Shown here: one piece after another, positions 1 through 64,000 of the stretch | Numbering within the stretch: the stretch's first letter is position 1 | How the letters are laid out: every line of letters begins with the position of its first letter | NCBI RefSeq assembly: GCF_005864045.1 | Contig: NZ_VBSP01000005.1 | Coordinates: forward strand, 1-64,000 | Source of the DNA: Ruoffia tabacinasalis | Lineage (GTDB): Bacteria > Bacillota > Bacilli > Lactobacillales > Aerococcaceae | Length of the DNA stretch: 64,000 nucleotides | Direction of reading: 5' to 3' | Made by a program: the position numbers and the translations under genes | The notes under the pieces: generated by a model | Databases searched by the model: none | The model's input: only the letters and a program-made list of their open reading frames with translations | Told to the model about the DNA's origin: nothing

Positions 1-78
1 ACCAATGTCTATCCTTTAGCAGATATTTATTCAACACCTGCATTACCGCACATCAGAACGATTGAAATTGAAGAGTAG
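1..78 (+). CDS. 3' end of an unidentified gene
   Basis: The last 25 codons and the TAG stop of a gene that begins left of the window are read in frame from base 1. The tail ends in RTIEIEE. I do not recognise the family from so short a piece. The stop is followed by about 50 bp and then the hairpin array at 131, so the array lies in this gene's 3' flank. Confidence 0.55.
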   Translation, partial: TNVYPLADIYSTPALPHIRTIEIEE

Positions 79-130
79 CTGCACTCAAAATGTGGCTCAA
101 ATAGTCCTTGACTATAGGACCAGTTCACCC

Positions 131-274
131 ATTCTTCTCGAGTTGAGCGAACTTGAGAACAATCGGGCGGCCATTCTTCTCGAGTTGGGGGAACTTGAGA
201 ACAATCGAGTGGCCATTCTTCTCGAGTTGAGTGAACTTGAGAACAACCGATACACGATTCTTCCCGAGTTGAAT
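131..274. repeat. 42-bp tandem hairpin array, family 1
   Basis: The word ATTCTTC recurs at 131, 173 and 215, and ATTCTTCC at 257, giving an exact 42-bp period over three full units and part of a fourth. Each full unit holds an imperfect inverted repeat, TTCTCGAGTT and AACTTGAGAA around a 5-base loop (135-159 in the first unit), followed by a linker of about 16 bases. Apparent reading frames across it in several frames are only the repeat translated. It lies between the end of a plus-strand gene and the end of the broken minus-strand exporter gene. Confidence 0.85.
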
Positions 275-316
275 AAACAAAAGACCCCAAATCCGATTCG
301 AATTTGAGGCCAAATT

Positions 317-778
317 TTATTTATTCATTGCTTTCTCCATTTTTTTCAGTCGCCTTGCCTTAGTCTCATTCTCAATTAATTTCACAACCATGAATCCTAA
401 AACAATGGCACCCGCTGTCCATAGTACATCCATCATGTAGTTAGCGCCCTCAATATAGTTTTCTTCAACCACGGATCGCACTGCCATATAAGCCGCTCCC
501 CCTGGAACTAAAGGTACGATGGCTGGTGTGTTTAAAGTAATAACCGGTAATCTTAATTTTCTAGATAGGAAAATACAAATCAACCCAATCACAACGGAGC
601 CCACAAAATTCGATATCGCCAAATCCCCGATTGCTTGATTAATCGCCTAAAAGCTCATCCAACCTAAAGTCCCAGCAATACCTCCAAATACAATACCCCT
701 TCGAGGTCCATTTAAAATAATACCAAACGACACACTCGCAATGAAACTAAAGACAATTTGTTCAATAAATTCAGTCAT
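317..778 (-). pseudogene. Threonine/serine exporter small subunit (DUF3815), in-frame TAG
   Basis: This is the roughly 150-residue integral membrane half of the two-gene threonine/serine exporter (ThrE_2/DUF3815 family). The ATG at 778 follows a GGAG site, and the frame runs 43 codons, including GIILNGPRRG and GGIAGTLGW, to a TAG at 647-649. It then continues in the same frame to the natural end with the family-typical LNTPAIVPLVPGG. One substitution (CAG to TAG would do it) therefore explains the break. The gene begins 12 bases after its partner's stop, so the two formed an operon. A recoded stop is possible but unlikely, because TAG ends other genes here. Confidence 0.8.
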
Positions 779-789
779 ATACTATCTCC

Positions 790-1552
790 TTAAGAAAACC
801 ATTGTAAAGTCATCGCAATCCCAATTCCAATTCCAATTACAACTGAAATTAGTATGGCTTCAACCGTTCGAACAATTCCCGTTAGTAAATGCCCTTCAAA
901 TAAATCTCGCATTCCTTACGTAATTGCCAGTCCAGGAACCAATGGCATAATACAGCCAATAATTAAACTATCCAAATTAGCCACAAAGCCCATCCGGTAG
1001 CATATGACTGAAACGAGTGAAATCATAAACGCCGCAATCAAGTCATTAATAAATTTCATTTTCCGTTCGAACGTAAATTCGATTCGAGGTAAAATAACCG
1101 AGTGACCCGATAATAAAAGCGGTCAACACATCACTATACGTTCCACCTAGTAAAAGCATTAACGAAAAGCTAGCTAACCCCGCAGCTAACATCCGGTAAT
1201 ACTTATTGAACTCAGGTGTCTGTAAATCCACTGACTGCAAAGCTTTATAAAGATATATCAAAGAAATTTTACCTTCAGCATACTCACATGAGTAGCGATT
1301 TGTTGCATCAATCTTCTCTAAATTGATTGAACGGTTCCGAGCTTGAGTCATTTGAGAAGTCGATTCATCATTAATACTCATGAAAATCCCAGTCGCTGTC
1401 ACATAACTTTCCGTGTCCAATTTTTTACTATTTTGTGCAATGCGTTGCATCGTATCCTCAACTCTGTACACTTCCGAACCAGACTCCATCATAATTCTTC
1501 CAGCAAGTAGCGCTGTTTTCAGCAGTAAATTTTTATTATCCATCAAAATCAC
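790..1552 (-). pseudogene. Threonine/serine exporter large subunit (DUF1212), frameshift plus in-frame TAA
   Basis: The N-terminal part (start GTG 1552 or ATG 1543) has the DUF1212/ThrE signature: AGRIMMESGSEVYRVEDTM, then membrane segments. The open frame stops at 1046, but the expected continuation (ERKMKFINDLIAAF) is in another frame from about 1075, so there is a single-base frameshift near 1065-1080. The second frame has a TAA at 916-918 inside an otherwise normal motif (PGLAIT, stop, GMRDLF) and ends at 790. The intact protein would be about 250 residues, the usual size. With two lesions here and one in its partner, the exporter is almost certainly non-functional. Confidence 0.82.
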
Positions 1553-1703
1553 ATCTTTCGAATAAGCATAACATAAAATGAGTTACATGCATGAAAACAA
1601 AGCTTAAAATAATATCACTGAGGTAGTGGAACTAGTTATAGGAAAAGTATCTGATAATTGGGTTAGCAAACTCTATTTTCAGATGTAGTGCCCGCTACTC
1701 ACA

Positions 1704-1741
1704 TTACCTCATACAATCTGAACTTATTGTACGAGCTATCC
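1704..1741. repeat. Dispersed 38-bp palindromic element, copy 1
   Basis: The element matches 36 of 38 positions at 16128-16165. It contains the inverted repeat CTCATACAAT and ATTGTACGAG around an 8-base loop. There is no T-run directly after the stem in the second copy, so it is not simply a terminator. The rest of 1553-1795 holds no gene that I can see. Confidence 0.6.
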
Positions 1742-1795
1742 TTTTTTTGAGTTTAGTATGGTAAGCTTAAATAAAATTAAATGGAGGTGTCACTT

Positions 1796-2595
1796 ATGGA
1801 TAGAAAAAACATTCAAATGATCGAATAGCGACGAAAAATTAATGACAATCTGTTTTTAAGCGTCATTATTAGTTTCAAAAGGCTATCTGCGGGTCCAATT
1901 TTTCGGGATGCATCTGGGGAAAATAAAAAAAATAATGACTTGTTATTTATTCGTCATTTTTCAGAAGAAGATTTAAATAGATATTTAGATGAATTAGAGG
2001 CACTTGATTTCTTCAATTGGCCGTCCCATCAGTATTCAGATCTAGACTCCGTTTCGGACATTCTTAATTTTATTGTCCTTGACGGCTCAGTTAATTATAT
2101 ATTTGGTATGCCTCTGCAAACTGAAAAAATGGTTGCCACCCATAAAGCAACAGAAAAACTCCTTCAGATGTCAATTGGTAGTGAAACAGACTTTAGTGAT
2201 TTTGATATAATTAGCGATTATAATGAGCTTTCTTTTTTAACGTTTAATGTCGAGGGAACCAAAAACGAATACTATGATATCACTATTGATATGAATCATA
2301 ATGTCTATTATCTAGAAGTATCAGATAGCTTTGGCAGATTAGTAGCAGAGAATAAAACAGGTTCCCTCCGAACATCTACAATCAAAAAACTGAGGAAGAA
2401 ATTGCTTAAGTTAGACTTACTGTCGTGGCCGATCGAAACTGAGAAGGTGGACATGATTAATCCTAGTAAGCCTTTTATACAATATAGTTTTGAAGTTTTG
2501 AATTCATAACCTTTGGAGACCCGACCGAACCAAATCATCTGGCAGAAGTCCATAAAGCAATTGAACTTCTCATTAGCCAACCTTTTGGGAGTTAG
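1796..2595 (+). pseudogene. Unrecognised protein gene with early TAG and 3' frameshift
   Basis: A strong ribosome site (GGAGGTG) precedes ATG 1796. Ten codons later an in-frame TAG (1826-1828) interrupts a frame that otherwise stays open from 1829 to a TAA at 2507-2509. A continuation in another frame (GDPTEPNHLAEVHKAIELL) runs to a TAG at 2593-2595. That tail resembles an internal segment (GMPLQTEKMVATHKATEKLL), so the intact protein probably had two related halves, about 265 residues in all. No signal peptide or membrane segment is seen. I cannot assign a family. Two independent lesions make it a pseudogene. Confidence 0.6.
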
Positions 2596-2620
2596 GAATG
2601 GTATCGTAAATAGCCAAAAT

Positions 2621-2675
2621 AAAAACAGCCTTTACCATCCAACATTTAGAAAATGGATGATAAAGGCTGTTTTTA
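2621..2675. terminator. Bidirectional terminator
   Basis: An A-run and long stem (AAAAACAGCCTTTACCATCC pairing with GGATGATAAAGGCTGTTTTT) lies between the convergent ends of the broken plus-strand gene and the minus-strand ATPase gene. T-runs are available on both strands. Confidence 0.85.
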
Positions 2676-2694
2676 TAAATTTATGATTACGACT

Positions 2695-3828
2695 CTACTT
2701 CGCTGCAACTGCAGCCTTCTTCGCATTCCGAATCACAACTTCACTGTCTTTATCAAAGAAGTGAGCTTTATTCATATCGAATGCCATTGTGATTGATGAG
2801 CCGGGTTCACGGTAATCACGCGCATCCACTCTGGCAATAAATTCTCTATTTCCAGAGTTTAAATATAACATTGTTTCAGAACCGAGTAATTCAGAAACTG
2901 TAATCGCTGCATCAAGCAACGTACTTGGATTCGCATCAATAAAAATTTGTTCTGTGTGGATATCCTCTGGTCTTAAACCAAAGATTAATTCTTGATGATT
3001 GTATCCTTCTGCAGCCAATAGTCTTTTATCTGGTTCAGAAACTTCTATTTGTGTACCATCATCCATCGTAATAAAGCCGTCATTATACTCCACACTGAAG
3101 AAATTCATAGAAGGAGATCCGATGAAACTACCAACAAAAACATTGACTGGATTATCATAAACTTCAACGGGTGTACCAATTTGTTGAATGTAGCCATCTT
3201 TCATAATAACGATACGAGTAGCCATTGTCATTGCCTCAGTTTGATCATGAGTGACATAAATTGTAGTTGTTTGAAGACGTCTATGTAACTTTGCAATTTC
3301 AGTACGCATTTGAACACGAAGTTTCGCGTCTAAGTTAGATAAAGGTTCATCCATTAAGAAGACGTCAGCATCCCGCACAATTGCACGCCCTAAAGCAACC
3401 CTTTGTCTTTGTCCACCAGATAATGCTGCTGGTTTTCGATCTAAATAATCAGTCAAGCCTAGAATGTCTGCTGCATTTTTTACACGTTCTTCAATTTCTT
3501 TTTTATTATATTTTCTTAATTTTAAACCGAATGCCATGTTATCGTAGACTGTCATATGAGGGTATAAAGCATAATTTTGAAAGACCATCGCAATCCCTCT
3601 ATCTTTTGGAGCGACTTCATTCATCAACTTTCCGTCAATGTGTAATTCTCCTTCAGTAATATCCTCTAACCCCGCTATCATACGCAAAGTCGTTGACTTT
3701 CCACAACCAGACGGTCCTACGAATACAATAAATTCTTTATCTTCAATGTCTAAGTTAAAGTCCGTTACAGCATTTCTATCATTACCTTCATATTGTTTCC
3801 CTAAATTTTTTAAGTTAATATCTACCAT
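2695..3828 (-). CDS. msmK: MsmK/UgpC-type sugar ABC transporter ATPase
   Basis: This 377-residue cytoplasmic ATPase energises CUT1-class sugar importers. Walker A is GPSGCGKST (about residue 38), the signature is LSGGQRQRVALGRA, Walker B is VFLMDEPLSNLDAKLR, and a C-terminal TOBE/OB-fold region (from about 240, with FGLRPEDI) is present. The length is normal for MsmK/MalK. AGGAAGGA precedes the ATG. It is the last gene of the LacI-headed operon whose permeases and binding protein lack their own ATPase, so it probably powers that importer. MsmK proteins often serve several sugar importers, so wider use is possible. The terminator at 2621-2675 follows. Confidence 0.9.
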   Translation of the reverse strand: MVDINLKNLGKQYEGNDRNAVTDFNLDIEDKEFIVFVGPSGCGKSTTLRMIAGLEDITEGELHIDGKLMNEVAPKDRGIAMVFQNYALYPHMTVYDNMAFGLKLRKYNKKEIEERVKNAADILGLTDYLDRKPAALSGGQRQRVALGRAIVRDADVFLMDEPLSNLDAKLRVQMRTEIAKLHRRLQTTTIYVTHDQTEAMTMATRIVIMKDGYIQQIGTPVEVYDNPVNVFVGSFIGSPSMNFFSVEYNDGFITMDDGTQIEVSEPDKRLLAAEGYNHQELIFGLRPEDIHTEQIFIDANPSTLLDAAITVSELLGSETMLYLNSGNREFIARVDARDYREPGSSITMAFDMNKAHFFDKDSEVVIRNAKKAAVAAK

Positions 3829-3842
3829 TCTAGTATTCCTTC

Positions 3843-4607
3843 CTATTCTAAAGTTTCTTTAACATCAATGTTTGAATCCTCATTATTAAGATTGAGAAGT
3901 GCATCAGACAAAACTTCAATAATATACAATGATGGAATTTGACTCGTTAAATCTTCATGCTGTTTCAACCTGACAAATGGCACTCTATAATCCAAAACAT
4001 AATCACTCATCAATGCTAAATTGCTATCCGCGTTGGCGGTTATCGCAACGATTTTATAATCTAAGTTATTCTTGAATCCATTAACCATTTCCAATATCTC
4101 CGTTGTCATACCAGTGATCGATAGGACAAAAATAATATTTTCAGTTGTATTTCTTAGTTTAGAAAAAATTGGAAACGTCGGATCTGTCATCGCGTATGTA
4201 TTATATCCAAGTATTGCTAATCGCCTCGCAGCATACTCACACATCGTTCCAGAGGAACCGATACCAAAAAATATAATATTTTCACAACTCTGTACTTGCT
4301 CAGCAATGGTTAGAATGCGTGTTTCAAAGTCATTTGGAAAATTAGAATCATCTAAATAATTTTTTGAAACGAATAACTCATTTTTTTCTACTTCAGAAGA
4401 TTTAAAATGCGTTCTAAATTCAGTGTAACTGTCGTAACCGACTTTTCGAATAAAGCGCATCACTGAAGAGGATGACGTATGTGACTCATTCGCAATATCC
4501 CTCACACGCATAAAAGGTATTTTGTCCGAATTACTTGACATGTAATGATGTATCGCCCGCTCAGTCTCAGATAAACTATTAAAATCTAATTTTCCAAAAA
4601 ATGACAT
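3843..4607 (-). CDS. RpiR/MurR-family transcriptional regulator
   Basis: The protein has 254 residues: an N-terminal HTH_6 domain (residues 1-75, with SHTSSSSVMRFIRKVGYDSY) followed by a SIS sugar-phosphate isomerase domain (from about 115, with IIFFGIGSSGTMCEYAARRL). The family binds phosphorylated sugars through the SIS domain and controls sugar catabolic genes. GGAAG precedes ATG 4607. It lies between the GH30 gene and the ATPase in the same operon, 14 bases from each. An operon with both a LacI regulator (12053) and an RpiR regulator suggests two effectors, perhaps the free and the phosphorylated sugar; this is inference. Confidence 0.88.
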   Translation of the reverse strand: MSFFGKLDFNSLSETERAIHHYMSSNSDKIPFMRVRDIANESHTSSSSVMRFIRKVGYDSYTEFRTHFKSSEVEKNELFVSKNYLDDSNFPNDFETRILTIAEQVQSCENIIFFGIGSSGTMCEYAARRLAILGYNTYAMTDPTFPIFSKLRNTTENIIFVLSITGMTTEILEMVNGFKNNLDYKIVAITANADSNLALMSDYVLDYRVPFVRLKQHEDLTSQIPSLYIIEVLSDALLNLNNEDSNIDVKETLE

Positions 4608-4622
4608 GTTCCACTTCCTTTT

Positions 4623-5948
4623 CTATCCTTCAAACACGACAGTGAGCGCCGACTTTGCTTTGAGAGACACTACCGAGTCGACATCACCGGTTAATTGAAC
4701 TACTTTTTGCTCATTTGAATCATTGAATAAGATAACAACGAGTGAGTGATCAATATTTTCAAAAGAAACGGTCTTAATAGTATCTTCCTCACTACTGAAT
4801 ATTCTACTTGCACCCGGTCTAACAAATTTACTGAAATGGGCCAATCCATAATAATCGAGTGTATACTCATATTCTTTTGTTAATTGATTGATTTTTAATA
4901 AACCGCGGCACGTACTTTCACCAAAGCCTGGGACGGTTGGTCCATTGTTTTCATCTAATGCCATATTCCATAATATAAATGATTTTGACCCATGCCTCAT
5001 AATATCTATACCTGTTCGCATAAGGTTACTGAAAGCGAGTTCAAACTCAGGAATCCATTCTCCGCCAGATCCCTCAGTAAAGTGAATTTCTTTGTCTGGG
5101 AAAAACTGTTGGACTCTTGCTTGATTGATTGCTTTTCCACCATACCAATGCCAAGCAATACCATCCAAATTATCTGCCGCTTCGTCTAATAACGTGATTG
5201 GGTAATCGATTCGATCCCAATTATGATCATAGCCAAAAATCTTCGTAGCGTGCCCTGCTTTATCTAAGGTTGGTTTAAGGTAGTCCGATATGAACGTTGC
5301 CGCTTCTTCAGCCAATAATTCCATTCCTGGATAATGAGGGGGTACAAACAACGGTTCATTTTGTGGTGTGATCCCATAAACTGAGATACCTTCGTTTTTA
5401 TAGGCCTGTATGAATTTCTCAAAATACCTTGCATAGACCTCATAATATTCCTCTAACAACTTTCCGCCAATCATACTCTTGGTTGTTTTCATCCATGCTG
5501 GTGCACTCCATGGCGATGCCATGAGTTTTAAGTCAGGATTAAGTTCCATGGCCCATTTAGTTAAAGGTAAAATACTTTCCCTATCATGATCAATTGTAAA
5601 CTGGGTCAACTCTAAATCCGTTTGACCCTCTTCTATATCGTTATAACTATAGATAGAGCGTGAATAATCAGATGCCCCCATTGGATTACGAACTAGCGAC
5701 AAACCAATACCATCATTATCAGCAAATAAGTGTGTCATTACCTCTTCTTTATCTTTATCTGAAAGGACTTTATCGATTAAATACGCTGAACTATCTGTAA
5801 AGGACGCACCAAAGCCATCTATTTTTTGATAGGTTTGCTTTTTATTAATTTCAATTGCTATGACATCAGATGATGTATCTACATCCGACATCTCGATTGC
5901 TTTAAAGAGATGGTTTCTATCATATGATTCATATATTTTTTGTGTCAA
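4623..5948 (-). CDS. GH30 glycosidase (glucosylceramidase-like)
   Basis: This is a 441-residue glycoside hydrolase of family 30. The N-terminal GFGASFTDSSAYLIDK motif is typical. The acid/base is Glu198 in TPQNEPLFVP and the nucleophile is Glu292 in HFTEGSGGEW. A small C-terminal beta domain follows from about 370. No signal peptide is present, so the enzyme is cytoplasmic and probably acts on imported beta-glucosides or beta-1,6-glucan fragments rather than on ceramide; exact specificity cannot be read. Translation starts at TTG 5948 (AAGGTG site 8 bases upstream), overlapping the TGA of the DUF624 gene, which implies translational coupling. Confidence 0.9.
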   Translation of the reverse strand: MTQKIYESYDRNHLFKAIEMSDVDTSSDVIAIEINKKQTYQKIDGFGASFTDSSAYLIDKVLSDKDKEEVMTHLFADNDGIGLSLVRNPMGASDYSRSIYSYNDIEEGQTDLELTQFTIDHDRESILPLTKWAMELNPDLKLMASPWSAPAWMKTTKSMIGGKLLEEYYEVYARYFEKFIQAYKNEGISVYGITPQNEPLFVPPHYPGMELLAEEAATFISDYLKPTLDKAGHATKIFGYDHNWDRIDYPITLLDEAADNLDGIAWHWYGGKAINQARVQQFFPDKEIHFTEGSGGEWIPEFELAFSNLMRTGIDIMRHGSKSFILWNMALDENNGPTVPGFGESTCRGLLKINQLTKEYEYTLDYYGLAHFSKFVRPGASRIFSSEEDTIKTVSFENIDHSLVVILFNDSNEQKVVQLTGDVDSVVSLKAKSALTVVFEG

Positions 5949-6556
5949 TTAAGTTCACCTTCTTCTACGGTCATTTGAAATCGGTTGATACAGTACTCGT
6001 ATATCTTTACTTGAATCATCATTGGCACACTCACGCCAAAGAAAAACCAGATAAACATTAACTTAGGTAAAAATATGGGTATTAACAATGAAATAACAAT
6101 ACTACTCAAACTTATACAAAAGAACCCTGTGTATTTCAGTGTTAAAAACACTGCGAATTGAATATTTTTAAACAAAGCTAGATTAAAATACGCAACAGTT
6201 AAGAATGTATTCATCACAACAATGATAAAAAAGGATAAGACGAGCAGCAATAAAAATTGGATCGGTGAATCTAATGTCAGTGAAATGACACCAACAAGAA
6301 ACGCTCCAAGCGCTGCATAGACTAATGCGAGCAGCGATCCCGTAAATAGATTCGCTTTAAAGCTGTTTAAAAATTCTTTCATCGTTGGGTTACTTTTATC
6401 TAATTTGAATATTAAGTGATAACCAGCACTTACGGCACTCCCCATCGTGACGATAGGGAGGCTAAATATTACGGTTAGGACGTTTATAATAAGTAAGTTA
6501 TAAACCGTATTCAAAAATTGATAAACGCCACCATCTAGACTGAATATTTTTTTCAT
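5945..6556 (-). CDS. DUF624 (YesL-type) membrane protein
   Basis: This 203-residue integral membrane protein has about five hydrophobic segments and begins MKKIFSLDGGVYQFLNTVYN, with NVLTVIFSLPIVTMGSA, which is typical of the DUF624/YesL family. Such genes accompany CUT1 sugar importers and glycosidases in Firmicutes. The molecular role is not established; a part in transporter assembly is a guess. It lies between the binding-protein gene and GH30 and overlaps the latter by 4 bases. Confidence 0.82.
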   Translation of the reverse strand: MKKIFSLDGGVYQFLNTVYNLLIINVLTVIFSLPIVTMGSAVSAGYHLIFKLDKSNPTMKEFLNSFKANLFTGSLLALVYAALGAFLVGVISLTLDSPIQFLLLLVLSFFIIVVMNTFLTVAYFNLALFKNIQFAVFLTLKYTGFFCISLSSIVISLLIPIFLPKLMFIWFFFGVSVPMMIQVKIYEYCINRFQMTVEEGELN

Positions 6557-6593
6557 AAGTGATAACGATCCTTTCTAATTCAACCATTCTTTG

Positions 6594-8216
6594 TTATTCA
6601 AGACCTAATTTTTCTCGATTAAGGTTCATTTTTTCATTTCTAATATCAACAATGCCATCCCAGCCATTTTCATCTAAAAACGCTTCATAATTAGCTAGTA
6701 TACTATCAAACTCATCATCGCTTGAAGAACGAATTAAACTGACTAATGTTGTATTCCAATTAGTGTTAATTGCAGATAAATTACGTGCTTCTTGCGTACC
6801 CGGCTCTGCATCAATATTTTCTAATACAAAGTGAGGATAGAGTAATCCTTCTCCCCATTCACGCGGCTGAATTAATGCAGGTGTTTGCATTGAGTCGCTC
6901 CCTAATGCCTGATATTTATCATGGCCGAAGAAAATAAACTCACCTAAGCGATACTCAGTTTTATAACGTTCTGAATCATTGTCTTTAATTTCTTGTATCT
7001 CTGGAAGTAAGACAATTTTTCCTTCTTCATCATATTCAAACGTCTCACCTTCAACACCAAATGAAGTTAGAATACCACCATATTCACTTTGTAAATATGT
7101 AAAGACTTGCATTACTTTTGCAGGATCTTCTGTTGTTTTACTAATGTAGTTAATCATCCAGCCAGTAATCCCACTTTGATTTAATTTCGGATCATTACCT
7201 TCACTATGTTGTGGTCCGTCAATAGCAATATATTCAGCGCCTGGATTCGCAGCTAACCAAGTTTGTAAAGCACCACTCAGTTGAGCAATCCCGCTGATCA
7301 TAAGCGTTCCATATTGTCCTGATTTTACTTTTTCATCGAAAGCCGTTCCGTCATCTGAGAAACTATCATCTGAGATATTACCATCTGAATGAACCTGTCT
7401 TAATGTTCTTAGCCAACCCAAATATTCTTCATCTAAGTTTCTATTTTTAAAACTTCCATCTTCATTAACTAAGTCAACACCCAAGAAGTCTTGGAATACG
7501 TCCCCTAATGAGCCCGTACCTTCACCTAAATCATTGAATCCTAATGGAATTAAGTCAGGGTATTCTTCACTCATTTGTTCCATTGAAGCAATAAATTCTT
7601 CTGGCGTTCCAAAGTCCGGTTCTCCCATGGCTTCATACACATCTTTTCTAATTAAAAAGTTCGTATTTGCTGGAATCATGCCACTTTCATAATCTGCTGC
7701 TGTATTCGAATAGTTTGGATAGCCGTATGTATTACCATCCTCTAGTTGGAACCAATTCAATGTATCTTCGGCAGCCACTTCATTCCAGTATGGATCGTAT
7801 TTTTCTGCCAACTCGTCTAATGAATATGCCCAAGTACTTGCTTGTTTTGCAACTTGAGAGTTCGAATCAAAGACAGTCACAATATCAGCCACATCTTCAC
7901 CTGAAAACATCGTATTTAAATTAGTATCGTCACCTTTAATAAAATTCACTTTAATATTTAAATCTTCTTCCATCTTTTTAGTAACTATATCTTCTCCCCA
8001 TGAATCATTCCACCAATCAGCGTTTACGTACCACGTTAACTCTGTCACTTCTTCTTTTGTATCTAATTGCCATGCTGGGGTAGTGGCATCTAATTCATAA
8101 CGATCTTCAGCACTGTTCGCCACGATTTCCTCACTAGAGTTGTTCCCACATGCTGCTAATAAAAAGGCTGAACCTGCCAGTAAGATACTTTTACCAATTA
8201 TTTTTTTTAATGTCAT
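6594..8216 (-). CDS. Sugar ABC transporter substrate-binding lipoprotein
   Basis: The protein has 540 residues. The N-terminus is a lipoprotein signal peptide with the lipobox FLLAACGNN (Cys23), so it is anchored on the outer face of the membrane. The rest is a family 1 extracellular solute-binding protein, including TELTWYVNADWWNDSWGED and MISGIAQLSGALQTWLAANP. The length fits the LplA/YtcQ-like subgroup that works with LplB/YtcP-type permeases, which are encoded directly upstream. The ligand is probably an oligosaccharide cleaved by the GH30, GH3 and GH1 enzymes nearby; this is inferred from position only. Confidence 0.9.
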   Translation of the reverse strand: MTLKKIIGKSILLAGSAFLLAACGNNSSEEIVANSAEDRYELDATTPAWQLDTKEEVTELTWYVNADWWNDSWGEDIVTKKMEEDLNIKVNFIKGDDTNLNTMFSGEDVADIVTVFDSNSQVAKQASTWAYSLDELAEKYDPYWNEVAAEDTLNWFQLEDGNTYGYPNYSNTAADYESGMIPANTNFLIRKDVYEAMGEPDFGTPEEFIASMEQMSEEYPDLIPLGFNDLGEGTGSLGDVFQDFLGVDLVNEDGSFKNRNLDEEYLGWLRTLRQVHSDGNISDDSFSDDGTAFDEKVKSGQYGTLMISGIAQLSGALQTWLAANPGAEYIAIDGPQHSEGNDPKLNQSGITGWMINYISKTTEDPAKVMQVFTYLQSEYGGILTSFGVEGETFEYDEEGKIVLLPEIQEIKDNDSERYKTEYRLGEFIFFGHDKYQALGSDSMQTPALIQPREWGEGLLYPHFVLENIDAEPGTQEARNLSAINTNWNTTLVSLIRSSSDDEFDSILANYEAFLDENGWDGIVDIRNEKMNLNREKLGLE

Positions 8217-8234
8217 TATTTTTCCTTCTTTCTA

Positions 8235-9119
8235 TTATTCTTTAACTGCGCCGACCATCATTCCAGAAATAAAGTGTTTTTGTAGTAATGGATAAATCAG
8301 TAATATTGGAATCGTTGTTACGACAATCGTTGCTAACTGAACACCTTTTGTCGTACTTTGGGCAACTGCCGTTCCTATATTTTGCATTCCCTGAGTTTGA
8401 GATTGGACAATGATTTCGTACAACTTCATTTGTAATGGGTATAAGCTTTTATCTGTAATATAAATTCTAGCTGTCATAAAGTCATTCCATTGATTCACTC
8501 CATTAAAAAGAGCTATCGTTGCGAGTGCTGGTTTTGATAAAGGTAGGAAAATTCGTAAGAATATCTTCCAATGCCCTGCTCCATCAATCATGGCTGATTC
8601 TTCTAGAGAAGCAGGAACACTTCTAAAGAAGTTCATTAGAATAATAACGTCATAGTAACTTAAGAGTGCTGGGATAATATATACCCAAAAACTATTCAAC
8701 ATACCTAACTCTCTAATTAAGAGATACATCGGAATCATACCACCTGAGAAAAACATCGTTGTAATTCCCATAGCAGAATATAATTTTCTCCCTTTTAGAT
8801 TTGCTTTACTCATCGCATATGCCATCATGGCACAGAAGAAGACGTGAGTGACTACGCCAATAACTGTCTTAGATATAGAGATAACAAACGCTCTAATCAT
8901 AGAGCTGTCTCTGAACACTACTTTGTAATTCTCTAATGATAGTTCATCCGGCCAAAAAACAAAACTCCCTTTTGCTAGTGCCTGTCCAGATGCGAATGAT
9001 GAAATTAATACATTCCATAAAGGAATAACGATTATTATTGTGAATAACGATAATACAATAATATTAATAACATTAAACAATCGACTATCAACGTCTTTTT
9101 TCATTACTTTACTTTTCAC
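8235..9119 (-). CDS. Sugar ABC transporter permease, MalG/YtcP type
   Basis: This 294-residue inner-membrane permease has six predicted helices. The cytoplasmic coupling motif EESAMIDGAGHWKIFLRIFL is present at about 190-210. The family-typical C-terminus ends in QKHFISGMMVGAVKE. It pairs with the LplB-type permease just upstream (15-bp gap) to form the channel of a CUT1 importer; MsmK (2695-3828) is the likely ATPase. Confidence 0.92.
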   Translation of the reverse strand: MKSKVMKKDVDSRLFNVINIIVLSLFTIIIVIPLWNVLISSFASGQALAKGSFVFWPDELSLENYKVVFRDSSMIRAFVISISKTVIGVVTHVFFCAMMAYAMSKANLKGRKLYSAMGITTMFFSGGMIPMYLLIRELGMLNSFWVYIIPALLSYYDVIILMNFFRSVPASLEESAMIDGAGHWKIFLRIFLPLSKPALATIALFNGVNQWNDFMTARIYITDKSLYPLQMKLYEIIVQSQTQGMQNIGTAVAQSTTKGVQLATIVVTTIPILLIYPLLQKHFISGMMVGAVKE

Positions 9120-9133
9120 ATAATTCTCCTTTC

Positions 9134-10087
9134 TTACAAAACAGATGTGTTGTCATTTAATCTTTTGGTCATCTGATTCGATGCAACTAATAAAATAACC
9201 GACACGAGCGATACACCTAATCCTACAGCTGTAGCATATGAGAAGTCCCCTTGAGCAATACCCATTCGGAAAACGTATGAGTTAATTACTTCTGCTCTGA
9301 CCTGGTTTTGATTATTCATTAATACCATTGTTTGGTCTAAGTTAGATCCAAGCATCCCGCTAATTGTTAAGATAAGGTTCAAGCTAATTATCCCTTTGAG
9401 CATCGGTAGCGTTATTTTTGTAATTTGTTGGAAGCGAGTTGCACCATCAATTTTAGCTGCTTCGTAATATGCCGGGTCAATTTTTGATAAGGTGGCTAAG
9501 TACAATATCGTGCCCCAACCTGTATTTTTCCAAATATCAGATAATACAGCGATCCACCAGTACTTATCCGCCGTGAGTAAGTAATTTTGATTCCTAACTT
9601 CAAAGCCTAACCCAGCAAGAATGGTATTTAATAAACCGGTTGTTGATAGCCAATTAATTAACATTCCACCAAGTACAATCCATGATAAGAAATACGGCAT
9701 ATAAGAAATCGTTTGAACTAGTTTTTTGAAAGGGCCTTGTCTAAGTTCAAATATTAATATTGCGAATATAATTGGCAAACCAAATCCAATGATTAGTTTT
9801 AGGAAACTAATCCCTAACGTATTAATGACTGATTCCCAGAAAAATTTATCATTTAAAATGATTTCAAAATTTTCAAACCCAACCCATTTAGCTGTACCAA
9901 AAGTATCCATAACTGTATAACGTTGAAAAGCAATCACTAAACCGTATATCGGAATAAAGTTAAAGATAATCATAAAAATGATTCCAGGCCATACCATTGT
10001 CTGTAATTCCCACTGATCAAAGAAAGCTTGGAACCAACTCTTGATACTTTTTCTTTGTTTTTTCTTCTGTTTCACTTTCACTTCCAA
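9134..10087 (-). CDS. Sugar ABC transporter permease, LplB/YteP type
   Basis: This 317-residue permease has a basic N-terminus (KVKQKKKQRKSIKS) and six membrane segments. The EAA coupling motif is YYEAAKIDGATRFQQITKIT. The segment GIIFMIIFNFIPIYGLVIAFQ is characteristic of the LplB/YteP subgroup. It is the first transporter gene after the ROK kinase (13-bp gap) and heterodimerises with the 8235-9119 permease. Confidence 0.92.
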   Translation of the reverse strand: MEVKVKQKKKQRKSIKSWFQAFFDQWELQTMVWPGIIFMIIFNFIPIYGLVIAFQRYTVMDTFGTAKWVGFENFEIILNDKFFWESVINTLGISFLKLIIGFGLPIIFAILIFELRQGPFKKLVQTISYMPYFLSWIVLGGMLINWLSTTGLLNTILAGLGFEVRNQNYLLTADKYWWIAVLSDIWKNTGWGTILYLATLSKIDPAYYEAAKIDGATRFQQITKITLPMLKGIISLNLILTISGMLGSNLDQTMVLMNNQNQVRAEVINSYVFRMGIAQGDFSYATAVGLGVSLVSVILLVASNQMTKRLNDNTSVL

Positions 10088-10100
10088 AACAACATCTCCT

Positions 10101-11039
10101 TTATTTCGTCTTTAACTTTAATGACCGTCGAATTGGGTAGACTGCTCCAACAATCCCAGCATCATTTTTTAGCTTAGTTTGCTTTATGGGGGCAATTGTT
10201 TTACCCATCAAATACTTTACGCTATCATGTCTTTGTTCCCATCTAACCAGTTCCTTTTGTAGTCGTGTGAAGAAGTCATTGTTTTCGCTAATTCCTCCAC
10301 CGATTAGAACGACCTCAGGATCAAAAATACTGATTAAATTAATGAGTCCAATCGATAAATCACGGAAGAATTGCTCAATAACCTGCTTTGCTATTGAATC
10401 TGTCATCTCTTGTTCGAAGATAATTCTGGCATCATATATATCTTCAAATTCACTATTCTCTGCTTTTTTAAACTGGTTATATCTCATACACAGTCCACCA
10501 ACGATAGCAGCCCGTTGATTGATTGAAGCTGTTTCGATATTGCCCTTCTCAGGGAGTTCATCAATAATCATCCAGCCAAACTCCCCAGCCATTCCATGGT
10601 GACCGCGGTATATATCACCGTTAATCACTATTCCTCCGCCAACCCCAGTACCTAATACAACACACAAGTAGTTGTCTATACCCTGCGCATTTCCAATCCA
10701 ACGCTCGGCAATTGCTGCGGCGTTAGCATCATTTTCAATCTGAATCGGTATCTGTATATGTTTTTCAAGCTCTACTTTTAAGTTTACACCATACATCGCT
10801 TTCAATGACCCTGCAGTAGTAAAGTATCCATTCTTTTCAATAATACCCGGAGCACTAATTCCAACTGCTTTAATCTCAGGTGTGTCTTCAATGTTTCTTG
10901 TGATAATATTTAGTATATCTTTAATAAAAACGTTTTTATTTTTGCTCGTAGGTATTGAGCTTTTGTTCATCACATCCCCTTCTTCGCTCACTAGACCATA
11001 CTTAATACTTGTACCACCGATATCAATACCTATATACAC
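10101..11039 (-). CDS. ROK-family sugar kinase (glucokinase-like)
   Basis: The protein has 312 residues. The N-terminal phosphate-binding motif is GIDIGGTSIKYG. The sugar-binding region includes ENDANAAAIAERW, and the ATP-binding segment VLGTGVGGGIVING is clear. The region just after it has GEFGWMII, but the usual CXCGXXGC zinc motif is missing, as in some ROK kinases. It probably phosphorylates glucose, or a related sugar, released by the glycosidases. The start is GTG at 11039, preceded by GAGGGA, which also forms the last codons of the LacI gene. The stop of lacI and this start are 3 bases apart, so translation is coupled. Confidence 0.88.
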   Translation of the reverse strand: MYIGIDIGGTSIKYGLVSEEGDVMNKSSIPTSKNKNVFIKDILNIITRNIEDTPEIKAVGISAPGIIEKNGYFTTAGSLKAMYGVNLKVELEKHIQIPIQIENDANAAAIAERWIGNAQGIDNYLCVVLGTGVGGGIVINGDIYRGHHGMAGEFGWMIIDELPEKGNIETASINQRAAIVGGLCMRYNQFKKAENSEFEDIYDARIIFEQEMTDSIAKQVIEQFFRDLSIGLINLISIFDPEVVLIGGGISENNDFFTRLQKELVRWEQRHDSVKYLMGKTIAPIKQTKLKNDAGIVGAVYPIRRSLKLKTK

Positions 11040-11042
11040 AAT

Positions 11043-12053
11043 TTATCCCTCTTCCGTCATTATCATTTTCACGGATTTTCCTTCGATAAGTTCTCCCTCT
11101 AATTCCAAAGACTTTCCAGGCGCATCCGTTTCAATCATGTCAACCAAATGCCTCACAGCACATTGACCTTGTAATTCTATCGGATTGTTAATCGTCGTTA
11201 ATTTTGGCTCAAAGTACTCCAATAACTCAATCCCATCAAAGCCTACAACACTAAAATTATCTGGCACAGTATAACCTAAATCATACAAGCTCTTAATTGC
11301 CCCAATAGCACTCAGATCATTACCTGCTAAAAAAGCTGTTGGATAATCTACTTCTGTCTCCATAAAATATTTTATAGACTCATAAGCTGCTTGTTCTTCA
11401 AATTTCCCCTCCAGAATATAGTCAGCTCTGAATGTTATTCCAGCCTTTTTCAAGGATTTTTTATAACCTTCAAAGCGCTCATCACTATCATAGACACCCG
11501 TAAATCCTGTAATATAAGCGATTTTAGTATGTCCTTTGTTAATCAAATAGTCAGTCGCTATCTCACCTTTGTTCTGGGAATCAAAAACAACACTGCCGAT
11601 TGTTTCAGCCCGGATTTTTCGATCAATGAAAACCGCTTTGATTCCTTTTTGTTTAATAAGTCCTACTTCATCTTCATTAATATAGTCTTCAAAGCCTATA
11701 ATACCGTCAACAACATTCCCCATGATGCTTCGCATCACTACATCTTTATTAGAAGTAATAAACACATTGATCCCATAACCTAATTTGTCCGCCTCTTGAG
11801 CGATTGCCTCAACTAACGGACTAAAGTACGGTCCACTAATACTATTGGTATAAAAGCCTAACATCTTTGTCATTCCAGATTTCAATTGCTTACCCATTAA
11901 GTTAGGGACATAATGTAATTTATTTGCTGCTTCTAATATTTTTTTCTTTGTTTCAGGTTTTACAACATCAACACCATTAAGTGCCTTTGACACAGTTGAT
12001 ATTGATACACTTGCTTCTTTTGCAACATCTCGGATTGTAATTCTTTTGTCCAT
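11043..12053 (-). CDS. LacI-family repressor of the beta-glucoside operon
   Basis: The protein has 336 residues: an N-terminal HTH (TIRDVAKEASVSISTVSKAL, residues 6-25), a hinge helix, and a periplasmic-binding-protein-like effector domain with FDSQNKGEIATDYLI and NDLSAIGAIKSLYDLG. It is the first gene of the operon. Two AAAACGTTTT operators lie upstream, one inside the promoter spacer, so it very probably represses itself and the whole 2695-12053 operon, with a sugar or sugar phosphate as inducer. Confidence 0.92.
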   Translation of the reverse strand: MDKRITIRDVAKEASVSISTVSKALNGVDVVKPETKKKILEAANKLHYVPNLMGKQLKSGMTKMLGFYTNSISGPYFSPLVEAIAQEADKLGYGINVFITSNKDVVMRSIMGNVVDGIIGFEDYINEDEVGLIKQKGIKAVFIDRKIRAETIGSVVFDSQNKGEIATDYLINKGHTKIAYITGFTGVYDSDERFEGYKKSLKKAGITFRADYILEGKFEEQAAYESIKYFMETEVDYPTAFLAGNDLSAIGAIKSLYDLGYTVPDNFSVVGFDGIELLEYFEPKLTTINNPIELQGQCAVRHLVDMIETDAPGKSLELEGELIEGKSVKMIMTEEG

Positions 12054-12064
12054 ATTATCACCAT

Positions 12065-12080
12065 AAAAAACGTTTTCATT
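12065..12080. promoter_or_regulatory. LacI-type operator, downstream copy
   Basis: The palindromic core AAAACGTTTT followed by CATT is repeated at 12130-12144. The two CG centres are 64 bp apart, about six helical turns, suiting a LacI-family looped or dual-site arrangement. This copy lies between the promoter and the repressor's ribosome site. A CcpA cre has a similar core, so dual use is possible. Confidence 0.7.
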
Positions 12081-12120
12081 TTAGTTTGAAAGAATCGATC
12101 GCTTTCTTTAATATATGTAC

Positions 12121-12149
12121 ACTATAAATAAAAACGTTTTCATTATCAA
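12121..12149 (-). promoter_or_regulatory. Promoter of the lacI operon with operator in the spacer
   Basis: Read on the minus strand: -35 TTGATA (12149-12144), a 17-base spacer and -10 TATAGT (12126-12121). The spacer contains the second copy of the AAAACGTTTT operator, so a bound repressor would directly block RNA polymerase. Confidence 0.75.
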
Positions 12150-12196
12150 GTCTTTTATTTCTTTTGGTGCTTATGCCTGCTTTTTGAAACATACTT

Positions 12197-12223
12197 CTCA
12201 ATGGTACAAGCTGTACCATTGAG
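12197..12223 (-). terminator. Perfect 12-bp hairpin after the GH3 gene
   Basis: CTCAATGGTACA and TGTACCATTGAG pair perfectly around a 3-base loop, 9 bases past the GH3 stop. No strong T-run follows, so termination may be weak. It could instead protect the mRNA 3' end or bind a regulator. Confidence 0.5.
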
Positions 12224-12231
12224 GTAATTAC

Positions 12232-14376
12232 TTAATCAGTTAAATGAATACTTCCTATATACATCGCTGATTGACTGTCGAAGCCTAGATATAACTTAAA
12301 CTCACCTACATCCGCTCGCTGTGTCAAATCACTATGAACATAGGCTAAATCTTCTTCTGTGATGATAAATTCAATCTCTTTTTCATCTTTGGCATTCACT
12401 GTTTCTACGCTCCATTTTTTTAACTCGCGCATGGGACGCGTCACCTGTGCTACCACATCTTGTAGATAGAGTTGCACAACCGTCGATCCTTTAATGTGGC
12501 TGATATTTTTTAAATCTGCACCTACTGTTATAGCTTCAGCTCTTGTCATAGTTTCTTTTGACAGAGTGATATGCTCTAAAGTAAATTCTGAATAACTTAA
12601 GCCATGACCAAATGGATATAATGGCGTATTTAATTCATCTAAATATTGCGATATATATTTTTCATTTTTATTATCATTTTTTTTAGGTCGTCCTGTTGAC
12701 ATCTGTGCGTATGTATTAGGTAACTGACCAACCGACCTCGGAAAACTCATTGGAAGCTTAGCTTGTGGATTGGCGTCGCCCATGAGTATGTTGGCAAGGG
12801 CATTCCCGCCTTCACTACCTGGAAACCAAGCTTGGATGATTGCTCTAGCTTCCTCGTTAATATTGCTCAAAGCTAAAGGTCTTCCACTAAATACGATGAC
12901 AATTGTTTTAGCATTTATCTTACTTATTTCTTGAATCAATCTATCTTGTTTACGTGATAATTCGATGTTTACCAAACTAGATCCTTCACCTGATTCATCA
13001 CTCTTTTCACCGACAGCTATAATAACTATATCTAGTTCTTTTGCTAGTTTTTTTGCTTTCTCAATGTACTCATCTGTTATATTTTCATTTTCACTAAAGT
13101 CTAAGGTTGATAAGTTGATACTTTTACTCGCTAATCCATCTGCCAATGATATCGCTTTATCATTTTGTCCCATCCAAGACCACGCGCCCAGAATATCTTG
13201 CGAAGTCGCTTTGGGACCAATTAATCCAACATTTTGACCATTTTTTAATGGAAGTATGCCATCATTTTTTAATAAGACTATTGATCTCTCAGCGATTTTA
13301 CGTGTGCTGTCTCTCAATCCATCGATTGTTTTCTTATCTAATGAATCTTTTTCTAACCCTCTATATGGATCCTCAAATAAGCCTAATGCATTTTTTAGAT
13401 TGAGTACCCTTAATACCGACTCATTTAACTTGTCGAGATTTTCAGCATTAACAATTAAGTTTAAGTGACTCAAATAACTATCACTCATCATATCAATATC
13501 GACACCTGCATCAAAAGCTAGTTCTGCCGATTCATAGCCGTCTTTTGCGACCCCATGTGGTACCAACTCAGCAATACTTGCCCAGTCAGAAATAAGTACA
13601 CCTTCAAAATTCAAGTCTTGCCTTAACGTTTTTTGAATAACTCGTTTATTACCCGATACAGGTATTCCTTGTATCGTGTTGAATGAAGTCATCACTAACT
13701 TAACACCGGCATCAATCGCTGCTTTAAATGCTGGTAGGTAATTCTGATACATCTCGATGTCTGAGATATCAACAGTATTATAATCACGGCCAGCTTGAGC
13801 TGCGCCGTATCCAATAAAATGCTTAACACAGGCTGCCAAGCTATTTTTATCCTTCGCTAAATCCGTCCCTTGGTATCCCTCGATAAAAGCACGTGTAAGG
13901 GCCGCCGATAATATTGGATCTTCTCCATTGGTTTCCATAACACGTCCCCAACGCGCATCTTTTACATAATCTGCATTTGGCGAAAATGTAACATGAATCC
14001 CTGCATTTGTTCCCTCATGGGCTGACAGCCTGGCTGCTTCTTTTATTATGGCCTCATCAAAAGATGAAGCCATTGCCAAAGGAATGGGGAAGATTGTTTC
14101 ATAACCATGAATGATATCTGCCATAAATAACAAAGGAATTTTCAGTCTACTTTGTTCCAGATATTCTTTCTGAATATTATATACTTGTGAGGCTTTCTGA
14201 GTACCCAATATCGAACCTACCCGTGATAATTGCTCTGAATCTAGCTCCCATTCTTTCACGGGACCAGTGATTTCCCCACCTTGTTCAAAAAAATCAGGCG
14301 TCAACTGAACTAATTGGCCAATCTTTTCATCAAGGGTCATCTCATTGAAAAGTGCCACTAAGTCAACTTGCTTCAT
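12232..14376 (-). CDS. GH3 beta-glucosidase (BglX-like)
   Basis: The protein has 714 residues from ATG 14376, chosen because GGAGAG lies 10 bases upstream; a longer frame exists from 14424. The GH3 barrel includes CVKHFIGYGA (about 183) and the nucleophile Asp264 in GVLISDWAS. The second alpha/beta domain has NVGLIGPKA and VFSGRPLAL. A C-terminal fibronectin-III-like domain (from about 600) has YPFGHGLSY before it. There is no signal peptide, so it works in the cytoplasm, removing glucose from imported beta-glucosides. It starts 1 base after the GH1 stop, so the two form an operon. Confidence 0.92.
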   Translation of the reverse strand: MKQVDLVALFNEMTLDEKIGQLVQLTPDFFEQGGEITGPVKEWELDSEQLSRVGSILGTQKASQVYNIQKEYLEQSRLKIPLLFMADIIHGYETIFPIPLAMASSFDEAIIKEAARLSAHEGTNAGIHVTFSPNADYVKDARWGRVMETNGEDPILSAALTRAFIEGYQGTDLAKDKNSLAACVKHFIGYGAAQAGRDYNTVDISDIEMYQNYLPAFKAAIDAGVKLVMTSFNTIQGIPVSGNKRVIQKTLRQDLNFEGVLISDWASIAELVPHGVAKDGYESAELAFDAGVDIDMMSDSYLSHLNLIVNAENLDKLNESVLRVLNLKNALGLFEDPYRGLEKDSLDKKTIDGLRDSTRKIAERSIVLLKNDGILPLKNGQNVGLIGPKATSQDILGAWSWMGQNDKAISLADGLASKSINLSTLDFSENENITDEYIEKAKKLAKELDIVIIAVGEKSDESGEGSSLVNIELSRKQDRLIQEISKINAKTIVIVFSGRPLALSNINEEARAIIQAWFPGSEGGNALANILMGDANPQAKLPMSFPRSVGQLPNTYAQMSTGRPKKNDNKNEKYISQYLDELNTPLYPFGHGLSYSEFTLEHITLSKETMTRAEAITVGADLKNISHIKGSTVVQLYLQDVVAQVTRPMRELKKWSVETVNAKDEKEIEFIITEEDLAYVHSDLTQRADVGEFKLYLGFDSQSAMYIGSIHLTD

Positions 14377-14377
14377 A

Positions 14378-15832
<1,455 letters not shown>

Positions 15833-15836
15833 CTAT

Positions 15837-15858
15837 TTAAACGCTTTCTTAAAGTATA
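15837..15858 (-). promoter_or_regulatory. cre-like site beside the -10 of the GH1-GH3 operon
   Basis: On the minus strand, AAGAAAGCGTTTAA (15850-15837) resembles the CcpA cre consensus and lies between a TATACT -10 (15858-15853) and the ribosome site. CcpA bound here would block transcription. The -35 is not clear. The rest of 15860-16127 shows no gene. Confidence 0.5.
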
Positions 15859-16127
15859 GACATTGGCACACTTGAATCCTAGTGTTAAGTTAGATGTTGG
15901 TTGTTATTTCAACAGAAAGGATAATTATTCTATCGCGGAACAGGGTGTACCAAACTAGATAAACAAGTTATTCTTCTAAATTCACACCAACAAAAATAAC
16001 TCTCACATCAACTGAACATCTGATAGTTTCTAAGCTGGCGCTGATTTGAGACTCTTTTTAATAAATATTTTTAGTTTATGATTATTACGAATTTAACTTC
16101 TATTATCTTGCTACGTTTTAAGTAGGT

Positions 16128-16165
16128 TTACCTCATACAATCTAAACTTATTGTACGAACTATCC
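16128..16165. repeat. Dispersed 38-bp palindromic element, copy 2
   Basis: It matches the copy at 1704-1741 except at two positions. The inverted repeat CTCATACAAT and ATTGTACGAA encloses an 8-base loop. It lies in the roughly 400-bp gene-free stretch between the kinase operon terminator and the GH1 promoter. Confidence 0.6.
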
Positions 16166-16175
16166 AATTTTCCCC

Positions 16176-16210
16176 AACAAAAAAACCATGTTCGTTCACC
16201 GAACATGGTT
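16176..16210 (-). terminator. Rho-independent terminator of the PTS/GH4 operon
   Basis: On the minus strand AACCATGTTCG pairs with CGAACATGGTT and is followed by a T-run. It lies 7 bases past the frameshifted end of the kinase gene, which supports placing that gene's original stop at 16217. Confidence 0.9.
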
Positions 16211-16216
16211 CACTCT

Positions 16217-17577
16217 TTAATTCACTTTAGCAACTGCTAAATATTTCTTATATAAATCACTATAATCCACCGACTCATTTGGCTTCACATGTCATACTCA
16301 TTCTCAAACGGCATGCCTTTAACTACGGCAATACTTCCTAGCGTTTCCGCATTTTCAACGACTGGAATGTATAGTGTGTAACCCAACACATCCGCAAGTA
16401 ATTGCGAGAATGATTCCAACTTAGTAATGCCACCGACAAGTCCGATTGAATCGAACTCAACTAGCTCTTCGAGCAATTCTACGTTGTGCTTAATATTGAA
16501 TATCATCCCCAACATAATCGAAAATAATACGGATTCCCGTGTACTCACACGGGTTAAATCATAGAGATTCCCCGTCGCAAATTCATTCCAAATCGGTGCG
16601 CGTTCTCCGTTTAAATAGGGAACAAACACGGAATCAGTTGCTGGTCTAAGTCCCGCAACAGTATTTAATTCCTCAAAGGTACTATTAAACACACGGTTTG
16701 TCCAAGACAAGACATCCGCTCCATTGTTACTCGGCAAACCAATCAAGTAATGGTCTGGATCAATAGCATAAGAAAAATTTTGATACGCATTGTTTAATTG
16801 TGGACTCTTATGAACGACTCGGACTGCGTGGCTTGTCCCAATCGACAAATCTGCCGCGTTGGGCAAATCTCTGAATACATAATTCGACGAGATCCCATCC
16901 GATGTTCCTACAGATACAGTGGCTTCAATATCGAACAAAGAACTCAAGGCTGGGACATTATAATTTACTGCCTCAATGCGCGGTAGCTGCTTCTCGGCAT
17001 CGATTCCAAGAGTATTAAGTGACTCTTTATCCCAAGTTAATGTGTCTAAATTCAACAATCCACTACTTGAGGCATTACTTAAATCAAGCACCCATTCCCC
17101 AGTCAATCGGTGGAATAAGACATCTTTTAAAGAACCGACCACGATATCTTCCTCAATCAGATCACGTAAATCCATTAACTTGAAGTAAGGATTCATACTA
17201 TGATTTGGCGTACCTGTTCGTTCATACTGGTCTTCCAATTGTTTTGCGGTCATATCCTCTAATGCTTTCACACCACGTTTATCGGCCCAAGTAATCACGG
17301 AACCTACTAAGTTAAAATCATACTCCATAAGTTGAACACTATGCATCGCAGTTGTCAGTATAATTTCTAACTGCCCCACTTGATGACGCTCAATTAATTT
17401 GTTTAAGCCATCTAGAATATGTTCCCAAATTTCATCTAAGTCCATTTCAAATATATCATTTGTACTATGAATCTTTAATTGCGGGTATTTGACTGCACCA
17501 ACCACTTCATGCCCTTTGTTAAACAAGTTAATCTTTATATTCGTTGTTCCTACATCAATACTTGCTATGTGATTCAT
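16217..17577 (-). pseudogene. FGGY-family gluconate-type kinase with C-terminal frameshift
   Basis: FGGY kinases phosphorylate gluconate or other sugars. The N-terminal SIDVGTTNIKINLF, the motif TGTPNHSMNPYFKL (near-identical in gluconokinases) and ATP-site GLVGGITKLESFSQLLADVL support gluconokinase. The open frame ends at 16285 after EYDM, but a 23-codon continuation (VKPNESVDYSDLYKKY...) follows in another frame to a TAA at 16217-16219, right before the terminator. A one-base indel near 16288 therefore removes only the last helix, so some activity may remain. ATG 17577 is preferred over TTG 17580. The start overlaps the dehydrogenase stop. Confidence 0.8.
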
Positions 17578-18470
17578 CAATATTCTTTGTGCCCTCCAAA
17601 ATTATAACGCATTGCGGATATAACTTGATTTGAGAAAGCAACATCTCGAAGTGATGCATTTCGCTGCATTAGTGAAAGTGATATGACTGGTGTAGGAACT
17701 TCTTCCTGCAAGGCTTCACTGATCATCCATTTTGCTTCTCCTGATGCATGGACTTTATGTCCAAATTGACTCAACTCAACGTCCGCCACCAATTCTTCAT
17801 GAATATTTGATAACAGCGCTGATTCAATGATTGAGCCATTACTCCAATTACGCGTGACTTTACTCAAGTCAAAGTCGAATTGGCTTTGTTCTTTCAATAA
17901 CTCTAAGCCTTCAGCGATAGCTTGCATCATCCCATATTCAATCCCGTTGTGAACCATCTTCAAGTAATGACCACTACTAGGTTGAGGGTAAAACTCAAAA
18001 CCGCCTGGTACACATAGTGATTCCAATAAAGCCAGTAACGACTCATCTGTGTCAGCCGGCCCGCCTAACATCATACACGCTCCATACATTGCACCTTCAA
18101 CCCCACCAGATAAGCCGCAATCATAGTATTTAATGCCTAAGTCTGCTAACGCTTCAAAGTTCTGAATTGAATCTTTATAGAACGAATTTGAAAAATCAAT
18201 AATCATATCATCTTTTTTCAATAAACTTGAAAGCTCTTTAATCGTTGCCTTTGTTGGTTGACCTGCTGGTAAAACTAAGAACACAAGATTTTTCGTTTCT
18301 TGAAAGGATTTTAAATCTGAGATGCTCTTCAAATAATTTAACCGTTCATCCATATACACGCCAGCAATTAACGGATTCACATCAAATCCGTTAATTGCTT
18401 GACCTTGTTTATTCAATTGCTTTGCGAGCGATAAGCCCATCTTACCCAAGCCAATAATTGTAATTTCCAT
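17577..18470 (-). CDS. gntZ: 6-phosphogluconate dehydrogenase (decarboxylating), YqeC/GntZ-like
   Basis: The enzyme oxidatively decarboxylates 6-phosphogluconate to ribulose 5-phosphate. It has 297 residues from ATG 18470 (AAGGTGG 5 bases upstream); a longer start at 18479 would overlap that site. The N-terminal Rossmann motif is IIGLGKMGLSLAKQL. The substrate region DCGLSGGVEGAMYGACMMLGG and the catalytic KMVHNGIEYGMMQAIAEG are intact. The short form of the family (about 300 residues) is usual in Firmicutes and prefers NAD. It lies between the GH4 gene and the gluconate-type kinase, which makes a gluconate branch in this operon likely. Confidence 0.9.
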   Translation of the reverse strand: MEITIIGLGKMGLSLAKQLNKQGQAINGFDVNPLIAGVYMDERLNYLKSISDLKSFQETKNLVFLVLPAGQPTKATIKELSSLLKKDDMIIDFSNSFYKDSIQNFEALADLGIKYYDCGLSGGVEGAMYGACMMLGGPADTDESLLALLESLCVPGGFEFYPQPSSGHYLKMVHNGIEYGMMQAIAEGLELLKEQSQFDFDLSKVTRNWSNGSIIESALLSNIHEELVADVELSQFGHKVHASGEAKWMISEALQEEVPTPVISLSLMQRNASLRDVAFSNQVISAMRYNFGGHKEY

Positions 18471-18480
18471 AAAGACCACC

Positions 18481-19809
<1,329 letters not shown>

Positions 19810-19832
19810 TTAATGACGTCCTTTCCTAATGA

Positions 19833-21449
19833 CTAATCTTTTGAACTGAAGCCTAATACTTCATCAACTGATTTTCTAATTGATCCTACTTGAACCCCGT
19901 AAACTACTTGAACATTGTTCCCTTTGACAACAACTCCACTCGCATGAGTTTCATTCTTCAACCCAGCTTCATCAACAAGTTCAGGATCTTTTAATACTGT
20001 TCGAAGTCTTGAATAACAATTCGTGACTGATTCAATATTATCTTTTCCACCTAACAACTCAACCACAGTAACTCCGATGCTTCCACGTTCTTGAGTAGCG
20101 ACATCTACATCATCTTCATGGCTAAGGTTCGTTTGCTTATCTAAATAATCTTTTTTTGAATATAATCTTGTCTCTGCTCCCTCAGTCTCACGTCCGATTG
20201 TCTTCAAGTCCATAATTTTAATTAAGAGTCTAAAGACAACAAAGTAGATGACAAAGAACACAAGTCCAACCAGGATATACATTGGCCAGCCCGTTTTTTC
20301 AATTCCTAAAGGTACGTTCATTAATAAGAAATCAATAAAACCATTAGGACCAATTGAACGGACATTGAATATGTTTAATACAACCATACTTAAGCCACTT
20401 AAAGCCGCATGCACAACATACAAAATGGGTGCGATAAACATGAATGAAAATTCAATTGGTTCAGTAACTCCAGCAATAAATGAAGTAAAGGCTGCCGGAA
20501 TAAGAATAGCTTTCGCACGTTGTTTCTTATCTGGATCTGCTGTAACGTACATTGCCAGACACGCTCCGATTAGACCAAACATCTTCGAAATACCACGCGC
20601 GTCCCAGATAACACTTTCAGATAATTGACGAATTGACGGTTCAACCATCTCAGCATAATAAATATTACGAGACCCCTCGAATACAGCTTCCCCAATTACT
20701 TCAGTCCCACCAAGTGATGAATATAAGAATGGTGTATAAACTAAGTGATGTAAGCCTGTTGGGATAAGTAATCTTTCAAGAGCACCATATACGAACAGTC
20801 CAAAGTTACCCGCATGTTGAATCCACCCACCAAGTGAATTGATACCACTTTGGAAGAACGGCCAGATGTAAGTCATCACAATCGCAAAAATAACTACAAC
20901 GGGAATTAAGACTATAAATGCAAAACGTGTTCCACCATAAATATTAAAAGCATTATTGAATTCAATATCTGCATACTTGTTGAATACATATGCGATGATG
21001 ACACCAAGTAGGATCCCAGCGAATACACCCATGTCTAAAACTTGAACCCCTAGAACGACACTCTGTCCAGTTCCTCTTAAAGCTTCTGGATCAGCTAATG
21101 TTCCGTTAAGTTCCATAAATTTGTTCATAGCATTAATGAATACTAAAAATGCTAACATTGCAGTGAAACCAGCTTCACCTTTTTTAATATCAGCTAAACC
21201 AACCGCAATTCCGACACAGAATATGATACCTAAATTCTGTAGAATTGTTACTAATGATCCGGATATAATCGTTCCAAATCCGACGGTGTATGGATTATCT
21301 AGAAATGGTATTACCTCTAGTAAATTTGGATTCGTAAAGATATTCCCAATCGCAATCAACAAACCAGCTATCGGTAGAATCAAGACGGGGATGAACATCG
21401 CTTTTGAAAAACGTTGCATGACATCCATGATACTTTGCCCTTTGTTCAT
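19833..21449 (-). CDS. PTS EIICB, alpha-glucoside type (GlvC/MalB-like)
   Basis: The protein has 538 residues from ATG 21449 (GGAGG 7 bases upstream). EIIC spans the membrane from about residue 1 to 425, with MFIPVLILPIAGLLIAIGN, GLHHLVYTPFLYSS and GVTEPIEFSFMFIAP. A linker leads to a C-terminal EIIB domain with the phosphorylated Cys in SVTNCYSRLRTVL. There is no EIIA domain, so a glucose-type EIIA from elsewhere must donate phosphate. It phosphorylates a glucoside during uptake and feeds the GH4 enzyme. It is the first gene of the operon ending at 16217. Confidence 0.92.
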   Translation of the reverse strand: MNKGQSIMDVMQRFSKAMFIPVLILPIAGLLIAIGNIFTNPNLLEVIPFLDNPYTVGFGTIISGSLVTILQNLGIIFCVGIAVGLADIKKGEAGFTAMLAFLVFINAMNKFMELNGTLADPEALRGTGQSVVLGVQVLDMGVFAGILLGVIIAYVFNKYADIEFNNAFNIYGGTRFAFIVLIPVVVIFAIVMTYIWPFFQSGINSLGGWIQHAGNFGLFVYGALERLLIPTGLHHLVYTPFLYSSLGGTEVIGEAVFEGSRNIYYAEMVEPSIRQLSESVIWDARGISKMFGLIGACLAMYVTADPDKKQRAKAILIPAAFTSFIAGVTEPIEFSFMFIAPILYVVHAALSGLSMVVLNIFNVRSIGPNGFIDFLLMNVPLGIEKTGWPMYILVGLVFFVIYFVVFRLLIKIMDLKTIGRETEGAETRLYSKKDYLDKQTNLSHEDDVDVATQERGSIGVTVVELLGGKDNIESVTNCYSRLRTVLKDPELVDEAGLKNETHASGVVVKGNNVQVVYGVQVGSIRKSVDEVLGFSSKD

Positions 21450-21487
21450 ACATGAACCTCCTTTTTGTTTGTAAATATACTCTAACA

Positions 21488-21501
21488 TCAAAACGCTTTC
21501 A
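21488..21501 (-). promoter_or_regulatory. cre site upstream of the PTS operon
   Basis: The minus strand reads TGAAAGCGTTTTGA, one mismatch from the CcpA consensus, 38 bases before the EIICB start. Just upstream, 21523-21537 reads TGGAAAAAATTTCTA on the minus strand, a near-palindrome that could be the RpiR operator. Confidence 0.65.
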
Positions 21502-21532
21502 TTGATATAGGGAAGGGTTTCTTAGAAATTTT

Positions 21533-21577
21533 TTCCAAAAAAAAGAAAAGTTTTTCTATAATTTAGAAAGACTTTTC
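21533..21577 (-). terminator. Terminator of the RpiR gene
   Basis: On the minus strand GAAAAGTCTTTCTA pairs with TAGAAAAACTTTTC around a 5-base loop, and eight T follow. The stem includes the last codons of the RpiR gene, so that gene is transcribed separately from the PTS operon. Confidence 0.85.
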
Positions 21578-22294
21578 AATAAGATACTCTAAATAGAGTA
21601 ATAACATCGAATAAAATTGTGTGGAGTTAATATTATTTCGATCCAAAAACTGATTGTCATCAATCGTAAAAGCAATATCTGATAGCTTTGCGAGTGAATT
21701 ATCACTTGAGTGGGTAAATGAAATAACACCTATACCTTTCTCTTTCGCAATCTCAGCTTTAGTATTCACGAGATCTGTTTCTCCACTTTTTGAAATACAA
21801 ATAATATCTGAAATACGATGTAAATTATTGAGAAATAAAGCATTTGTATCCGCTCCATTAGAGTAATAAACCAACTCGCCTTGCCCAAGTATTTTCTTAT
21901 ATAAATACTCTCCGATAATCCCTGAATATCCTGTTCAAATAATGTAAAGTGAACGGTCATCTTTTTTTGTCCGCTCGACAAAATCTAGTAAATTCTTTTC
22001 ATTTTGTATAAATATCTTCTGAATACTCGTTGATAAGTCACCAATATAAGTATCCACTTCGCCGTCCACCGTCTTAACTTGCTGACGACTCAAGTGATAA
22101 ATCATATCTGTAAATCCATCGAATCCAAGCTTCTTAGCTAATCGAAAAATTGTCGACTTAGAAGTAAACGTCTCGTCCGCTAACTTTTGAATCGTCAAAT
22201 CTTTTAACATAGTCTGATTATTGTCGATGTACTTCAGGACAGTATTTTCAATATCGGTAAATTTTTTGTTCGTTGTATAATAATTATGTTTCAA
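21563..22294 (-). pseudogene. RpiR/GlvR-like regulator with in-frame TGA
   Basis: The N-terminal HTH (residues 1-77, with FTSKSTIFRLAKKLGFDGF) and the SIS domain (ISKSGETDLVNTKAEIAKEKG) lie in one frame of 243 sense codons, broken only by a TGA at 21935-21937. The residues around the stop read SLYII, stop, TGYSGIIG. Here the family has a Gly-rich turn, so one G-to-T change of GGA would create the stop. By position it was the activator or repressor of the PTS-GH4 operon directly downstream, as GlvR and MalR-type RpiR proteins are. If truly broken, the operon has lost its specific control. Confidence 0.8.
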
Positions 22295-22488
22295 TATGGT
22301 ATCCTTTCTAAAATGTAGTAGTTTATGATTCCGTTCATTTCATCTGTCTTTATTATACATCTAATTAGTTACTGCACCAAAAGTTACTTTGGTATTAATT
22401 TACAGGTATTTTGAGAAAAATATTCTTATTATTGGCATTAATTCGTTTTATTTTATTTTACAAGGTAAGTTAACCATAAGTACCTATA

Positions 22489-22520
22489 AGAAAACCACAG
22501 TTTATCAGCTGTGATTTTCT
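22489..22520 (-). terminator. Hairpin downstream of the ATPase remnant
   Basis: AGAAAACCACAG and CTGTGATTTTCT form a stem with an 8-base loop; on the minus strand a T-rich tail follows. Between it and the RpiR start at 22294 only AT-rich sequence is seen. Confidence 0.6.
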
Positions 22521-22527
22521 ATCTCTT

Positions 22528-22794
22528 CTAATTCTTCGTATCCCACTCCGCCGATAATCGTAAGCCGTTTAAAATAACTAAGATGGTTGACCCTTCATGG
22601 AACACAACACCCATTGGCAAGTCGAGCGCACCAATAATATTTAATATGACGAACATTACAATTACTGAGATTGAGAAAATGAATGATACATATTTCTCAG
22701 TTTCATCTTGTAAATAATTCAACAAAAATTCTTTTTTCTCAGGTTGATTAATAACTGAGTTTGGATCATATTGCGAGCCATTTGATAGCAACAT
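22528..22794 (-). pseudogene. C-terminal remnant of a metal P-type ATPase
   Basis: Only the final membrane helices of a P1B-type ATPase remain, including LDLPMGVVFHEGSTILVILN. The intact ATPase at 24257-26173 ends with the closely related IGLGVVMHEGSTILVILN, so this is a relic of a second, homologous pump. All catalytic motifs (DKTGT, the nucleotide site, the metal-binding helices) are missing. The first part of the open frame overlaps the mutT remnant and is probably not ATPase sequence. Confidence 0.75.
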
Positions 22795-23091
22795 GTTCAG
22801 TCAATACTGGTTCACCAAGTTCCAAATGACAGATAAATGTTGCTAAGTTAACATTCCCAAAATCATAGTTATATCTTGTTACATCAAAGACTCGCCACTC
22901 ACTACTACTTCAATTTTTAATTCTTCAATCAATTCTCTATGCAGTGCTTCTTGAGGCGTCTCACCTTGCTCAATCTTTCCGCCAGGAAACTCCCATAAAT
23001 AAGGTAAGGATTTCTCTCCTCCCCGTTGAGCGAATAATATCTTTCCTTCTTTTATTAGAATAGCTCCTACCACATTAATTATCTTAGTCAT
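22766..23091 (-). pseudogene. NUDIX hydrolase (MutT/8-oxo-dGTPase-like), frameshifted and truncated
   Basis: From ATG 23091 (AAGGTGAG site) the frame encodes the MutT start and the Nudix box (GGKIEQGETPQEALHREL then IEEL) but stops at 22879. The expected continuation, VFDVTRYNYDFGNVNLATF, then LELGEPVLTEH and IKWL, is in another frame, so a frameshift lies near 22885-22895. The second frame ends at 22766, where the C-terminus would normally run on by about 20 residues. The enzyme would have cleaned 8-oxo-dGTP from the nucleotide pool. Confidence 0.8.
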
Positions 23092-23094
23092 CAA

Positions 23095-23431
23095 CTCACC
23101 TTATCCTTACTATAATAATGTTAATTTGCATCATTGTACTTATCATCCTATATGAAAGTGAGGAATGTATGAAGGACGTTTTGGAATTTGGTGATAGTTT
23201 TATAGCCCAAAAAACTCCCCCCGTCGAATCTCAACAGGAAGAGCTCTATCAAATTTCCACTAAAACTAACTTCTAACGTCTTTTCCGACTATCCTTCCGT
23301 ATCAATTACCACCCCAAGCCAATGAAGCCTAAGCCACTGACAATACTTGCATACATATTAGGTACCGTCGGACTCAACGAGATCAGGACAACCCTAATGC
23401 AACAAGCAGTAATTGTCACTTTGCATTCATC
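23095..23431. other. Gene-free degenerate stretch
   Basis: No open frame of useful length exists. Short minus-strand segments such as SPTVPNMYASIVSG can be pieced together across frames and look like membrane-protein debris, but I cannot assign them to a family. Confidence 0.4.
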
Positions 23432-23990
23432 TTAATTCACCGTATCAGACTCATTGTCTTCTTCGATTCGAACTCTATTGGCCGCCAAGACAAAGGGTGC
23501 GTAGATAGAGTAAGCAACCACTATGTTAAAGAGTGATAGTAAGGTCGCTTCAATGCTACCACCCGTTGCTAGATATGCATATAATCCTGGTGGAGTAATC
23601 CGAGTATCGCAATAATTAAGGCTATTGTTACTTCAGATCCATCCATTTGAGTATACGCATCAAAAGAACCACGGGTACAGTCCCAAGGTAATTGAGTGAT
23701 GTCTCTTGTTGCTTCATAGACAGGTGTATTCTATTTAAGGCCGCGCCATAGAAACCGTCCATGTTCGGCGCTAGTACGCTGTGACCATGTAAACCAAAGA
23801 ACCAGAATAATAGAACTAAGAAGATCAGTAATATAACACTTCAAAGACCTTGGGATAGACCCATTAACGGTTGTTGAATTTAATGCGAGATTAAGTCATT
23901 CAATGATAAGCCAGCCAATGAGAAGGCTAAGTAACCAATGATGGCTGGTCGTGAGTCTTAATCAATACCAATAAGCAATTTTTGTCGTTA
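23432..23990 (-). pseudogene. PTS EIIC (lactose/cellobiose type) remnant
   Basis: Several frames together give EIIC motifs in the right order: RPAIIGYLAFSLAGLSLND, then WFFGLHGHSVLAPNMDGFYG, FDAYTQMDGSEVTIALIIAI, PPGLYAYLATGGSIEATLLS and IYAPFVLAANRV, with a TAA at 23432-23434. The N-terminus is missing, there are internal stops and frameshifts, and about 100 residues are deleted between ALIIAI and PPGLYAY. This was a permease for a beta-glucoside or lactose-type sugar. Confidence 0.8.
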
Positions 23991-24078
23991 GTTTTTTATT
24001 ATAGTTTGAAAGCATTATAGATTTTGCTAAATGATTAACCCTGTTTGATTATTGAAGAGAAAATGAGTGAGGGATTGA

Positions 24079-24155
24079 ATTTGGCTTCGTAATGATGCAC
24101 GAAGTCAAATACGAACAAATACCGGCCTGGTGGTATCCCACCAAGCCAAATACCT
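24079..24155. repeat. Worn 41-bp hairpin array, family 4
   Basis: There are two adjacent stem-loops: ATTTGGCTTCGT with ACGAAGTCAAAT (24079-24110), and GGCCTGGTGG with CCACCAAGCC (24124-24147). Their centres are 41 bp apart, and the linker word CAAATAC recurs at 24106 and 24147, also 41 bp apart. A minus-strand open frame across 24049-24246 runs through these stems and is probably not a gene. Confidence 0.6.
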
Positions 24156-24256
24156 GCCCACGAATCATCGGCGGATCTCCTTTACTCTCTATTATACTCA
24201 ACAGCTCCAAAAAAAATCTACCAAAATAAATTAGTAGATCCTTCATACAAAAATAT

Positions 24257-26173
24257 TTAAAAACTCTTCAACATTCGTAAGGCATTCAAGATCACGAGAA
24301 TCGTACTTCCTTCATGCATCACCACACCCAAACCGATATCCATCTTACCTAAGAAGTTCAACGTTACTAAGGTGACCACTACAATCATCGAGAAGATAAT
24401 GTTTTGCCATGTGATCTTATTCATCTTCTTCGTTAATCGATGCGCGTAGGCAAGTTTACTTAAGTCATTTTGCATCAGAACCAGATCCGCAACGTCCATC
24501 GCGACATCGGTTCCCTCACCCATCGCAATCCCAACATCAGCGGTAACCAAGGCCGGCGCATCATTGACGCCATCCCCTAACATTGCTGTTAAGCCGTACT
24601 GCTTTTGTTGTTCTTTAACAATCGACGCTTTATCTTCTGGCATCACATTCGCTTGAACTTCATCAACGCCAACTTTTCTACCAATAGCCTCACCCGTTAG
24701 CTGAGCGTCTCCAGTGATCATTGTTGTATGAATACCCGCCTCTTTAAAGTACGCCACCGCACTTTGCGCAGCTTCATTAGGTACATCCATCAAGGCAATC
24801 AGTCCAACCACCCAATCTTCACGCCCGATATACACCACTGTCTTTCCTTCTTGAGCTAATCGTTCTTTGAGTTGATTATACTCTGGGTTAACCTTATCAA
24901 AGGAAGTCGGTTTACCAATCCGATAATGCTGATTGTTGTAAGTTGCCGACAAGCCTTGTCCTACGATGTTCTCTACCTCTAAAGACAAAGTGCCCGATCC
25001 TGGGAAATGCTTAATAATCGCTGACGCTAATGGATGGTTCGATTGTTTCTCCATCGATACAACAACATCAATTAATTCTGCTTCATCAAGCTCCTCGTCA
25101 TATTCAAAGTCGGTGACTTCCGGTTTCCCGTGAGTTAATGTCCCTGTCTTATCAAAGGAAACAGCCTTAAGGTCCGCTAACTTGGATAAATATTCCCCAC
25201 CTTTAACTAGAACACCTTTTCTAGACAGATTCGATATTGTAGCTAACGTCGTTGGAATCGCGCTGGCGGCGAGCGCACAAGGTGACACCGCAATGAGATA
25301 CACCATCCCACGGTACCAACTCATCTCCCACGTCCAATCAAAGACGAAGGGCCCTGACAAGATGACAAAGGGAAATAAGAATAAAACAAATGAAACGTAT
25401 TTAGATTCCAGACGTTGAATCAAGGTCGCTGTCTTCGTGAGACTACTTTGCGATTCATTCACCATCTCCAGAATTTTAGCAAAAACCGTCTCAGAGCTAT
25501 CTTTTGTCACTTGCATTGTAAAACTACCCGATTCATTCATCGTACTCGCAAATACTTCATCACCGACCGTTTTTTCTTTAGGAATACTCTCACCGTTAAT
25601 CGATGATTCATCCACTGAACTCGTTCCTTGAAGAATAATACCGTCGGTCGGAATTTGATCGCCATTTAATACTTGTAATGTATCGCCCACTTTGACCTCT
25701 TCAACGGAAACTAAGTGTGTCTCACCATTTTCAAGCACTAACCGTGCCTCAGTGGGGTTCATCTCAAGTAAATTCGTAATTTCCTTCTTACTTTTCCCAT
25801 CGACATAACTTTCTAAGAAATGTGCTCCGGCAAAGATGACAATTAATAAGGCACCCTCTTCACTATTGCCAATGAGAACAGCACCCAAAGTAGCGAGCGC
25901 CATCAAGAAATGAATGTTAGGCATGAAGCGTTTCAACTTCAAAGTATTAGAGATGGTGTCGCCAACACCTTCCATAATGACATGGTAACCTGCCGTTACG
26001 ATTGATGCCAAGAAAGCGCTAGTAGCAAGTAAGTTATTATTTGTAAATTCGAAATAGAGCCCCACAAAGAAAGCAATTAACCCGATAAAATACAAGACAA
26101 CTGGTAATTTACCATGATGTTGATGTTCATGCTCAGTGTGAGCCTCGTGATTATGTTCTTTTATTTGATTCAT
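24257..26173 (-). CDS. P1B-type metal-transporting ATPase (SPC motif, Zn/Fe/Co class)
   Basis: This 638-residue pump starts at ATG 26173, 9 bases after AAGGAG. The N-terminus is His-rich (EHNHEAHTEHEHQHHG), a likely metal-binding tail. Motifs in order: SSINGESIPKEK, transmembrane metal site SPCAL (about 300), phosphorylated Asp in DKTGTLT (about 344), SNHPLASAI, MITGD, GDGVNDAPAL, and the last helix MHEGST. The SPC plus HEGST pair places it in the P1B-4 group that exports Fe(II), Co or Zn. The exact metal is not settled by sequence. A remnant of a second such pump lies at 22528. Confidence 0.9.
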   Translation of the reverse strand: MNQIKEHNHEAHTEHEHQHHGKLPVVLYFIGLIAFFVGLYFEFTNNNLLATSAFLASIVTAGYHVIMEGVGDTISNTLKLKRFMPNIHFLMALATLGAVLIGNSEEGALLIVIFAGAHFLESYVDGKSKKEITNLLEMNPTEARLVLENGETHLVSVEEVKVGDTLQVLNGDQIPTDGIILQGTSSVDESSINGESIPKEKTVGDEVFASTMNESGSFTMQVTKDSSETVFAKILEMVNESQSSLTKTATLIQRLESKYVSFVLFLFPFVILSGPFVFDWTWEMSWYRGMVYLIAVSPCALAASAIPTTLATISNLSRKGVLVKGGEYLSKLADLKAVSFDKTGTLTHGKPEVTDFEYDEELDEAELIDVVVSMEKQSNHPLASAIIKHFPGSGTLSLEVENIVGQGLSATYNNQHYRIGKPTSFDKVNPEYNQLKERLAQEGKTVVYIGREDWVVGLIALMDVPNEAAQSAVAYFKEAGIHTTMITGDAQLTGEAIGRKVGVDEVQANVMPEDKASIVKEQQKQYGLTAMLGDGVNDAPALVTADVGIAMGEGTDVAMDVADLVLMQNDLSKLAYAHRLTKKMNKITWQNIIFSMIVVVTLVTLNFLGKMDIGLGVVMHEGSTILVILNALRMLKSF

Positions 26174-26442
26174 CACTGCCAACTCCTTTACGTTAAGTGT
26201 AATGATTACGTTTCATATGAAAATCAAATCATATGTTAGTTATATAATACATGAACATTCACTGATATAGCAAGTGGAATGAGGTCTTAGTTTTCTCTAA
26301 GATTCCAAGACAACTAAGCCCATCCAATCCGATGGCTGTCAATATGAAACTAACATTTGATAAAAGTAAATTCTCTCTGGCTTACTATTTATCTAAAACA
26401 CGAACATTCATCATTTTAGCTCTTCTGATTATTCGTCATCTA

Positions 26443-26485
26443 TTGTCATATTCTCCCTAGAAGTTATACTCTTTCAGTAGAGTAT
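26443..26485 (+). promoter_or_regulatory. Promoter and overlapping palindrome of the polyamine-type transporter operon
   Basis: TTGTCA (26443-26448), a 16-base spacer and TATACT (26465-26470) make a good promoter 41 bases before the TTG start. The inverted repeat ATACTCT and AGAGTAT (26466-26485) overlaps the -10 and may be an operator. It is followed by TTTTACTTTTT, so a short attenuator is also possible. The rest of 26183-26442 has no gene; it must hold the promoter of the divergent ATPase. Confidence 0.6.
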
Positions 26486-26510
26486 TTTACTTTTTAAGGA
26501 GGAATTATTT

Positions 26511-27350
26511 TTGTCTTCTAAACACATCCCGTACATTGTGATTACACCGGGATTCATATTGTTAGTTGTCTTTCTAGTCATACCTTTGTTATCCATTATT
26601 TGGCCGACATTTTATGATGGCGCTTTTACCTTTGAATCCTATGCGTCATTTTTCTCAAGTAGTTTCAATTTGAGTATTCTATGGCGGACCGTTAAGCTTT
26701 CTTTAATCGTCACCTTATTCACAATTATCTTAGGTTTGCCAACGGCTTATTACATCTCCCGCACAGGCAAGAAGTGGCGTTCGCTCTTGATGGGCTTCGT
26801 TCTCTTTCCATTATTAACGAATTCTGTTGTGAGAAGTTTTGCTTGGATTAATATTTTAGGTACGAATGGGATTGTGAATCAATTCTTACTGAATACTGGG
26901 CTGATCTCGCAACCATTGAAGTTATTGTACACAGAGTTTGCGATTGTGATTGGTTCAATCTATCTTTTCTTGCCATTAATGATTACGACTTTAGTGGGGA
27001 TTTTAGAGAACATTGATACTGAAATGATTGAAGCAGCTGAGACACTGGGAGCGAATCCGCTTGTTGCCTTCGTTAAAGTAATCTGGCCCTTAAGTATTCC
27101 TGGTGTCATTGTGGGAAGTATCTTAGTGTTCACTGGGACCTTTACCGCTTATACGACGCCACAATTACTAGGTGGGAATCAGAATATGATGATGTCTACT
27201 TTCCTCTATCAACAAGCAATGTCTTTAGGCAACTGGCAAAGTGCTGGCGTGATTGCTTTGATTATGATTGTCACAACGATGCTTGTCATGAATGTCTTTA
27301 ATGCCATTGCGAATATGGTTGACCGTAGAGGAGGCGATCTTAATGCGTAA
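26511..27350 (+). CDS. ABC transporter permease, PotB type
   Basis: The protein has 279 residues and starts at TTG 26511 with AAGGAGG 8 bases upstream. Six membrane helices are predicted. The coupling motif EMIEAAETLGANPLVAFVKV (about 180-200) and TPQLLGGNQNMMMSTFLYQQ are typical of the PotB/AfuB-type spermidine/putrescine family (MOI class). It pairs with the next permease, whose start lies 8 bases inside this gene. The substrate is not fixed; nearby purine deaminases suggest a nucleobase, nucleoside or polyamine. Confidence 0.9.
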   Translation: MSSKHIPYIVITPGFILLVVFLVIPLLSIIWPTFYDGAFTFESYASFFSSSFNLSILWRTVKLSLIVTLFTIILGLPTAYYISRTGKKWRSLLMGFVLFPLLTNSVVRSFAWINILGTNGIVNQFLLNTGLISQPLKLLYTEFAIVIGSIYLFLPLMITTLVGILENIDTEMIEAAETLGANPLVAFVKVIWPLSIPGVIVGSILVFTGTFTAYTTPQLLGGNQNMMMSTFLYQQAMSLGNWQSAGVIALIMIVTTMLVMNVFNAIANMVDRRGGDLNA

Positions 27351-28122
27351 ACAATTTGGCTTGAAACTCTTTGTCATTCCTGTTTTTCTATTTCTATTTA
27401 TTCCCTTATTCATTATCATTGTGACCTCTTTTGGTGAGAAGCCAACGATTCAATTCCCTATTGAAGGGTTTACCCTTGATTGGTATGCGAATGTCTTTAC
27501 AACGGGTGGCTTTCTGACGAGTTTTTGGTTGAGCTTGCGTATTTCTTTTCTGGCGACGCTCTTAGCCTTAATTATTGGTGTCCCCGCTGCTTACGCCTTG
27601 TCGCGTTATGACTTTTCCGGCCGTAAACGGTTAAAGAGTTTCTTCCTGTCCCCAACGATTATTCCTGGTGTTGTGGTTGGTTTTGCGCTTTTCCAATTTA
27701 TTGTGATTCGGATGCAAATTCCAATTTTCATTGGTTTGCTTTTAGGACATTTCTTAATTAGCTTGCCTTACATTATTCGTGTCGTGGGTTCAAGTTTAGA
27801 GCAATTAGATATGTCCCTTGAAGAAGCAAGTTGGACTTTAGGTTGTACACGTTTGGAAGCCTTCTTTAAGATCGTTTTACCTAATATTACTTCAGGTATT
27901 TACGCTGCTTTTATGTTGGCCTTTATTAATTCATTCAACAACATACCGGTGTCACAATTTTTAACGGGTCCGGGCTTTACAGCCTTACCTACGAACTTAA
28001 TGGGTTATATCGAATATAACTATGATCCAACAGTTTCGGCATTATCTGTTCTGTTAATGCTACTGACAATTATCTTAATGATTATTATTGAGAAGACTTT
28101 AGGTCTCGCTTCAATATCTTAA
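27343..28122 (+). CDS. ABC transporter permease, PotC type
   Basis: The protein has 259 residues from ATG 27343, chosen because GAGGAGG lies 7 bases upstream; longer starts overlap the previous gene needlessly. It has six membrane helices and the coupling motif MSLEEASWTLGCTRLEAFFK. It forms the transmembrane channel with the PotB-type subunit and is translated from an overlapping start, so stoichiometry is coupled. Confidence 0.9.
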   Translation: MRKQFGLKLFVIPVFLFLFIPLFIIIVTSFGEKPTIQFPIEGFTLDWYANVFTTGGFLTSFWLSLRISFLATLLALIIGVPAAYALSRYDFSGRKRLKSFFLSPTIIPGVVVGFALFQFIVIRMQIPIFIGLLLGHFLISLPYIIRVVGSSLEQLDMSLEEASWTLGCTRLEAFFKIVLPNITSGIYAAFMLAFINSFNNIPVSQFLTGPGFTALPTNLMGYIEYNYDPTVSALSVLLMLLTIILMIIIEKTLGLASIS

Positions 28123-28141
28123 TAAGGAGGTCGCCAATACA

Positions 28142-29182
28142 ATGGCTTTTGTTAATTTGAATGACATTCGCGTCAGTTATGACGGGAAGACAGATATATT
28201 AAAAGATTTAAACCTCTCCATCGAAAACGGAGAACTTGTGTCACTGCTCGGTCCATCGGGTTGTGGAAAGACAACAACCTTGCGTGTCATTGCTGGATTA
28301 ATTAATCCTAATGATGGGCAGTTTACAGTGGATAACGAAGATTTGACTGCTACACCCGTACATAAACGCCAATTCGGAATGGTCTTCCAGTCTTACGCCC
28401 TGTTCCCGCATTTAACGATTTTTGAAAATGTGGCCTTCGGTTTAAAAATGCAAAAAGTAGACAAACAGACGATTAAAGAAAAAGTCACTGCCATGCTTGA
28501 AGTGACTGGCTTAGCTGACTTTACTGACCGTTACCCTAAACAGTTATCTGGTGGGCAAAGACAACGGGTTGCCTTAGCTCGCGCTTTAGTTATTGAGCCG
28601 AAGTTATTATTACTAGATGAGCCTTTAAGTAACTTAGACGCTAAATTACGTGTCTCTATGCGTATGGAAATCAAACGAATTCAAAGACAATTAGGTATTA
28701 CAACTGTCTTTGTTACCCATGATCAAGAAGAGTGTTTCTCAATCTCAGATAAAGTAGCTGTTATGAACAACGGAGTCATTGAACAATACGCAACACCTGA
28801 GGAGATTTATCATTATCCTAAAACAGAGTTTGTTGCTCGTTTTATTGGCTTTGAGAATTTTATTAATCTTACGAAACAAGCAAGCGGCGCTTATATTACT
28901 GATAACGGGACAGCGATTCATACAACTCAAGCGGACTTAGACCGTGCAGAAGTGAAGGCGACGATTCGCCCAGATGATATTCAAATCATTGCCCAAGTAA
29001 TTTCAGAAGAGAATACAATTGTTGGTAAGATCTTAGTTCGGACATTCTTAGGTAAAAGTTACCAATACGAAGTGGAGACTCCGGTTGGTAAGTTAATTGT
29101 CAATGATGACTCACAAACTCTGTATCAAAGTGGCGATCAAGTTACTCTTTATCTAACACCGGAAAAATTAATTTTGGTTTAA
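28142..29182 (+). CDS. ABC transporter ATPase, PotA type
   Basis: This 346-residue ATPase has Walker A LLGPSGCGKTTTLRVIAG, signature LSGGQRQRVALARAL, Walker B LLLLDEPLSNLDAKLR and a C-terminal TOBE domain (from about 265, ATIRPDDIQII). It is typical of the PotA/FbpC group and energises the two permeases encoded just before it. The ribosome site AAGGAGG is 14 bases before the ATG. Confidence 0.92.
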   Translation: MAFVNLNDIRVSYDGKTDILKDLNLSIENGELVSLLGPSGCGKTTTLRVIAGLINPNDGQFTVDNEDLTATPVHKRQFGMVFQSYALFPHLTIFENVAFGLKMQKVDKQTIKEKVTAMLEVTGLADFTDRYPKQLSGGQRQRVALARALVIEPKLLLLDEPLSNLDAKLRVSMRMEIKRIQRQLGITTVFVTHDQEECFSISDKVAVMNNGVIEQYATPEEIYHYPKTEFVARFIGFENFINLTKQASGAYITDNGTAIHTTQADLDRAEVKATIRPDDIQIIAQVISEENTIVGKILVRTFLGKSYQYEVETPVGKLIVNDDSQTLYQSGDQVTLYLTPEKLILV

Positions 29183-29207
29183 AAACATTCTTAAAGGAGA
29201 ATATATA

Positions 29208-30275
29208 ATGAAACTTTTTAAAACATCTGTATTAGCTTTAACATCAGTTATGGTCCTTGCGGCTTGTGGTAATTCAGACACGGCTTCTACTTCAGACACA
29301 GCCTCTGCTCAAGAAAATGGTGAATTAATTGTCTCGACGTTTGCGATTTCAGAAGATGTGATTCAATCTGACGTCTTTGCTCCATTTACTGAAGCAGAAG
29401 GCATTAATATTACGCACGAAGTTGGGAATTCAAGCGAACGCTTTACAAAATTACAAAACAACCCACACTCAACCATTGACGTCATTGAACTATCTCAAAA
29501 CAACGCAGCTTCAGGGGTTGCTGAAGGAATGTTTGAGCCTTTAGACGAAGAAAAAGTACCGAATTTAGCTTTATTAGTAGACGGTGCCCAAGATGCTGTG
29601 GATTCAGCTGGAGCGCCTTATACAATGAATAGTATCGGAATTATCTACAATGAAGAAGCGGCTGGCATGACTATCGATGAGTGGTCTGATTTATGGGATC
29701 CTGCTTTAGAAGGTAAGATTTCGATTCCAGATATTACAACAACGTTTGGTCCAGCGATGTTACACGTTGCAAGTGATCACGCAGGTGTTGATATTACAAC
29801 TGATAATGGTGAAGCGGCTTTCCAAGCTTTAGCTGACTTAAAACCAAACATTACAAAAACTTATACAAAATCATCTGACTTAGCGAACCTTTTCCAATCA
29901 GGTGAAATTGTTGCAGCCGTTGTCGGTGACTTTGCTTACCCAATTATTTCTGAAGCAAACCCAGATGTGCAATACATTGTCCCTGAATCTGGAACTTACG
30001 CAAACTTTAATACTTTAAACGTCGTTGCTTCTTCAGAAAATAAAGAAGCGGCTTATGCTTTCATTAACTGGAAACTTAGTGAAGAATTACAAACACAAAC
30101 AGCCAGCTCATTAAACGAAGCTCCAACAAATGCGGACGTTGAATTAGATGAAGAAACTGCCGCAAACAAAACTTACGGTGACGTTGCTCAACGTGCAAAA
30201 GCCATTGACTTTACTTTTGTTAACGAGAACTTAGACGAGTGGATTAATACTTGGAATGAATTGATGAACCAATAG
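29208..30275 (+). CDS. ABC transporter substrate-binding lipoprotein, PotD/AfuA-like
   Basis: The protein has 355 residues with a lipoprotein signal and lipobox VLAACGNS (Cys20), followed by an acidic Ser/Thr linker. The mature domain is a PotD/PotF-like or ferric-type binding protein (SERFTKLQNNPHSTIDVIEL, NSIGIIYNEEAAGMTIDEWS). It supplies ligand to the PotABC-type importer encoded upstream. I cannot tell polyamines from other small cations or purine derivatives by sequence. The operon's first terminator follows at 30293. Confidence 0.9.
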   Translation: MKLFKTSVLALTSVMVLAACGNSDTASTSDTASAQENGELIVSTFAISEDVIQSDVFAPFTEAEGINITHEVGNSSERFTKLQNNPHSTIDVIELSQNNAASGVAEGMFEPLDEEKVPNLALLVDGAQDAVDSAGAPYTMNSIGIIYNEEAAGMTIDEWSDLWDPALEGKISIPDITTTFGPAMLHVASDHAGVDITTDNGEAAFQALADLKPNITKTYTKSSDLANLFQSGEIVAAVVGDFAYPIISEANPDVQYIVPESGTYANFNTLNVVASSENKEAAYAFINWKLSEELQTQTASSLNEAPTNADVELDEETAANKTYGDVAQRAKAIDFTFVNENLDEWINTWNELMNQ

Positions 30276-30292
30276 TCTTTAGCTTACTTTTG

Positions 30293-30336
30293 AAAAGATG
30301 AAATTTCGGGGAGTCACCTGAAGTTTCATCTTTTTC
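30293..30336 (+). terminator. Terminator after the transporter genes
   Basis: AAAAGATGAAATTTCGGG pairs with CCTGAAGTTTCATCTTTT around a 6-base loop and a T-rich tail follows. The deaminase genes start within 35 bases, so read-through or a separate promoter must serve them. Confidence 0.85.
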
Positions 30337-30365
30337 TCTCATTGTTCTTGAAAGGATTGAATAAA

Positions 30366-32069
30366 TTGATTGATTTACTCATTGAAAATGGGCAAGTATT
30401 TAATGCCTTCTTAAAATGCTTTGAAAGAAAAAATATCGCGATTATTAACGACCGTTTCTACTATATTAAAGAGACTGATTTGCGTTATTTAAATCCGAAA
30501 GAGATTGTGGATGCCTCGGATAAATTTATTGTTCCAGGTTTGATTGATATTCACATGCATATTGAAAGCTCGATGATTCCCCCTTCGACATTCTCAGGAG
30601 CTGCACTGTCTCATGGCGTGACCACGGTGGTTGCAGACTCTCATGAGATTGCGAACGTCTTTGGCATTGAAGGTATCTATGCGTTTATGGCACAAGACAC
30701 GGTAATGGATATCTTCTACGCGATTCCTTCATCGGTTCCGTCGACGGTTCCCGAACGCGAAACAACTGGTGGAATGATCGGTGTCGCTGAAGTGACGGAG
30801 TTGTTGGAACATCCAAAAGTAGTTGCTTTAGGCGAAGCTATGAACTTTAAAGGTATTACCTCTGAACCAGATTCACTGATTCGAAATATTCTACGGACAG
30901 TACAGACAAACAAACCTTTCATGCCTCTCGAAGGCCATATTCCTCGCGTTGAAGGTGAGGACTTAGCTAAGTTTATGTATGCCGGTTTAAACGCCGACCA
31001 TACCCACCAATCCCCTGAATCGATTCTAGAAAAGATTGGGAGCGGGATATTTATTGAGTTGCAAAAGAAATCACTAACAAAAGAGAATATTGCGGTAATT
31101 AATGAACATCAGCTCTTTGAACATGTCGCTTTAATTACTGATGATATTATGCCTGATGACTTGTTAGAGGGACATTTGAACGCCAACTTACGTCTTGGTA
31201 TTCAGGAAGGCTTAGACCCGGTCGATGCCATTTATATGAGTACATACACGCCGGCGCGCCGGATGGGCTTTCAAGACCGTGGTGCCATTGCGAGTGGGTT
31301 AAAAGCGGACTTTATTCTGTTGAATGATTTGGATACTTTCGAGATTGACTGCGTTTATAAAGATGGCCGTTTAGTTCATCGAGCCGGTGATGCCTTGGAT
31401 TTTGATCAAGAGGCTTTAGACTTTCCAAGCCACTTCTATTCGTCTGTTAACTGTGCTGAACTCACCCTCGATGATTTACGAATTCCGGTGCGTGAAGATG
31501 TGTCTGAAGTGATGTGTACTGTGATTCAAATTCAATCTGTCGGGACCTTTACCGAACATGTGAAGCGAACGGTTAAAGTGAAGAATGGCTATTTGGATTG
31601 GGTAGCTAGCGGCTTGTCATTAATTATTGTTCAAGAACGATATGGGAAAAATAGACAAGTTGGTTATGGGCTCGTAGAAGGCGCATTGAGTGACAAAGGT
31701 GCTGTCGCAACGACTTGGGCACATGATCATCATAATTTAATGGTCATGGGAACATCAAGTGAAGATATCTTACAGGCGCAACGCGAAGTTTTACGTCTGA
31801 ATGGGGCTTATGTTGTTGCGCAAGGCGGAGAAGTTGTCGCAACTTGTCCTCTGCCGATTGGTGGAATCATAAGCGATAAAGCATTACCTGAGATTGGTCG
31901 CGATTTAAAAGCGGTGCGCCAGGCCATGATTCATTTAGGATATGACAATACAAATGAAATTATGTCTTTTTCTACGCTATCTCTTCCAGTGTCGCCTCAA
32001 ATTAAAATCACAGACTTTGGTATGATGGATGTACATACACATCAACTGATTCCATTAATGGGGGATTAA
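30366..32069 (+). CDS. ade: Adenine deaminase
   Basis: The enzyme hydrolyses adenine to hypoxanthine and ammonia in purine salvage. It has 567 residues from TTG 30366 (AAAGGA 9 bases upstream; the earlier TTG at 30342 has no site). The metal-dependent amidohydrolase motif is PGLIDIHMHIESSM. The region VVADSHEIANVFG and the C-terminal ade domain (WAHDHHNLMVMG and GGIISDKALPEI) identify the family. It starts just after a terminator and is 2 bases from the next gene, so the two deaminases are translated together. Confidence 0.92.
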   Translation: MIDLLIENGQVFNAFLKCFERKNIAIINDRFYYIKETDLRYLNPKEIVDASDKFIVPGLIDIHMHIESSMIPPSTFSGAALSHGVTTVVADSHEIANVFGIEGIYAFMAQDTVMDIFYAIPSSVPSTVPERETTGGMIGVAEVTELLEHPKVVALGEAMNFKGITSEPDSLIRNILRTVQTNKPFMPLEGHIPRVEGEDLAKFMYAGLNADHTHQSPESILEKIGSGIFIELQKKSLTKENIAVINEHQLFEHVALITDDIMPDDLLEGHLNANLRLGIQEGLDPVDAIYMSTYTPARRMGFQDRGAIASGLKADFILLNDLDTFEIDCVYKDGRLVHRAGDALDFDQEALDFPSHFYSSVNCAELTLDDLRIPVREDVSEVMCTVIQIQSVGTFTEHVKRTVKVKNGYLDWVASGLSLIIVQERYGKNRQVGYGLVEGALSDKGAVATTWAHDHHNLMVMGTSSEDILQAQREVLRLNGAYVVAQGGEVVATCPLPIGGIISDKALPEIGRDLKAVRQAMIHLGYDNTNEIMSFSTLSLPVSPQIKITDFGMMDVHTHQLIPLMGD

Positions 32070-32071
32070 GC

Positions 32072-33394
32072 ATGAAAACATTAATCAAAAACATTCATTT
32101 AATTACCTTGGACGCACAATTTACACAATTCGAAGACGCCTTTTTAACGATTGACGGTACGCAAATTGTGGGCTTTGGCGACGCTAGTCAAGCTCCTTCT
32201 GAGACGGATTTCGATACAGTGATTGACGGAAATGGTGCCATAGCTATGCCAGGTATGGTGAATACCCACACGCATGTAGGAATGATTCCTTTTAGATCGC
32301 TTGGAGACGACACTCCCGACCGGTTAACGCGCTTCTTATTTCCTTTAGAACATGAATGCATGACGAAGGAATTAGCCTACCACAGTGCTAAATATGCCAT
32401 TGCAGAAATGCAACTTGCTGGAGTGACAACTTTTTTTGATATGTATTATTTTGAAGAAGAGATTGCAGTAGCAACAGATGAAATGCATGCTCGCGCGATA
32501 TTGGGCGAATCTGTCATCGATAAAAGTCCGGACAGTGAGATTGAATTTGGTGGCTTAGCTTATAGCGAAGATTTTATTCCACGTTGGTTAAATCACGACC
32601 GCATTACCCCTGCGGTTGCGCCCCACGCGCCTTATACCAATACGGATGAGTCGCTCATTGCTGCGAGTGAATTGGCTCGCAAATATAATATTCCTTTCTC
32701 CATTCACCTGAGTGAAATGACTTTTGAGATGGATAAATACCGTGAAGAGTATGGTCAAACACCCGTTGAATATTTAAGTCAGCTCGGCGTATTGGATGAG
32801 AAAACCTTGGCTGCTCATTGTATATTCGTGACTGATTCAGATATTGCTTTAATGAAAGAAAAGCAAGTTTCAGTCGCGCATTGTATCGGTGCGAATACGA
32901 AATCAGCTAAAGGCGTGGCTCCACTCTCTTCAATGTTGGAGGCGGGTTTAGCTGTCGGTTTGGGAACGGATGGTCCTAGTAGTGGAAACACGCTTGATTT
33001 ATTCACGCAAATGCGGATGGTAGCGAATTTTCATAAGACGCATACAGGAAACCGTGCTGCCTTCCCTGCACGAGAGATTGTTCACTTAGCAACTCTAGGA
33101 GGAGCTGAAGCAATTGGGATGGCAGACTCAATCGGATCGATTGAAGTTGGGAAAAAAGCTGATATTGTTTTAGTTGAAACTGATTCGGTGAATATGTTCC
33201 CGGTTTTCGATGTTTACAGTGCTTTGGTTTACTCTGCGAATGCTTCAAATGTGAGTCATGTCTTTGTTGATGGGAATTTAGTTGTGGAAGATAAGAAACT
33301 AGTCTTGGCTTCTATTTCTGATTTGCGCGAGAATTTAGCTAAGGAAATGACTTATTTCACTAAAAAAGCGTTGGAATTTAGTGAGGATTTATAA
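32072..33394 (+). CDS. MTA/SAH deaminase-like amidohydrolase
   Basis: This 440-residue metal-dependent amidohydrolase belongs to the TRZ/ATZ group. Zinc ligands lie in MVNTHTHVGM and FSIHLSEM, and the catalytic LGTDGPSSGNTLDLF is typical of 5-methylthioadenosine/S-adenosylhomocysteine deaminases (MtaD). Guanine or other amino-purine deamination is an alternative. It overlaps functionally with adenine deaminase upstream: both remove the 6-amino group of adenine compounds. MTA is also the by-product of polyamine synthesis, which may explain the polyamine-type importer. Confidence 0.82.
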   Translation: MKTLIKNIHLITLDAQFTQFEDAFLTIDGTQIVGFGDASQAPSETDFDTVIDGNGAIAMPGMVNTHTHVGMIPFRSLGDDTPDRLTRFLFPLEHECMTKELAYHSAKYAIAEMQLAGVTTFFDMYYFEEEIAVATDEMHARAILGESVIDKSPDSEIEFGGLAYSEDFIPRWLNHDRITPAVAPHAPYTNTDESLIAASELARKYNIPFSIHLSEMTFEMDKYREEYGQTPVEYLSQLGVLDEKTLAAHCIFVTDSDIALMKEKQVSVAHCIGANTKSAKGVAPLSSMLEAGLAVGLGTDGPSSGNTLDLFTQMRMVANFHKTHTGNRAAFPAREIVHLATLGGAEAIGMADSIGSIEVGKKADIVLVETDSVNMFPVFDVYSALVYSANASNVSHVFVDGNLVVEDKKLVLASISDLRENLAKEMTYFTKKALEFSEDL

Positions 33395-33399
33395 TTTGG

Positions 33400-33434
33400 C
33401 AGGGACTATTTTTATAGTTCCTGTTATTTTTTTC
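33400..33434 (+). terminator. Terminator of the deaminase operon
   Basis: CAGGGACTAT and ATAGTTCCTG pair around TTTT, 6 bases past the stop, and a run of seven T follows. Confidence 0.88.
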
Positions 33435-33505
33435 TTGCTTTTGTCTTTTATTTCCTTTATATTTAATTCCAGACAAATTGAGTCTTTAATTAAGGAGGCC
33501 ATGTT

Positions 33506-33919
33506 ATGAAATATTCAAAAGCAACGAATTACGCCCTGCATTCGATGGTTCATTTAGCTATGGAGTCGGATCGTGAAGCGGTTCGGGTTGAGGATTTGGC
33601 TAGTCGCCAACATCTGTCGTCGAGCTATTTGTCTAAGATTTTGACTAAATTATCTAAAGCCGGGCTCATTACGTCAACGCCTGGGGTTAATGGCGGCTAC
33701 CAATTACTTGGATCACCTGATTCATGTTCATTTTTAGATATTATTCAAGCGGTCGAGGGACAGGAAGCCATGTTAAATTGTACGATGACTCATGAAAGTA
33801 CGCATCATCACGAATGCTTAATTGAAAATGCGATTTCTGAGGCTGAAGTTAAGATGCAGGAAGTTTTGGCGCAGAAGACAATCGGAGACATTTTAAAAGA
33901 AGTGCACGCAAGACATTAG
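33506..33919 (+). CDS. Rrf2-family transcriptional regulator
   Basis: The protein has 137 residues. An N-terminal winged helix includes HLSSSYLSKILTKLSKAGLI and the Rrf2 wing TPGVNGGYQL. The central segment has Cys and His residues (LNCTMTHESTHHHECL), which in relatives bind an Fe-S cluster or sense thiol or NO stress; only two Cys lie in this segment here, not the classic three. It has an AAGGAGG site and is followed after 68 bases by a flavoprotein and a methyltransferase that it probably controls. Confidence 0.88.
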   Translation: MKYSKATNYALHSMVHLAMESDREAVRVEDLASRQHLSSSYLSKILTKLSKAGLITSTPGVNGGYQLLGSPDSCSFLDIIQAVEGQEAMLNCTMTHESTHHHECLIENAISEAEVKMQEVLAQKTIGDILKEVHARH

Positions 33920-33987
33920 CATTAGGCTAATGTTGGAGTAATTCTGGACATTAAAGGTCTTTAATAGATTTAATAGGAGGAGAAAAT

Positions 33988-34890
33988 ATGATTGATGTAT
34001 TAGTTATTGGTGGTGGCCCTGCTGGAATGGGAGCGGCTTTAGTTGCGGGACGAGGTCGCATGGAAGTTGTGTTGATTGACGATGAGAAGCCGAGAAACGC
34101 GGTCACTCAAGAATCCCACGCCTTTCTAACTCGGGATGGGATCACACCTGAAGACTTTAGATTGGCAGGTCGAAGCGACTTGCTTAAATACCCAAATATC
34201 TCAGTTAAACCAGGTAGAGTTAAGTCCATTGAGCGAAAAGAAGACGAGACTTTCGAAGTAACGACCGACGCTGGTGAATTCATCCGCACTAAGAATATCG
34301 TCTTAGCCACTGGTTTATCAGAGACGCTCCCTAAAGTGGAAGATATTGAGAAATATTACGGACGCAGTTTATTCTCTTGTCCTTTCTGCGACGGTTGGGA
34401 AATGAAGGAACAACCACTTGTCCTGATCGCAGAGACTAGCCAAGCCTTGCATGTGGTTCAATTATTAACCAACTGGACTGATGACTTAGTTGTTGCTACT
34501 AATGGATTGGTGGTCTTTGATTCAGAACAAAAAGCACTCTTAGAGCGAAATAACATTCGACTTATCGAAGATACGATTCGTGAATTAAAGGGCTCTGACG
34601 GGCAACTTGAGAGTGTCCATTTTGAAGGTGGTGAGATTCTTGAGCGTACGGGAGGTTTTATTACGACAGAATTAAAACACCCGATGCCATTTATTGAGCA
34701 ACTGGATCTGGAAGTGAGTGAAGCTGGCTTTGTTGTGACGAATATGATGGGACAGACAAATATCCCAGGCATCTATGCTGCTGGTGAAATTACGGGTCCT
34801 TCTCAGCTCATCGTCTCTGCCAGTCAAGGTCATATGGCCGGTATTGGTATTATCGCCCAAGCAAGTCAAGCGAATTTTAATCGCATTTAA
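33988..34890 (+). CDS. Thioredoxin-reductase-like FAD/NAD(P) oxidoreductase
   Basis: The protein has 300 residues. FAD motif VLVIGGGPAGMGAALVAGRG lies at the N-terminus, a redox pair CPFCDGWE at about 130, and the second FAD motif GIYAAGEITGPSQLI near the C-terminus. This layout is found in thioredoxin-reductase-like proteins that pair with Rrf2 regulators and methyltransferases. True thioredoxin reductases have CATC instead. The substrate is unknown; peroxide, NO or metalloid stress are candidates. GGAGGAG precedes ATG 33988. Confidence 0.85.
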   Translation: MIDVLVIGGGPAGMGAALVAGRGRMEVVLIDDEKPRNAVTQESHAFLTRDGITPEDFRLAGRSDLLKYPNISVKPGRVKSIERKEDETFEVTTDAGEFIRTKNIVLATGLSETLPKVEDIEKYYGRSLFSCPFCDGWEMKEQPLVLIAETSQALHVVQLLTNWTDDLVVATNGLVVFDSEQKALLERNNIRLIEDTIRELKGSDGQLESVHFEGGEILERTGGFITTELKHPMPFIEQLDLEVSEAGFVVTNMMGQTNIPGIYAAGEITGPSQLIVSASQGHMAGIGIIAQASQANFNRI

Positions 34891-34902
34891 GGAGAGAATT
34901 GA

Positions 34903-35469
34903 ATGAATCATATACACAAATTTAACCAACTAGCATCGCACTACGACTCATCAAATAATATTAAAATGGCTGAGCTCGCAACTGAAGCCATCCGCCCTTT
35001 TCTAAATGATGAGCGCTCGGAAAAAGTGGTCGACTTAGGCTGCGGAACCGGCTTAGTCGGCTTGGAATTACTTGAGGACGTGGATTCAATGTTATTTGTG
35101 GACGGGTCTGAGAAAATGCTGGAACAAGTCGAGTTGAAACTTGCTGAGAAATCCGCACACAATGCATCGGTTCGCTTGATGGATTTTGAAAAAGGTATTC
35201 AACTTCCCGAAAAAGTCGATACGATAATTATGTCACTCGTCTTGCACCACATTCCGAATTACCAAGCATTGTTAGCGTCGCTACTTGAGCAGTTGAATGA
35301 AGACGGCCAATTATTACTGATTGAAATGGGTAAAAATGGCCATGGACACGGCTTTGACATGAATCAGTTGGCTGAAGAAGTTCAGGCAGCAGGCTTTGGG
35401 AATGTAGAAGCAGATATGTTCTTTGAAAATCAAGAAAGCTCGCGCTTTTTATTGCGCGCGACTAAATAA
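34903..35469 (+). CDS. Class I SAM-dependent methyltransferase
   Basis: This 188-residue methyltransferase has the SAM motif VVDLGCGTGLVGLELL (about 46), acidic DGSEKMLEQ and post-motif LVLHHIPNYQALL. The size and lack of extra domains suit a small-molecule methyltransferase. Its start is 12 bases after the flavoprotein stop, so the two are co-transcribed. The acceptor is unknown. Confidence 0.85.
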   Translation: MNHIHKFNQLASHYDSSNNIKMAELATEAIRPFLNDERSEKVVDLGCGTGLVGLELLEDVDSMLFVDGSEKMLEQVELKLAEKSAHNASVRLMDFEKGIQLPEKVDTIIMSLVLHHIPNYQALLASLLEQLNEDGQLLLIEMGKNGHGHGFDMNQLAEEVQAAGFGNVEADMFFENQESSRFLLRATK

Positions 35470-35479
35470 TAGATGAAAT

Positions 35480-35514
35480 CCACCTCAAATTGATGATTTG
35501 AGGTGGTTTTTTTG
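35480..35514 (+). terminator. Terminator of the Rrf2 operon
   Basis: CCACCTCAAAT and ATTTGAGGTGG form an 11-bp stem with a 5-base loop followed by eight T. Confidence 0.92.
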
Positions 35515-35523
35515 GTTTTCGGG

Positions 35524-35678
35524 GCGTCGTGTGGTGGCACGACGCTCCGTATTTTCGTTTGCGGTACGTCGTGAGTGAGCTCGACACTACGCATTTGAAT
35601 TTGCGGTACGTCGTGGGCGATCACGACACTACGAAAACGGATTTTCGGTCCATCGCGCTGAGTCACGATGAACCGCAA
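35524..35678. repeat. 42-bp tandem hairpin array, family 2, left copy
   Basis: Four units are seen, with CGTCGTG (or CATCGCG) starting at 35525, 35567, 35609 and 35651, an exact 42-bp period. Each unit has an inverted repeat, CGTCGTG and CACGACG-like arms around six variable bases, joined by linkers such as CTACGCATTTGAATTTGCGG. The array ends in CCGCAAG. Minus-strand frames across it are repeat translations, not genes. Confidence 0.88.
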
Positions 35679-35685
35679 GACCATT

Positions 35686-35952
35686 TTATCCTATAATATA
35701 GATACTTACTGCTGATATAATACAGAAAACCCCTAGAATAGTCATCGCAATTGATGTGAGGTTCCATTTTTTGTCGTTTTTATAATAAATTTCCCAGGCA
35801 GTATAGAGTTGTGGGATTGAAACAGCAAAAAGTAGTAGTGAAGTGAAGATATGCCTTGATATGAGGTCATTCATTTGTGCAATAAATGCTCCAATGATGA
35901 TAACAGCACTGATACCTCGTGTAATTGAATTTAGATTGTTCACTTGTCTCAC
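35686..35952 (-). CDS. Small membrane protein of unknown function
   Basis: The protein has 88 residues with about three hydrophobic segments (ITRGISAVIIIGAFIAQ, IFTSLLLFAVSIPQLYTAW and LTSIAMTILGVFCIISAVSI). GAGGTGAGACAAGTG upstream allows translation from 35952. I do not recognise a family. The gene is set between two arrays of the same hairpin repeat (35524-35678 and 36089-36206), which may mean it arrived as a cassette. Confidence 0.6.
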   Translation of the reverse strand: MRQVNNLNSITRGISAVIIIGAFIAQMNDLISRHIFTSLLLFAVSIPQLYTAWEIYYKNDKKWNLTSIAMTILGVFCIISAVSIYIIG

Positions 35953-36088
35953 CTCTTTGCTTTCATTCTAACATAAACTGAAAATAATGAGGTGAGACAC
36001 TGTGAACACTTACTTACGCGTCTAATTTGAAATGCTTATTAAATTTAACCTATAATGAATGTAAGGCAAACATAATTAAGTTGGCTTT

Positions 36089-36206
36089 GCAGAGCGTCGT
36101 GCTCACTCACGACTCTACGGAAATTGGTTTGCGGTACATTGTAGTCGAGCACGACGCTACGCATTTTGATTTGCGGTACATCGCGCCACTTCACGACGCG
36201 CCGCAA
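36089..36206. repeat. 42-bp tandem hairpin array, family 2, right copy
   Basis: Three units start at 36095, 36137 and 36179, again 42 bp apart. They share the stem (CGTCGTG and CACGAC), the linker TTTGCGGTAC and the end CCGCAAG with the array at 35524, in the same orientation. It lies about 20 bases before the mscS ribosome site and could be in the mscS leader. Confidence 0.88.
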
Positions 36207-36243
36207 GCCCAATAAATAAACATCTAAGGAAAGGAGCTCGTCT

Positions 36244-37140
36244 ATGACATATATAAGAGATGCGTTCAGGAACATCTTTCGATCCATTGATTTTCAGGCT
36301 TTATTAGAGGACGGTCTCTCAACCGTTCTTCGCATTATTTTAACCGTTACGGCTTTATGGCTTGTGCGAATGTTAGTTGAGAAAATTATTACAACTTACT
36401 TTGAAAACACAAAGCGCTTTAAGTTTTATAATTTTTCAAGAAACAATACGATTCAACGACTATTGCTGAATATCGTTCTTTATACATTTTACTTCTTCGT
36501 TGGTTACAGCGTACTTTCAATACTTGGCATTCCAGTGGGAACTTTAGTTGCTGGAGCTGGGATTGCGAGTTTGGCGGTTGGTTTAGGAGCGAAGGATTTA
36601 GTTTCAGATTTGGTGAATGGTTTGTTTATCTTGATTGAACACCAATTTGATGTGGGTGATCACATCGTCATTAACGGTTATGAAGGGCGCATTTACAGTA
36701 TTGGGGTGCGAACTACGGTGATTCGCGATTATAACGGGATTCATCATTTTATACCCAATGGAAATATTCAAGAATTGTCAAATCTGTCGCGCGAAGCAGT
36801 CCGAATTGATTTGGATTTATTGATTCCCACAGATATTAACTTTGCGGCCTATGAAGAGTTACTTAAAGACACTTACCGTCAAGTCATCGAGTCCGATGAT
36901 CAAATTAATGACACGACGAATTTTATTGGCTTGATGAAAGACAAACACGGACGACTCATCTATAAAATACGGATTTGGGTTAAAGACGCTGATGATGTGG
37001 TTGACGTCGAGGGACGTTATTACAAGTTATTCGCCGATGCTTTAAATGAAGCAGGCCATCCAATTCCAATGAGTGAATTGTCACGCATGAATACAATGGT
37101 TCAAGTTGAGAAAGAAAATGCAGATGATATATTTTCTTAA
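36244..37140 (+). CDS. Small-conductance mechanosensitive channel (MscS family)
   Basis: The protein has 298 residues: two or three N-terminal helices, then the pore-lining helix and beta domain (GAGIASLAVGLGAKDLVSDL, then DVGDHIVINGYEGRIYSIGV and HHFIPNGNI). It opens under membrane tension to release solutes after osmotic downshock. GGAAAGGAG precedes ATG 36244. A second channel of this kind of function, MscL, is at 63382. Confidence 0.92.
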   Translation: MTYIRDAFRNIFRSIDFQALLEDGLSTVLRIILTVTALWLVRMLVEKIITTYFENTKRFKFYNFSRNNTIQRLLLNIVLYTFYFFVGYSVLSILGIPVGTLVAGAGIASLAVGLGAKDLVSDLVNGLFILIEHQFDVGDHIVINGYEGRIYSIGVRTTVIRDYNGIHHFIPNGNIQELSNLSREAVRIDLDLLIPTDINFAAYEELLKDTYRQVIESDDQINDTTNFIGLMKDKHGRLIYKIRIWVKDADDVVDVEGRYYKLFADALNEAGHPIPMSELSRMNTMVQVEKENADDIFS

Positions 37141-37148
37141 AAATAAAA

Positions 37149-37173
37149 GACGCCTGAGATAGGCGTCCTTTTT
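37149..37173. terminator. Bidirectional terminator
   Basis: GACGCCT and AGGCGTC form a stem between the convergent mscS gene and the YczE-like gene. T-runs are present downstream on the plus strand and an A-rich stretch upstream serves the minus strand. Confidence 0.85.
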
Positions 37174-37814
37174 TATGCTTTTGCTTCGACTTTATCGGAT
37201 AGTTTACTTGTGAAACGGTTGGAAAAGAAATCAATCAACGGACCAGCCAGGAAACCAGTGATGAAGGTTGAAACGCCAACTGGACCCCCAAGAATCCACG
37301 CAGTAATTACAACAATTATATCTTGAATCATTCTGACAGTTTTGTAACTCGCTGAAACGCGGTCAGTGATGACTGGCGCTATCGCATCATAGGGTGATAC
37401 CCCAAGATCAGCGTCCATATATAAAGCGACACCGAAAGTAAAGATTAAAATCGCGACCACTGTAATTAAAAGCTGAACGATAAAGGCAAACTGAGTTGGG
37501 TCTATGAATGACTCTAACATGCTGATAAAGAATTCAATCATGTAACCAACAAGCACTAAGTTGAAAATTGTCCCCCAGCCAATAATCTTCCGGTCAAAAA
37601 ACAAAATAATTGCCAAAATCGCAGCATTGACAAATAACTGATAATTCCCCAAAGTAAAGCCAAGTAACTCACTCGCTCCTGTGTTAATCGCAGTGAATGG
37701 ATCCAAGCCCATATTCATTGTTTGGCTCAATGCGGCCCCAAAACTGATGAGGCTAATACCAATTAAAGACATTAACGCCTTCCATATAAATTCTTTCCCA
37801 TTTATTGAAAACAT
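37173..37814 (-). CDS. YczE/YyaS/YitT-like membrane protein
   Basis: The protein has 213 residues and about five membrane helices. Motifs GISLISFGAALSQTMNMGLDPF and GVSPYDAIAPVI match the YczE/YyaS group, whose function is not established. It ends at the terminator at 37149. GGAG lies before the ATG. No partner gene is obvious. Confidence 0.82.
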   Translation of the reverse strand: MFSINGKEFIWKALMSLIGISLISFGAALSQTMNMGLDPFTAINTGASELLGFTLGNYQLFVNAAILAIILFFDRKIIGWGTIFNLVLVGYMIEFFISMLESFIDPTQFAFIVQLLITVVAILIFTFGVALYMDADLGVSPYDAIAPVITDRVSASYKTVRMIQDIIVVITAWILGGPVGVSTFITGFLAGPLIDFFSNRFTSKLSDKVEAKA

Positions 37815-37912
37815 ATATAACTCCTTAAAATTTAGTTTTATCTCTATTCCTTAAGGTTAATACAATTGGAGGTAAATATGCAACTGATTCGATTATAAGT
37901 GCTGTTACAATT

Positions 37913-37950
37913 CAAAAAAATGCCTACTAAATCTTTAAATCTAGTAGGCA
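37913..37950 (-). terminator. Terminator of the universal stress protein gene
   Basis: On the minus strand TGCCTACTA and TAGTAGGCA pair around a 12-base loop and seven T follow. Confidence 0.85.
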
Positions 37951-38004
37951 TTATTGACTATTTAAATACACTGTTCAGATCCTTTCTCAACATCATGTGT
38001 CAAT

Positions 38005-38454
38005 TTATTCACTTTCTTTTGGTCTTACTACTAATACGTCACACGAGGCATGACGAATAACATTTTCCGATACAGAACCCATAAAGAATCTTTCAACGGC
38101 ACCCATACCTTTCGCACCCATAACAATTAAATCAATATTCTCGCGTTTTGGAATATCTTCAGCAATGACATATTTTGGAGATCCCATCTCAAGGATTGTC
38201 TCAACATCTGTTAAGCCACGCCCCATCGCTAAATCCTTCGCATCACTCATCACACGGTCACCTAGGTCTCTTAATGCATCCCTAAAATGAATATCCGAAC
38301 TTGATGTCGCTTGGATTGCTCGTGTATCTAATACATGTAAAATAAATAGTTTGGCATTATTCCGTTCAGCAATTGCTACGGCTTTATTCAAAGCCAACTC
38401 AGCACCTTCAGAACCATCTGTCGCAACTAATATGCGTTGATACTCTTGTAACAT
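38005..38454 (-). CDS. Universal stress protein (UspA family)
   Basis: The protein has 149 residues from ATG 38454; AGGAGGTG lies 7 bases upstream, and a GTG at 38463 would fall inside that site. The ATP-binding motif GAKGMGAVERFFMGSVSENV (the G-2X-G-9X-GS pattern) shows that it is of the nucleotide-binding type. It probably helps survival under starvation or stress. Confidence 0.92.
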   Translation of the reverse strand: MLQEYQRILVATDGSEGAELALNKAVAIAERNNAKLFILHVLDTRAIQATSSSDIHFRDALRDLGDRVMSDAKDLAMGRGLTDVETILEMGSPKYVIAEDIPKRENIDLIVMGAKGMGAVERFFMGSVSENVIRHASCDVLVVRPKESE

Positions 38455-38598
38455 TTTACACACCTCCTGTATGTCTTATATATTTATTATAACACATAAT
38501 GAATGCGCTTACTTTAGAGAAGCTTAATATTTTTATAAAATGGATATTATTTTAGATAGTGACGTGTTTATAGTAAACTTCAGTTAAAAGGAGGAGAG

Positions 38599-38643
38599 AT
38601 GTGTCAAAGAATTGTGGCAATTTCAAACTCGAGCGCATTTTAG
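38599..38643 (+). CDS. Possible 14-residue upstream peptide
   Basis: AAAGGAGGAGAG directly precedes ATG 38599, and a 14-codon frame (beginning MCQRIVAISNSS) ends with TAG at 38641, 16 bases before the start of the secreted-protein gene. The ribosome site is the strongest in this stretch. It may be a leader peptide that couples or attenuates translation of the next gene. No homology can be claimed. Confidence 0.35.
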   Translation: MCQRIVAISNSSAF

Positions 38644-38659
38644 AAAGAGGGATTCAAAT

Positions 38660-39313
38660 ATGAAAAACAACGCACTCAAACGTATTCTAGCGTCCATTCT
38701 ATTCGCTGCGGTACTATTTGCCGGCTTTCGCTCTGCAGTAACCGCTGAAGAAGCAACTGAAAGTGTTGATACTAGCAACTACGCACCTGGTTTATTCTAT
38801 TCCTATTATGATCACATAGGAGTAGGCATGGAATTTGCGCCTTTTACATTAACATTAGATTATGAACCCGATGAAGACGGGATTTACCAAGTAAGTCGCG
38901 CTAATGCTGGTAATACAGTCTCTTATGTCTATCAGTTGACTGAGGATGGAGTTATCGAATTAGCTTACTATCCAAACTCGTATGAAGGTGAAGACTTCCG
39001 TTATCACGAAGACTCCCTAGATGAGCAAGTCGCGACATTCTTCCCAGCCGAGTTAGCAGTTGGAGACACATTCACAAGAGGTTACCGCGATGAACTAGAG
39101 TTTACAGTCACGGATATTCTCGCTGAACATGAAGTTGAGGGTGAAACATATCATGATGTCTTAGTGATTGAATCGGTTATGCCAGAAGGTGAGGTACAAC
39201 GATACTACTACGCCCCTGAAATTGGTGAAATCGCTTCTGAATATATCTTTGATGACGAAGGAAATGCTATTACCACTGCATTGAGTGAATATGGAGAAGT
39301 TCCAGTTGAATAA
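38660..39313 (+). CDS. Secreted protein of unknown function
   Basis: The protein has 217 residues from ATG 38660; a longer frame from 38612 would add a non-signal N-terminus. Residues 1-30 form a signal peptide (KNNALKRILASILFAAVLFA ending near AVTAEE). No lipobox Cys is present, so it is exported and free. The mature part is acidic and rich in Tyr, with LDYEPDEDGIYQVSRANAGN. I do not recognise a family. It is convergent with a secreted flavoprotein gene. Confidence 0.65.
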   Translation: MKNNALKRILASILFAAVLFAGFRSAVTAEEATESVDTSNYAPGLFYSYYDHIGVGMEFAPFTLTLDYEPDEDGIYQVSRANAGNTVSYVYQLTEDGVIELAYYPNSYEGEDFRYHEDSLDEQVATFFPAELAVGDTFTRGYRDELEFTVTDILAEHEVEGETYHDVLVIESVMPEGEVQRYYYAPEIGEIASEYIFDDEGNAITTALSEYGEVPVE

Positions 39314-39337
39314 TTTGGATGAGTCAATTGCAAATAA

Positions 39338-39378
39338 ACAAGGGGGCTGACAGTTAATCATTGTCGGCCCCCTTGTTA
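39338..39378. terminator. Bidirectional terminator
   Basis: ACAAGGGGGCTGACA and TGTCGGCCCCCTTGT form a GC-rich stem between two convergent genes. Confidence 0.9.
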
Positions 39379-39397
39379 AAGTTTTATAGATCGGATT

Positions 39398-40894
39398 TTA
39401 GTTTACGAATAACGCACTCTGCTCTCCTGCTTGGCGACCAAAGATAATTATATCAGCTATAGCATTTCCGCCAATCCGATTTGATCCGTGAACACCACCA
39501 CTTGCTTCACCAGCTGCATATAAACCAGTAATTGCTTCATCAGCTTCATTTAATACTTGAGCGTTTGTGTTAATTTTTACCCCGCCCATTGTATGGTGAA
39601 TTCCTGGCGCAATGTTTATTGCGTAAAAAGGCGCTTCTTCTAATGCAATCTCCATACCAGTTGTTCTTCCAAAGTTATCATCAGTTCCGTTTGCTACACT
39701 ATCATTCCAAATCGATAGAGTTTGACTCAATACTTCTGGATCCAATTCTATAGTAGTAGCTAATTCCTCAATAGTATCACCAACTTTAACCAAGCCCATT
39801 GATTCATACTGATCTATGGCTTTCACTCGCCCTCTTAGTGCTTGGTCGAAAATTACGTAAGCAGATGAATCTGTTTGAGATAAGATTGCTTGTGACACTG
39901 CATCACGTGTATCTAATTCATTAAAAAATCTCTCGCCCTCTTTATTAACCAAAATAGCACCTTCACCTCGTACAGCTTCAGTAATTAAATATGAAGTCTC
40001 TTGCTCAACTGTTGGGTGAATTTGTATTTGATCCATATCTACTAACTGAGCTCCAACTTCTTGGGCCATTACTAAGCCATCTCCGGTCGCTCCTTCGTGA
40101 TTCGTCGTAACAAATCCTTCTAAATCCGGATTATTATCTGTAACCATTTCTAAGTTACCGCCAAAACCACCCGTTGCAATAATTACAGCTTTTGCATTCA
40201 CTTGATGTTCATTACCTTCAATATTAACTTGGACACCAGTAACTGCTCCATCTTCTTCTAGTATTTCAGTGACATTGGCATTTACGAAAGTTGGAATTTC
40301 ACGTTCAAATACATTTCGTTGTAAGCCGTCCACTAGATAGCCTCCAATTGCTGATCCATCTTCAGGACGATGAGCTCTTGGTACACTCATACCACCTGTA
40401 GTGGTAATACTACTTAAAGTGATACCCATAGAGTCTAACCACTCTATTGCTGAAGCAGAATTATCTACTAAATAATGAACTAACTCTTCATCGTTTGTAT
40501 CGTGTCCGCCTGCCATTGTCTCTTCAAAAAACAATTCATTTGAATCTTCTATACCTTCAGCTTCTTGGAACTTAGATTCAGATGCATTCATTCCAGCTGA
40601 TGATTTGAGAGTATTTCCACCTAATATTGGCATTTTTTCGAATATGGCCACATTTGATCCAGCATCTTTGGCAGCAATTGCTGCAGCCATTCCTCCTCCA
40701 CCAGCACCAATAACTATGACATCATATGATTCTGCTAAATCATCTGGGTGTGTAAAGTCTGCTGTGACTTCCGATGCTCCAGTTTCTGCATCTGTTTCGC
40801 TATCTTGTGCACTAACGGTCAAACTACCTACTATACTGCTTAATACTAAACACATAATCAATACTGACTTCATTATCTTACAAACGAACTTCAT
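39398..40894 (-). CDS. Exported fumarate-reductase-like flavoprotein (flavocytochrome c family)
   Basis: The protein has 498 residues. An N-terminal signal peptide (about residues 1-30, ending SLTVSAQ) exports it. The FAD motif is YDVIVIGAGGGGMAAAIAAK. Substrate-site residues appear in IQIHPTVEQE, RGEGAILVNKEGERFFNE and GIHHTMGGV, and AGEASGGVHGSNRIGGNA closes the FAD site. It would reduce fumarate or a related enoate outside the cell, but no covalent FMN-binding domain is present, so the electron source is not shown. AAAGGGG precedes the ATG. Confidence 0.85.
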   Translation of the reverse strand: MKFVCKIMKSVLIMCLVLSSIVGSLTVSAQDSETDAETGASEVTADFTHPDDLAESYDVIVIGAGGGGMAAAIAAKDAGSNVAIFEKMPILGGNTLKSSAGMNASESKFQEAEGIEDSNELFFEETMAGGHDTNDEELVHYLVDNSASAIEWLDSMGITLSSITTTGGMSVPRAHRPEDGSAIGGYLVDGLQRNVFEREIPTFVNANVTEILEEDGAVTGVQVNIEGNEHQVNAKAVIIATGGFGGNLEMVTDNNPDLEGFVTTNHEGATGDGLVMAQEVGAQLVDMDQIQIHPTVEQETSYLITEAVRGEGAILVNKEGERFFNELDTRDAVSQAILSQTDSSAYVIFDQALRGRVKAIDQYESMGLVKVGDTIEELATTIELDPEVLSQTLSIWNDSVANGTDDNFGRTTGMEIALEEAPFYAINIAPGIHHTMGGVKINTNAQVLNEADEAITGLYAAGEASGGVHGSNRIGGNAIADIIIFGRQAGEQSALFVN

Positions 40895-41071
40895 ACTTTA
40901 ACCCCTTTGTGATTTAATACACATATTATACATATTAATGAAAGTCATTTCAATCTGTTGAATAAATAAATTTTATAACTTATGCCGGAATATTTCGGTT
41001 TTACGTACTAATGTGTATTTTTTTGATTAAATCTGCAGTCCTTTTCAATTCGAATGCGCATTAAACACATC

Positions 41072-41107
41072 TAAAAAAATAAACCAAACACCTTTAAGTG
41101 CTTGGTT
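41072..41107 (-). terminator. Terminator of the GntR/DUF1648 operon
   Basis: On the minus strand AACCAAGCAC pairs with GTGTTTGGTT, followed by TATTTTTTT. Confidence 0.82.
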
Positions 41108-41114
41108 CGTTTTA

Positions 41115-42476
41115 CTACTGATTCATTTCCCATTGTTCTACTAATGCTTGATACACGGCTTCAGTCTCTGCTTGCGTCGTTTGGTTAAAGATCAACCACC
41201 CTGGTGACTCCCCGTCACTAAACTGAATATCGATGTGGTAAGGATGACTGTCATAGATGAAGAGTTCTACTGGTCCGTAACCCTCTAAGTTAAAATGACC
41301 AAAGCGTTTCTCCATTCCACCAAAACCATTTGTGCGTGAGCCTTCTAACGGATCTTCATTTAATTCAATCGATTCGATTTGGTCATAGGCCACTTCAAGT
41401 CCGTACATCGGTGCTTCGACGGCAACCGTATCTGCTTGGATTGAAACATCATATTCTGACAGACTCATCATCAGAACGAGCCCAATAATACCGACGACTA
41501 AGATTCCGAGGATCGCCATGATGACCTTTCCAGCTGGAAGAGCGACATTAATTGTCGTACCCATTCCAGATATGCGTTTCGGTACGAATAATCTCGAATC
41601 GCTTGGATTATAGTAGGCACCCCATTTATACTGACCTTCTTCTTCAGGCATTTGCCATTCCGCTTGATCAAAAAATGTTGCTTGGAGGTCTTTATTTTTC
41701 TGAGTTGTTCGGGCCATTAAAGCAACAATGGCTAGTAAGAACACACCCAATAATAGGATTAGCCACAGATCCGATGGATTAAAGAGAACGAGTGCTGTGA
41801 AAGCAATAAAAAAGATATTGACCATTAAACTCATCTCCAAGTAACTCACCGCATTATTTCTTTCAAAATGACGCATGTAAGCTTGGGTCACTTCACTATC
41901 TTTGGACACAAACGGCGTCTTACTGCTAATCACCATATCATAAGACAAGGGTATCACGATGAGCGTTAGCGGTACAAGGATTAAAGGCAGAAGGAAACTT
42001 CCTGAACTTTGAGCGACCCATGCCATGATTACTGGCACCCAACTCAGTAACCAAATGAGCCATGCCCATTTCTTGCTTGGTGCTGCTTTTCCTTTTTCCC
42101 GGGTCACACTGATATCGACCACGCGTTTTTGTGTTTCATATATCCAACCCTTTTCCTGCTTTAAGACCATGAATTTTCTCTGCCAAATCGACACCGGCAC
42201 ATAAGATAAGATAAAATAGCTAAATAATATGAGTATCCACATAAAATCGCGCAAACCTTGGAACAGATCCAAACTCACCAAGAACGACAAACCAATAAAA
42301 ATAGCTCCTATAATGAGTTGTGTCACTCTAAACTGGCGTTGTAACTTTTTAACTTCATCTTTTTCAGCATGTTCTGGTGCAAAAGACAGGCCAAATATTT
42401 TGAAATTTTGGTAACTGACGGCGTAATTCATCATCATTACAAAGACTAGGATTAGAATAATAGTCATTAAAATCAT
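41115..42476 (-). CDS. DUF1648/DUF5808 membrane protein
   Basis: The protein has 453 residues with about nine membrane helices. The N-terminal part resembles DUF1648 (SdpI-like) sequences, and a middle segment (KWGAYYNPSDSRLFVPKR) matches the DUF5808 pattern. Such proteins commonly follow a small YtrA-type GntR regulator, as here, with the ATG overlapping the regulator's TGA. Roles in envelope stress or toxin immunity have been suggested for relatives; none is shown by sequence here. Confidence 0.75.
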   Translation of the reverse strand: MILMTIILILVFVMMMNYAVSYQNFKIFGLSFAPEHAEKDEVKKLQRQFRVTQLIIGAIFIGLSFLVSLDLFQGLRDFMWILILFSYFILSYVPVSIWQRKFMVLKQEKGWIYETQKRVVDISVTREKGKAAPSKKWAWLIWLLSWVPVIMAWVAQSSGSFLLPLILVPLTLIVIPLSYDMVISSKTPFVSKDSEVTQAYMRHFERNNAVSYLEMSLMVNIFFIAFTALVLFNPSDLWLILLLGVFLLAIVALMARTTQKNKDLQATFFDQAEWQMPEEEGQYKWGAYYNPSDSRLFVPKRISGMGTTINVALPAGKVIMAILGILVVGIIGLVLMMSLSEYDVSIQADTVAVEAPMYGLEVAYDQIESIELNEDPLEGSRTNGFGGMEKRFGHFNLEGYGPVELFIYDSHPYHIDIQFSDGESPGWLIFNQTTQAETEAVYQALVEQWEMNQ

Positions 42477-42856
42477 TGATTCTCTCTCCCTTCAATTAAA
42501 TTTTCTAACATCGACACGACTTTTTCTTTAAGAGCTTGATTATCTTCCGTCTTGGCTAAGCCTTCTGCCAAAGTCACTTCCAGTCGGTTTAAATACTCAC
42601 TTTCAATCATATCGTCTGGATTCTCTCGCACTTTTGTTCCAACCCGACGGTCCACTACAATAATACCTTCCCGCTTCAAGGTTTGATAAGCCTTGTTCAC
42701 CGTCATTGGATTGACGCCCAAATCTTGAGCCAGTTGCCTTGCGCTTGGTAAATTTTCTCCGTATTTTAAATCACCGCGGCCGACTCCTAACACAACTTGA
42801 TCGCGAATTTGTTGGTATATCGGTGTTTCCGCTGATAAATCTATCTCCATTAACAT
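42473..42856 (-). CDS. GntR regulator, YtrA subfamily
   Basis: The protein has 127 residues from ATG 42856 (AAGGGG 7 bases upstream). The winged helix lies at residues 8-75 (TPIYQQIRDQV, LPSARQLAQDLGVNPMTVNK). The short C-terminal tail is typical of the YtrA subfamily, which lacks a large effector domain. It overlaps the membrane-protein gene by 4 bases, and a perfect palindrome over its own promoter implies autoregulation. Confidence 0.9.
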   Translation of the reverse strand: MLMEIDLSAETPIYQQIRDQVVLGVGRGDLKYGENLPSARQLAQDLGVNPMTVNKAYQTLKREGIIVVDRRVGTKVRENPDDMIESEYLNRLEVTLAEGLAKTEDNQALKEKVVSMLENLIEGRENQ

Positions 42857-42897
42857 GTTCTCACCCCTTCGATTCACTTCTGTCTATCTTCCTTAGT

Positions 42898-42935
42898 TGT
42901 ATTATATCATATAATACACAATATACACTTGTCAA
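42898..42935 (-). promoter_or_regulatory. Autoregulated GntR promoter
   Basis: On the minus strand: -35 TTGACA (42935-42930), an 18-base spacer and -10 TATGAT (42911-42906). The perfect palindrome TGTATTATAT, C, ATATAATACA (42898-42918) covers the -10, a likely operator for the YtrA-type repressor. Confidence 0.75.
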
Positions 42936-42979
42936 TCAAAAAAATAGAACGTTTAATTAAAAACGCCCCATCTAAATGA

Positions 42980-43738
42980 TTAAATCGCTTGGATAAAGTT
43001 ACCAATATTAACTGCACCTAGAATTAGAATCATAATAAAAATATAAGTTCTAAATTTATCAGTGTCTATTTTGTTGTAAATTTTTCTTCCGATATACATG
43101 GCTAAAGCAACGACTGGAACTGAAAAGGCGAAGTAAATAGCCACATCCCAATTCCAAAAGCCACTTAAAGCATGACCAGAAATAACAAATACGCTCGAGA
43201 TCAAGAAATGAGATTGAACTGTTCCTAGAAACTGACGTGGCGTCCAATCACGGGCCGCAGCATAAAGTACCACTGGAATACCGTTCATATTATAGGCACT
43301 CCCTAACATACCGCCTAGAAATCCGAATGGATAAGAGTAATTTGGATTTTCAAATTTTGCTTGTAAGTAATCTCGACGCGCGGGTGAGGCCGTGAGTGAA
43401 TACATTGAATAAATCACTAAGACACTCCCTAGAATCAAGTTAATCACTGACTGTTCTGCAAAGCGAACTAGGATCAGTCCAACCGGAATCCCGATGATTG
43501 TTGCGAGTGTTAATTTCTTAATCACGACTGGATCTTTATCTTTCCAACCTCTTTGAATTGACATCAATGCAGTTGTCATCCCAGTCAGACCAATTAATGA
43601 CACCGATACTGAAAATGGAATCGGTAGTAGCGCTAATAATGGCATACTTACAACTGAGTCCCCAAAACCAAAGGTTGCACGCATGAGTGAGCCTAAAAAG
43701 ACCGCTCCAACAACCATTAAAATTAGAGTATAATCCAT
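42980..43738 (-). CDS. TSUP-family exporter (TauE/SafE-like)
   Basis: The protein has 252 residues and about eight helices. The N-terminal FLGSLMRATFGFGDSVVSMP is the family signature and the second half repeats it (GFLGGMLGSAYNMNGIPVV). TSUP carriers export sulfite or sulfonates or move small organic anions; the substrate is unknown here. AGAGG is 7 bases before ATG 43738. Confidence 0.87.
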   Translation of the reverse strand: MDYTLILMVVGAVFLGSLMRATFGFGDSVVSMPLLALLPIPFSVSVSLIGLTGMTTALMSIQRGWKDKDPVVIKKLTLATIIGIPVGLILVRFAEQSVINLILGSVLVIYSMYSLTASPARRDYLQAKFENPNYSYPFGFLGGMLGSAYNMNGIPVVLYAAARDWTPRQFLGTVQSHFLISSVFVISGHALSGFWNWDVAIYFAFSVPVVALAMYIGRKIYNKIDTDKFRTYIFIMILILGAVNIGNFIQAI

Positions 43739-43828
43739 CAAATAACCTCTTTCACTTATATTTCAACTCTTTGAGTGTAGCATAGACTAAAGGGGGCGTC
43801 TATTAAGGAAAGGGGCATTTAGACAACA

Positions 43829-43860
43829 AAAAGCCCGAACACCCCCCATGTTCGAGCCTT
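43829..43860 (-). terminator. Terminator of the 6-phospho-beta-glucosidase gene
   Basis: On the minus strand AAGGCTCGAACA pairs with TGTTCGGGCTT, followed by a T-run, 7 bases after the stop. Confidence 0.85.
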
Positions 43861-43866
43861 CTTAAA

Positions 43867-45345
<1,479 letters not shown>

Positions 45346-45368
45346 TCATATTTTTAAAATATTGATCA

Positions 45369-45430
45369 GTACAGGTATAATTTTAATTATACCTGTACAC
45401 TTTGTCAAGTTAAAGCTTCTATGATATATT
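45369..45430. promoter_or_regulatory. Divergent promoters with a perfect 13-bp inverted-repeat operator
   Basis: GTACAGGTATAAT (45369-45381) and ATTATACCTGTAC (45386-45398) form a perfect inverted repeat with a 4-base centre. The glucosidase promoter on the minus strand is TTGACA (45408-45403), 17 bases, TAAAAT (45385-45380), inside this operator. The regulator's promoter on the plus strand is TTGTCA (45402-45407), 17 bases, TATATT (45425-45430). One bound repressor could shut both. Confidence 0.85.
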
Positions 45431-45466
45431 AATGAGAACAAACAAACTAAGTAAAGGACTAATAAC

Positions 45467-46186
45467 ATGCTTAAATACGAATATATAGCCAAAAAAATAA
45501 TGAACTTGATTGAAGATAAAGATCTTCGTCAAGGTGACAAGTTACCAAGCTTAGATGAACTTGTGACTCAATTCGAAGTCAGCAAGAATACTGTCATTAA
45601 AGCCTTGGATGAGTTAGAAAGCCACGGATTAATTTATCAAGTAAGAGGGAGTGGTATTTTTGTTCGAGGACGTAGACATAAAGGCTATATTAACCTTATG
45701 GAGATTCAAGGTTTTGACAGCATGTTGCGCGAATTCGATATAACATCCACTGTCTTAGAGTTAAAAGAAGTCATCCCGTCTGAAACCGTTCAGGCACATC
45801 TACAAATCGACGCTGATCAACCAGTTTATTACTTGAAGCGACTCCGTTATATCGAGGGACGCATCTTTTGTATTGAAGAATCTTACTTTGATAAAAATAT
45901 CGTCATGTATTTGAATGAACAAATCGCAAAAGATTCCGTCTTTAATTACTTAACGAACAATCTAAAACTGCAAATCAGTTTCTTAGACCATTACCTCAGA
46001 GTTGGTAAGTTAAACCAACAAAATGCCGTTTACTTAGAATTACAAGAAGGCGACCCAGGTATTCAAGTCGAATCGATCTTTTACTTGGCTAATGGTGTGC
46101 CATTTGATTATTCAAAAATCATCTACCATTATGAAGAGTCACAGTTCTTTATTCAAGGAAATAGCTACTACAACTTAATGAACTAA
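45467..46186 (+). CDS. GntR/HutC-family repressor with UTRA domain
   Basis: The protein has 239 residues. The winged helix (1-70) contains KLPSLDELVTQFEVSKNTVIK. The UTRA effector domain (from about 85) has LKRLRYIEGRIFCIEESYF. UTRA domains of this group sense sugar phosphates. It is divergent from a 6-phospho-beta-glucosidase gene, and the perfect operator between them is its likely target. Confidence 0.92.
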   Translation: MLKYEYIAKKIMNLIEDKDLRQGDKLPSLDELVTQFEVSKNTVIKALDELESHGLIYQVRGSGIFVRGRRHKGYINLMEIQGFDSMLREFDITSTVLELKEVIPSETVQAHLQIDADQPVYYLKRLRYIEGRIFCIEESYFDKNIVMYLNEQIAKDSVFNYLTNNLKLQISFLDHYLRVGKLNQQNAVYLELQEGDPGIQVESIFYLANGVPFDYSKIIYHYEESQFFIQGNSYYNLMN

Positions 46187-46189
46187 AAA

Positions 46190-46232
46190 AGAGCAGGCAT
46201 CTTAGAATTAATGATTCTAAGATGCCTGCTCT
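46190..46232. terminator. Bidirectional terminator
   Basis: AGAGCAGGCATCTTAGAAT and its complement form a 19-bp perfect stem with a 5-base loop between convergent genes. Confidence 0.92.
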
Positions 46233-46240
46233 CGCTATAT

Positions 46241-46975
46241 TTAATGTTCAGTCTTTCGGATTAACAAGTTAAAGATTAATTGTGTAATAAAAACGATAAT
46301 TAAGATCAACACAGTTGCGACTAGGATAACGTCCATACGACTACGTTGGTAACCTCTCGCAATAGCCATCGTACCTAATCCACCCCCACCAACAGTTCCG
46401 GCCATCGCTGTTAAACCAATGACGTTAATAACGGTTGAGGCACTTACACGTAATAAAGCTGTTAACCCTTCGCGTAAATAAACACGCGTAATAATATCAA
46501 AACTTGATGATCCCATGGCTTCAGCAGCTTCAACTACCCCTGGATTAACCTCTAATAAGGCAATCTCAACTTGACGAGCAAAGAATGGAATCGTACTTAC
46601 AATAATTGGAATTGTTGCAGCTGTTGGTCCAATCGTTGTTCCAACAATCGCTCTTGTTACATTTATTAATAAGGCCAGTAAAATAATAAATGGAATTGAT
46701 CGGAAGATATTCACCAGTGAATCTAAGACCTTATAAACGACTTTATTCTCTAAAATCCCATTGAAACCAGTCACTGTCATAATAATACCCAGTATCAAAC
46801 CGATTAAACCACCGATTCCAATAGATACGAGCATCATATAAACTGTTTCCCAAATGGCTTCCACAAATTCTTCTCTTAAATCCCAGGCATATGGAATGTT
46901 TGTTTCTAAAAATGTAACAATACCTGACGACACTTCATTCCAACTACTTCCAATTGTTAAGACTAATTCGCTCAT
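46241..46975 (-). CDS. metI: Methionine ABC transporter permease
   Basis: The protein has 244 residues and five membrane helices. The coupling motif NPGVVEAAEAMGSSSFDIITR and the downstream GLTAMAGTVGGGGLG are specific to MetI. It follows metN by 1 base in a T-box-controlled unit. No metQ binding-protein gene is found next to it. Confidence 0.93.
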   Translation of the reverse strand: MSELVLTIGSSWNEVSSGIVTFLETNIPYAWDLREEFVEAIWETVYMMLVSIGIGGLIGLILGIIMTVTGFNGILENKVVYKVLDSLVNIFRSIPFIILLALLINVTRAIVGTTIGPTAATIPIIVSTIPFFARQVEIALLEVNPGVVEAAEAMGSSSFDIITRVYLREGLTALLRVSASTVINVIGLTAMAGTVGGGGLGTMAIARGYQRSRMDVILVATVLILIIVFITQLIFNLLIRKTEH

Positions 46976-46976
46976 G

Positions 46977-48038
46977 TTATCCCTCCCTCTTCACGTATTC
47001 TTTTACTAAATCATTAAATCTTTGTGTGCTGACATCACTATTTTCAAGATGCTCAATCACTTTATCCACATTCTCTGATGTCCCTTCGACTGCGATTAAC
47101 ATATTCCCAATCGGTGTATTTTGTAAAATTTCCACATGTCCGTAAAGGATATTGACGTTTACATCAAATTCGCGTACTAAGTTACTTAAGATGGGTTTCG
47201 TTGTTTCATCTCCAACGTAACTCAAGCGAATAATCTCACCATTCTCATCAATGTTTTGAATCATTGGATGCGTGAGGACTAAACCGATTTCTTGGTCAAA
47301 GTGCGTGGCTGTATTAATAAATTCTTTTGTTAATGATTTTTGAGGATTTGTGAACATATCAACGATTGAACCTTGTTCTAATACATGCCCGTCTTCCATA
47401 ACAGCTACGCGGTGACATAGGTCTTTGACTACAGACATCTCATGTGTAATAATCACGATGGTTAAACCTAATTGTTCGTTTAATTTGCGTAATAAATCTA
47501 GGATTGACGATGTTGTCTTCGGATCCAAAGCACTTGTTGCCTCATCACATAAAAGAACGTCTGGATCATTCGCTAAGGCACGCGCAATCGCGACACGTTG
47601 TTTTTGACCTCCAGATAATTGACTTGGATAATTATCTGTCTTCTCTTCTAAACCAACGAGATCTAATAACTCAGCCACTTTATGAGCGACCTCATCTTTA
47701 CTTAAGCCACTGCCTTTTAACGGAAAAGCGACATTATCAAAAATTGTACGCGAATCCATTAAGTTAAAATGTTGGAAAATCATTCCAATCTTTTTACGCG
47801 CTCCACGTAATTCTTTCTTACTTAATTTTTGCATTTCTTGTCCATTTACCGTAACCGTTCCTTGTGTGGGGGGCTGTAGTAAGTTAATCGTACGTACTAA
47901 GGTACTTTTACCTGCCCCACTGTAGCCAACAATTCCGAATATTTCACCGCGATCAACTGTAATATTCACGTCTTTAACCGCCGTGACAACTTTGTCATCA
48001 TTACTAAAAATAACATCGATATCTTTTAGTTCAATCAA
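46977..48038 (-). CDS. metN: Methionine ABC transporter ATPase with NIL domain
   Basis: The protein has 353 residues. Walker A is GYSGAGKSTLVRTINLL, signature LSGGQKQRVAIARAL, Walker B VLLCDEATSALDP. The C-terminal NIL domain (from about 270, RLSYVGDETTKPILSNLV) binds methionine and gives feedback inhibition. It is the first gene after the T-box leader and works with MetI. Confidence 0.94.
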   Translation of the reverse strand: MIELKDIDVIFSNDDKVVTAVKDVNITVDRGEIFGIVGYSGAGKSTLVRTINLLQPPTQGTVTVNGQEMQKLSKKELRGARKKIGMIFQHFNLMDSRTIFDNVAFPLKGSGLSKDEVAHKVAELLDLVGLEEKTDNYPSQLSGGQKQRVAIARALANDPDVLLCDEATSALDPKTTSSILDLLRKLNEQLGLTIVIITHEMSVVKDLCHRVAVMEDGHVLEQGSIVDMFTNPQKSLTKEFINTATHFDQEIGLVLTHPMIQNIDENGEIIRLSYVGDETTKPILSNLVREFDVNVNILYGHVEILQNTPIGNMLIAVEGTSENVDKVIEHLENSDVSTQRFNDLVKEYVKREG

Positions 48039-48057
48039 TTTTTTATCCTCCTATCTA

Positions 48058-48350
48058 TACAAAAAAAGCACATTCATCTCTTTAAAAAAGGACGAATGTG
48101 CATAAAAAGTTCGTGGTACCACCTTAATTCGCCAAACCATTACTAGCCTAGCCTCATACAGTACAAATCTCTAAGAAAATATTTATACTGCGACGATGTT
48201 AACGGTTGTTTCCGTTCATTCTTACTTATCTTCAGAATGACCGCTCCATGGCCATGTTCACAAGCTATCTCTTTACTCACTTTCACCATCTGCGAGCTCT
48301 CTTTGAAAGATGTCACTTCTTACTTACCATTTCATAGCGTTTAGTATTTT
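48058..48350 (-). promoter_or_regulatory. T-box leader (methionine) of metN-metI
   Basis: On the minus strand the leader has the T-box core AATTAAGGTGGTACCACGAA (48129-48110) followed by a terminator (GCACATTCGTC pairing with GATGAATGTGC, then seven T, at 48101-48061). Upstream is a long structured stem I region. Uncharged tRNA-Met would favour the antiterminator. The specifier codon was not assigned with certainty. The remaining 48351-48564 holds the divergent promoters. Confidence 0.88.
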
Positions 48351-48564
48351 TTTATCTGTGTGTAAGCATATCTAAAAATGAGAATAATGTCAATGCACTT
48401 TATGTAATTCTCATAATCAAAAACAGCAAAAACTACAACACTTAAAACGCACACTATCACTTCAATCTTCCTAAATTTTAATAATTATGGTATTATGAGG
48501 TTGTTATTAAGATTAAAATCAGATGAGTTTATTCTATACAATGCAATACGTAGGAGGAATATAT

Positions 48565-49737
48565 ATGACAAAAAGAAATACAAAAGAAACGTTAAAATCT
48601 ATTAAACCGAGTCCGATTCGTGCCTTTAATGATAAAATTTCAGGTATCGAAGGCTTAATTAAATTAACCTTAGGTGAACCAGATTTTCCAACACCTCGTT
48701 TCATTAAAGATGCAGCAATTCAATCTATCGATAAAAGTTTTAACGGATACAGCCATTCAAAAGGGTTAGCTGAATTACGTGAAACGATTAGCGGTTATTT
48801 AAAACGTAAGTACGACCTAGATTACCGTGCTGAAGATCAAATTATTGTAACCGTGGGTGCGACTGAAGCAATCTTCGTTTCACTATATGCATTACTAAAC
48901 CCTGGTGATAAAGTTGTTACCGCTGCGCCGAACTATGCAGTTTACAAAACTCAAGTAAACTTAGCTGGTGGGGAATTTGTACCGGTAGACGTAACAGAAG
49001 ATGACTTCATCTTAACGCCAGAACGCTTAGACAAAGTGTTGACTGAAGATAAAGACATTAAAGTCTTACTAATGAACCACCCGTCAAACCCAACAGGACA
49101 TACTTATACAGCTGAGCAAATCGAAGGCCTTACTGAAGTCGTTAAAAAGCATGATATTTGGGTGATTTCAGATGAAATCTATTCAGAGTTAACTTACAAA
49201 GGCAAACACGTCTCAGTAGCTAAATATCTTCCAGAACACACGATTTTAATCAATGGTGCATCTAAATCGCATTCTATGACTGGATGGCGTATGGGGATTG
49301 TGGCTGGGCCTGCAGATGTCTTAAAACAAATTTTTGTTATTCATCAAGGTGCAATCAATGCGCCAACAACGCAAGCACAATTTGCTGGACTTGCTGCTTA
49401 CTCAGAAGAAGGAGACGCAGCCATTGAAGAAATGCGTTTAGAATACAAGATCCGTCGTGATTACTTATTGGGCCGATTCCGCGATATGGGCTTCGATGTC
49501 TCAACACCGAACGGTGCCTTCTATCTATTCATCAAAATTCCAGATTGGTTTGAAGGCGACGACATGGACTTCTGTCTTAAAGTTGCTCACGAAGCAAAAG
49601 TTGGTCTAGTGCCTGGTCAAGCATTCGGTGAAGCTGGTAAAAACTACTTCCGTCTAAGTTATGCTGCAAATCTAGAAAACCTAGAAACAGCCGTTGACCG
49701 TATTGAAGCTTTTGTTGAAGAAAATAAACCTAAATAA
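48565..49737 (+). CDS. Class I/II aminotransferase (PatA-like)
   Basis: The protein has 390 residues from ATG 48565 (AGGAGG 8 bases upstream; an in-frame ATG at 48523 has no site). The PLP lysine lies in NGASKSHSMTGWRMG, with NHPSNPTGHTY and SDEIYSELTY before it and the substrate-carboxylate Arg in FRLSYA. The sequence resembles PatA/aromatic and aspartate-type aminotransferases with a preference for N-acetyl-LL-diaminopimelate or aromatic amino acids. The location next to a methionine importer may hint at methionine metabolism. Confidence 0.9.
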   Translation: MTKRNTKETLKSIKPSPIRAFNDKISGIEGLIKLTLGEPDFPTPRFIKDAAIQSIDKSFNGYSHSKGLAELRETISGYLKRKYDLDYRAEDQIIVTVGATEAIFVSLYALLNPGDKVVTAAPNYAVYKTQVNLAGGEFVPVDVTEDDFILTPERLDKVLTEDKDIKVLLMNHPSNPTGHTYTAEQIEGLTEVVKKHDIWVISDEIYSELTYKGKHVSVAKYLPEHTILINGASKSHSMTGWRMGIVAGPADVLKQIFVIHQGAINAPTTQAQFAGLAAYSEEGDAAIEEMRLEYKIRRDYLLGRFRDMGFDVSTPNGAFYLFIKIPDWFEGDDMDFCLKVAHEAKVGLVPGQAFGEAGKNYFRLSYAANLENLETAVDRIEAFVEENKPK

Positions 49738-49754
49738 GTATAGTGATAATTATC

Positions 49755-49789
49755 AACACCTCCAAGTGACGCTTGGAGGTGTTCTTTGT
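49755..49789 (+). terminator. Terminator of the aminotransferase gene
   Basis: AACACCTCCAAG and CTTGGAGGTGTT pair around a 5-base loop, followed by CTTTGT. Confidence 0.85.
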
Positions 49790-49801
49790 ATTGGTTAATT
49801 A

Positions 49802-49928
49802 GTGGTTAAGTAGAAGAATTATTATTTATTCTTCCGGTTAAACCGATTAAATGGAAGAATATTTTATTATTGTTCTGGTTAAAGTGATTAAATGGAACAA
49901 TTCTCGCCTATTCTTCCAGTTACCACCC
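49802..49928. repeat. 41-bp tandem hairpin array, family 3
   Basis: GAAGAAT, GAAGAAT and GAACAAT start at 49813, 49854 and 49895, exactly 41 bp apart. Each begins a stem whose far arm is ATTCTTCC or TGTTCTGG, joined by linkers such as GGTTAAACCGATTAAAT. The array starts GTGGTTA and ends TTACCAC, an inverted repeat of the ends. Left arms pair well with the right arm of neighbouring units too. Confidence 0.8.
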
Positions 49929-49951
49929 GAATCTTTAAAAATCTGCAAAGA

Positions 49952-49980
49952 AAAAACACACAGCGGACTGTGTGTTTTTA
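49952..49980. terminator. Bidirectional terminator
   Basis: AAAAACACACAG and CTGTGTGTTTTT form a stem with a 4-base loop between the hairpin array and the end of the citrate transporter gene. Confidence 0.88.
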
Positions 49981-50013
49981 TTGTTAATGAAAACGGTCTG
50001 TTGCTATGTGGTT

Positions 50014-51309
50014 CTAGAATTGAACGACACCTAAGAGTGTTGCAGCTATTAATGTAATGATACTTGCTGCCCACATAATTGGTAAGTTTGCTTTAATATG
50101 CTCACCAATGGTTGTACCAGCCAATGATACCCCAACGTAGTTGGCAGCAACTGTTGGACTGATGTAAGTACCATAAGTACCTGTAATTAAGAACGTTGCA
50201 GCAACCGTCGATGCTGAAATTCCAAACGGCTCTACAATTCCGATTACAATTGGAAGTAATGCGAAGTAGAAAGCATCTGTACCAAGAACCATCATTAATG
50301 GTACTGAGAATAATGCTAAGAACCAGTGAGTATGTGGTGCGATAAATTCTGGTAATGCGTTAATAATCGTTGTAGCCATTGCTTCAACCATTCCAGAACC
50401 TTCAATAACACCAATAAATATACCTACGGCGAATAATGTCATCGTCATAACGATAGCGTTATTACCATATTCTTGAATTTTCTTACCTTGTTCTTTCACT
50501 GATCTAAAGTTACCTAAGATTGCGAATGCGTAGGCAACCATGAAGATAAAGTGCATTGGTAAACCAGTATCAATGAATAATAAAGCTAACATATTTAATG
50601 TTACAACTAAGTTATAGATATAAAGACCTTTGCTCGTTTTTGGTTCTGAAGTAACATCTCCAGCTAAATCAACAATATTTACATTACCATCGACTGAGCC
50701 TTCACGTTTACGACGCGAGTTAATCACAGCGTTAATGATAGCTAATAAGAACATTACAACAACAGCTGGTAAGATGAATGAATAAAGATCTGAAACCTCT
50801 ATCCCTGCAACAGAAGCTGCACGAATTGTTGGTCCACCCCATGGGATAATGTTCATTGCTGCCATTAATCCAGTCACTGTCCCTAAGAACACGACCGGTT
50901 TAACCCCTAATTTATCCATGATTGGTTTGAAAGCTGGAATGGCGATTAAGTATGTTGAAGCCCCACTACCATCCAAGTGAGCTACAGTTGAAACTAGTAA
51001 AACCGCGATAAAGATTGCAGTAATTTTGTTACCAACTTTACTAATTACAAAATCTACTAACGGGTCGAATAACCCCTGTTCTGACATTAATGTAAAGAAC
51101 GAGATCGAGAATAAGAACAGCACTGCTGTATTTAAGATAGATGCTAACCCATCGTTAACATATAAACTTATATCCGCAATACTTGCTCCAGAAACTACCG
51201 CTGCGATTAATGGTAAAATGATGAAAGCCATCGGTGGAGACATTTTCTCTCCGATTAAGATATACATCAATATGATTATGAGTATAAAACCTATAATTGC
51301 TAAATACAT
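50014..51309 (-). CDS. CitMHS-family citrate transporter
   Basis: The protein has 431 residues and about eleven helices. Motifs LDGSGASTYLIAIPAFKPI and IIPWGGPTIRAA, and ALFSVPLMMVLGTDAFYFALLP are typical of the CitMHS (citrate-metal:H+) family. It supplies citrate to the lyase encoded upstream on the same strand (171-bp gap with its own promoter likely). A Na+-citrate CitS-type carrier is not seen. Confidence 0.92.
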   Translation of the reverse strand: MYLAIIGFILIIILMYILIGEKMSPPMAFIILPLIAAVVSGASIADISLYVNDGLASILNTAVLFLFSISFFTLMSEQGLFDPLVDFVISKVGNKITAIFIAVLLVSTVAHLDGSGASTYLIAIPAFKPIMDKLGVKPVVFLGTVTGLMAAMNIIPWGGPTIRAASVAGIEVSDLYSFILPAVVVMFLLAIINAVINSRRKREGSVDGNVNIVDLAGDVTSEPKTSKGLYIYNLVVTLNMLALLFIDTGLPMHFIFMVAYAFAILGNFRSVKEQGKKIQEYGNNAIVMTMTLFAVGIFIGVIEGSGMVEAMATTIINALPEFIAPHTHWFLALFSVPLMMVLGTDAFYFALLPIVIGIVEPFGISASTVAATFLITGTYGTYISPTVAANYVGVSLAGTTIGEHIKANLPIMWAASIITLIAATLLGVVQF

Positions 51310-51481
51310 ATTTTCCTCCTACATACATATATTATTTTGTGAAACTTCCCCCAAACACTCATTTAGAAACCGTTTACAGTTACATTCTAATATAGTAATC
51401 CTATTAAAACAATATGCGCACTGTCTTTTAACTGTTCTTTACATGTATATTACTTCACATAAAAACACAATAGACAATCGC

Positions 51482-52015
51482 TTATCCTAAAAGGATTTTT
51501 GCGATTGCTTCTTGTGATTCTTCAATTGAATGTTTACGAGAACGAGCACATTCTTTAGCTGGGCGGTCGCAAATATAACATTGACGTTTCCCTACTCCAA
51601 CCTCTTCGCGCTTCAAACTGCTTAATTTTCCGTCTTCTAATTTAACGACATCTAAATCAAAGACACGGCCTTTTGAATGCATTTCTTCAAGTGCTACCAT
51701 TCTTTTTTTCAATTCAATGCTATCAATATCCACAAAGAAATATGCTTCTGGTCCAGTTGGTAAGTTCAAAACTTCTGAAAACTGAACCGTCACATCGTCT
51801 AACATTGCTTTTATTTCTGTCAGCATTTCTTCAAAGACACCTACTAGATAAAGTGATGTTTTAATATCACCTGGTATATTCAAAGTGACAGATAATAATG
51901 AACCCGGAGAATGTTGATTAATAATCTGGGTCTGTCTGAATGCACGTTTTTCACGCGCATCCAGCATCTCCATTAAACTCACTTCCGGGCCATTAAATAC
52001 TTCATCCTTATACAT
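51482..52015 (-). CDS. citX: CitX: holo-citrate lyase synthase
   Basis: The protein has 177 residues from ATG 52015, which overlaps the citF stop by 8 bases; a TTG at 52024 is less likely. It transfers the triphosphoribosyl-dephospho-CoA prosthetic group, made by CitG, to the acyl-carrier subunit CitD. The family motifs SLLSVTLNIPGDIK, YFFVDIDSIELKK and RQCYICDRPAKECARSRKH are present. Confidence 0.9.
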   Translation of the reverse strand: MYKDEVFNGPEVSLMEMLDAREKRAFRQTQIINQHSPGSLLSVTLNIPGDIKTSLYLVGVFEEMLTEIKAMLDDVTVQFSEVLNLPTGPEAYFFVDIDSIELKKRMVALEEMHSKGRVFDLDVVKLEDGKLSSLKREEVGVGKRQCYICDRPAKECARSRKHSIEESQEAIAKILLG

Positions 52016-53540
52016 TGCGAACAACGTCGATCATCGTACCATCACGGTATTGAATTAAAGCAACGTCTTTCTCTCCATATTCAATTGGTTGAGGTGTTCC
52101 TACAATTGCGTAAGCTTTCTCTTTTAATTCTTCAACTGTAAATTGTGGAATATCAACGTTCTTGAAGTGTTCTACTAAATCTTGACGTTGTGGATTAATG
52201 GCAATACCAATTTCAGTAACAACTACGTCAACACTTGATCCTGGTGTAATGACTGTGTTAACTTGCTCAACAACAGTCGGTATTCTTCCTCGAACTAACG
52301 GTGAGATAACTAATGACATCTTACTTGCTGATGCTGTATCTGGGTGACCACCAATGGCTCCACGAATTACTCCGTCTGATCCAGTAACAACGTTAACATT
52401 GAATTCTGTATCGATTTCAAGTGCCGATAAAATACATACATCCAGCTGGTTGATCGCTGCCCCTTTAAATAATGGGGAAGCGTAGAAAATCGCGTCAATT
52501 TCCGTATGCTCAGGATTACGTCCTAATGATTCTCCTGATGGTGCATCGAAGTCTTGAACATCAATTAATTTATCTACTAAACCTTCTTCATGTAGCTCCA
52601 CCATTGCATTTGTAATACCCCCTAATGCAAAACTAGCTGTGATATTCTCTTTAATCATATCTTCACGCAAGTAACGCGATACAGCTAATGATGCACCACC
52701 TGTACCTGTTTGGAATGAGAATTTATCTTTAAAGTATGGTGAGTTCGTAATCACTTGGTTAGCGTATTTTGCGATAACTAGTTCTTTAGGGTTTTGCGTG
52801 AATCGAGTTGCCCCTTTAGCAATCCCTGAAGAATCTCCGATAGCATCAACTTCAACAACATAGTCAACATCTGTTTGAGGAATGCTGATTGGTGTATTTG
52901 GATAAGGCATTAATGAGTCTGTAATGGCTACAACGTTGTCTGCATATCTTGCATCCACTTTCGCGTAACCTAACGAGCCACAAATTGCTTTACCTTTAGT
53001 ACCATTTATATTTCCATAGGCATCTGAACTTGGCGCACCTATGAAGGCAACGTCAATTTTGATTTCGCCTGATGCAATTGCTTGTGCACGTCCACCGTGA
53101 GAACGTAGTACAACTGGGTTTTTCATAATTCCGTCTGAAACTGCTGCTCCGACTTTATCACGTAAACCACTTGATGTAATGTTTGTGACTACACCATTTT
53201 TAATGTGTTCGATTAATGGCTCATGAACGTTAGCAATTGAACTTGGTGCAATCGTTAAATCTTTAATTCCCATTGCTGCAATCTCATCCATGACCATGTT
53301 TAGTACATAGTCACCTTCACGGAAGTGGTGGTGGAAAGAAATTGTCATACCGTCTTTAAGTCCTGTTTTTTCAATCGCTTCACGTAAGCTACCTACTAAT
53401 TTGTCATCACCTAGTTTAATAGGATTGATTTTACGGATAGACTCTTCATATTGTGTGCTGTATTTAGATTCTTCTCCATAAGCACCGTATTGATCAACAA
53501 TATGTTGTGGAATATCGCGACCGACTGTATTCTTAACCAT
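52008..53540 (-). CDS. citF: Citrate lyase alpha subunit
   Basis: This 510-residue citrate-ACP transferase swaps acetyl for citryl on CitD. Motifs MTISFHHHFREGDYVLN near the N-terminus and GGHPDTASASKMSLVISPLV are family-typical. GGAGGAACTATAATT precedes the ATG. It is followed by citX and preceded by citE after 2 bases. Confidence 0.95.
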   Translation of the reverse strand: MVKNTVGRDIPQHIVDQYGAYGEESKYSTQYEESIRKINPIKLGDDKLVGSLREAIEKTGLKDGMTISFHHHFREGDYVLNMVMDEIAAMGIKDLTIAPSSIANVHEPLIEHIKNGVVTNITSSGLRDKVGAAVSDGIMKNPVVLRSHGGRAQAIASGEIKIDVAFIGAPSSDAYGNINGTKGKAICGSLGYAKVDARYADNVVAITDSLMPYPNTPISIPQTDVDYVVEVDAIGDSSGIAKGATRFTQNPKELVIAKYANQVITNSPYFKDKFSFQTGTGGASLAVSRYLREDMIKENITASFALGGITNAMVELHEEGLVDKLIDVQDFDAPSGESLGRNPEHTEIDAIFYASPLFKGAAINQLDVCILSALEIDTEFNVNVVTGSDGVIRGAIGGHPDTASASKMSLVISPLVRGRIPTVVEQVNTVITPGSSVDVVVTEIGIAINPQRQDLVEHFKNVDIPQFTVEELKEKAYAIVGTPQPIEYGEKDVALIQYRDGTMIDVVRNV

Positions 53541-53542
53541 AA

Positions 53543-54430
53543 TTATAGTTCCTCCTCTGTAATGATATTCGCTGCTTTAGCTAAAGCAATCACACGCTCA
53601 GCACGTTCAACGATTGGCTTATCAACCATTTTTCCGTTAACAGAGATAACCCCTGAACCTTTTTCTTCAGCTTCTTGAATTGCCCAAATAATTTCTTTTG
53701 CATTGTCAATTTCTTTTTGAGTTGGTGCGTATTCATCATGAACAATTGGAATTTGACGAGGGTTGATAATTGATTTTCCATCGAAACCTAATTGTTTAAT
53801 ACGTTGTACTTCATTTCTGAAGCCTTCTTCGTTATCTACGTCTGAATAAACAGTATCTAAAGCTGCAATACCTGCATCTCTCGCTGCATGTAGAATGAAG
53901 CTACGTGCGAAGAATAATTCTTCTCCAGTGGCACTTCTTTCAGTCTTCATGTTTGTCACGTAGTCTTCTGCTCCTAGAGCGATACCGATTAAGCGGTCTG
54001 ACGCGTGGGCAATCTCACGTACATTTAAAATACCTGTAGCTGATTCGATCGCAGCCATAATATTTGTTGTACCCACTTCGATGCCGTTTTCTCTCTCAAC
54101 TCGTTCGATAACAGCTTCGACGTCTTTGATTTCTTGTGCATTTTCAGTTTTTGGTAAACGAATCACGTTCACGCCACCTAATACTGATGCTTCGATATCC
54201 TGATCTCCACCAGCTTTTAAATCGTTAATACGAACAACCGTTTCAACGTTACTATAGTCAATATTTTTTAATGCATTATGTACTAACATACGTGCAGTAT
54301 CTTTCTCGTTCAATGATACAGCATCTTCTAAATCAAACATTACTGCATCTGAGCCGTATAAAGGCGCATCTCTAAGCATTGCTGCGTTAGCACCAGGCAC
54401 AAACATCATCGTTCTTCTTAAACGCTCCAT
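53543..54430 (-). CDS. citE: Citrate lyase beta subunit
   Basis: This 295-residue HpcH/HpaI-aldolase-type enzyme cleaves citryl-ACP to oxaloacetate and acetyl-ACP. It has [30 protein letters not shown] and [16 protein letters not shown]. Its start overlaps citD by 13 bases, so translation is coupled. Confidence 0.95.
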
Positions 54431-54723
54431 GTTGCAATCTCCTTCCAGTTAAATGTAGTTTCATCTGCAGCACGGTAAACAGCTGCAATTGTTCTTGCTT
54501 GAACGGTACAATCTAATGCACCTTGGTCAACAGCAGTTACTTTTGCGTTTTCCACTCCAAGTTTTTCTAAAGTTTCTTTGATAACTTTACGGATTTGTGC
54601 TCCGAATTGTTTCTCTACACTACTTTCTAGTTCAATCTCGATACCATTATCTGATTGAGCCACAGTGACCATAATGTCAGAAGACTCAACTGTCCCTGCG
54701 ACACCATTTTGTTTAATTTCCAT
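54418..54723 (-). CDS. citD: Citrate lyase acyl carrier (gamma) subunit
   Basis: The protein has 101 residues from ATG 54723, 6 bases after GAGGTG; a GTG at 54732 would overlap that site. Ser14 in [12 protein letters not shown] is the expected attachment site of the dephospho-CoA prosthetic group. The length is normal for CitD. Confidence 0.93.
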
Positions 54724-54739
54724 CTTTTTCACCTCAAAT

Positions 54740-55738
54740 TTATTTTTTGTTTTGAATATAGTCGTACGTTGTACTTGGAACTAAATTTTTAATGCTTTCT
54801 GGATGACCTTCCGAAAGTGCTTGACGTACTTTCGTTGCACTAATCACTTCACCTTCTACTTCTAATCTTGGAATAATTTCTAATTCCAAATCATCTTGAA
54901 AAACTTCACTCATACTTTCGTTATAAATCTCTGTTACGCGTGAATAGGGCTCTTTACCGACGAGGCGGTGTTTGATATTAAGAATCGGAGCCACTCTTTC
55001 TTTAAATAACGTAGCATCAACCGTTGCTTGAATTCGTGCGACACTTTCTTGAGCACGATCTCGCAAGAAGTATGATGGGAATGTTGCCGAAGAGACCATG
55101 TAATCATTCGTTGGTAAGACAATGACATTTGACATGTCAGCGGTTGCACGTTTTACCAACATCATTCGCTCCTCATCATTGAATTCAGAACGATCTTCAG
55201 ACAGAACGAATACATACACGTAATCACTTCGTTTGGCTATTTCTTCAATTAAGTGAAGGTGTCCTTTGGTAATCGGGTTGGCGTTCATAACGACCGCGCC
55301 ATTGTTTCCTTCTTTTTTATGATTACTTAACATAGATAAGTAATCTTCAAAACTAGGATGACCAAATTCCATGAAGGTAACATTCGACGTCTCTACAATT
55401 TTATTAAAGCCTAGTGATTTAAAGTAAACACTATTCTTTGGACATGTATAGACGAAATAATGATTTGAGCCATTACTTCTTAGTTGATCCATTAGATGGA
55501 CAACAATATCCGTCAGAAAGTTTTCTGATCGATAGTCTGAATGAACGGCTACACATTTAATAACGTTGCCAGCATATGAACCAGTAGCAACGAGATCATC
55601 ACCTTTATAAATCCCGACTGTATAATCGGTCTGTTCCTGAGTGCTTAAGTTGGAAGCTTCTAATAAGTTTTCCCAATCTTTGCGTGCACTTTGGCTTCGA
55701 TGAATCCATAAACGTTTCGTTGTATACACTATCATCAT
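54740..55738 (-). CDS. citC: Citrate lyase ligase (acetate:SH-CitD ligase)
   Basis: The protein has 332 residues. It acetylates the thiol of CitD with ATP and acetate to switch on the lyase. A GNAT-like N-terminal part ([18 protein letters not shown]) is followed by a nucleotidyltransferase domain with [20 protein letters not shown]. Two ATG codons stand at 55738 and 55735 and cannot be told apart. It is the first gene of the minus-strand citCDEFX unit. Confidence 0.93.
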
Positions 55739-56182
55739 CCTTTTTATTGACTAAAAGTTCTATTGCCTGCCCCAAACCAATATTGTATGAAGAAAATCAT
55801 TTATTTCTTCATTCCACTATTCATTATATATTAATTATATTAATCGTGTTGTTTTTCCCCTGTATTTTATAATTCTAATCCTTATGCTGCCTAACATGTT
55901 AACGTTATCAGTCGATTAGAATGTTATTATGATGTAAATATTATGACAGAATCACCTATAGTATTGTTGGATTAAATTTACTTCTTCTATATAAAGCCGT
56001 TTTAATCAGCAATCTATTTAAGGTCTTTTAGAGTTATATTTAATCCTGTTTTTATTTTATGCAAAAATTTATACGCAAAAAAACACCATTAGAACAGTAT
56101 TTTCCCAAAAAAGAATTTCATTCCAAGGTGTTTTCGCTTACAATAAAGATAAATATAACTTATGAGAAAGGTTGATATATAT
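55739..56182. promoter_or_regulatory. Divergent control region between citC and oadA
   Basis: This 444-bp gene-free stretch must hold promoters for both citrate units. It has AT-rich blocks (around 55821-55848) like those bound by CitO/CitI-type GntR regulators in lactic acid bacteria, and an inverted repeat AAACACC and GGTGTTT (about 56080-56134) before oadA. No clear -35 can be fixed, so exact promoters are left open. Confidence 0.4.
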
Positions 56183-57574
56183 ATGATTGAAGTACGTATT
56201 AATGAAACCGTCTTGAGAGATGCGCATCAAAGTTTGATGGCAACGCGCATGTCGACAGAAGATATGCTTCCAATTATTGAGAAAATGGACTCGGCGGGAT
56301 ATTACGCACTTGAATGTTGGGGGGGTGCAACTTATGACTCAGCGATTCGTTTCTTAGATGAGAATCCATGGGAACGACTACGCGAAATTCGTAAACGTAC
56401 GCCGAATACGAAATTGATGATGTTACTTAGAGGTCAAAACTTAATCGGTTACCGTCACTATGCTGATGATGTTGTTGATAAGTTTATTCAAAAGGCTGTT
56501 GAGAACGGCATTGATATCTTCCGAATCTTCGATGCGTTAAACGATTCACGTAATGTTCGCGCTTCACTTGAAGCAGTTAAGAAATACGGTGCACATGCAC
56601 AATTAGCAATTGCATATACAACAAGTGATGTTCATACCGTTGAGTATTACACAAAACTAGCAAAAGAATACAACGATATGGGTGCTGACTCAATCTGTAT
56701 TAAAGACATGGCTGGTATCTTAACTCCGGCTGTTACTCGTGAATTAATTCCAGCGATTAAAGCTGTGATTGATGTGCCATTAAACTTACACACGCACGCA
56801 ACAAGTGGTGTGTCACAAATGACTTACTTAGCTGCTGTTGAGAATGGCGTTGATATTATTGATACAGCGATTTCTCCATTAGCTGAAGGAACAAGTCAAC
56901 CACCTACTGAATCAATGGCATTAACATTAGAAGAATTAAATATTAATACACACTTAAACATTGATACTTTAGAAGAAATTGCGGACTACTTTAAAGGCAT
57001 TCGTGATAAATATTTAGCAGACGGAACATTAGACAGTAAAATGATGTTCGCTGATCCTAAAGCTTTAATTTACCAAGTTCCTGGTGGTATGTTATCGAAC
57101 TTAAACTCACAACTCCGCCAAGCAGGTGCTTTAGATAAATACGATGCTGTACTTAACGAAGTTCCTTCTGTTCGTGAGGACATGGGCTTCCCACCACTTG
57201 TAACACCCTTGAGTCAAATGGTTGGAACACAAGCGGTATTCAACGTCTTAGCTGGAGAACGCTACAAGATGGTGCCTAACGAAATTAAGGACTACTTAAA
57301 AGGCTTATATGGTAAATCTCCTGCACCAGTGGATGAGGAATTCCGTCGCTCAATTATCGGTGACGCAGAAGTCATCGAAACGCGTCCAGCAGATCGTTTA
57401 GATCCAGAGTTCGAAAAACTTAAAGCTGAATTAGGCGACCTAGGTAAAAATGATGAAGACGTATTAACTTATACTTTATTCCCACAAGTGGGTCAGCAAT
57501 ACCTAGAAAGAAAATATCAACCTAAACCAGTAGCTGGAGAAACAATTAAGATTCAAGCACGCTACGGTCAATAA
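56183..57574 (+). CDS. oadA: Oxaloacetate decarboxylase alpha, carboxyltransferase domain
   Basis: The protein has 463 residues from ATG 56183 (GAAAGG 11 bases upstream; ATG 56162 would add 7 residues). It takes the carboxyl group from oxaloacetate to biotin. The TIM-barrel start TVLRDAHQSLMATRM and metal ligands in NLHTHATSG are intact. The C-terminal biotin domain of classic OadA is missing; it is a separate gene at 57920, as in Enterococcus. Confidence 0.93.
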   Translation: MIEVRINETVLRDAHQSLMATRMSTEDMLPIIEKMDSAGYYALECWGGATYDSAIRFLDENPWERLREIRKRTPNTKLMMLLRGQNLIGYRHYADDVVDKFIQKAVENGIDIFRIFDALNDSRNVRASLEAVKKYGAHAQLAIAYTTSDVHTVEYYTKLAKEYNDMGADSICIKDMAGILTPAVTRELIPAIKAVIDVPLNLHTHATSGVSQMTYLAAVENGVDIIDTAISPLAEGTSQPPTESMALTLEELNINTHLNIDTLEEIADYFKGIRDKYLADGTLDSKMMFADPKALIYQVPGGMLSNLNSQLRQAGALDKYDAVLNEVPSVREDMGFPPLVTPLSQMVGTQAVFNVLAGERYKMVPNEIKDYLKGLYGKSPAPVDEEFRRSIIGDAEVIETRPADRLDPEFEKLKAELGDLGKNDEDVLTYTLFPQVGQQYLERKYQPKPVAGETIKIQARYGQ

Positions 57575-57606
57575 AGAGTCGATGAACGAAGGAGGAATTT
57601 AATTAG

Positions 57607-57903
57607 ATGGAATCAATCAGTATTATGGACGGTTTGATGTTAACTATCGTTTCCATGCTTACAGTATTTTCAGTACTACTAGTTCTTTGGGGACTAACAG
57701 AAATGATTGCAAAGTTTGTTAACGGAAGTGATAAAGCCGAACCTGCACCTGCAGCAGCTAAACCAGCACCTGCAGTAAACACAAACAACTTAGCACCAAA
57801 CAAAAAGCATCAACAAGTTGCTGAATTAGTCGCTTTAGCATTAGCGTCTGAAGATGAGCCAAACAAAAAGTTAGAAATCCAAGAATCAAAACGAATTAAA
57901 TAA
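57607..57903 (+). CDS. Oxaloacetate decarboxylase gamma-like subunit
   Basis: The protein has 98 residues: one N-terminal membrane helix (MDGLMLTIVSMLTVFSVLLV), then a Pro/Ala-rich linker and a charged tail. This is the OadG/OadH-type layout, which helps to assemble the complex. GGAGG precedes the ATG. Confidence 0.85.
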   Translation: MESISIMDGLMLTIVSMLTVFSVLLVLWGLTEMIAKFVNGSDKAEPAPAAAKPAPAVNTNNLAPNKKHQQVAELVALALASEDEPNKKLEIQESKRIK

Positions 57904-57919
57904 TCGGAGGATATAAATC

Positions 57920-58279
57920 ATGAAAAAATACGAAATCGAAATTAATAATGAAGTATACCGCGTATCGGTAAAAGAATTACCTGCTGATGCAGATATGTCA
58001 ACGGGTCAAACAGCTGCTCCTGCTACTCAAGAAACACAAAGTGCTCCAGCACCTGCTGCAGCATCAGGCGGAACAGAAATTAACGCACCAATGTCTGGAA
58101 CTATCTTAAAAGTTGCTGTCACACCAGGTCAATCAGTTGCTCAAGGGGATACATTAATCGTCTTAGAAGCTATGAAGATGGAGAACGAAATTGTTGCTCC
58201 TGCTGATGGTGTTGTTGGTTCAATTAGTGTCAGTCAAGGTGACAGTGTACAATCTGATCAATTACTACTGACTATATAG
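57920..58279 (+). CDS. oadD: Biotin carboxyl carrier subunit of the decarboxylase
   Basis: The protein has 119 residues. An N-terminal segment leads into a Pro/Ala-rich hinge (about 30-50) and a biotinyl domain with Lys86 in LEAMKMENEIV, the biotin site. It carries CO2 from OadA to OadB. It is 16 bases after the gamma-like gene and 15 before oadB. Confidence 0.92.
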   Translation: MKKYEIEINNEVYRVSVKELPADADMSTGQTAAPATQETQSAPAPAAASGGTEINAPMSGTILKVAVTPGQSVAQGDTLIVLEAMKMENEIVAPADGVVGSISVSQGDSVQSDQLLLTI

Positions 58280-58294
58280 GAGGTATTCGTTTAC

Positions 58295-59425
58295 ATGTTA
58301 GACACAATCAATGAACTTATACAAACTTCCGGGTTTTTAAGTATAACTATACAAGAAATTATCGTCATTATGTTGGCTTTGGTTTTAATCTTTTTAGCCG
58401 TTTCTAAAAACTATGAACCATATTTATTAATTCCAATTGGATTCGGTATGTTACTAGCTAACTTACCTCTGACGGGATTAATGGATCCTGCTACTGCAAC
58501 AGAGAATGGTGGATTGCTTCATTACTTATATCAAGGGGTCGGGCTCGGAATATTCCCACCACTGATCTTCCTCTGTTTAGGAGCATCTACTGACTTTGGT
58601 CCGCTTATTGCGAATCCAAAAACATTATTATTAGGTGGAGCTGCTCAATTCGGTATCTTCGCTGCATTCTTCGGTGCTTTAGCCTTAGGTATGACGCCAA
58701 GTGAATCTGCTGCGATTGGTATTATTGGGGGAGCAGATGGCCCAACAGCTATCTATATTTCTTCTCAATTAGCTGAGCATATCTTGCCAACAATTGCGAT
58801 TGCTGCTTACTCATACATGGCGCTTGTTCCAATTATTCAACCGCCAATTATGCGTGCGTTAACAACTGAAAAAGAAAGAACAACTGTTATGACGCAAGCA
58901 CGTCCAGTATCACAAAAGGAAAAAATCATTTTCCCAATCGTTGTTACTTTATTCGTTAGTTTACTAATTCCTTCAGCTGCATCATTAGTTGGGATGTTAA
59001 TGTTAGGAAACTTAATTCGTGAAAGTAAAGTTGTACCTTTAATCACTACAACTTTAGAGAACTCAATGATGTATATCATTACAATTCTTTTAGGTGTTTC
59101 AGTAGGTGCTTCAGCAGATGCTGCTACTTTATTATCACTTGATACAATCAAAATCATTTTCTTAGGTCTATTCGCCTTTGTTATTGGTACGACAAGTGGT
59201 GTCCTTATGGGTAAACTGATGTACAAATTAACAAATGGTAAAATTAATCCATTAATTGGTTCTGCAGGTGTTTCTGCTGTACCAATGGCTGCGCGTGTTG
59301 CACAGTCTGAAGGGATTAAAGCAAACCCTAATAACTACTTATTAATGCACGCAATGGGACCAAACGTAGCTGGAGTTATTGGATCAGCTGTTGCAGCTGG
59401 TATCTTACTAAGCTTCTTTGGATAA
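58295..59425 (+). CDS. oadB: Oxaloacetate decarboxylase beta subunit (Na+ pump)
   Basis: This 376-residue membrane protein has nine or more helices. It decarboxylates carboxybiotin and moves Na+ outward. Motifs PPLIFLCLGASTDFGPLI, GIIGGADGPTAIYISS and GSAGVSAVPMAARVAQ, and HAMGPNVAGVIGSAVAAG are typical. Citrate breakdown can therefore help build an ion gradient. Confidence 0.94.
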   Translation: MLDTINELIQTSGFLSITIQEIIVIMLALVLIFLAVSKNYEPYLLIPIGFGMLLANLPLTGLMDPATATENGGLLHYLYQGVGLGIFPPLIFLCLGASTDFGPLIANPKTLLLGGAAQFGIFAAFFGALALGMTPSESAAIGIIGGADGPTAIYISSQLAEHILPTIAIAAYSYMALVPIIQPPIMRALTTEKERTTVMTQARPVSQKEKIIFPIVVTLFVSLLIPSAASLVGMLMLGNLIRESKVVPLITTTLENSMMYIITILLGVSVGASADAATLLSLDTIKIIFLGLFAFVIGTTSGVLMGKLMYKLTNGKINPLIGSAGVSAVPMAARVAQSEGIKANPNNYLLMHAMGPNVAGVIGSAVAAGILLSFFG

Positions 59426-59448
59426 TCAATGTAACAAATGAGTTTATA

Positions 59449-59487
59449 ACGAAGGTATACTTTTAACAAAGTGTACCTTCGTTTTTT
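59449..59487 (+). terminator. Terminator after oadB
   Basis: ACGAAGGTATACTTT and AAAGTGTACCTTCGT form a stem with a 4-base loop, followed by six T. Confidence 0.9.
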
Positions 59488-59591
59488 GTTAATATTTTAA
59501 ATATGTATGTTGAATTGAAGCTATTACCATAGCTTATTGAATTTCAACTCAAATAAGTATACAATTCAAGTGCATTGTTTAATGACACATT

Positions 59592-59619
59592 TTGTCCTTT
59601 GAAAAAAATAATATATAAT
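59592..59619 (+). promoter_or_regulatory. Promoter of the GntR-citG unit
   Basis: TTGTCC (59592-59597), a 16-base spacer and TATAAT (59614-59619) precede the GntR gene. GTATACAAT words at 59558 and 59627 flank it and could be operators, since FCD-type GntR proteins favour TTGTATACAA-like sites. Confidence 0.65.
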
Positions 59620-59633
59620 GTAGGGGGTATACA

Positions 59634-60338
59634 ATGGATTCTACAGTTGAAGCCGTTAAGGCAAATTTAGATATCAATTCCAATCAAACGTTAAAAGTTT
59701 CTGTCTATCATGCATTTAAGCGTACCATTATCTTAGGTGAAATTCCCGCAGGTGAGCGTATTAATGAATCGGTTTTCTCAGAAGAAATGAACATTAGTCG
59801 AACTCCTATTCGCTATGCGCTCGAACAACTCTTAAAAGAAGAACTGGTTGAACATGTTCCGGGTATCGGGATGATTGTTAGAGGGATTAGTATTAAAGAT
59901 GCATACGAAATTTATGATATTCGTAAAGCACTCGACACACTTGCCTTTACGAAAGCTATGCACCTGATGACCGAGGAGGATTTCGATGAACTTGAGCGCC
60001 ATTTACAAAGCGGGGATAGCATTCAAACAAAAGAATCTGATGACCGCATTGATAACCTAATTAATAATTTCTCTGGGTTTAATGCTTATGTTTATGAAAA
60101 GTCACAGATGCGTCGTCTACCGAAAATTATTGATGAGCTGCAGGCCTATCTCGTTTACTTTAGAGAATTATCCATTCGTTCAGAAGTTCGCAGTAAAATT
60201 GCACTAGAAGAGCACTTCTTAATCTTAAGAGGGATGCGCAATAAAGATGTTGAAACAATGACCATGCTTATTCATGAGCATCTCGATCATTCATTGAAGT
60301 TTATTATTGAAGATATGGAGAATCGTAATATTGGATAA
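59634..60338 (+). CDS. citO: GntR/FCD-family citrate regulator
   Basis: The protein has 234 residues. Winged helix (15-85) with RINESVFSEEMNISRTPIRY, then an FCD effector domain (DAYEIYDIRKALDTLAF). In lactic acid bacteria CitO/CitI of this type activate citrate genes in response to citrate. Placement between oadB and citG supports that role. AGGGGG precedes ATG 59634. Confidence 0.85.
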   Translation: MDSTVEAVKANLDINSNQTLKVSVYHAFKRTIILGEIPAGERINESVFSEEMNISRTPIRYALEQLLKEELVEHVPGIGMIVRGISIKDAYEIYDIRKALDTLAFTKAMHLMTEEDFDELERHLQSGDSIQTKESDDRIDNLINNFSGFNAYVYEKSQMRRLPKIIDELQAYLVYFRELSIRSEVRSKIALEEHFLILRGMRNKDVETMTMLIHEHLDHSLKFIIEDMENRNIG

Positions 60339-61209
60339 TGTACACTCAATCCATAATCGCATTCCCCGTCTCGCAACGAAAGCGTTGATGTATGAAGTCT
60401 CTTTATCACCTAAACCAGGTTTAGTGGATCGTTTCAATAACGGTTCGCACCGAGATATGAACTTTTACACGTTTGTTGATAGCGTACTTTCTTTTGAACC
60501 CTTCTTTAAGCAGTATTATGACTTAGGAAGAAACTTACATCAAACAGAAGATTTAAGTGAATTATTTAACGGCTCAAGACGTATTGGAATTAATGCGGAA
60601 ATCGCTATGTTTGAAGCAACGCATGGTATTAATACTCATAAAGGTGCTAACTTTTCATTCGCCCTTTTACTTGTAGCTGTAGGTTATATTATTGAGCGTA
60701 AGCAGTTATCGACTTGGTCAGCTACTCGCACAACCGAAGCGTTTCAATTGATTCGTTTAATGACCAAAGACATCTTACTGAAAGATTTTGATGATGTGCA
60801 TACAAGAGAAAAATTATCTCATGGCGAGAGATTGTATATTGAACATGGCATTACGGGGATTCGTGGCGAGGCAGTTAGTGGTTACCCTATCTTACAAGAT
60901 GTGTTGATGCCTTATTTACGTAGTTTAGATGATCCAATACTAGAACATAATTTATTAAAAGCATTGCTACTCATCATGGGACACATTGAAGACGGCAATA
61001 TTATTCACCGGGGTGGGTTCGAAGCTTGGGAAACCATTAAGATGGAAGCACTTACTTTGTTTAATGATCCTAATGAGCCGAGCGAATTTCTAGAAGCGCT
61101 GCACGAATATGACCAAGTGATGATTGAACGACATCTGAGTCCTGGTGGAGCGGCGGATGCTTTAGCTTTAGGTATCTTCTTGTCTCTATTAGAACAAGCG
61201 GAGTTTTAA
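60331..61209 (+). CDS. citG: CitG: triphosphoribosyl-dephospho-CoA synthase
   Basis: The protein has 292 residues from TTG 60331 (GGAG 10 bases upstream); a TTG at 60307 is the alternative. It makes the precursor of the citrate lyase prosthetic group from dephospho-CoA and ATP. Motifs SLSPKPGLVDRFNNGSHRDM, HGINTHKGANFSFALL and HGITGIRGEAVSGYP, plus the C-terminal LSPGGAADALALG, are typical. It overlaps the regulator gene by 8 bases. Confidence 0.93.
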   Translation: MDNVHSIHNRIPRLATKALMYEVSLSPKPGLVDRFNNGSHRDMNFYTFVDSVLSFEPFFKQYYDLGRNLHQTEDLSELFNGSRRIGINAEIAMFEATHGINTHKGANFSFALLLVAVGYIIERKQLSTWSATRTTEAFQLIRLMTKDILLKDFDDVHTREKLSHGERLYIEHGITGIRGEAVSGYPILQDVLMPYLRSLDDPILEHNLLKALLLIMGHIEDGNIIHRGGFEAWETIKMEALTLFNDPNEPSEFLEALHEYDQVMIERHLSPGGAADALALGIFLSLLEQAEF

Positions 61210-61298
61210 TACAGCGCCCTTCTTCCTTAGTGAGCTATATTTTCTAACAAAAGTACAGTATAATGAAGATATAATTGGAAACAATTAAATAAAGGATA

Positions 61299-61403
61299 AC
61301 AGAGTAAAAAATAAGCGTGAAGTGTTCTTAGATGGGATGTTGCTAAGAAACGAAACTTGGTTCACTAAACTAGGTGCGATTTATTTTTGCATTCGCTGCA
61401 TAT
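61299..61403 (+). promoter_or_regulatory. Tetrahydrofolate (THF) riboswitch
   Basis: The folT leader has the conserved THF-aptamer words in order: GGGATGTTGCTAAGAAACGA (61334-61353), GGTGCGA (61373-61379), then CATTCGCTG (61390-61398). The P2 arms AAAAAATAA (61306-61314) and TTATTTTT (61381-61388) pair. Between the aptamer and the ATG, GGCTCTCT (61412-61419) can pair with the AGAGGAGAG ribosome site (61425-61433), so folate binding probably lowers translation. Confidence 0.88.
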
Positions 61404-61440
61404 CACTGTGTGGCTCTCTGTGAAAGAGGAGAGTATTTAT

Positions 61441-61995
61441 ATGAACAAGAAGGTAGACGTCGAGCAGAACATTAGACCAAGGAAAGTTACAACGTCGCAG
61501 TTAACTTTAATGGCGGTTATGATCGCCGCAAGGATTGTCTTAAGTTTCATACCGTCTTTAAATTTCGGTAACTTAGTTGAAATCGGCCTTGGCTTTGTCG
61601 GTACAGCCTTTAGTGGGATTTTATTTGGTCCCCTTTTCGCTTTGCTCGTTTCAACAGTGACAGACTTAATCACTTTTTTCATTAGTGGGAGTGGGTTCTT
61701 TTTCCCTGGCTTCACGTTAAGTGCCGCTTTAGGTGGATGGATTTACGGCTGGGTTCTATGGCGTAAGCCAATCAGTTGGAAACGTGTGTTTGTTGCGGTT
61801 TTACTCGTGACATTAATTATCAATTTAGGTTTGAATTCCGTGTGGATTCGCATGATGTATGGCCGCGCATGGGCTGCTTTCATGCCAATGAGAATTGTTA
61901 AAAATCTTATCTCATTACCAATTAACACGATTATATTAACGTTCCTATTCAAGTCACCGACCATCGAAAAACTCATTAAAAAATATCAATTTTAA
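61441..61995 (+). CDS. folT: Folate ECF transporter S component
   Basis: The protein has 184 residues from ATG 61441, right after GAGGAGAG. It is an integral membrane substrate-binding subunit of about five or six helices with AAARIVLSFIPSLNFG-like start (MIAARIVLSFIPSLNF) and FGPLFALLVSTVTDLITFF. It needs the shared EcfA/A'/T module encoded elsewhere. The THF riboswitch upstream confirms folate as the ligand. Confidence 0.92.
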   Translation: MNKKVDVEQNIRPRKVTTSQLTLMAVMIAARIVLSFIPSLNFGNLVEIGLGFVGTAFSGILFGPLFALLVSTVTDLITFFISGSGFFFPGFTLSAALGGWIYGWVLWRKPISWKRVFVAVLLVTLIINLGLNSVWIRMMYGRAWAAFMPMRIVKNLISLPINTIILTFLFKSPTIEKLIKKYQF

Positions 61996-62013
61996 AAACA
62001 TTCAATAAAAACC

Positions 62014-62067
62014 CTCTGTCTAGCGTGCGAGCCCAGTGATTACTGGCACGTTGGACAGAGATTTTTT
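62014..62067 (+). terminator. Terminator of folT
   Basis: CTCTGTC and GACAGAG close a long stem (with CGTGC and GCACG inside), followed by ATTTTTTG. Confidence 0.88.
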
Positions 62068-62128
62068 GTTTTTTTTACATAAAAATCCTTTATAATATAA
62101 GGAACAAGTAATCAGGAAAGGTGATAGT

Positions 62129-63262
62129 ATGGTTAAAAAAATTGCAATTATTGGTGGGGGTATTGTCGGTTCAACGGCGGCTTACTATTTAGCGCGGTCT
62201 GGTCACACAGTCACAGTCTTTGACCACGGAATTGGCCAAGCTACGCGCGCTTCTGCAGGTATTATCTGCCCTTGGTTCTCTTTACGTCGGAATAAGCCTT
62301 GGTACTTTCTAGTATCTAAAGGGGCTGAGTTTTATCATCAGTTTATGCAAGATTTGAAAGATGATGGTTATAATACAGACGCTATCTATCAAATCGATGG
62401 TGCGATCATGATTCGAAATACAGATAAACGCGTTCAAAAAGACCTTGATCAAGCAGAAGCGAAACAAGAAGCTTCACCTTCAATTGGAGAAGTTAAGAAA
62501 CTTTCAACAGAAGATATCTCGGATTATTTACCTTTAATTGAATCGGATCATCCAGCGACGTGGGTTGAAGGTGGGGGTCGCGTTCATGGTGATGCCCTTA
62601 TTGATACACTTCACCAAGCAATTCAAGACTTAGGTGGGAAAATTATTCGTGAAAAAGCCCAACTTAAGAAAGAAAGTGGGGATATCTACATTTCTACCCC
62701 TTCGGTGGCTAAGCATAATTTTGACCGCTTACTTCTTTCTCCTGGTCCTGGTTTAACAAACTTATTAGAACCTCTAGGATACAAGGTTGATATTCGTGCT
62801 CAAAAGGGTCAACTCTTTGTGCTTAAACATACTGACTGGGTTGACCAGCATTGGCCAGTGATCATGCCTCCAGGACAAAGTGATATCATCCCATTCAATA
62901 ATGGTGAAATTATCATTGGTGCAACACACGAAGATGACCAAGGCAACAACTTACATGTTGATGAAGCTGTGCTAAATGAATTACGAGTTGAAGCTAGAAA
63001 ATGGATGCCAAGTGTTGATGACCATGACATCGTTGAATCTAAAGTAGGAACACGGGCGCACACATCAGACTTCTCTGTCCTAGTAGGTGCAGTGCCAAAC
63101 TTAGACAATGTCTGGGCAATCAGTGGCTTAGGATCATCTGGTCTAACAAGTGGCCCATTCTTAGGCTATCAGTGGGCACAACTCGTTGAAACAAATGCCT
63201 GGGATATTGATAAAGAAGCCTTTCCGATTGAAAAGTATATTCAAGTAAATGACGCTCAATAA
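62129..63262 (+). CDS. FAD-dependent D-amino-acid/glycine oxidase-like protein (DAO family)
   Basis: The protein has 377 residues. The FAD motif is IAIIGGGIVGSTAAYYLARS; further family features are RASAGIICPW, HGDALIDTLHQ and the closing SGLGSSGLTSGPFLGYQ. DAO enzymes oxidise amines (glycine, sarcosine, D-amino acids, proline). The start ATG follows GGAAAGGTG. It has its own position between two terminators, so it is probably monocistronic. The substrate cannot be assigned. Confidence 0.85.
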   Translation: MVKKIAIIGGGIVGSTAAYYLARSGHTVTVFDHGIGQATRASAGIICPWFSLRRNKPWYFLVSKGAEFYHQFMQDLKDDGYNTDAIYQIDGAIMIRNTDKRVQKDLDQAEAKQEASPSIGEVKKLSTEDISDYLPLIESDHPATWVEGGGRVHGDALIDTLHQAIQDLGGKIIREKAQLKKESGDIYISTPSVAKHNFDRLLLSPGPGLTNLLEPLGYKVDIRAQKGQLFVLKHTDWVDQHWPVIMPPGQSDIIPFNNGEIIIGATHEDDQGNNLHVDEAVLNELRVEARKWMPSVDDHDIVESKVGTRAHTSDFSVLVGAVPNLDNVWAISGLGSSGLTSGPFLGYQWAQLVETNAWDIDKEAFPIEKYIQVNDAQ

Positions 63263-63381
63263 TCAACTAACCCTACTAGGATAAGTAAAGTTTATGATCA
63301 CATTATTGGGATTTTAAATGTGAACATGATATATTTGAATTAGCAATTTATTTTATTATTATCCTTGAGGAGGATGTTCTT

Positions 63382-63756
63382 ATGTGGAAAGAGTTTAAAG
63401 GCTTTATTGCGAACGACAGCATTATCACTATGGCAACTGGTATTATTATGGGTTCTGCATTTACTGCAATTGTTAATTCATTAGTTAACAATATTTTCAT
63501 GCCGATTATTGTGGCAATCACAGGTCAAGCAGATGTATCAGGTGTTGCTATTTCAATTGGTAACACTGAATTAGCTGTTGGGTTATTCTTACAAGCTGTT
63601 ATTAACTTTATCTTAGTGGCTTTATTCTTATACTTAACACTTAAAGCTTTAGAGAAAGTACAAAATAAAAAAATCGTTGCTCCAGACGAAGAACCTGCTG
63701 GACCAACTGAAACTGAATTATTAGAAGAAATTTTAGGAGAATTACGTAAAAAATAA
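63382..63756 (+). CDS. mscL: Large-conductance mechanosensitive channel
   Basis: The protein has 124 residues with the MscL start WKEFKGFIANDSIITMATGI, two membrane helices and a charged C-terminal bundle. It opens at high tension during osmotic downshock. GAGGAGG precedes the ATG. Confidence 0.96.
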   Translation: MWKEFKGFIANDSIITMATGIIMGSAFTAIVNSLVNNIFMPIIVAITGQADVSGVAISIGNTELAVGLFLQAVINFILVALFLYLTLKALEKVQNKKIVAPDEEPAGPTETELLEEILGELRKK

Positions 63757-63769
63757 TTCTTTAGACATT

Positions 63770-63815
63770 AAAACTCAGGCACCCTGTTAAATTAACAAGG
63801 TGCCTGAGTTTTTTG
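63770..63815. terminator. Bidirectional terminator
   Basis: AAAACTCAGGCACC and GGTGCCTGAGTTTT form a stem with further pairing inside, between mscL and a convergent partial gene. Confidence 0.92.
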
Positions 63816-63818
63816 CTT

Positions 63819-64000
63819 TTATTCGTTGTTTTGACTTCTGAAGTCCACTACACCAGATAGGGCTGCAAAGATCATAGCTGCAATCGGCCAAATGAACCAA
63901 CTGCGTCCCCAATCCGCTGTGATAAAACTATAACCAAAGAAGATGGCAGTCACTATTGGCCAGTAAATACCGGCTATACGATCAACCACTTCACTTTCCT
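63819..64000 (-). CDS. C-terminal part of a membrane protein (partial)
   Basis: Sixty codons of a minus-strand gene end at TAA 63819-63821. The segment has two membrane helices with IAGIYWPIVTAIFFGYSF and WGRSWFIWPIAAMIFAALSG, a pattern found at the C-terminus of HTH-XRE regulators and related proteins in Firmicutes. The start is outside the window, so the N-terminal domain is unknown. Confidence 0.65.
   Translation of the reverse strand, partial: ESEVVDRIAGIYWPIVTAIFFGYSFITADWGRSWFIWPIAAMIFAALSGVVDFRSQNNE

Follow-up and report, generated by a model that had tools for sequence, protein, structure and literature searches.

The genome analysed here carries a genuine satellite system that is ruled by length. 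Its non-coding tandem arrays keep a period of 40–42 bp over sequences that differ from one array to another, and they form a new size class of a published, unexplained kind of repeat. An earlier note on this DNA had proposed that one period is kept over differing sequences and that this is not chance, and the proposal is borne out by the same pattern throughout the genome and in two relatives. The period is a firmer constant than the hairpin.

The window, by which we mean the whole 64-kb stretch of DNA analysed, forms the beginning of contig C5 in G000, a genome of 2.52 Mb in 137 contigs. At its left end, a tandem array of a type we call family A occupies positions 129–274, with 42-bp units starting at 131, 173 and 215 and a partial unit at 257. 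TRF calls this array at 129–272 (period 42, 3.4 copies, 87% matches), and the self-identity of 131–274 at lag 42 (0.87) was reached by 0 of 1000 shuffles, as expected from the 42-bp array reported there. Four other arrays had been listed at 24079, 35524, 36089 and 49802, and the last three stand. Two of them are 42-bp arrays at 35516–35676 and 36084–36208 (lag-42 self-identity 0.68 and 0.64), both missed by TRF at the threshold used. The third, at 49797–49922, is a 41-bp array of the GGAAGAAT...ATTCTTCC type between convergent genes (lag-41 self-identity 0.68; TRF call at 49806–49902, period 41). For each of the three, 0 of 1000 shuffles reached the observed value. The region 24079–24147 contains two degenerate hairpins approximately 41 bp apart (lag-41 self-identity 0.46, reached by 1 of 1000 shuffles); it is not a clear array, and at most a decayed one. 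Nor are all the arrays mutually unrelated, as had been supposed, since those at 35516 and 36084 share GTCGTG...CACGAC units. A scan of the full window at 19 lags between 30 and 54 gave stretches of 65% self-identity or more at lag 41 (4 positions) and lag 42 (31 positions) only.

The comparison set holds three genomes of the same genus, namely G000, G001 and G002. A query with window positions 78–300 matched all three, with no match in the remaining 57 of the 60 genomes. Judged by one protein, the nearest named relative is probably Aerococcus agrisoli: the GH4 protein at 18481–19806 is 91% identical to the one of that species, the best among the 80 loci kept, a set that may lack entries for this genome itself or for a very close one. 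All periods of at least 25 bp were surveyed in 1.34 Mb, comprising 720 kb of G001, 464 kb of G000 and 160 kb of G013, a genome of another genus in the same family. Non-coding tandem repeats numbered 37 in this sample, and 33 of them have a period of 40–43 bp, or 34 if a period of 81 is included as 2×40. The counts by period are 40 (5), 41 (23), 42 (4), 43 (1) and 81 (1), with one each at 31, 70 and 108. Seven further 41–42-bp arrays were left out of the 37; they lie within ORFs made up largely of array, which we judged to be spurious. A larger sample of 1.56 Mb (719,790 bp of G001, 556,185 bp of G000 and 287,234 bp of G002) was searched at periods 36–46 and 80–84 only. It returned 64 rows, of which four were removed because they were coding or fell under the cut-off: two had period 36, one had period 39 and is crossed by an open frame, and one had period 81 (C15:19636). 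Adding the pair of window arrays that TRF had overlooked to the remaining 60 gives a catalogue of 62 non-coding arrays in the three genomes, so the wider search that the earlier note had suggested did find more of them; within the periods searched, all 62 fall at 40–42.

A 70-bp non-coding tandem array between convergent genes in G000 (L042:12806–13028, on C13) is the exception to the 40–42-bp rule in the sample of that genome. In G013, an array of period 43 with 64 copies extends over 2.8 kb (L138:16101–18868), again with convergent genes on either side. Among other members of the family, 80-kb samples of each of G006, G010 and G015 contained no such array. The arrays are therefore dispensable. 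One weak 42-bp array, with 68% matches, was found in G020.

Single linkage divided the arrays into 11 sequence groups, two of which are dropped repeats, and leader clustering with seven G013 types added gave 22 clusters. By unrelated types we mean types without a relation detectable by sequence. Some types match family A at 21–23 of 42 positions in a gapless, in-phase alignment. As far as such alignments can tell, some types may be far-diverged relatives, and their sequence independence could be overstated. The best inverted match per consensus unit averages 7.6, against 4.9 in shuffled units. One hairpin per unit had been taken as a constant of the arrays, which is not supported: the dyad is significant in 24 of 41 arrays at p<0.05 (12 of 41 at p<0.01) and not significant in the other 17. 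Dyads are thus common, not universal. In the window, the dyad score of the array at 131 is 10 versus 5.0 in shuffles (p=0.003), and the dyad of the array at 49802 falls short of significance (p=0.076). AACTC/GAGTT is found in 6 of the 22 types, against a mean of 1.8 in shuffles. A search for a motif common to the 22 types gave AGTTG as the best 5-mer, present in 7 of them and equalled by 128 of 300 shuffles.

The arrays are not placed evenly among genes. They occur in 23 of 178 convergent gaps versus 30 of 771 other gaps (p=1.8e-5), and they are depleted in divergent gaps (4 of 174, p=0.021); these context tallies, like the strand tallies below, exclude two coding repeats. As in REP elements, the location is extragenic and away from promoters. 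We further compared orthologous gaps between genomes, counting those with arrays in both members, in one and in neither. The counts are 3, 3 and 85 for G000 and G001 (Fisher p=3.2e-4), 5, 8 and 69 for G002 and G001 (p=3.1e-4), and 5, 1 and 50 for G000 and G002 (p=1.6e-6). In more distant species pairs, the array is often missing from the gap of one member. Between the NERD and DUF924 genes, G000 and G002 have a 41-bp CGCCAGCTCA array and G001 has a 40-bp TTCGCATTTA array; a second orthologous gap is occupied by 42-bp arrays of two types. For either gap, the similarity of the arrays between species is at the level of shuffles (p=0.35–0.47); in the remaining co-occupied gaps the arrays can be related to each other, some being strongly diverged. 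Between species, arrays persist at their sites with altered sequence, and at two sites the sequences can no longer be recognised as related. We also considered an origin from terminators and rejected it, as the NERD/DUF924 site has a terminator-like hairpin apart from the array.

The window opens with the end of an IS3-family element (1–127, + strand), which contains the 3' end of the orfB transposase gene with its stop codon at 76–78 and terminates in ...GGACCAGTTCA. The CCC directly after it (128–130) may be a target-site duplication, of which one flank is seen. The bases of window 1–127 also open contigs C10 and C25 and stand reversed at the end of C41. Hallmarks of the IS3 family are orfA and orfB, a DDE transposase (rve), TG...CA ends and a target duplication of 3–4 bp. 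Full copies in G002 have orfA (Pfam HTH_Tnp_2) and orfB (Pfam rve). Three insertions are bounded by 3-bp direct repeats (CCG, ACA and AAC), and C10/C56 has an imperfect one. The end on the orfB side reads TGAACTGG, with CA at the other strand, and the orfA-side end reads ...CCAGTATA; TG...CA is present at one end only, as far as the ends can be placed. On the open reading frames, ends and duplications together, the element belongs to the IS3 family. A tblastn search with orfB against the 80 named loci gave no match at 1e-10.

In G000, G001 and G002, 15 places carry the element or its relics, and matching of the flanks reduces them to nine events. Two lie in G002 (C10:66706 and C11:26099) and four in G000 (C24 with C41, C10 with C56, C25 with C78, and C5, the window). 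The others are C27 with G002 C11:60993, C7 with G001 C1:667465 and G002 C1:32043, and C17. In all nine inferred events, at least one IS copy abuts or lies within approximately 75 bp of a TRF-called array of period 41 or 42, with the caveats that the joins of G000 contig ends are inferred and that relics may last longer in long gaps. Most copies touch the array; the distance is approximately 28 bp at C25 with C78 and approximately 70 bp at G002 C11:26099. Taken singly, the copy at the end of contig C25 has no array, and two relics in G002 have one degenerate unit. For comparison, some 7–13% of the intergenic DNA is no more than 60 bp from an array. The arrays beside the element belong to at least three types, namely family A, TCGAGTGCTCGA and CGTCTTACG. 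Shuffle tests between the IS-hit types gave p=0.25–0.92, with the exception of TCGAGTGCTCGA against the window array (p=0.033). In family A, the three insertions fall at one phase of the unit, just 5' of (C)ATT. The gap at G002 C10:68282 contains the IS, and the same gap in G001 (278588) contains an array without it. The IS therefore joined an array that already existed.

Inverted repeats in tandem might act in RNA or in DNA. Stems that act as RNA are expected to show G.U over A.C on the transcribed strand. For arrays between same-direction genes, consensus columns on the transcribed strand comprise 16 G.U and 16 A.C, and the wobble columns over 59 arrays comprise 44 G.U and 40 A.C. Stem covariation, suggested earlier as a check, did not emerge in family A: over 21 consensus units (the closest 21 of 28 aligned) it is 0.120, equal to the shuffled mean of 0.120, and 241 of 500 shuffles are as high. 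For this family, that is the outcome which the earlier note had said would refute its proposal. Pairing in this family is 78.6% versus 80.1% in shuffles, and it falls to 26–44% when the partner columns are slid by 1–3 positions, so the inverted repeat itself is real. Four of the 14 pairs are invariant, including the AG/CT of the AGTT...AACT core, which argues that sequence is kept rather than pairing. With covariation in family A no higher than in shuffles and neither strand favoured in pairing, the arrays more probably act as DNA than as RNA. Transcribed chains of hairpins could stabilise 3' ends, terminate transcription or act as a sponge for protein or RNA, and the convergent 3' location, the dyads in 24 of 41 arrays and the appearance of 52-nt arrays of B. 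coagulans in RNA-seq (PMC8625621) would agree with such an element. We consider it unlikely, as neither compensatory changes, assessed in family A only, nor an excess of G.U on the transcribed strand was found, and Rfam at gathering thresholds has no family at the arrays. The only Rfam families found in the window were a T-box leader at 48085–48344 (− strand) and a tetrahydrofolate riboswitch at 61298–61400 (+ strand).

The arrays could also be neutral satellites with a mutational ruler, in which replication or repair would add copies about 41 bp at a time, with no selection on length or position. They are homogenised inside and degenerate in their edge units, as expected of tandem exchange; at 3, 8 and 1 orthologous gaps one species only has an array, and the 80-kb samples of three family genomes have none. 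Co-occurrence at orthologous gaps could be plain inheritance and does not discriminate here. However, no enzyme is known to copy in 41-bp steps, and neutral satellites predict neither convergent enrichment nor IS targeting, although promoter avoidance could yield the former; on balance we find neutrality possible and rather doubtful. The earlier note had thought of a replicating element, and a mobile repeat resembling REP/BIME or MITEs, which a transposase spreads, would be of this kind. The same types do occur at many loci, for instance with 22 matches to one family A array in each of G000 and G002, the location is extragenic and 3', and the arrays are targets of an IS, as REPs are (PMC1525189). 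Mobility nevertheless seems improbable: Y1_Tnp (PF01797), present in 6 of 19 genomes searched, has no match in the four genomes richest in arrays (G000, G001, G002 and G013); orthologous sites have arrays in more than one species; and the IS was added to arrays already in place. Chance or an assembly artefact is scarcely credible. The contigs of G000 end at IS copies, hence some flanks are contig ends, but four of the five window arrays were matched by 0 of 1000 shuffles, and the same pattern is found in G001, which has 10 contigs, and in G002.

B-DNA makes one turn in approximately 10.5 bp. We favour, with about an even chance of being right, the reading that the arrays are phased sites on DNA for a putative binding protein, which is the likeliest reason for their length; of a replicating or protein-bound element, the protein-bound half fits best and the replicating half is not supported. 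The conserved property of these extragenic satellites would be the repeat length, about four turns of B-DNA, and not the sequence. Tandem copying, by unequal exchange or slippage, would homogenise each array, and selection would keep successive units on one face of the helix, possibly through cooperative binding by one or more putative nucleoid or topology proteins. The IS may recognise the architecture of the array or its bound protein, and the arrays would be harmless landing sites, by analogy with those of IS1397. Phased binding is favoured because of the period rule, the diversity of sequence, the persistence of sites, the convergent enrichment, the strand symmetry, the lack of covariation in family A and the IS3-family insertions beside arrays in nine of nine events. 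Against it count the 17 of 41 arrays without a significant inverted motif, the lack of a short motif across types beyond shuffles, the possible far-diverged kinship of types and the samples of G006, G010 and G015 that hold no array. Between periods of 40, 41 and 42, moreover, the phase shifts by as much as 0.2 turn for each unit, adding up to most of two turns over ten units unless the local pitch differs.

A bolder form of phased binding, which we put forward tentatively, is an element coded by length and free of sequence. Selection would read spacing in whole turns (approximately 20.5, 41 or 52 bp across Bacillota), sites would stay fixed as their sequence is replaced, and the transposase would read the architecture or the resident protein. 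If true, this would amount to DNA recognition in bacterial chromosomes by a new principle. Sites that persist with replaced sequence offer experiments made by nature, and an IS able to find arrays that differ in sequence can serve as a probe for their common property.

The earlier note did not recognise a described family, which is correct for the size class only. Subirana and Messeguer (2021, PMC8161180) describe repeats of constant length and variable sequence, of 52 and 20–21 nt, in 176 Bacillus genomes. The 20–21-nt length is given there as two turns, 'a few' 40–41-nt repeats are related to that class, and a nucleoid protein or a small RNA is offered as explanation. As far as that account goes, those repeats and our arrays are both non-coding, with several sequence families per genome and one constant length, partial conservation between strains, short sequences present with their reverse within the repeat, and an enigmatic function. 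Constant length over unrelated sequences and a non-coding location in Firmicutes are found here too, whereas the published sizes are not: 40–42 nt is the main class here, in an Aerococcus-like genus. Because of this period, we regard the arrays as a variant of the published kind and not as members of the classes set out in that account. Relative to its described content, our additions are the dominant 40–42 class, the persistence of sites with turnover between orthologous gaps, the IS targeting, and the dyad, strand and covariation tests. Why some bacterial satellites have a fixed length is described in the literature as enigmatic, and a class of about four turns beside those of two (20–21) and five (52) makes helical phasing directly testable. 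The 52-nt satellites of B. coagulans are transcribed, according to the RNA-seq described in PMC8625621; PMC6749651 was consulted as well. Among the best literature matches, no paper dealt with Aerococcus arrays or a dominant 40–42-nt class; a 2020 survey in J Bacteriol by Subirana and Messeguer might report one.

Two other known systems resemble the arrays in part. The IS3-family elements IS1397 and ISKpn1 are described as inserting into palindromic units of REP/BIME, IS1397 in E. coli (PMC1525189), and REP/BIME sequences with RAYT are reported to have a palindrome consensus tagged with GTAG/CGTC (PMC3733652). Like these units, our arrays are extragenic, carry inverted motifs and are targeted by an IS3-family element. 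Unlike REPs, which form one recognisable family per type and often have a RAYT, the arrays hit by the IS have no relation to one another in sequence, and the search for Y1 was negative in the four genomes richest in arrays. With CRISPR arrays they share regular spacing and a locus-specific repeat sequence; in contrast to CRISPR, the repetition extends over the entire unit and leaves no unique spacers. One locus of Granulicatella seriolae (L173:4323–6402) has a 66-nt period with a constant part of approximately 36 nt and looks like a CRISPR array.

The named loci comprise 80 loci of 4.8–21.3 kb, 1.55 Mb in total. Non-coding arrays of 51–52 bp are present in Alkalibacterium (L181, L191 and L194, with L191:1534–1935), Sedimentibacter (L149:15066–15365) and Robertmurraya (L167 and L175, with L175:19273–19537), and they are the five-turn counterpart of the arrays described here. 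Other periods are 41 in Amphibacillus (L147), 40 with 20-bp sub-units in Neobacillus (L185) and 103 in Lacticigenium (L141). Dyads are significant in 5 of 7 tested units of 51–52 bp and in 0 of 2 units of 40–41 bp. Samples of G064 (100 kb) and G063 (120 kb) contained no array of 40–42 or 52 bp, though their loci L149 and L147 carry one each.

Beside the window array at 131, a terminator-like palindrome, CCCCAAATCCGATTCGAATTTGAGG, lies at 285–309 next to the end of a ThrE gene. A ThrE-type exporter pair is located at 317–1552 (− strand). Its ORF at 317–622 encodes 101 aa, versus approximately 153 aa for the relative in G001 (145272–145733), and the window gene may be shortened. Approximately 14 kb of genes (about 1552–16285) separate ThrE from the GH4 region in the window, and at the same place G001 has a gap of only about 400 bp, which contains a 41-bp array.
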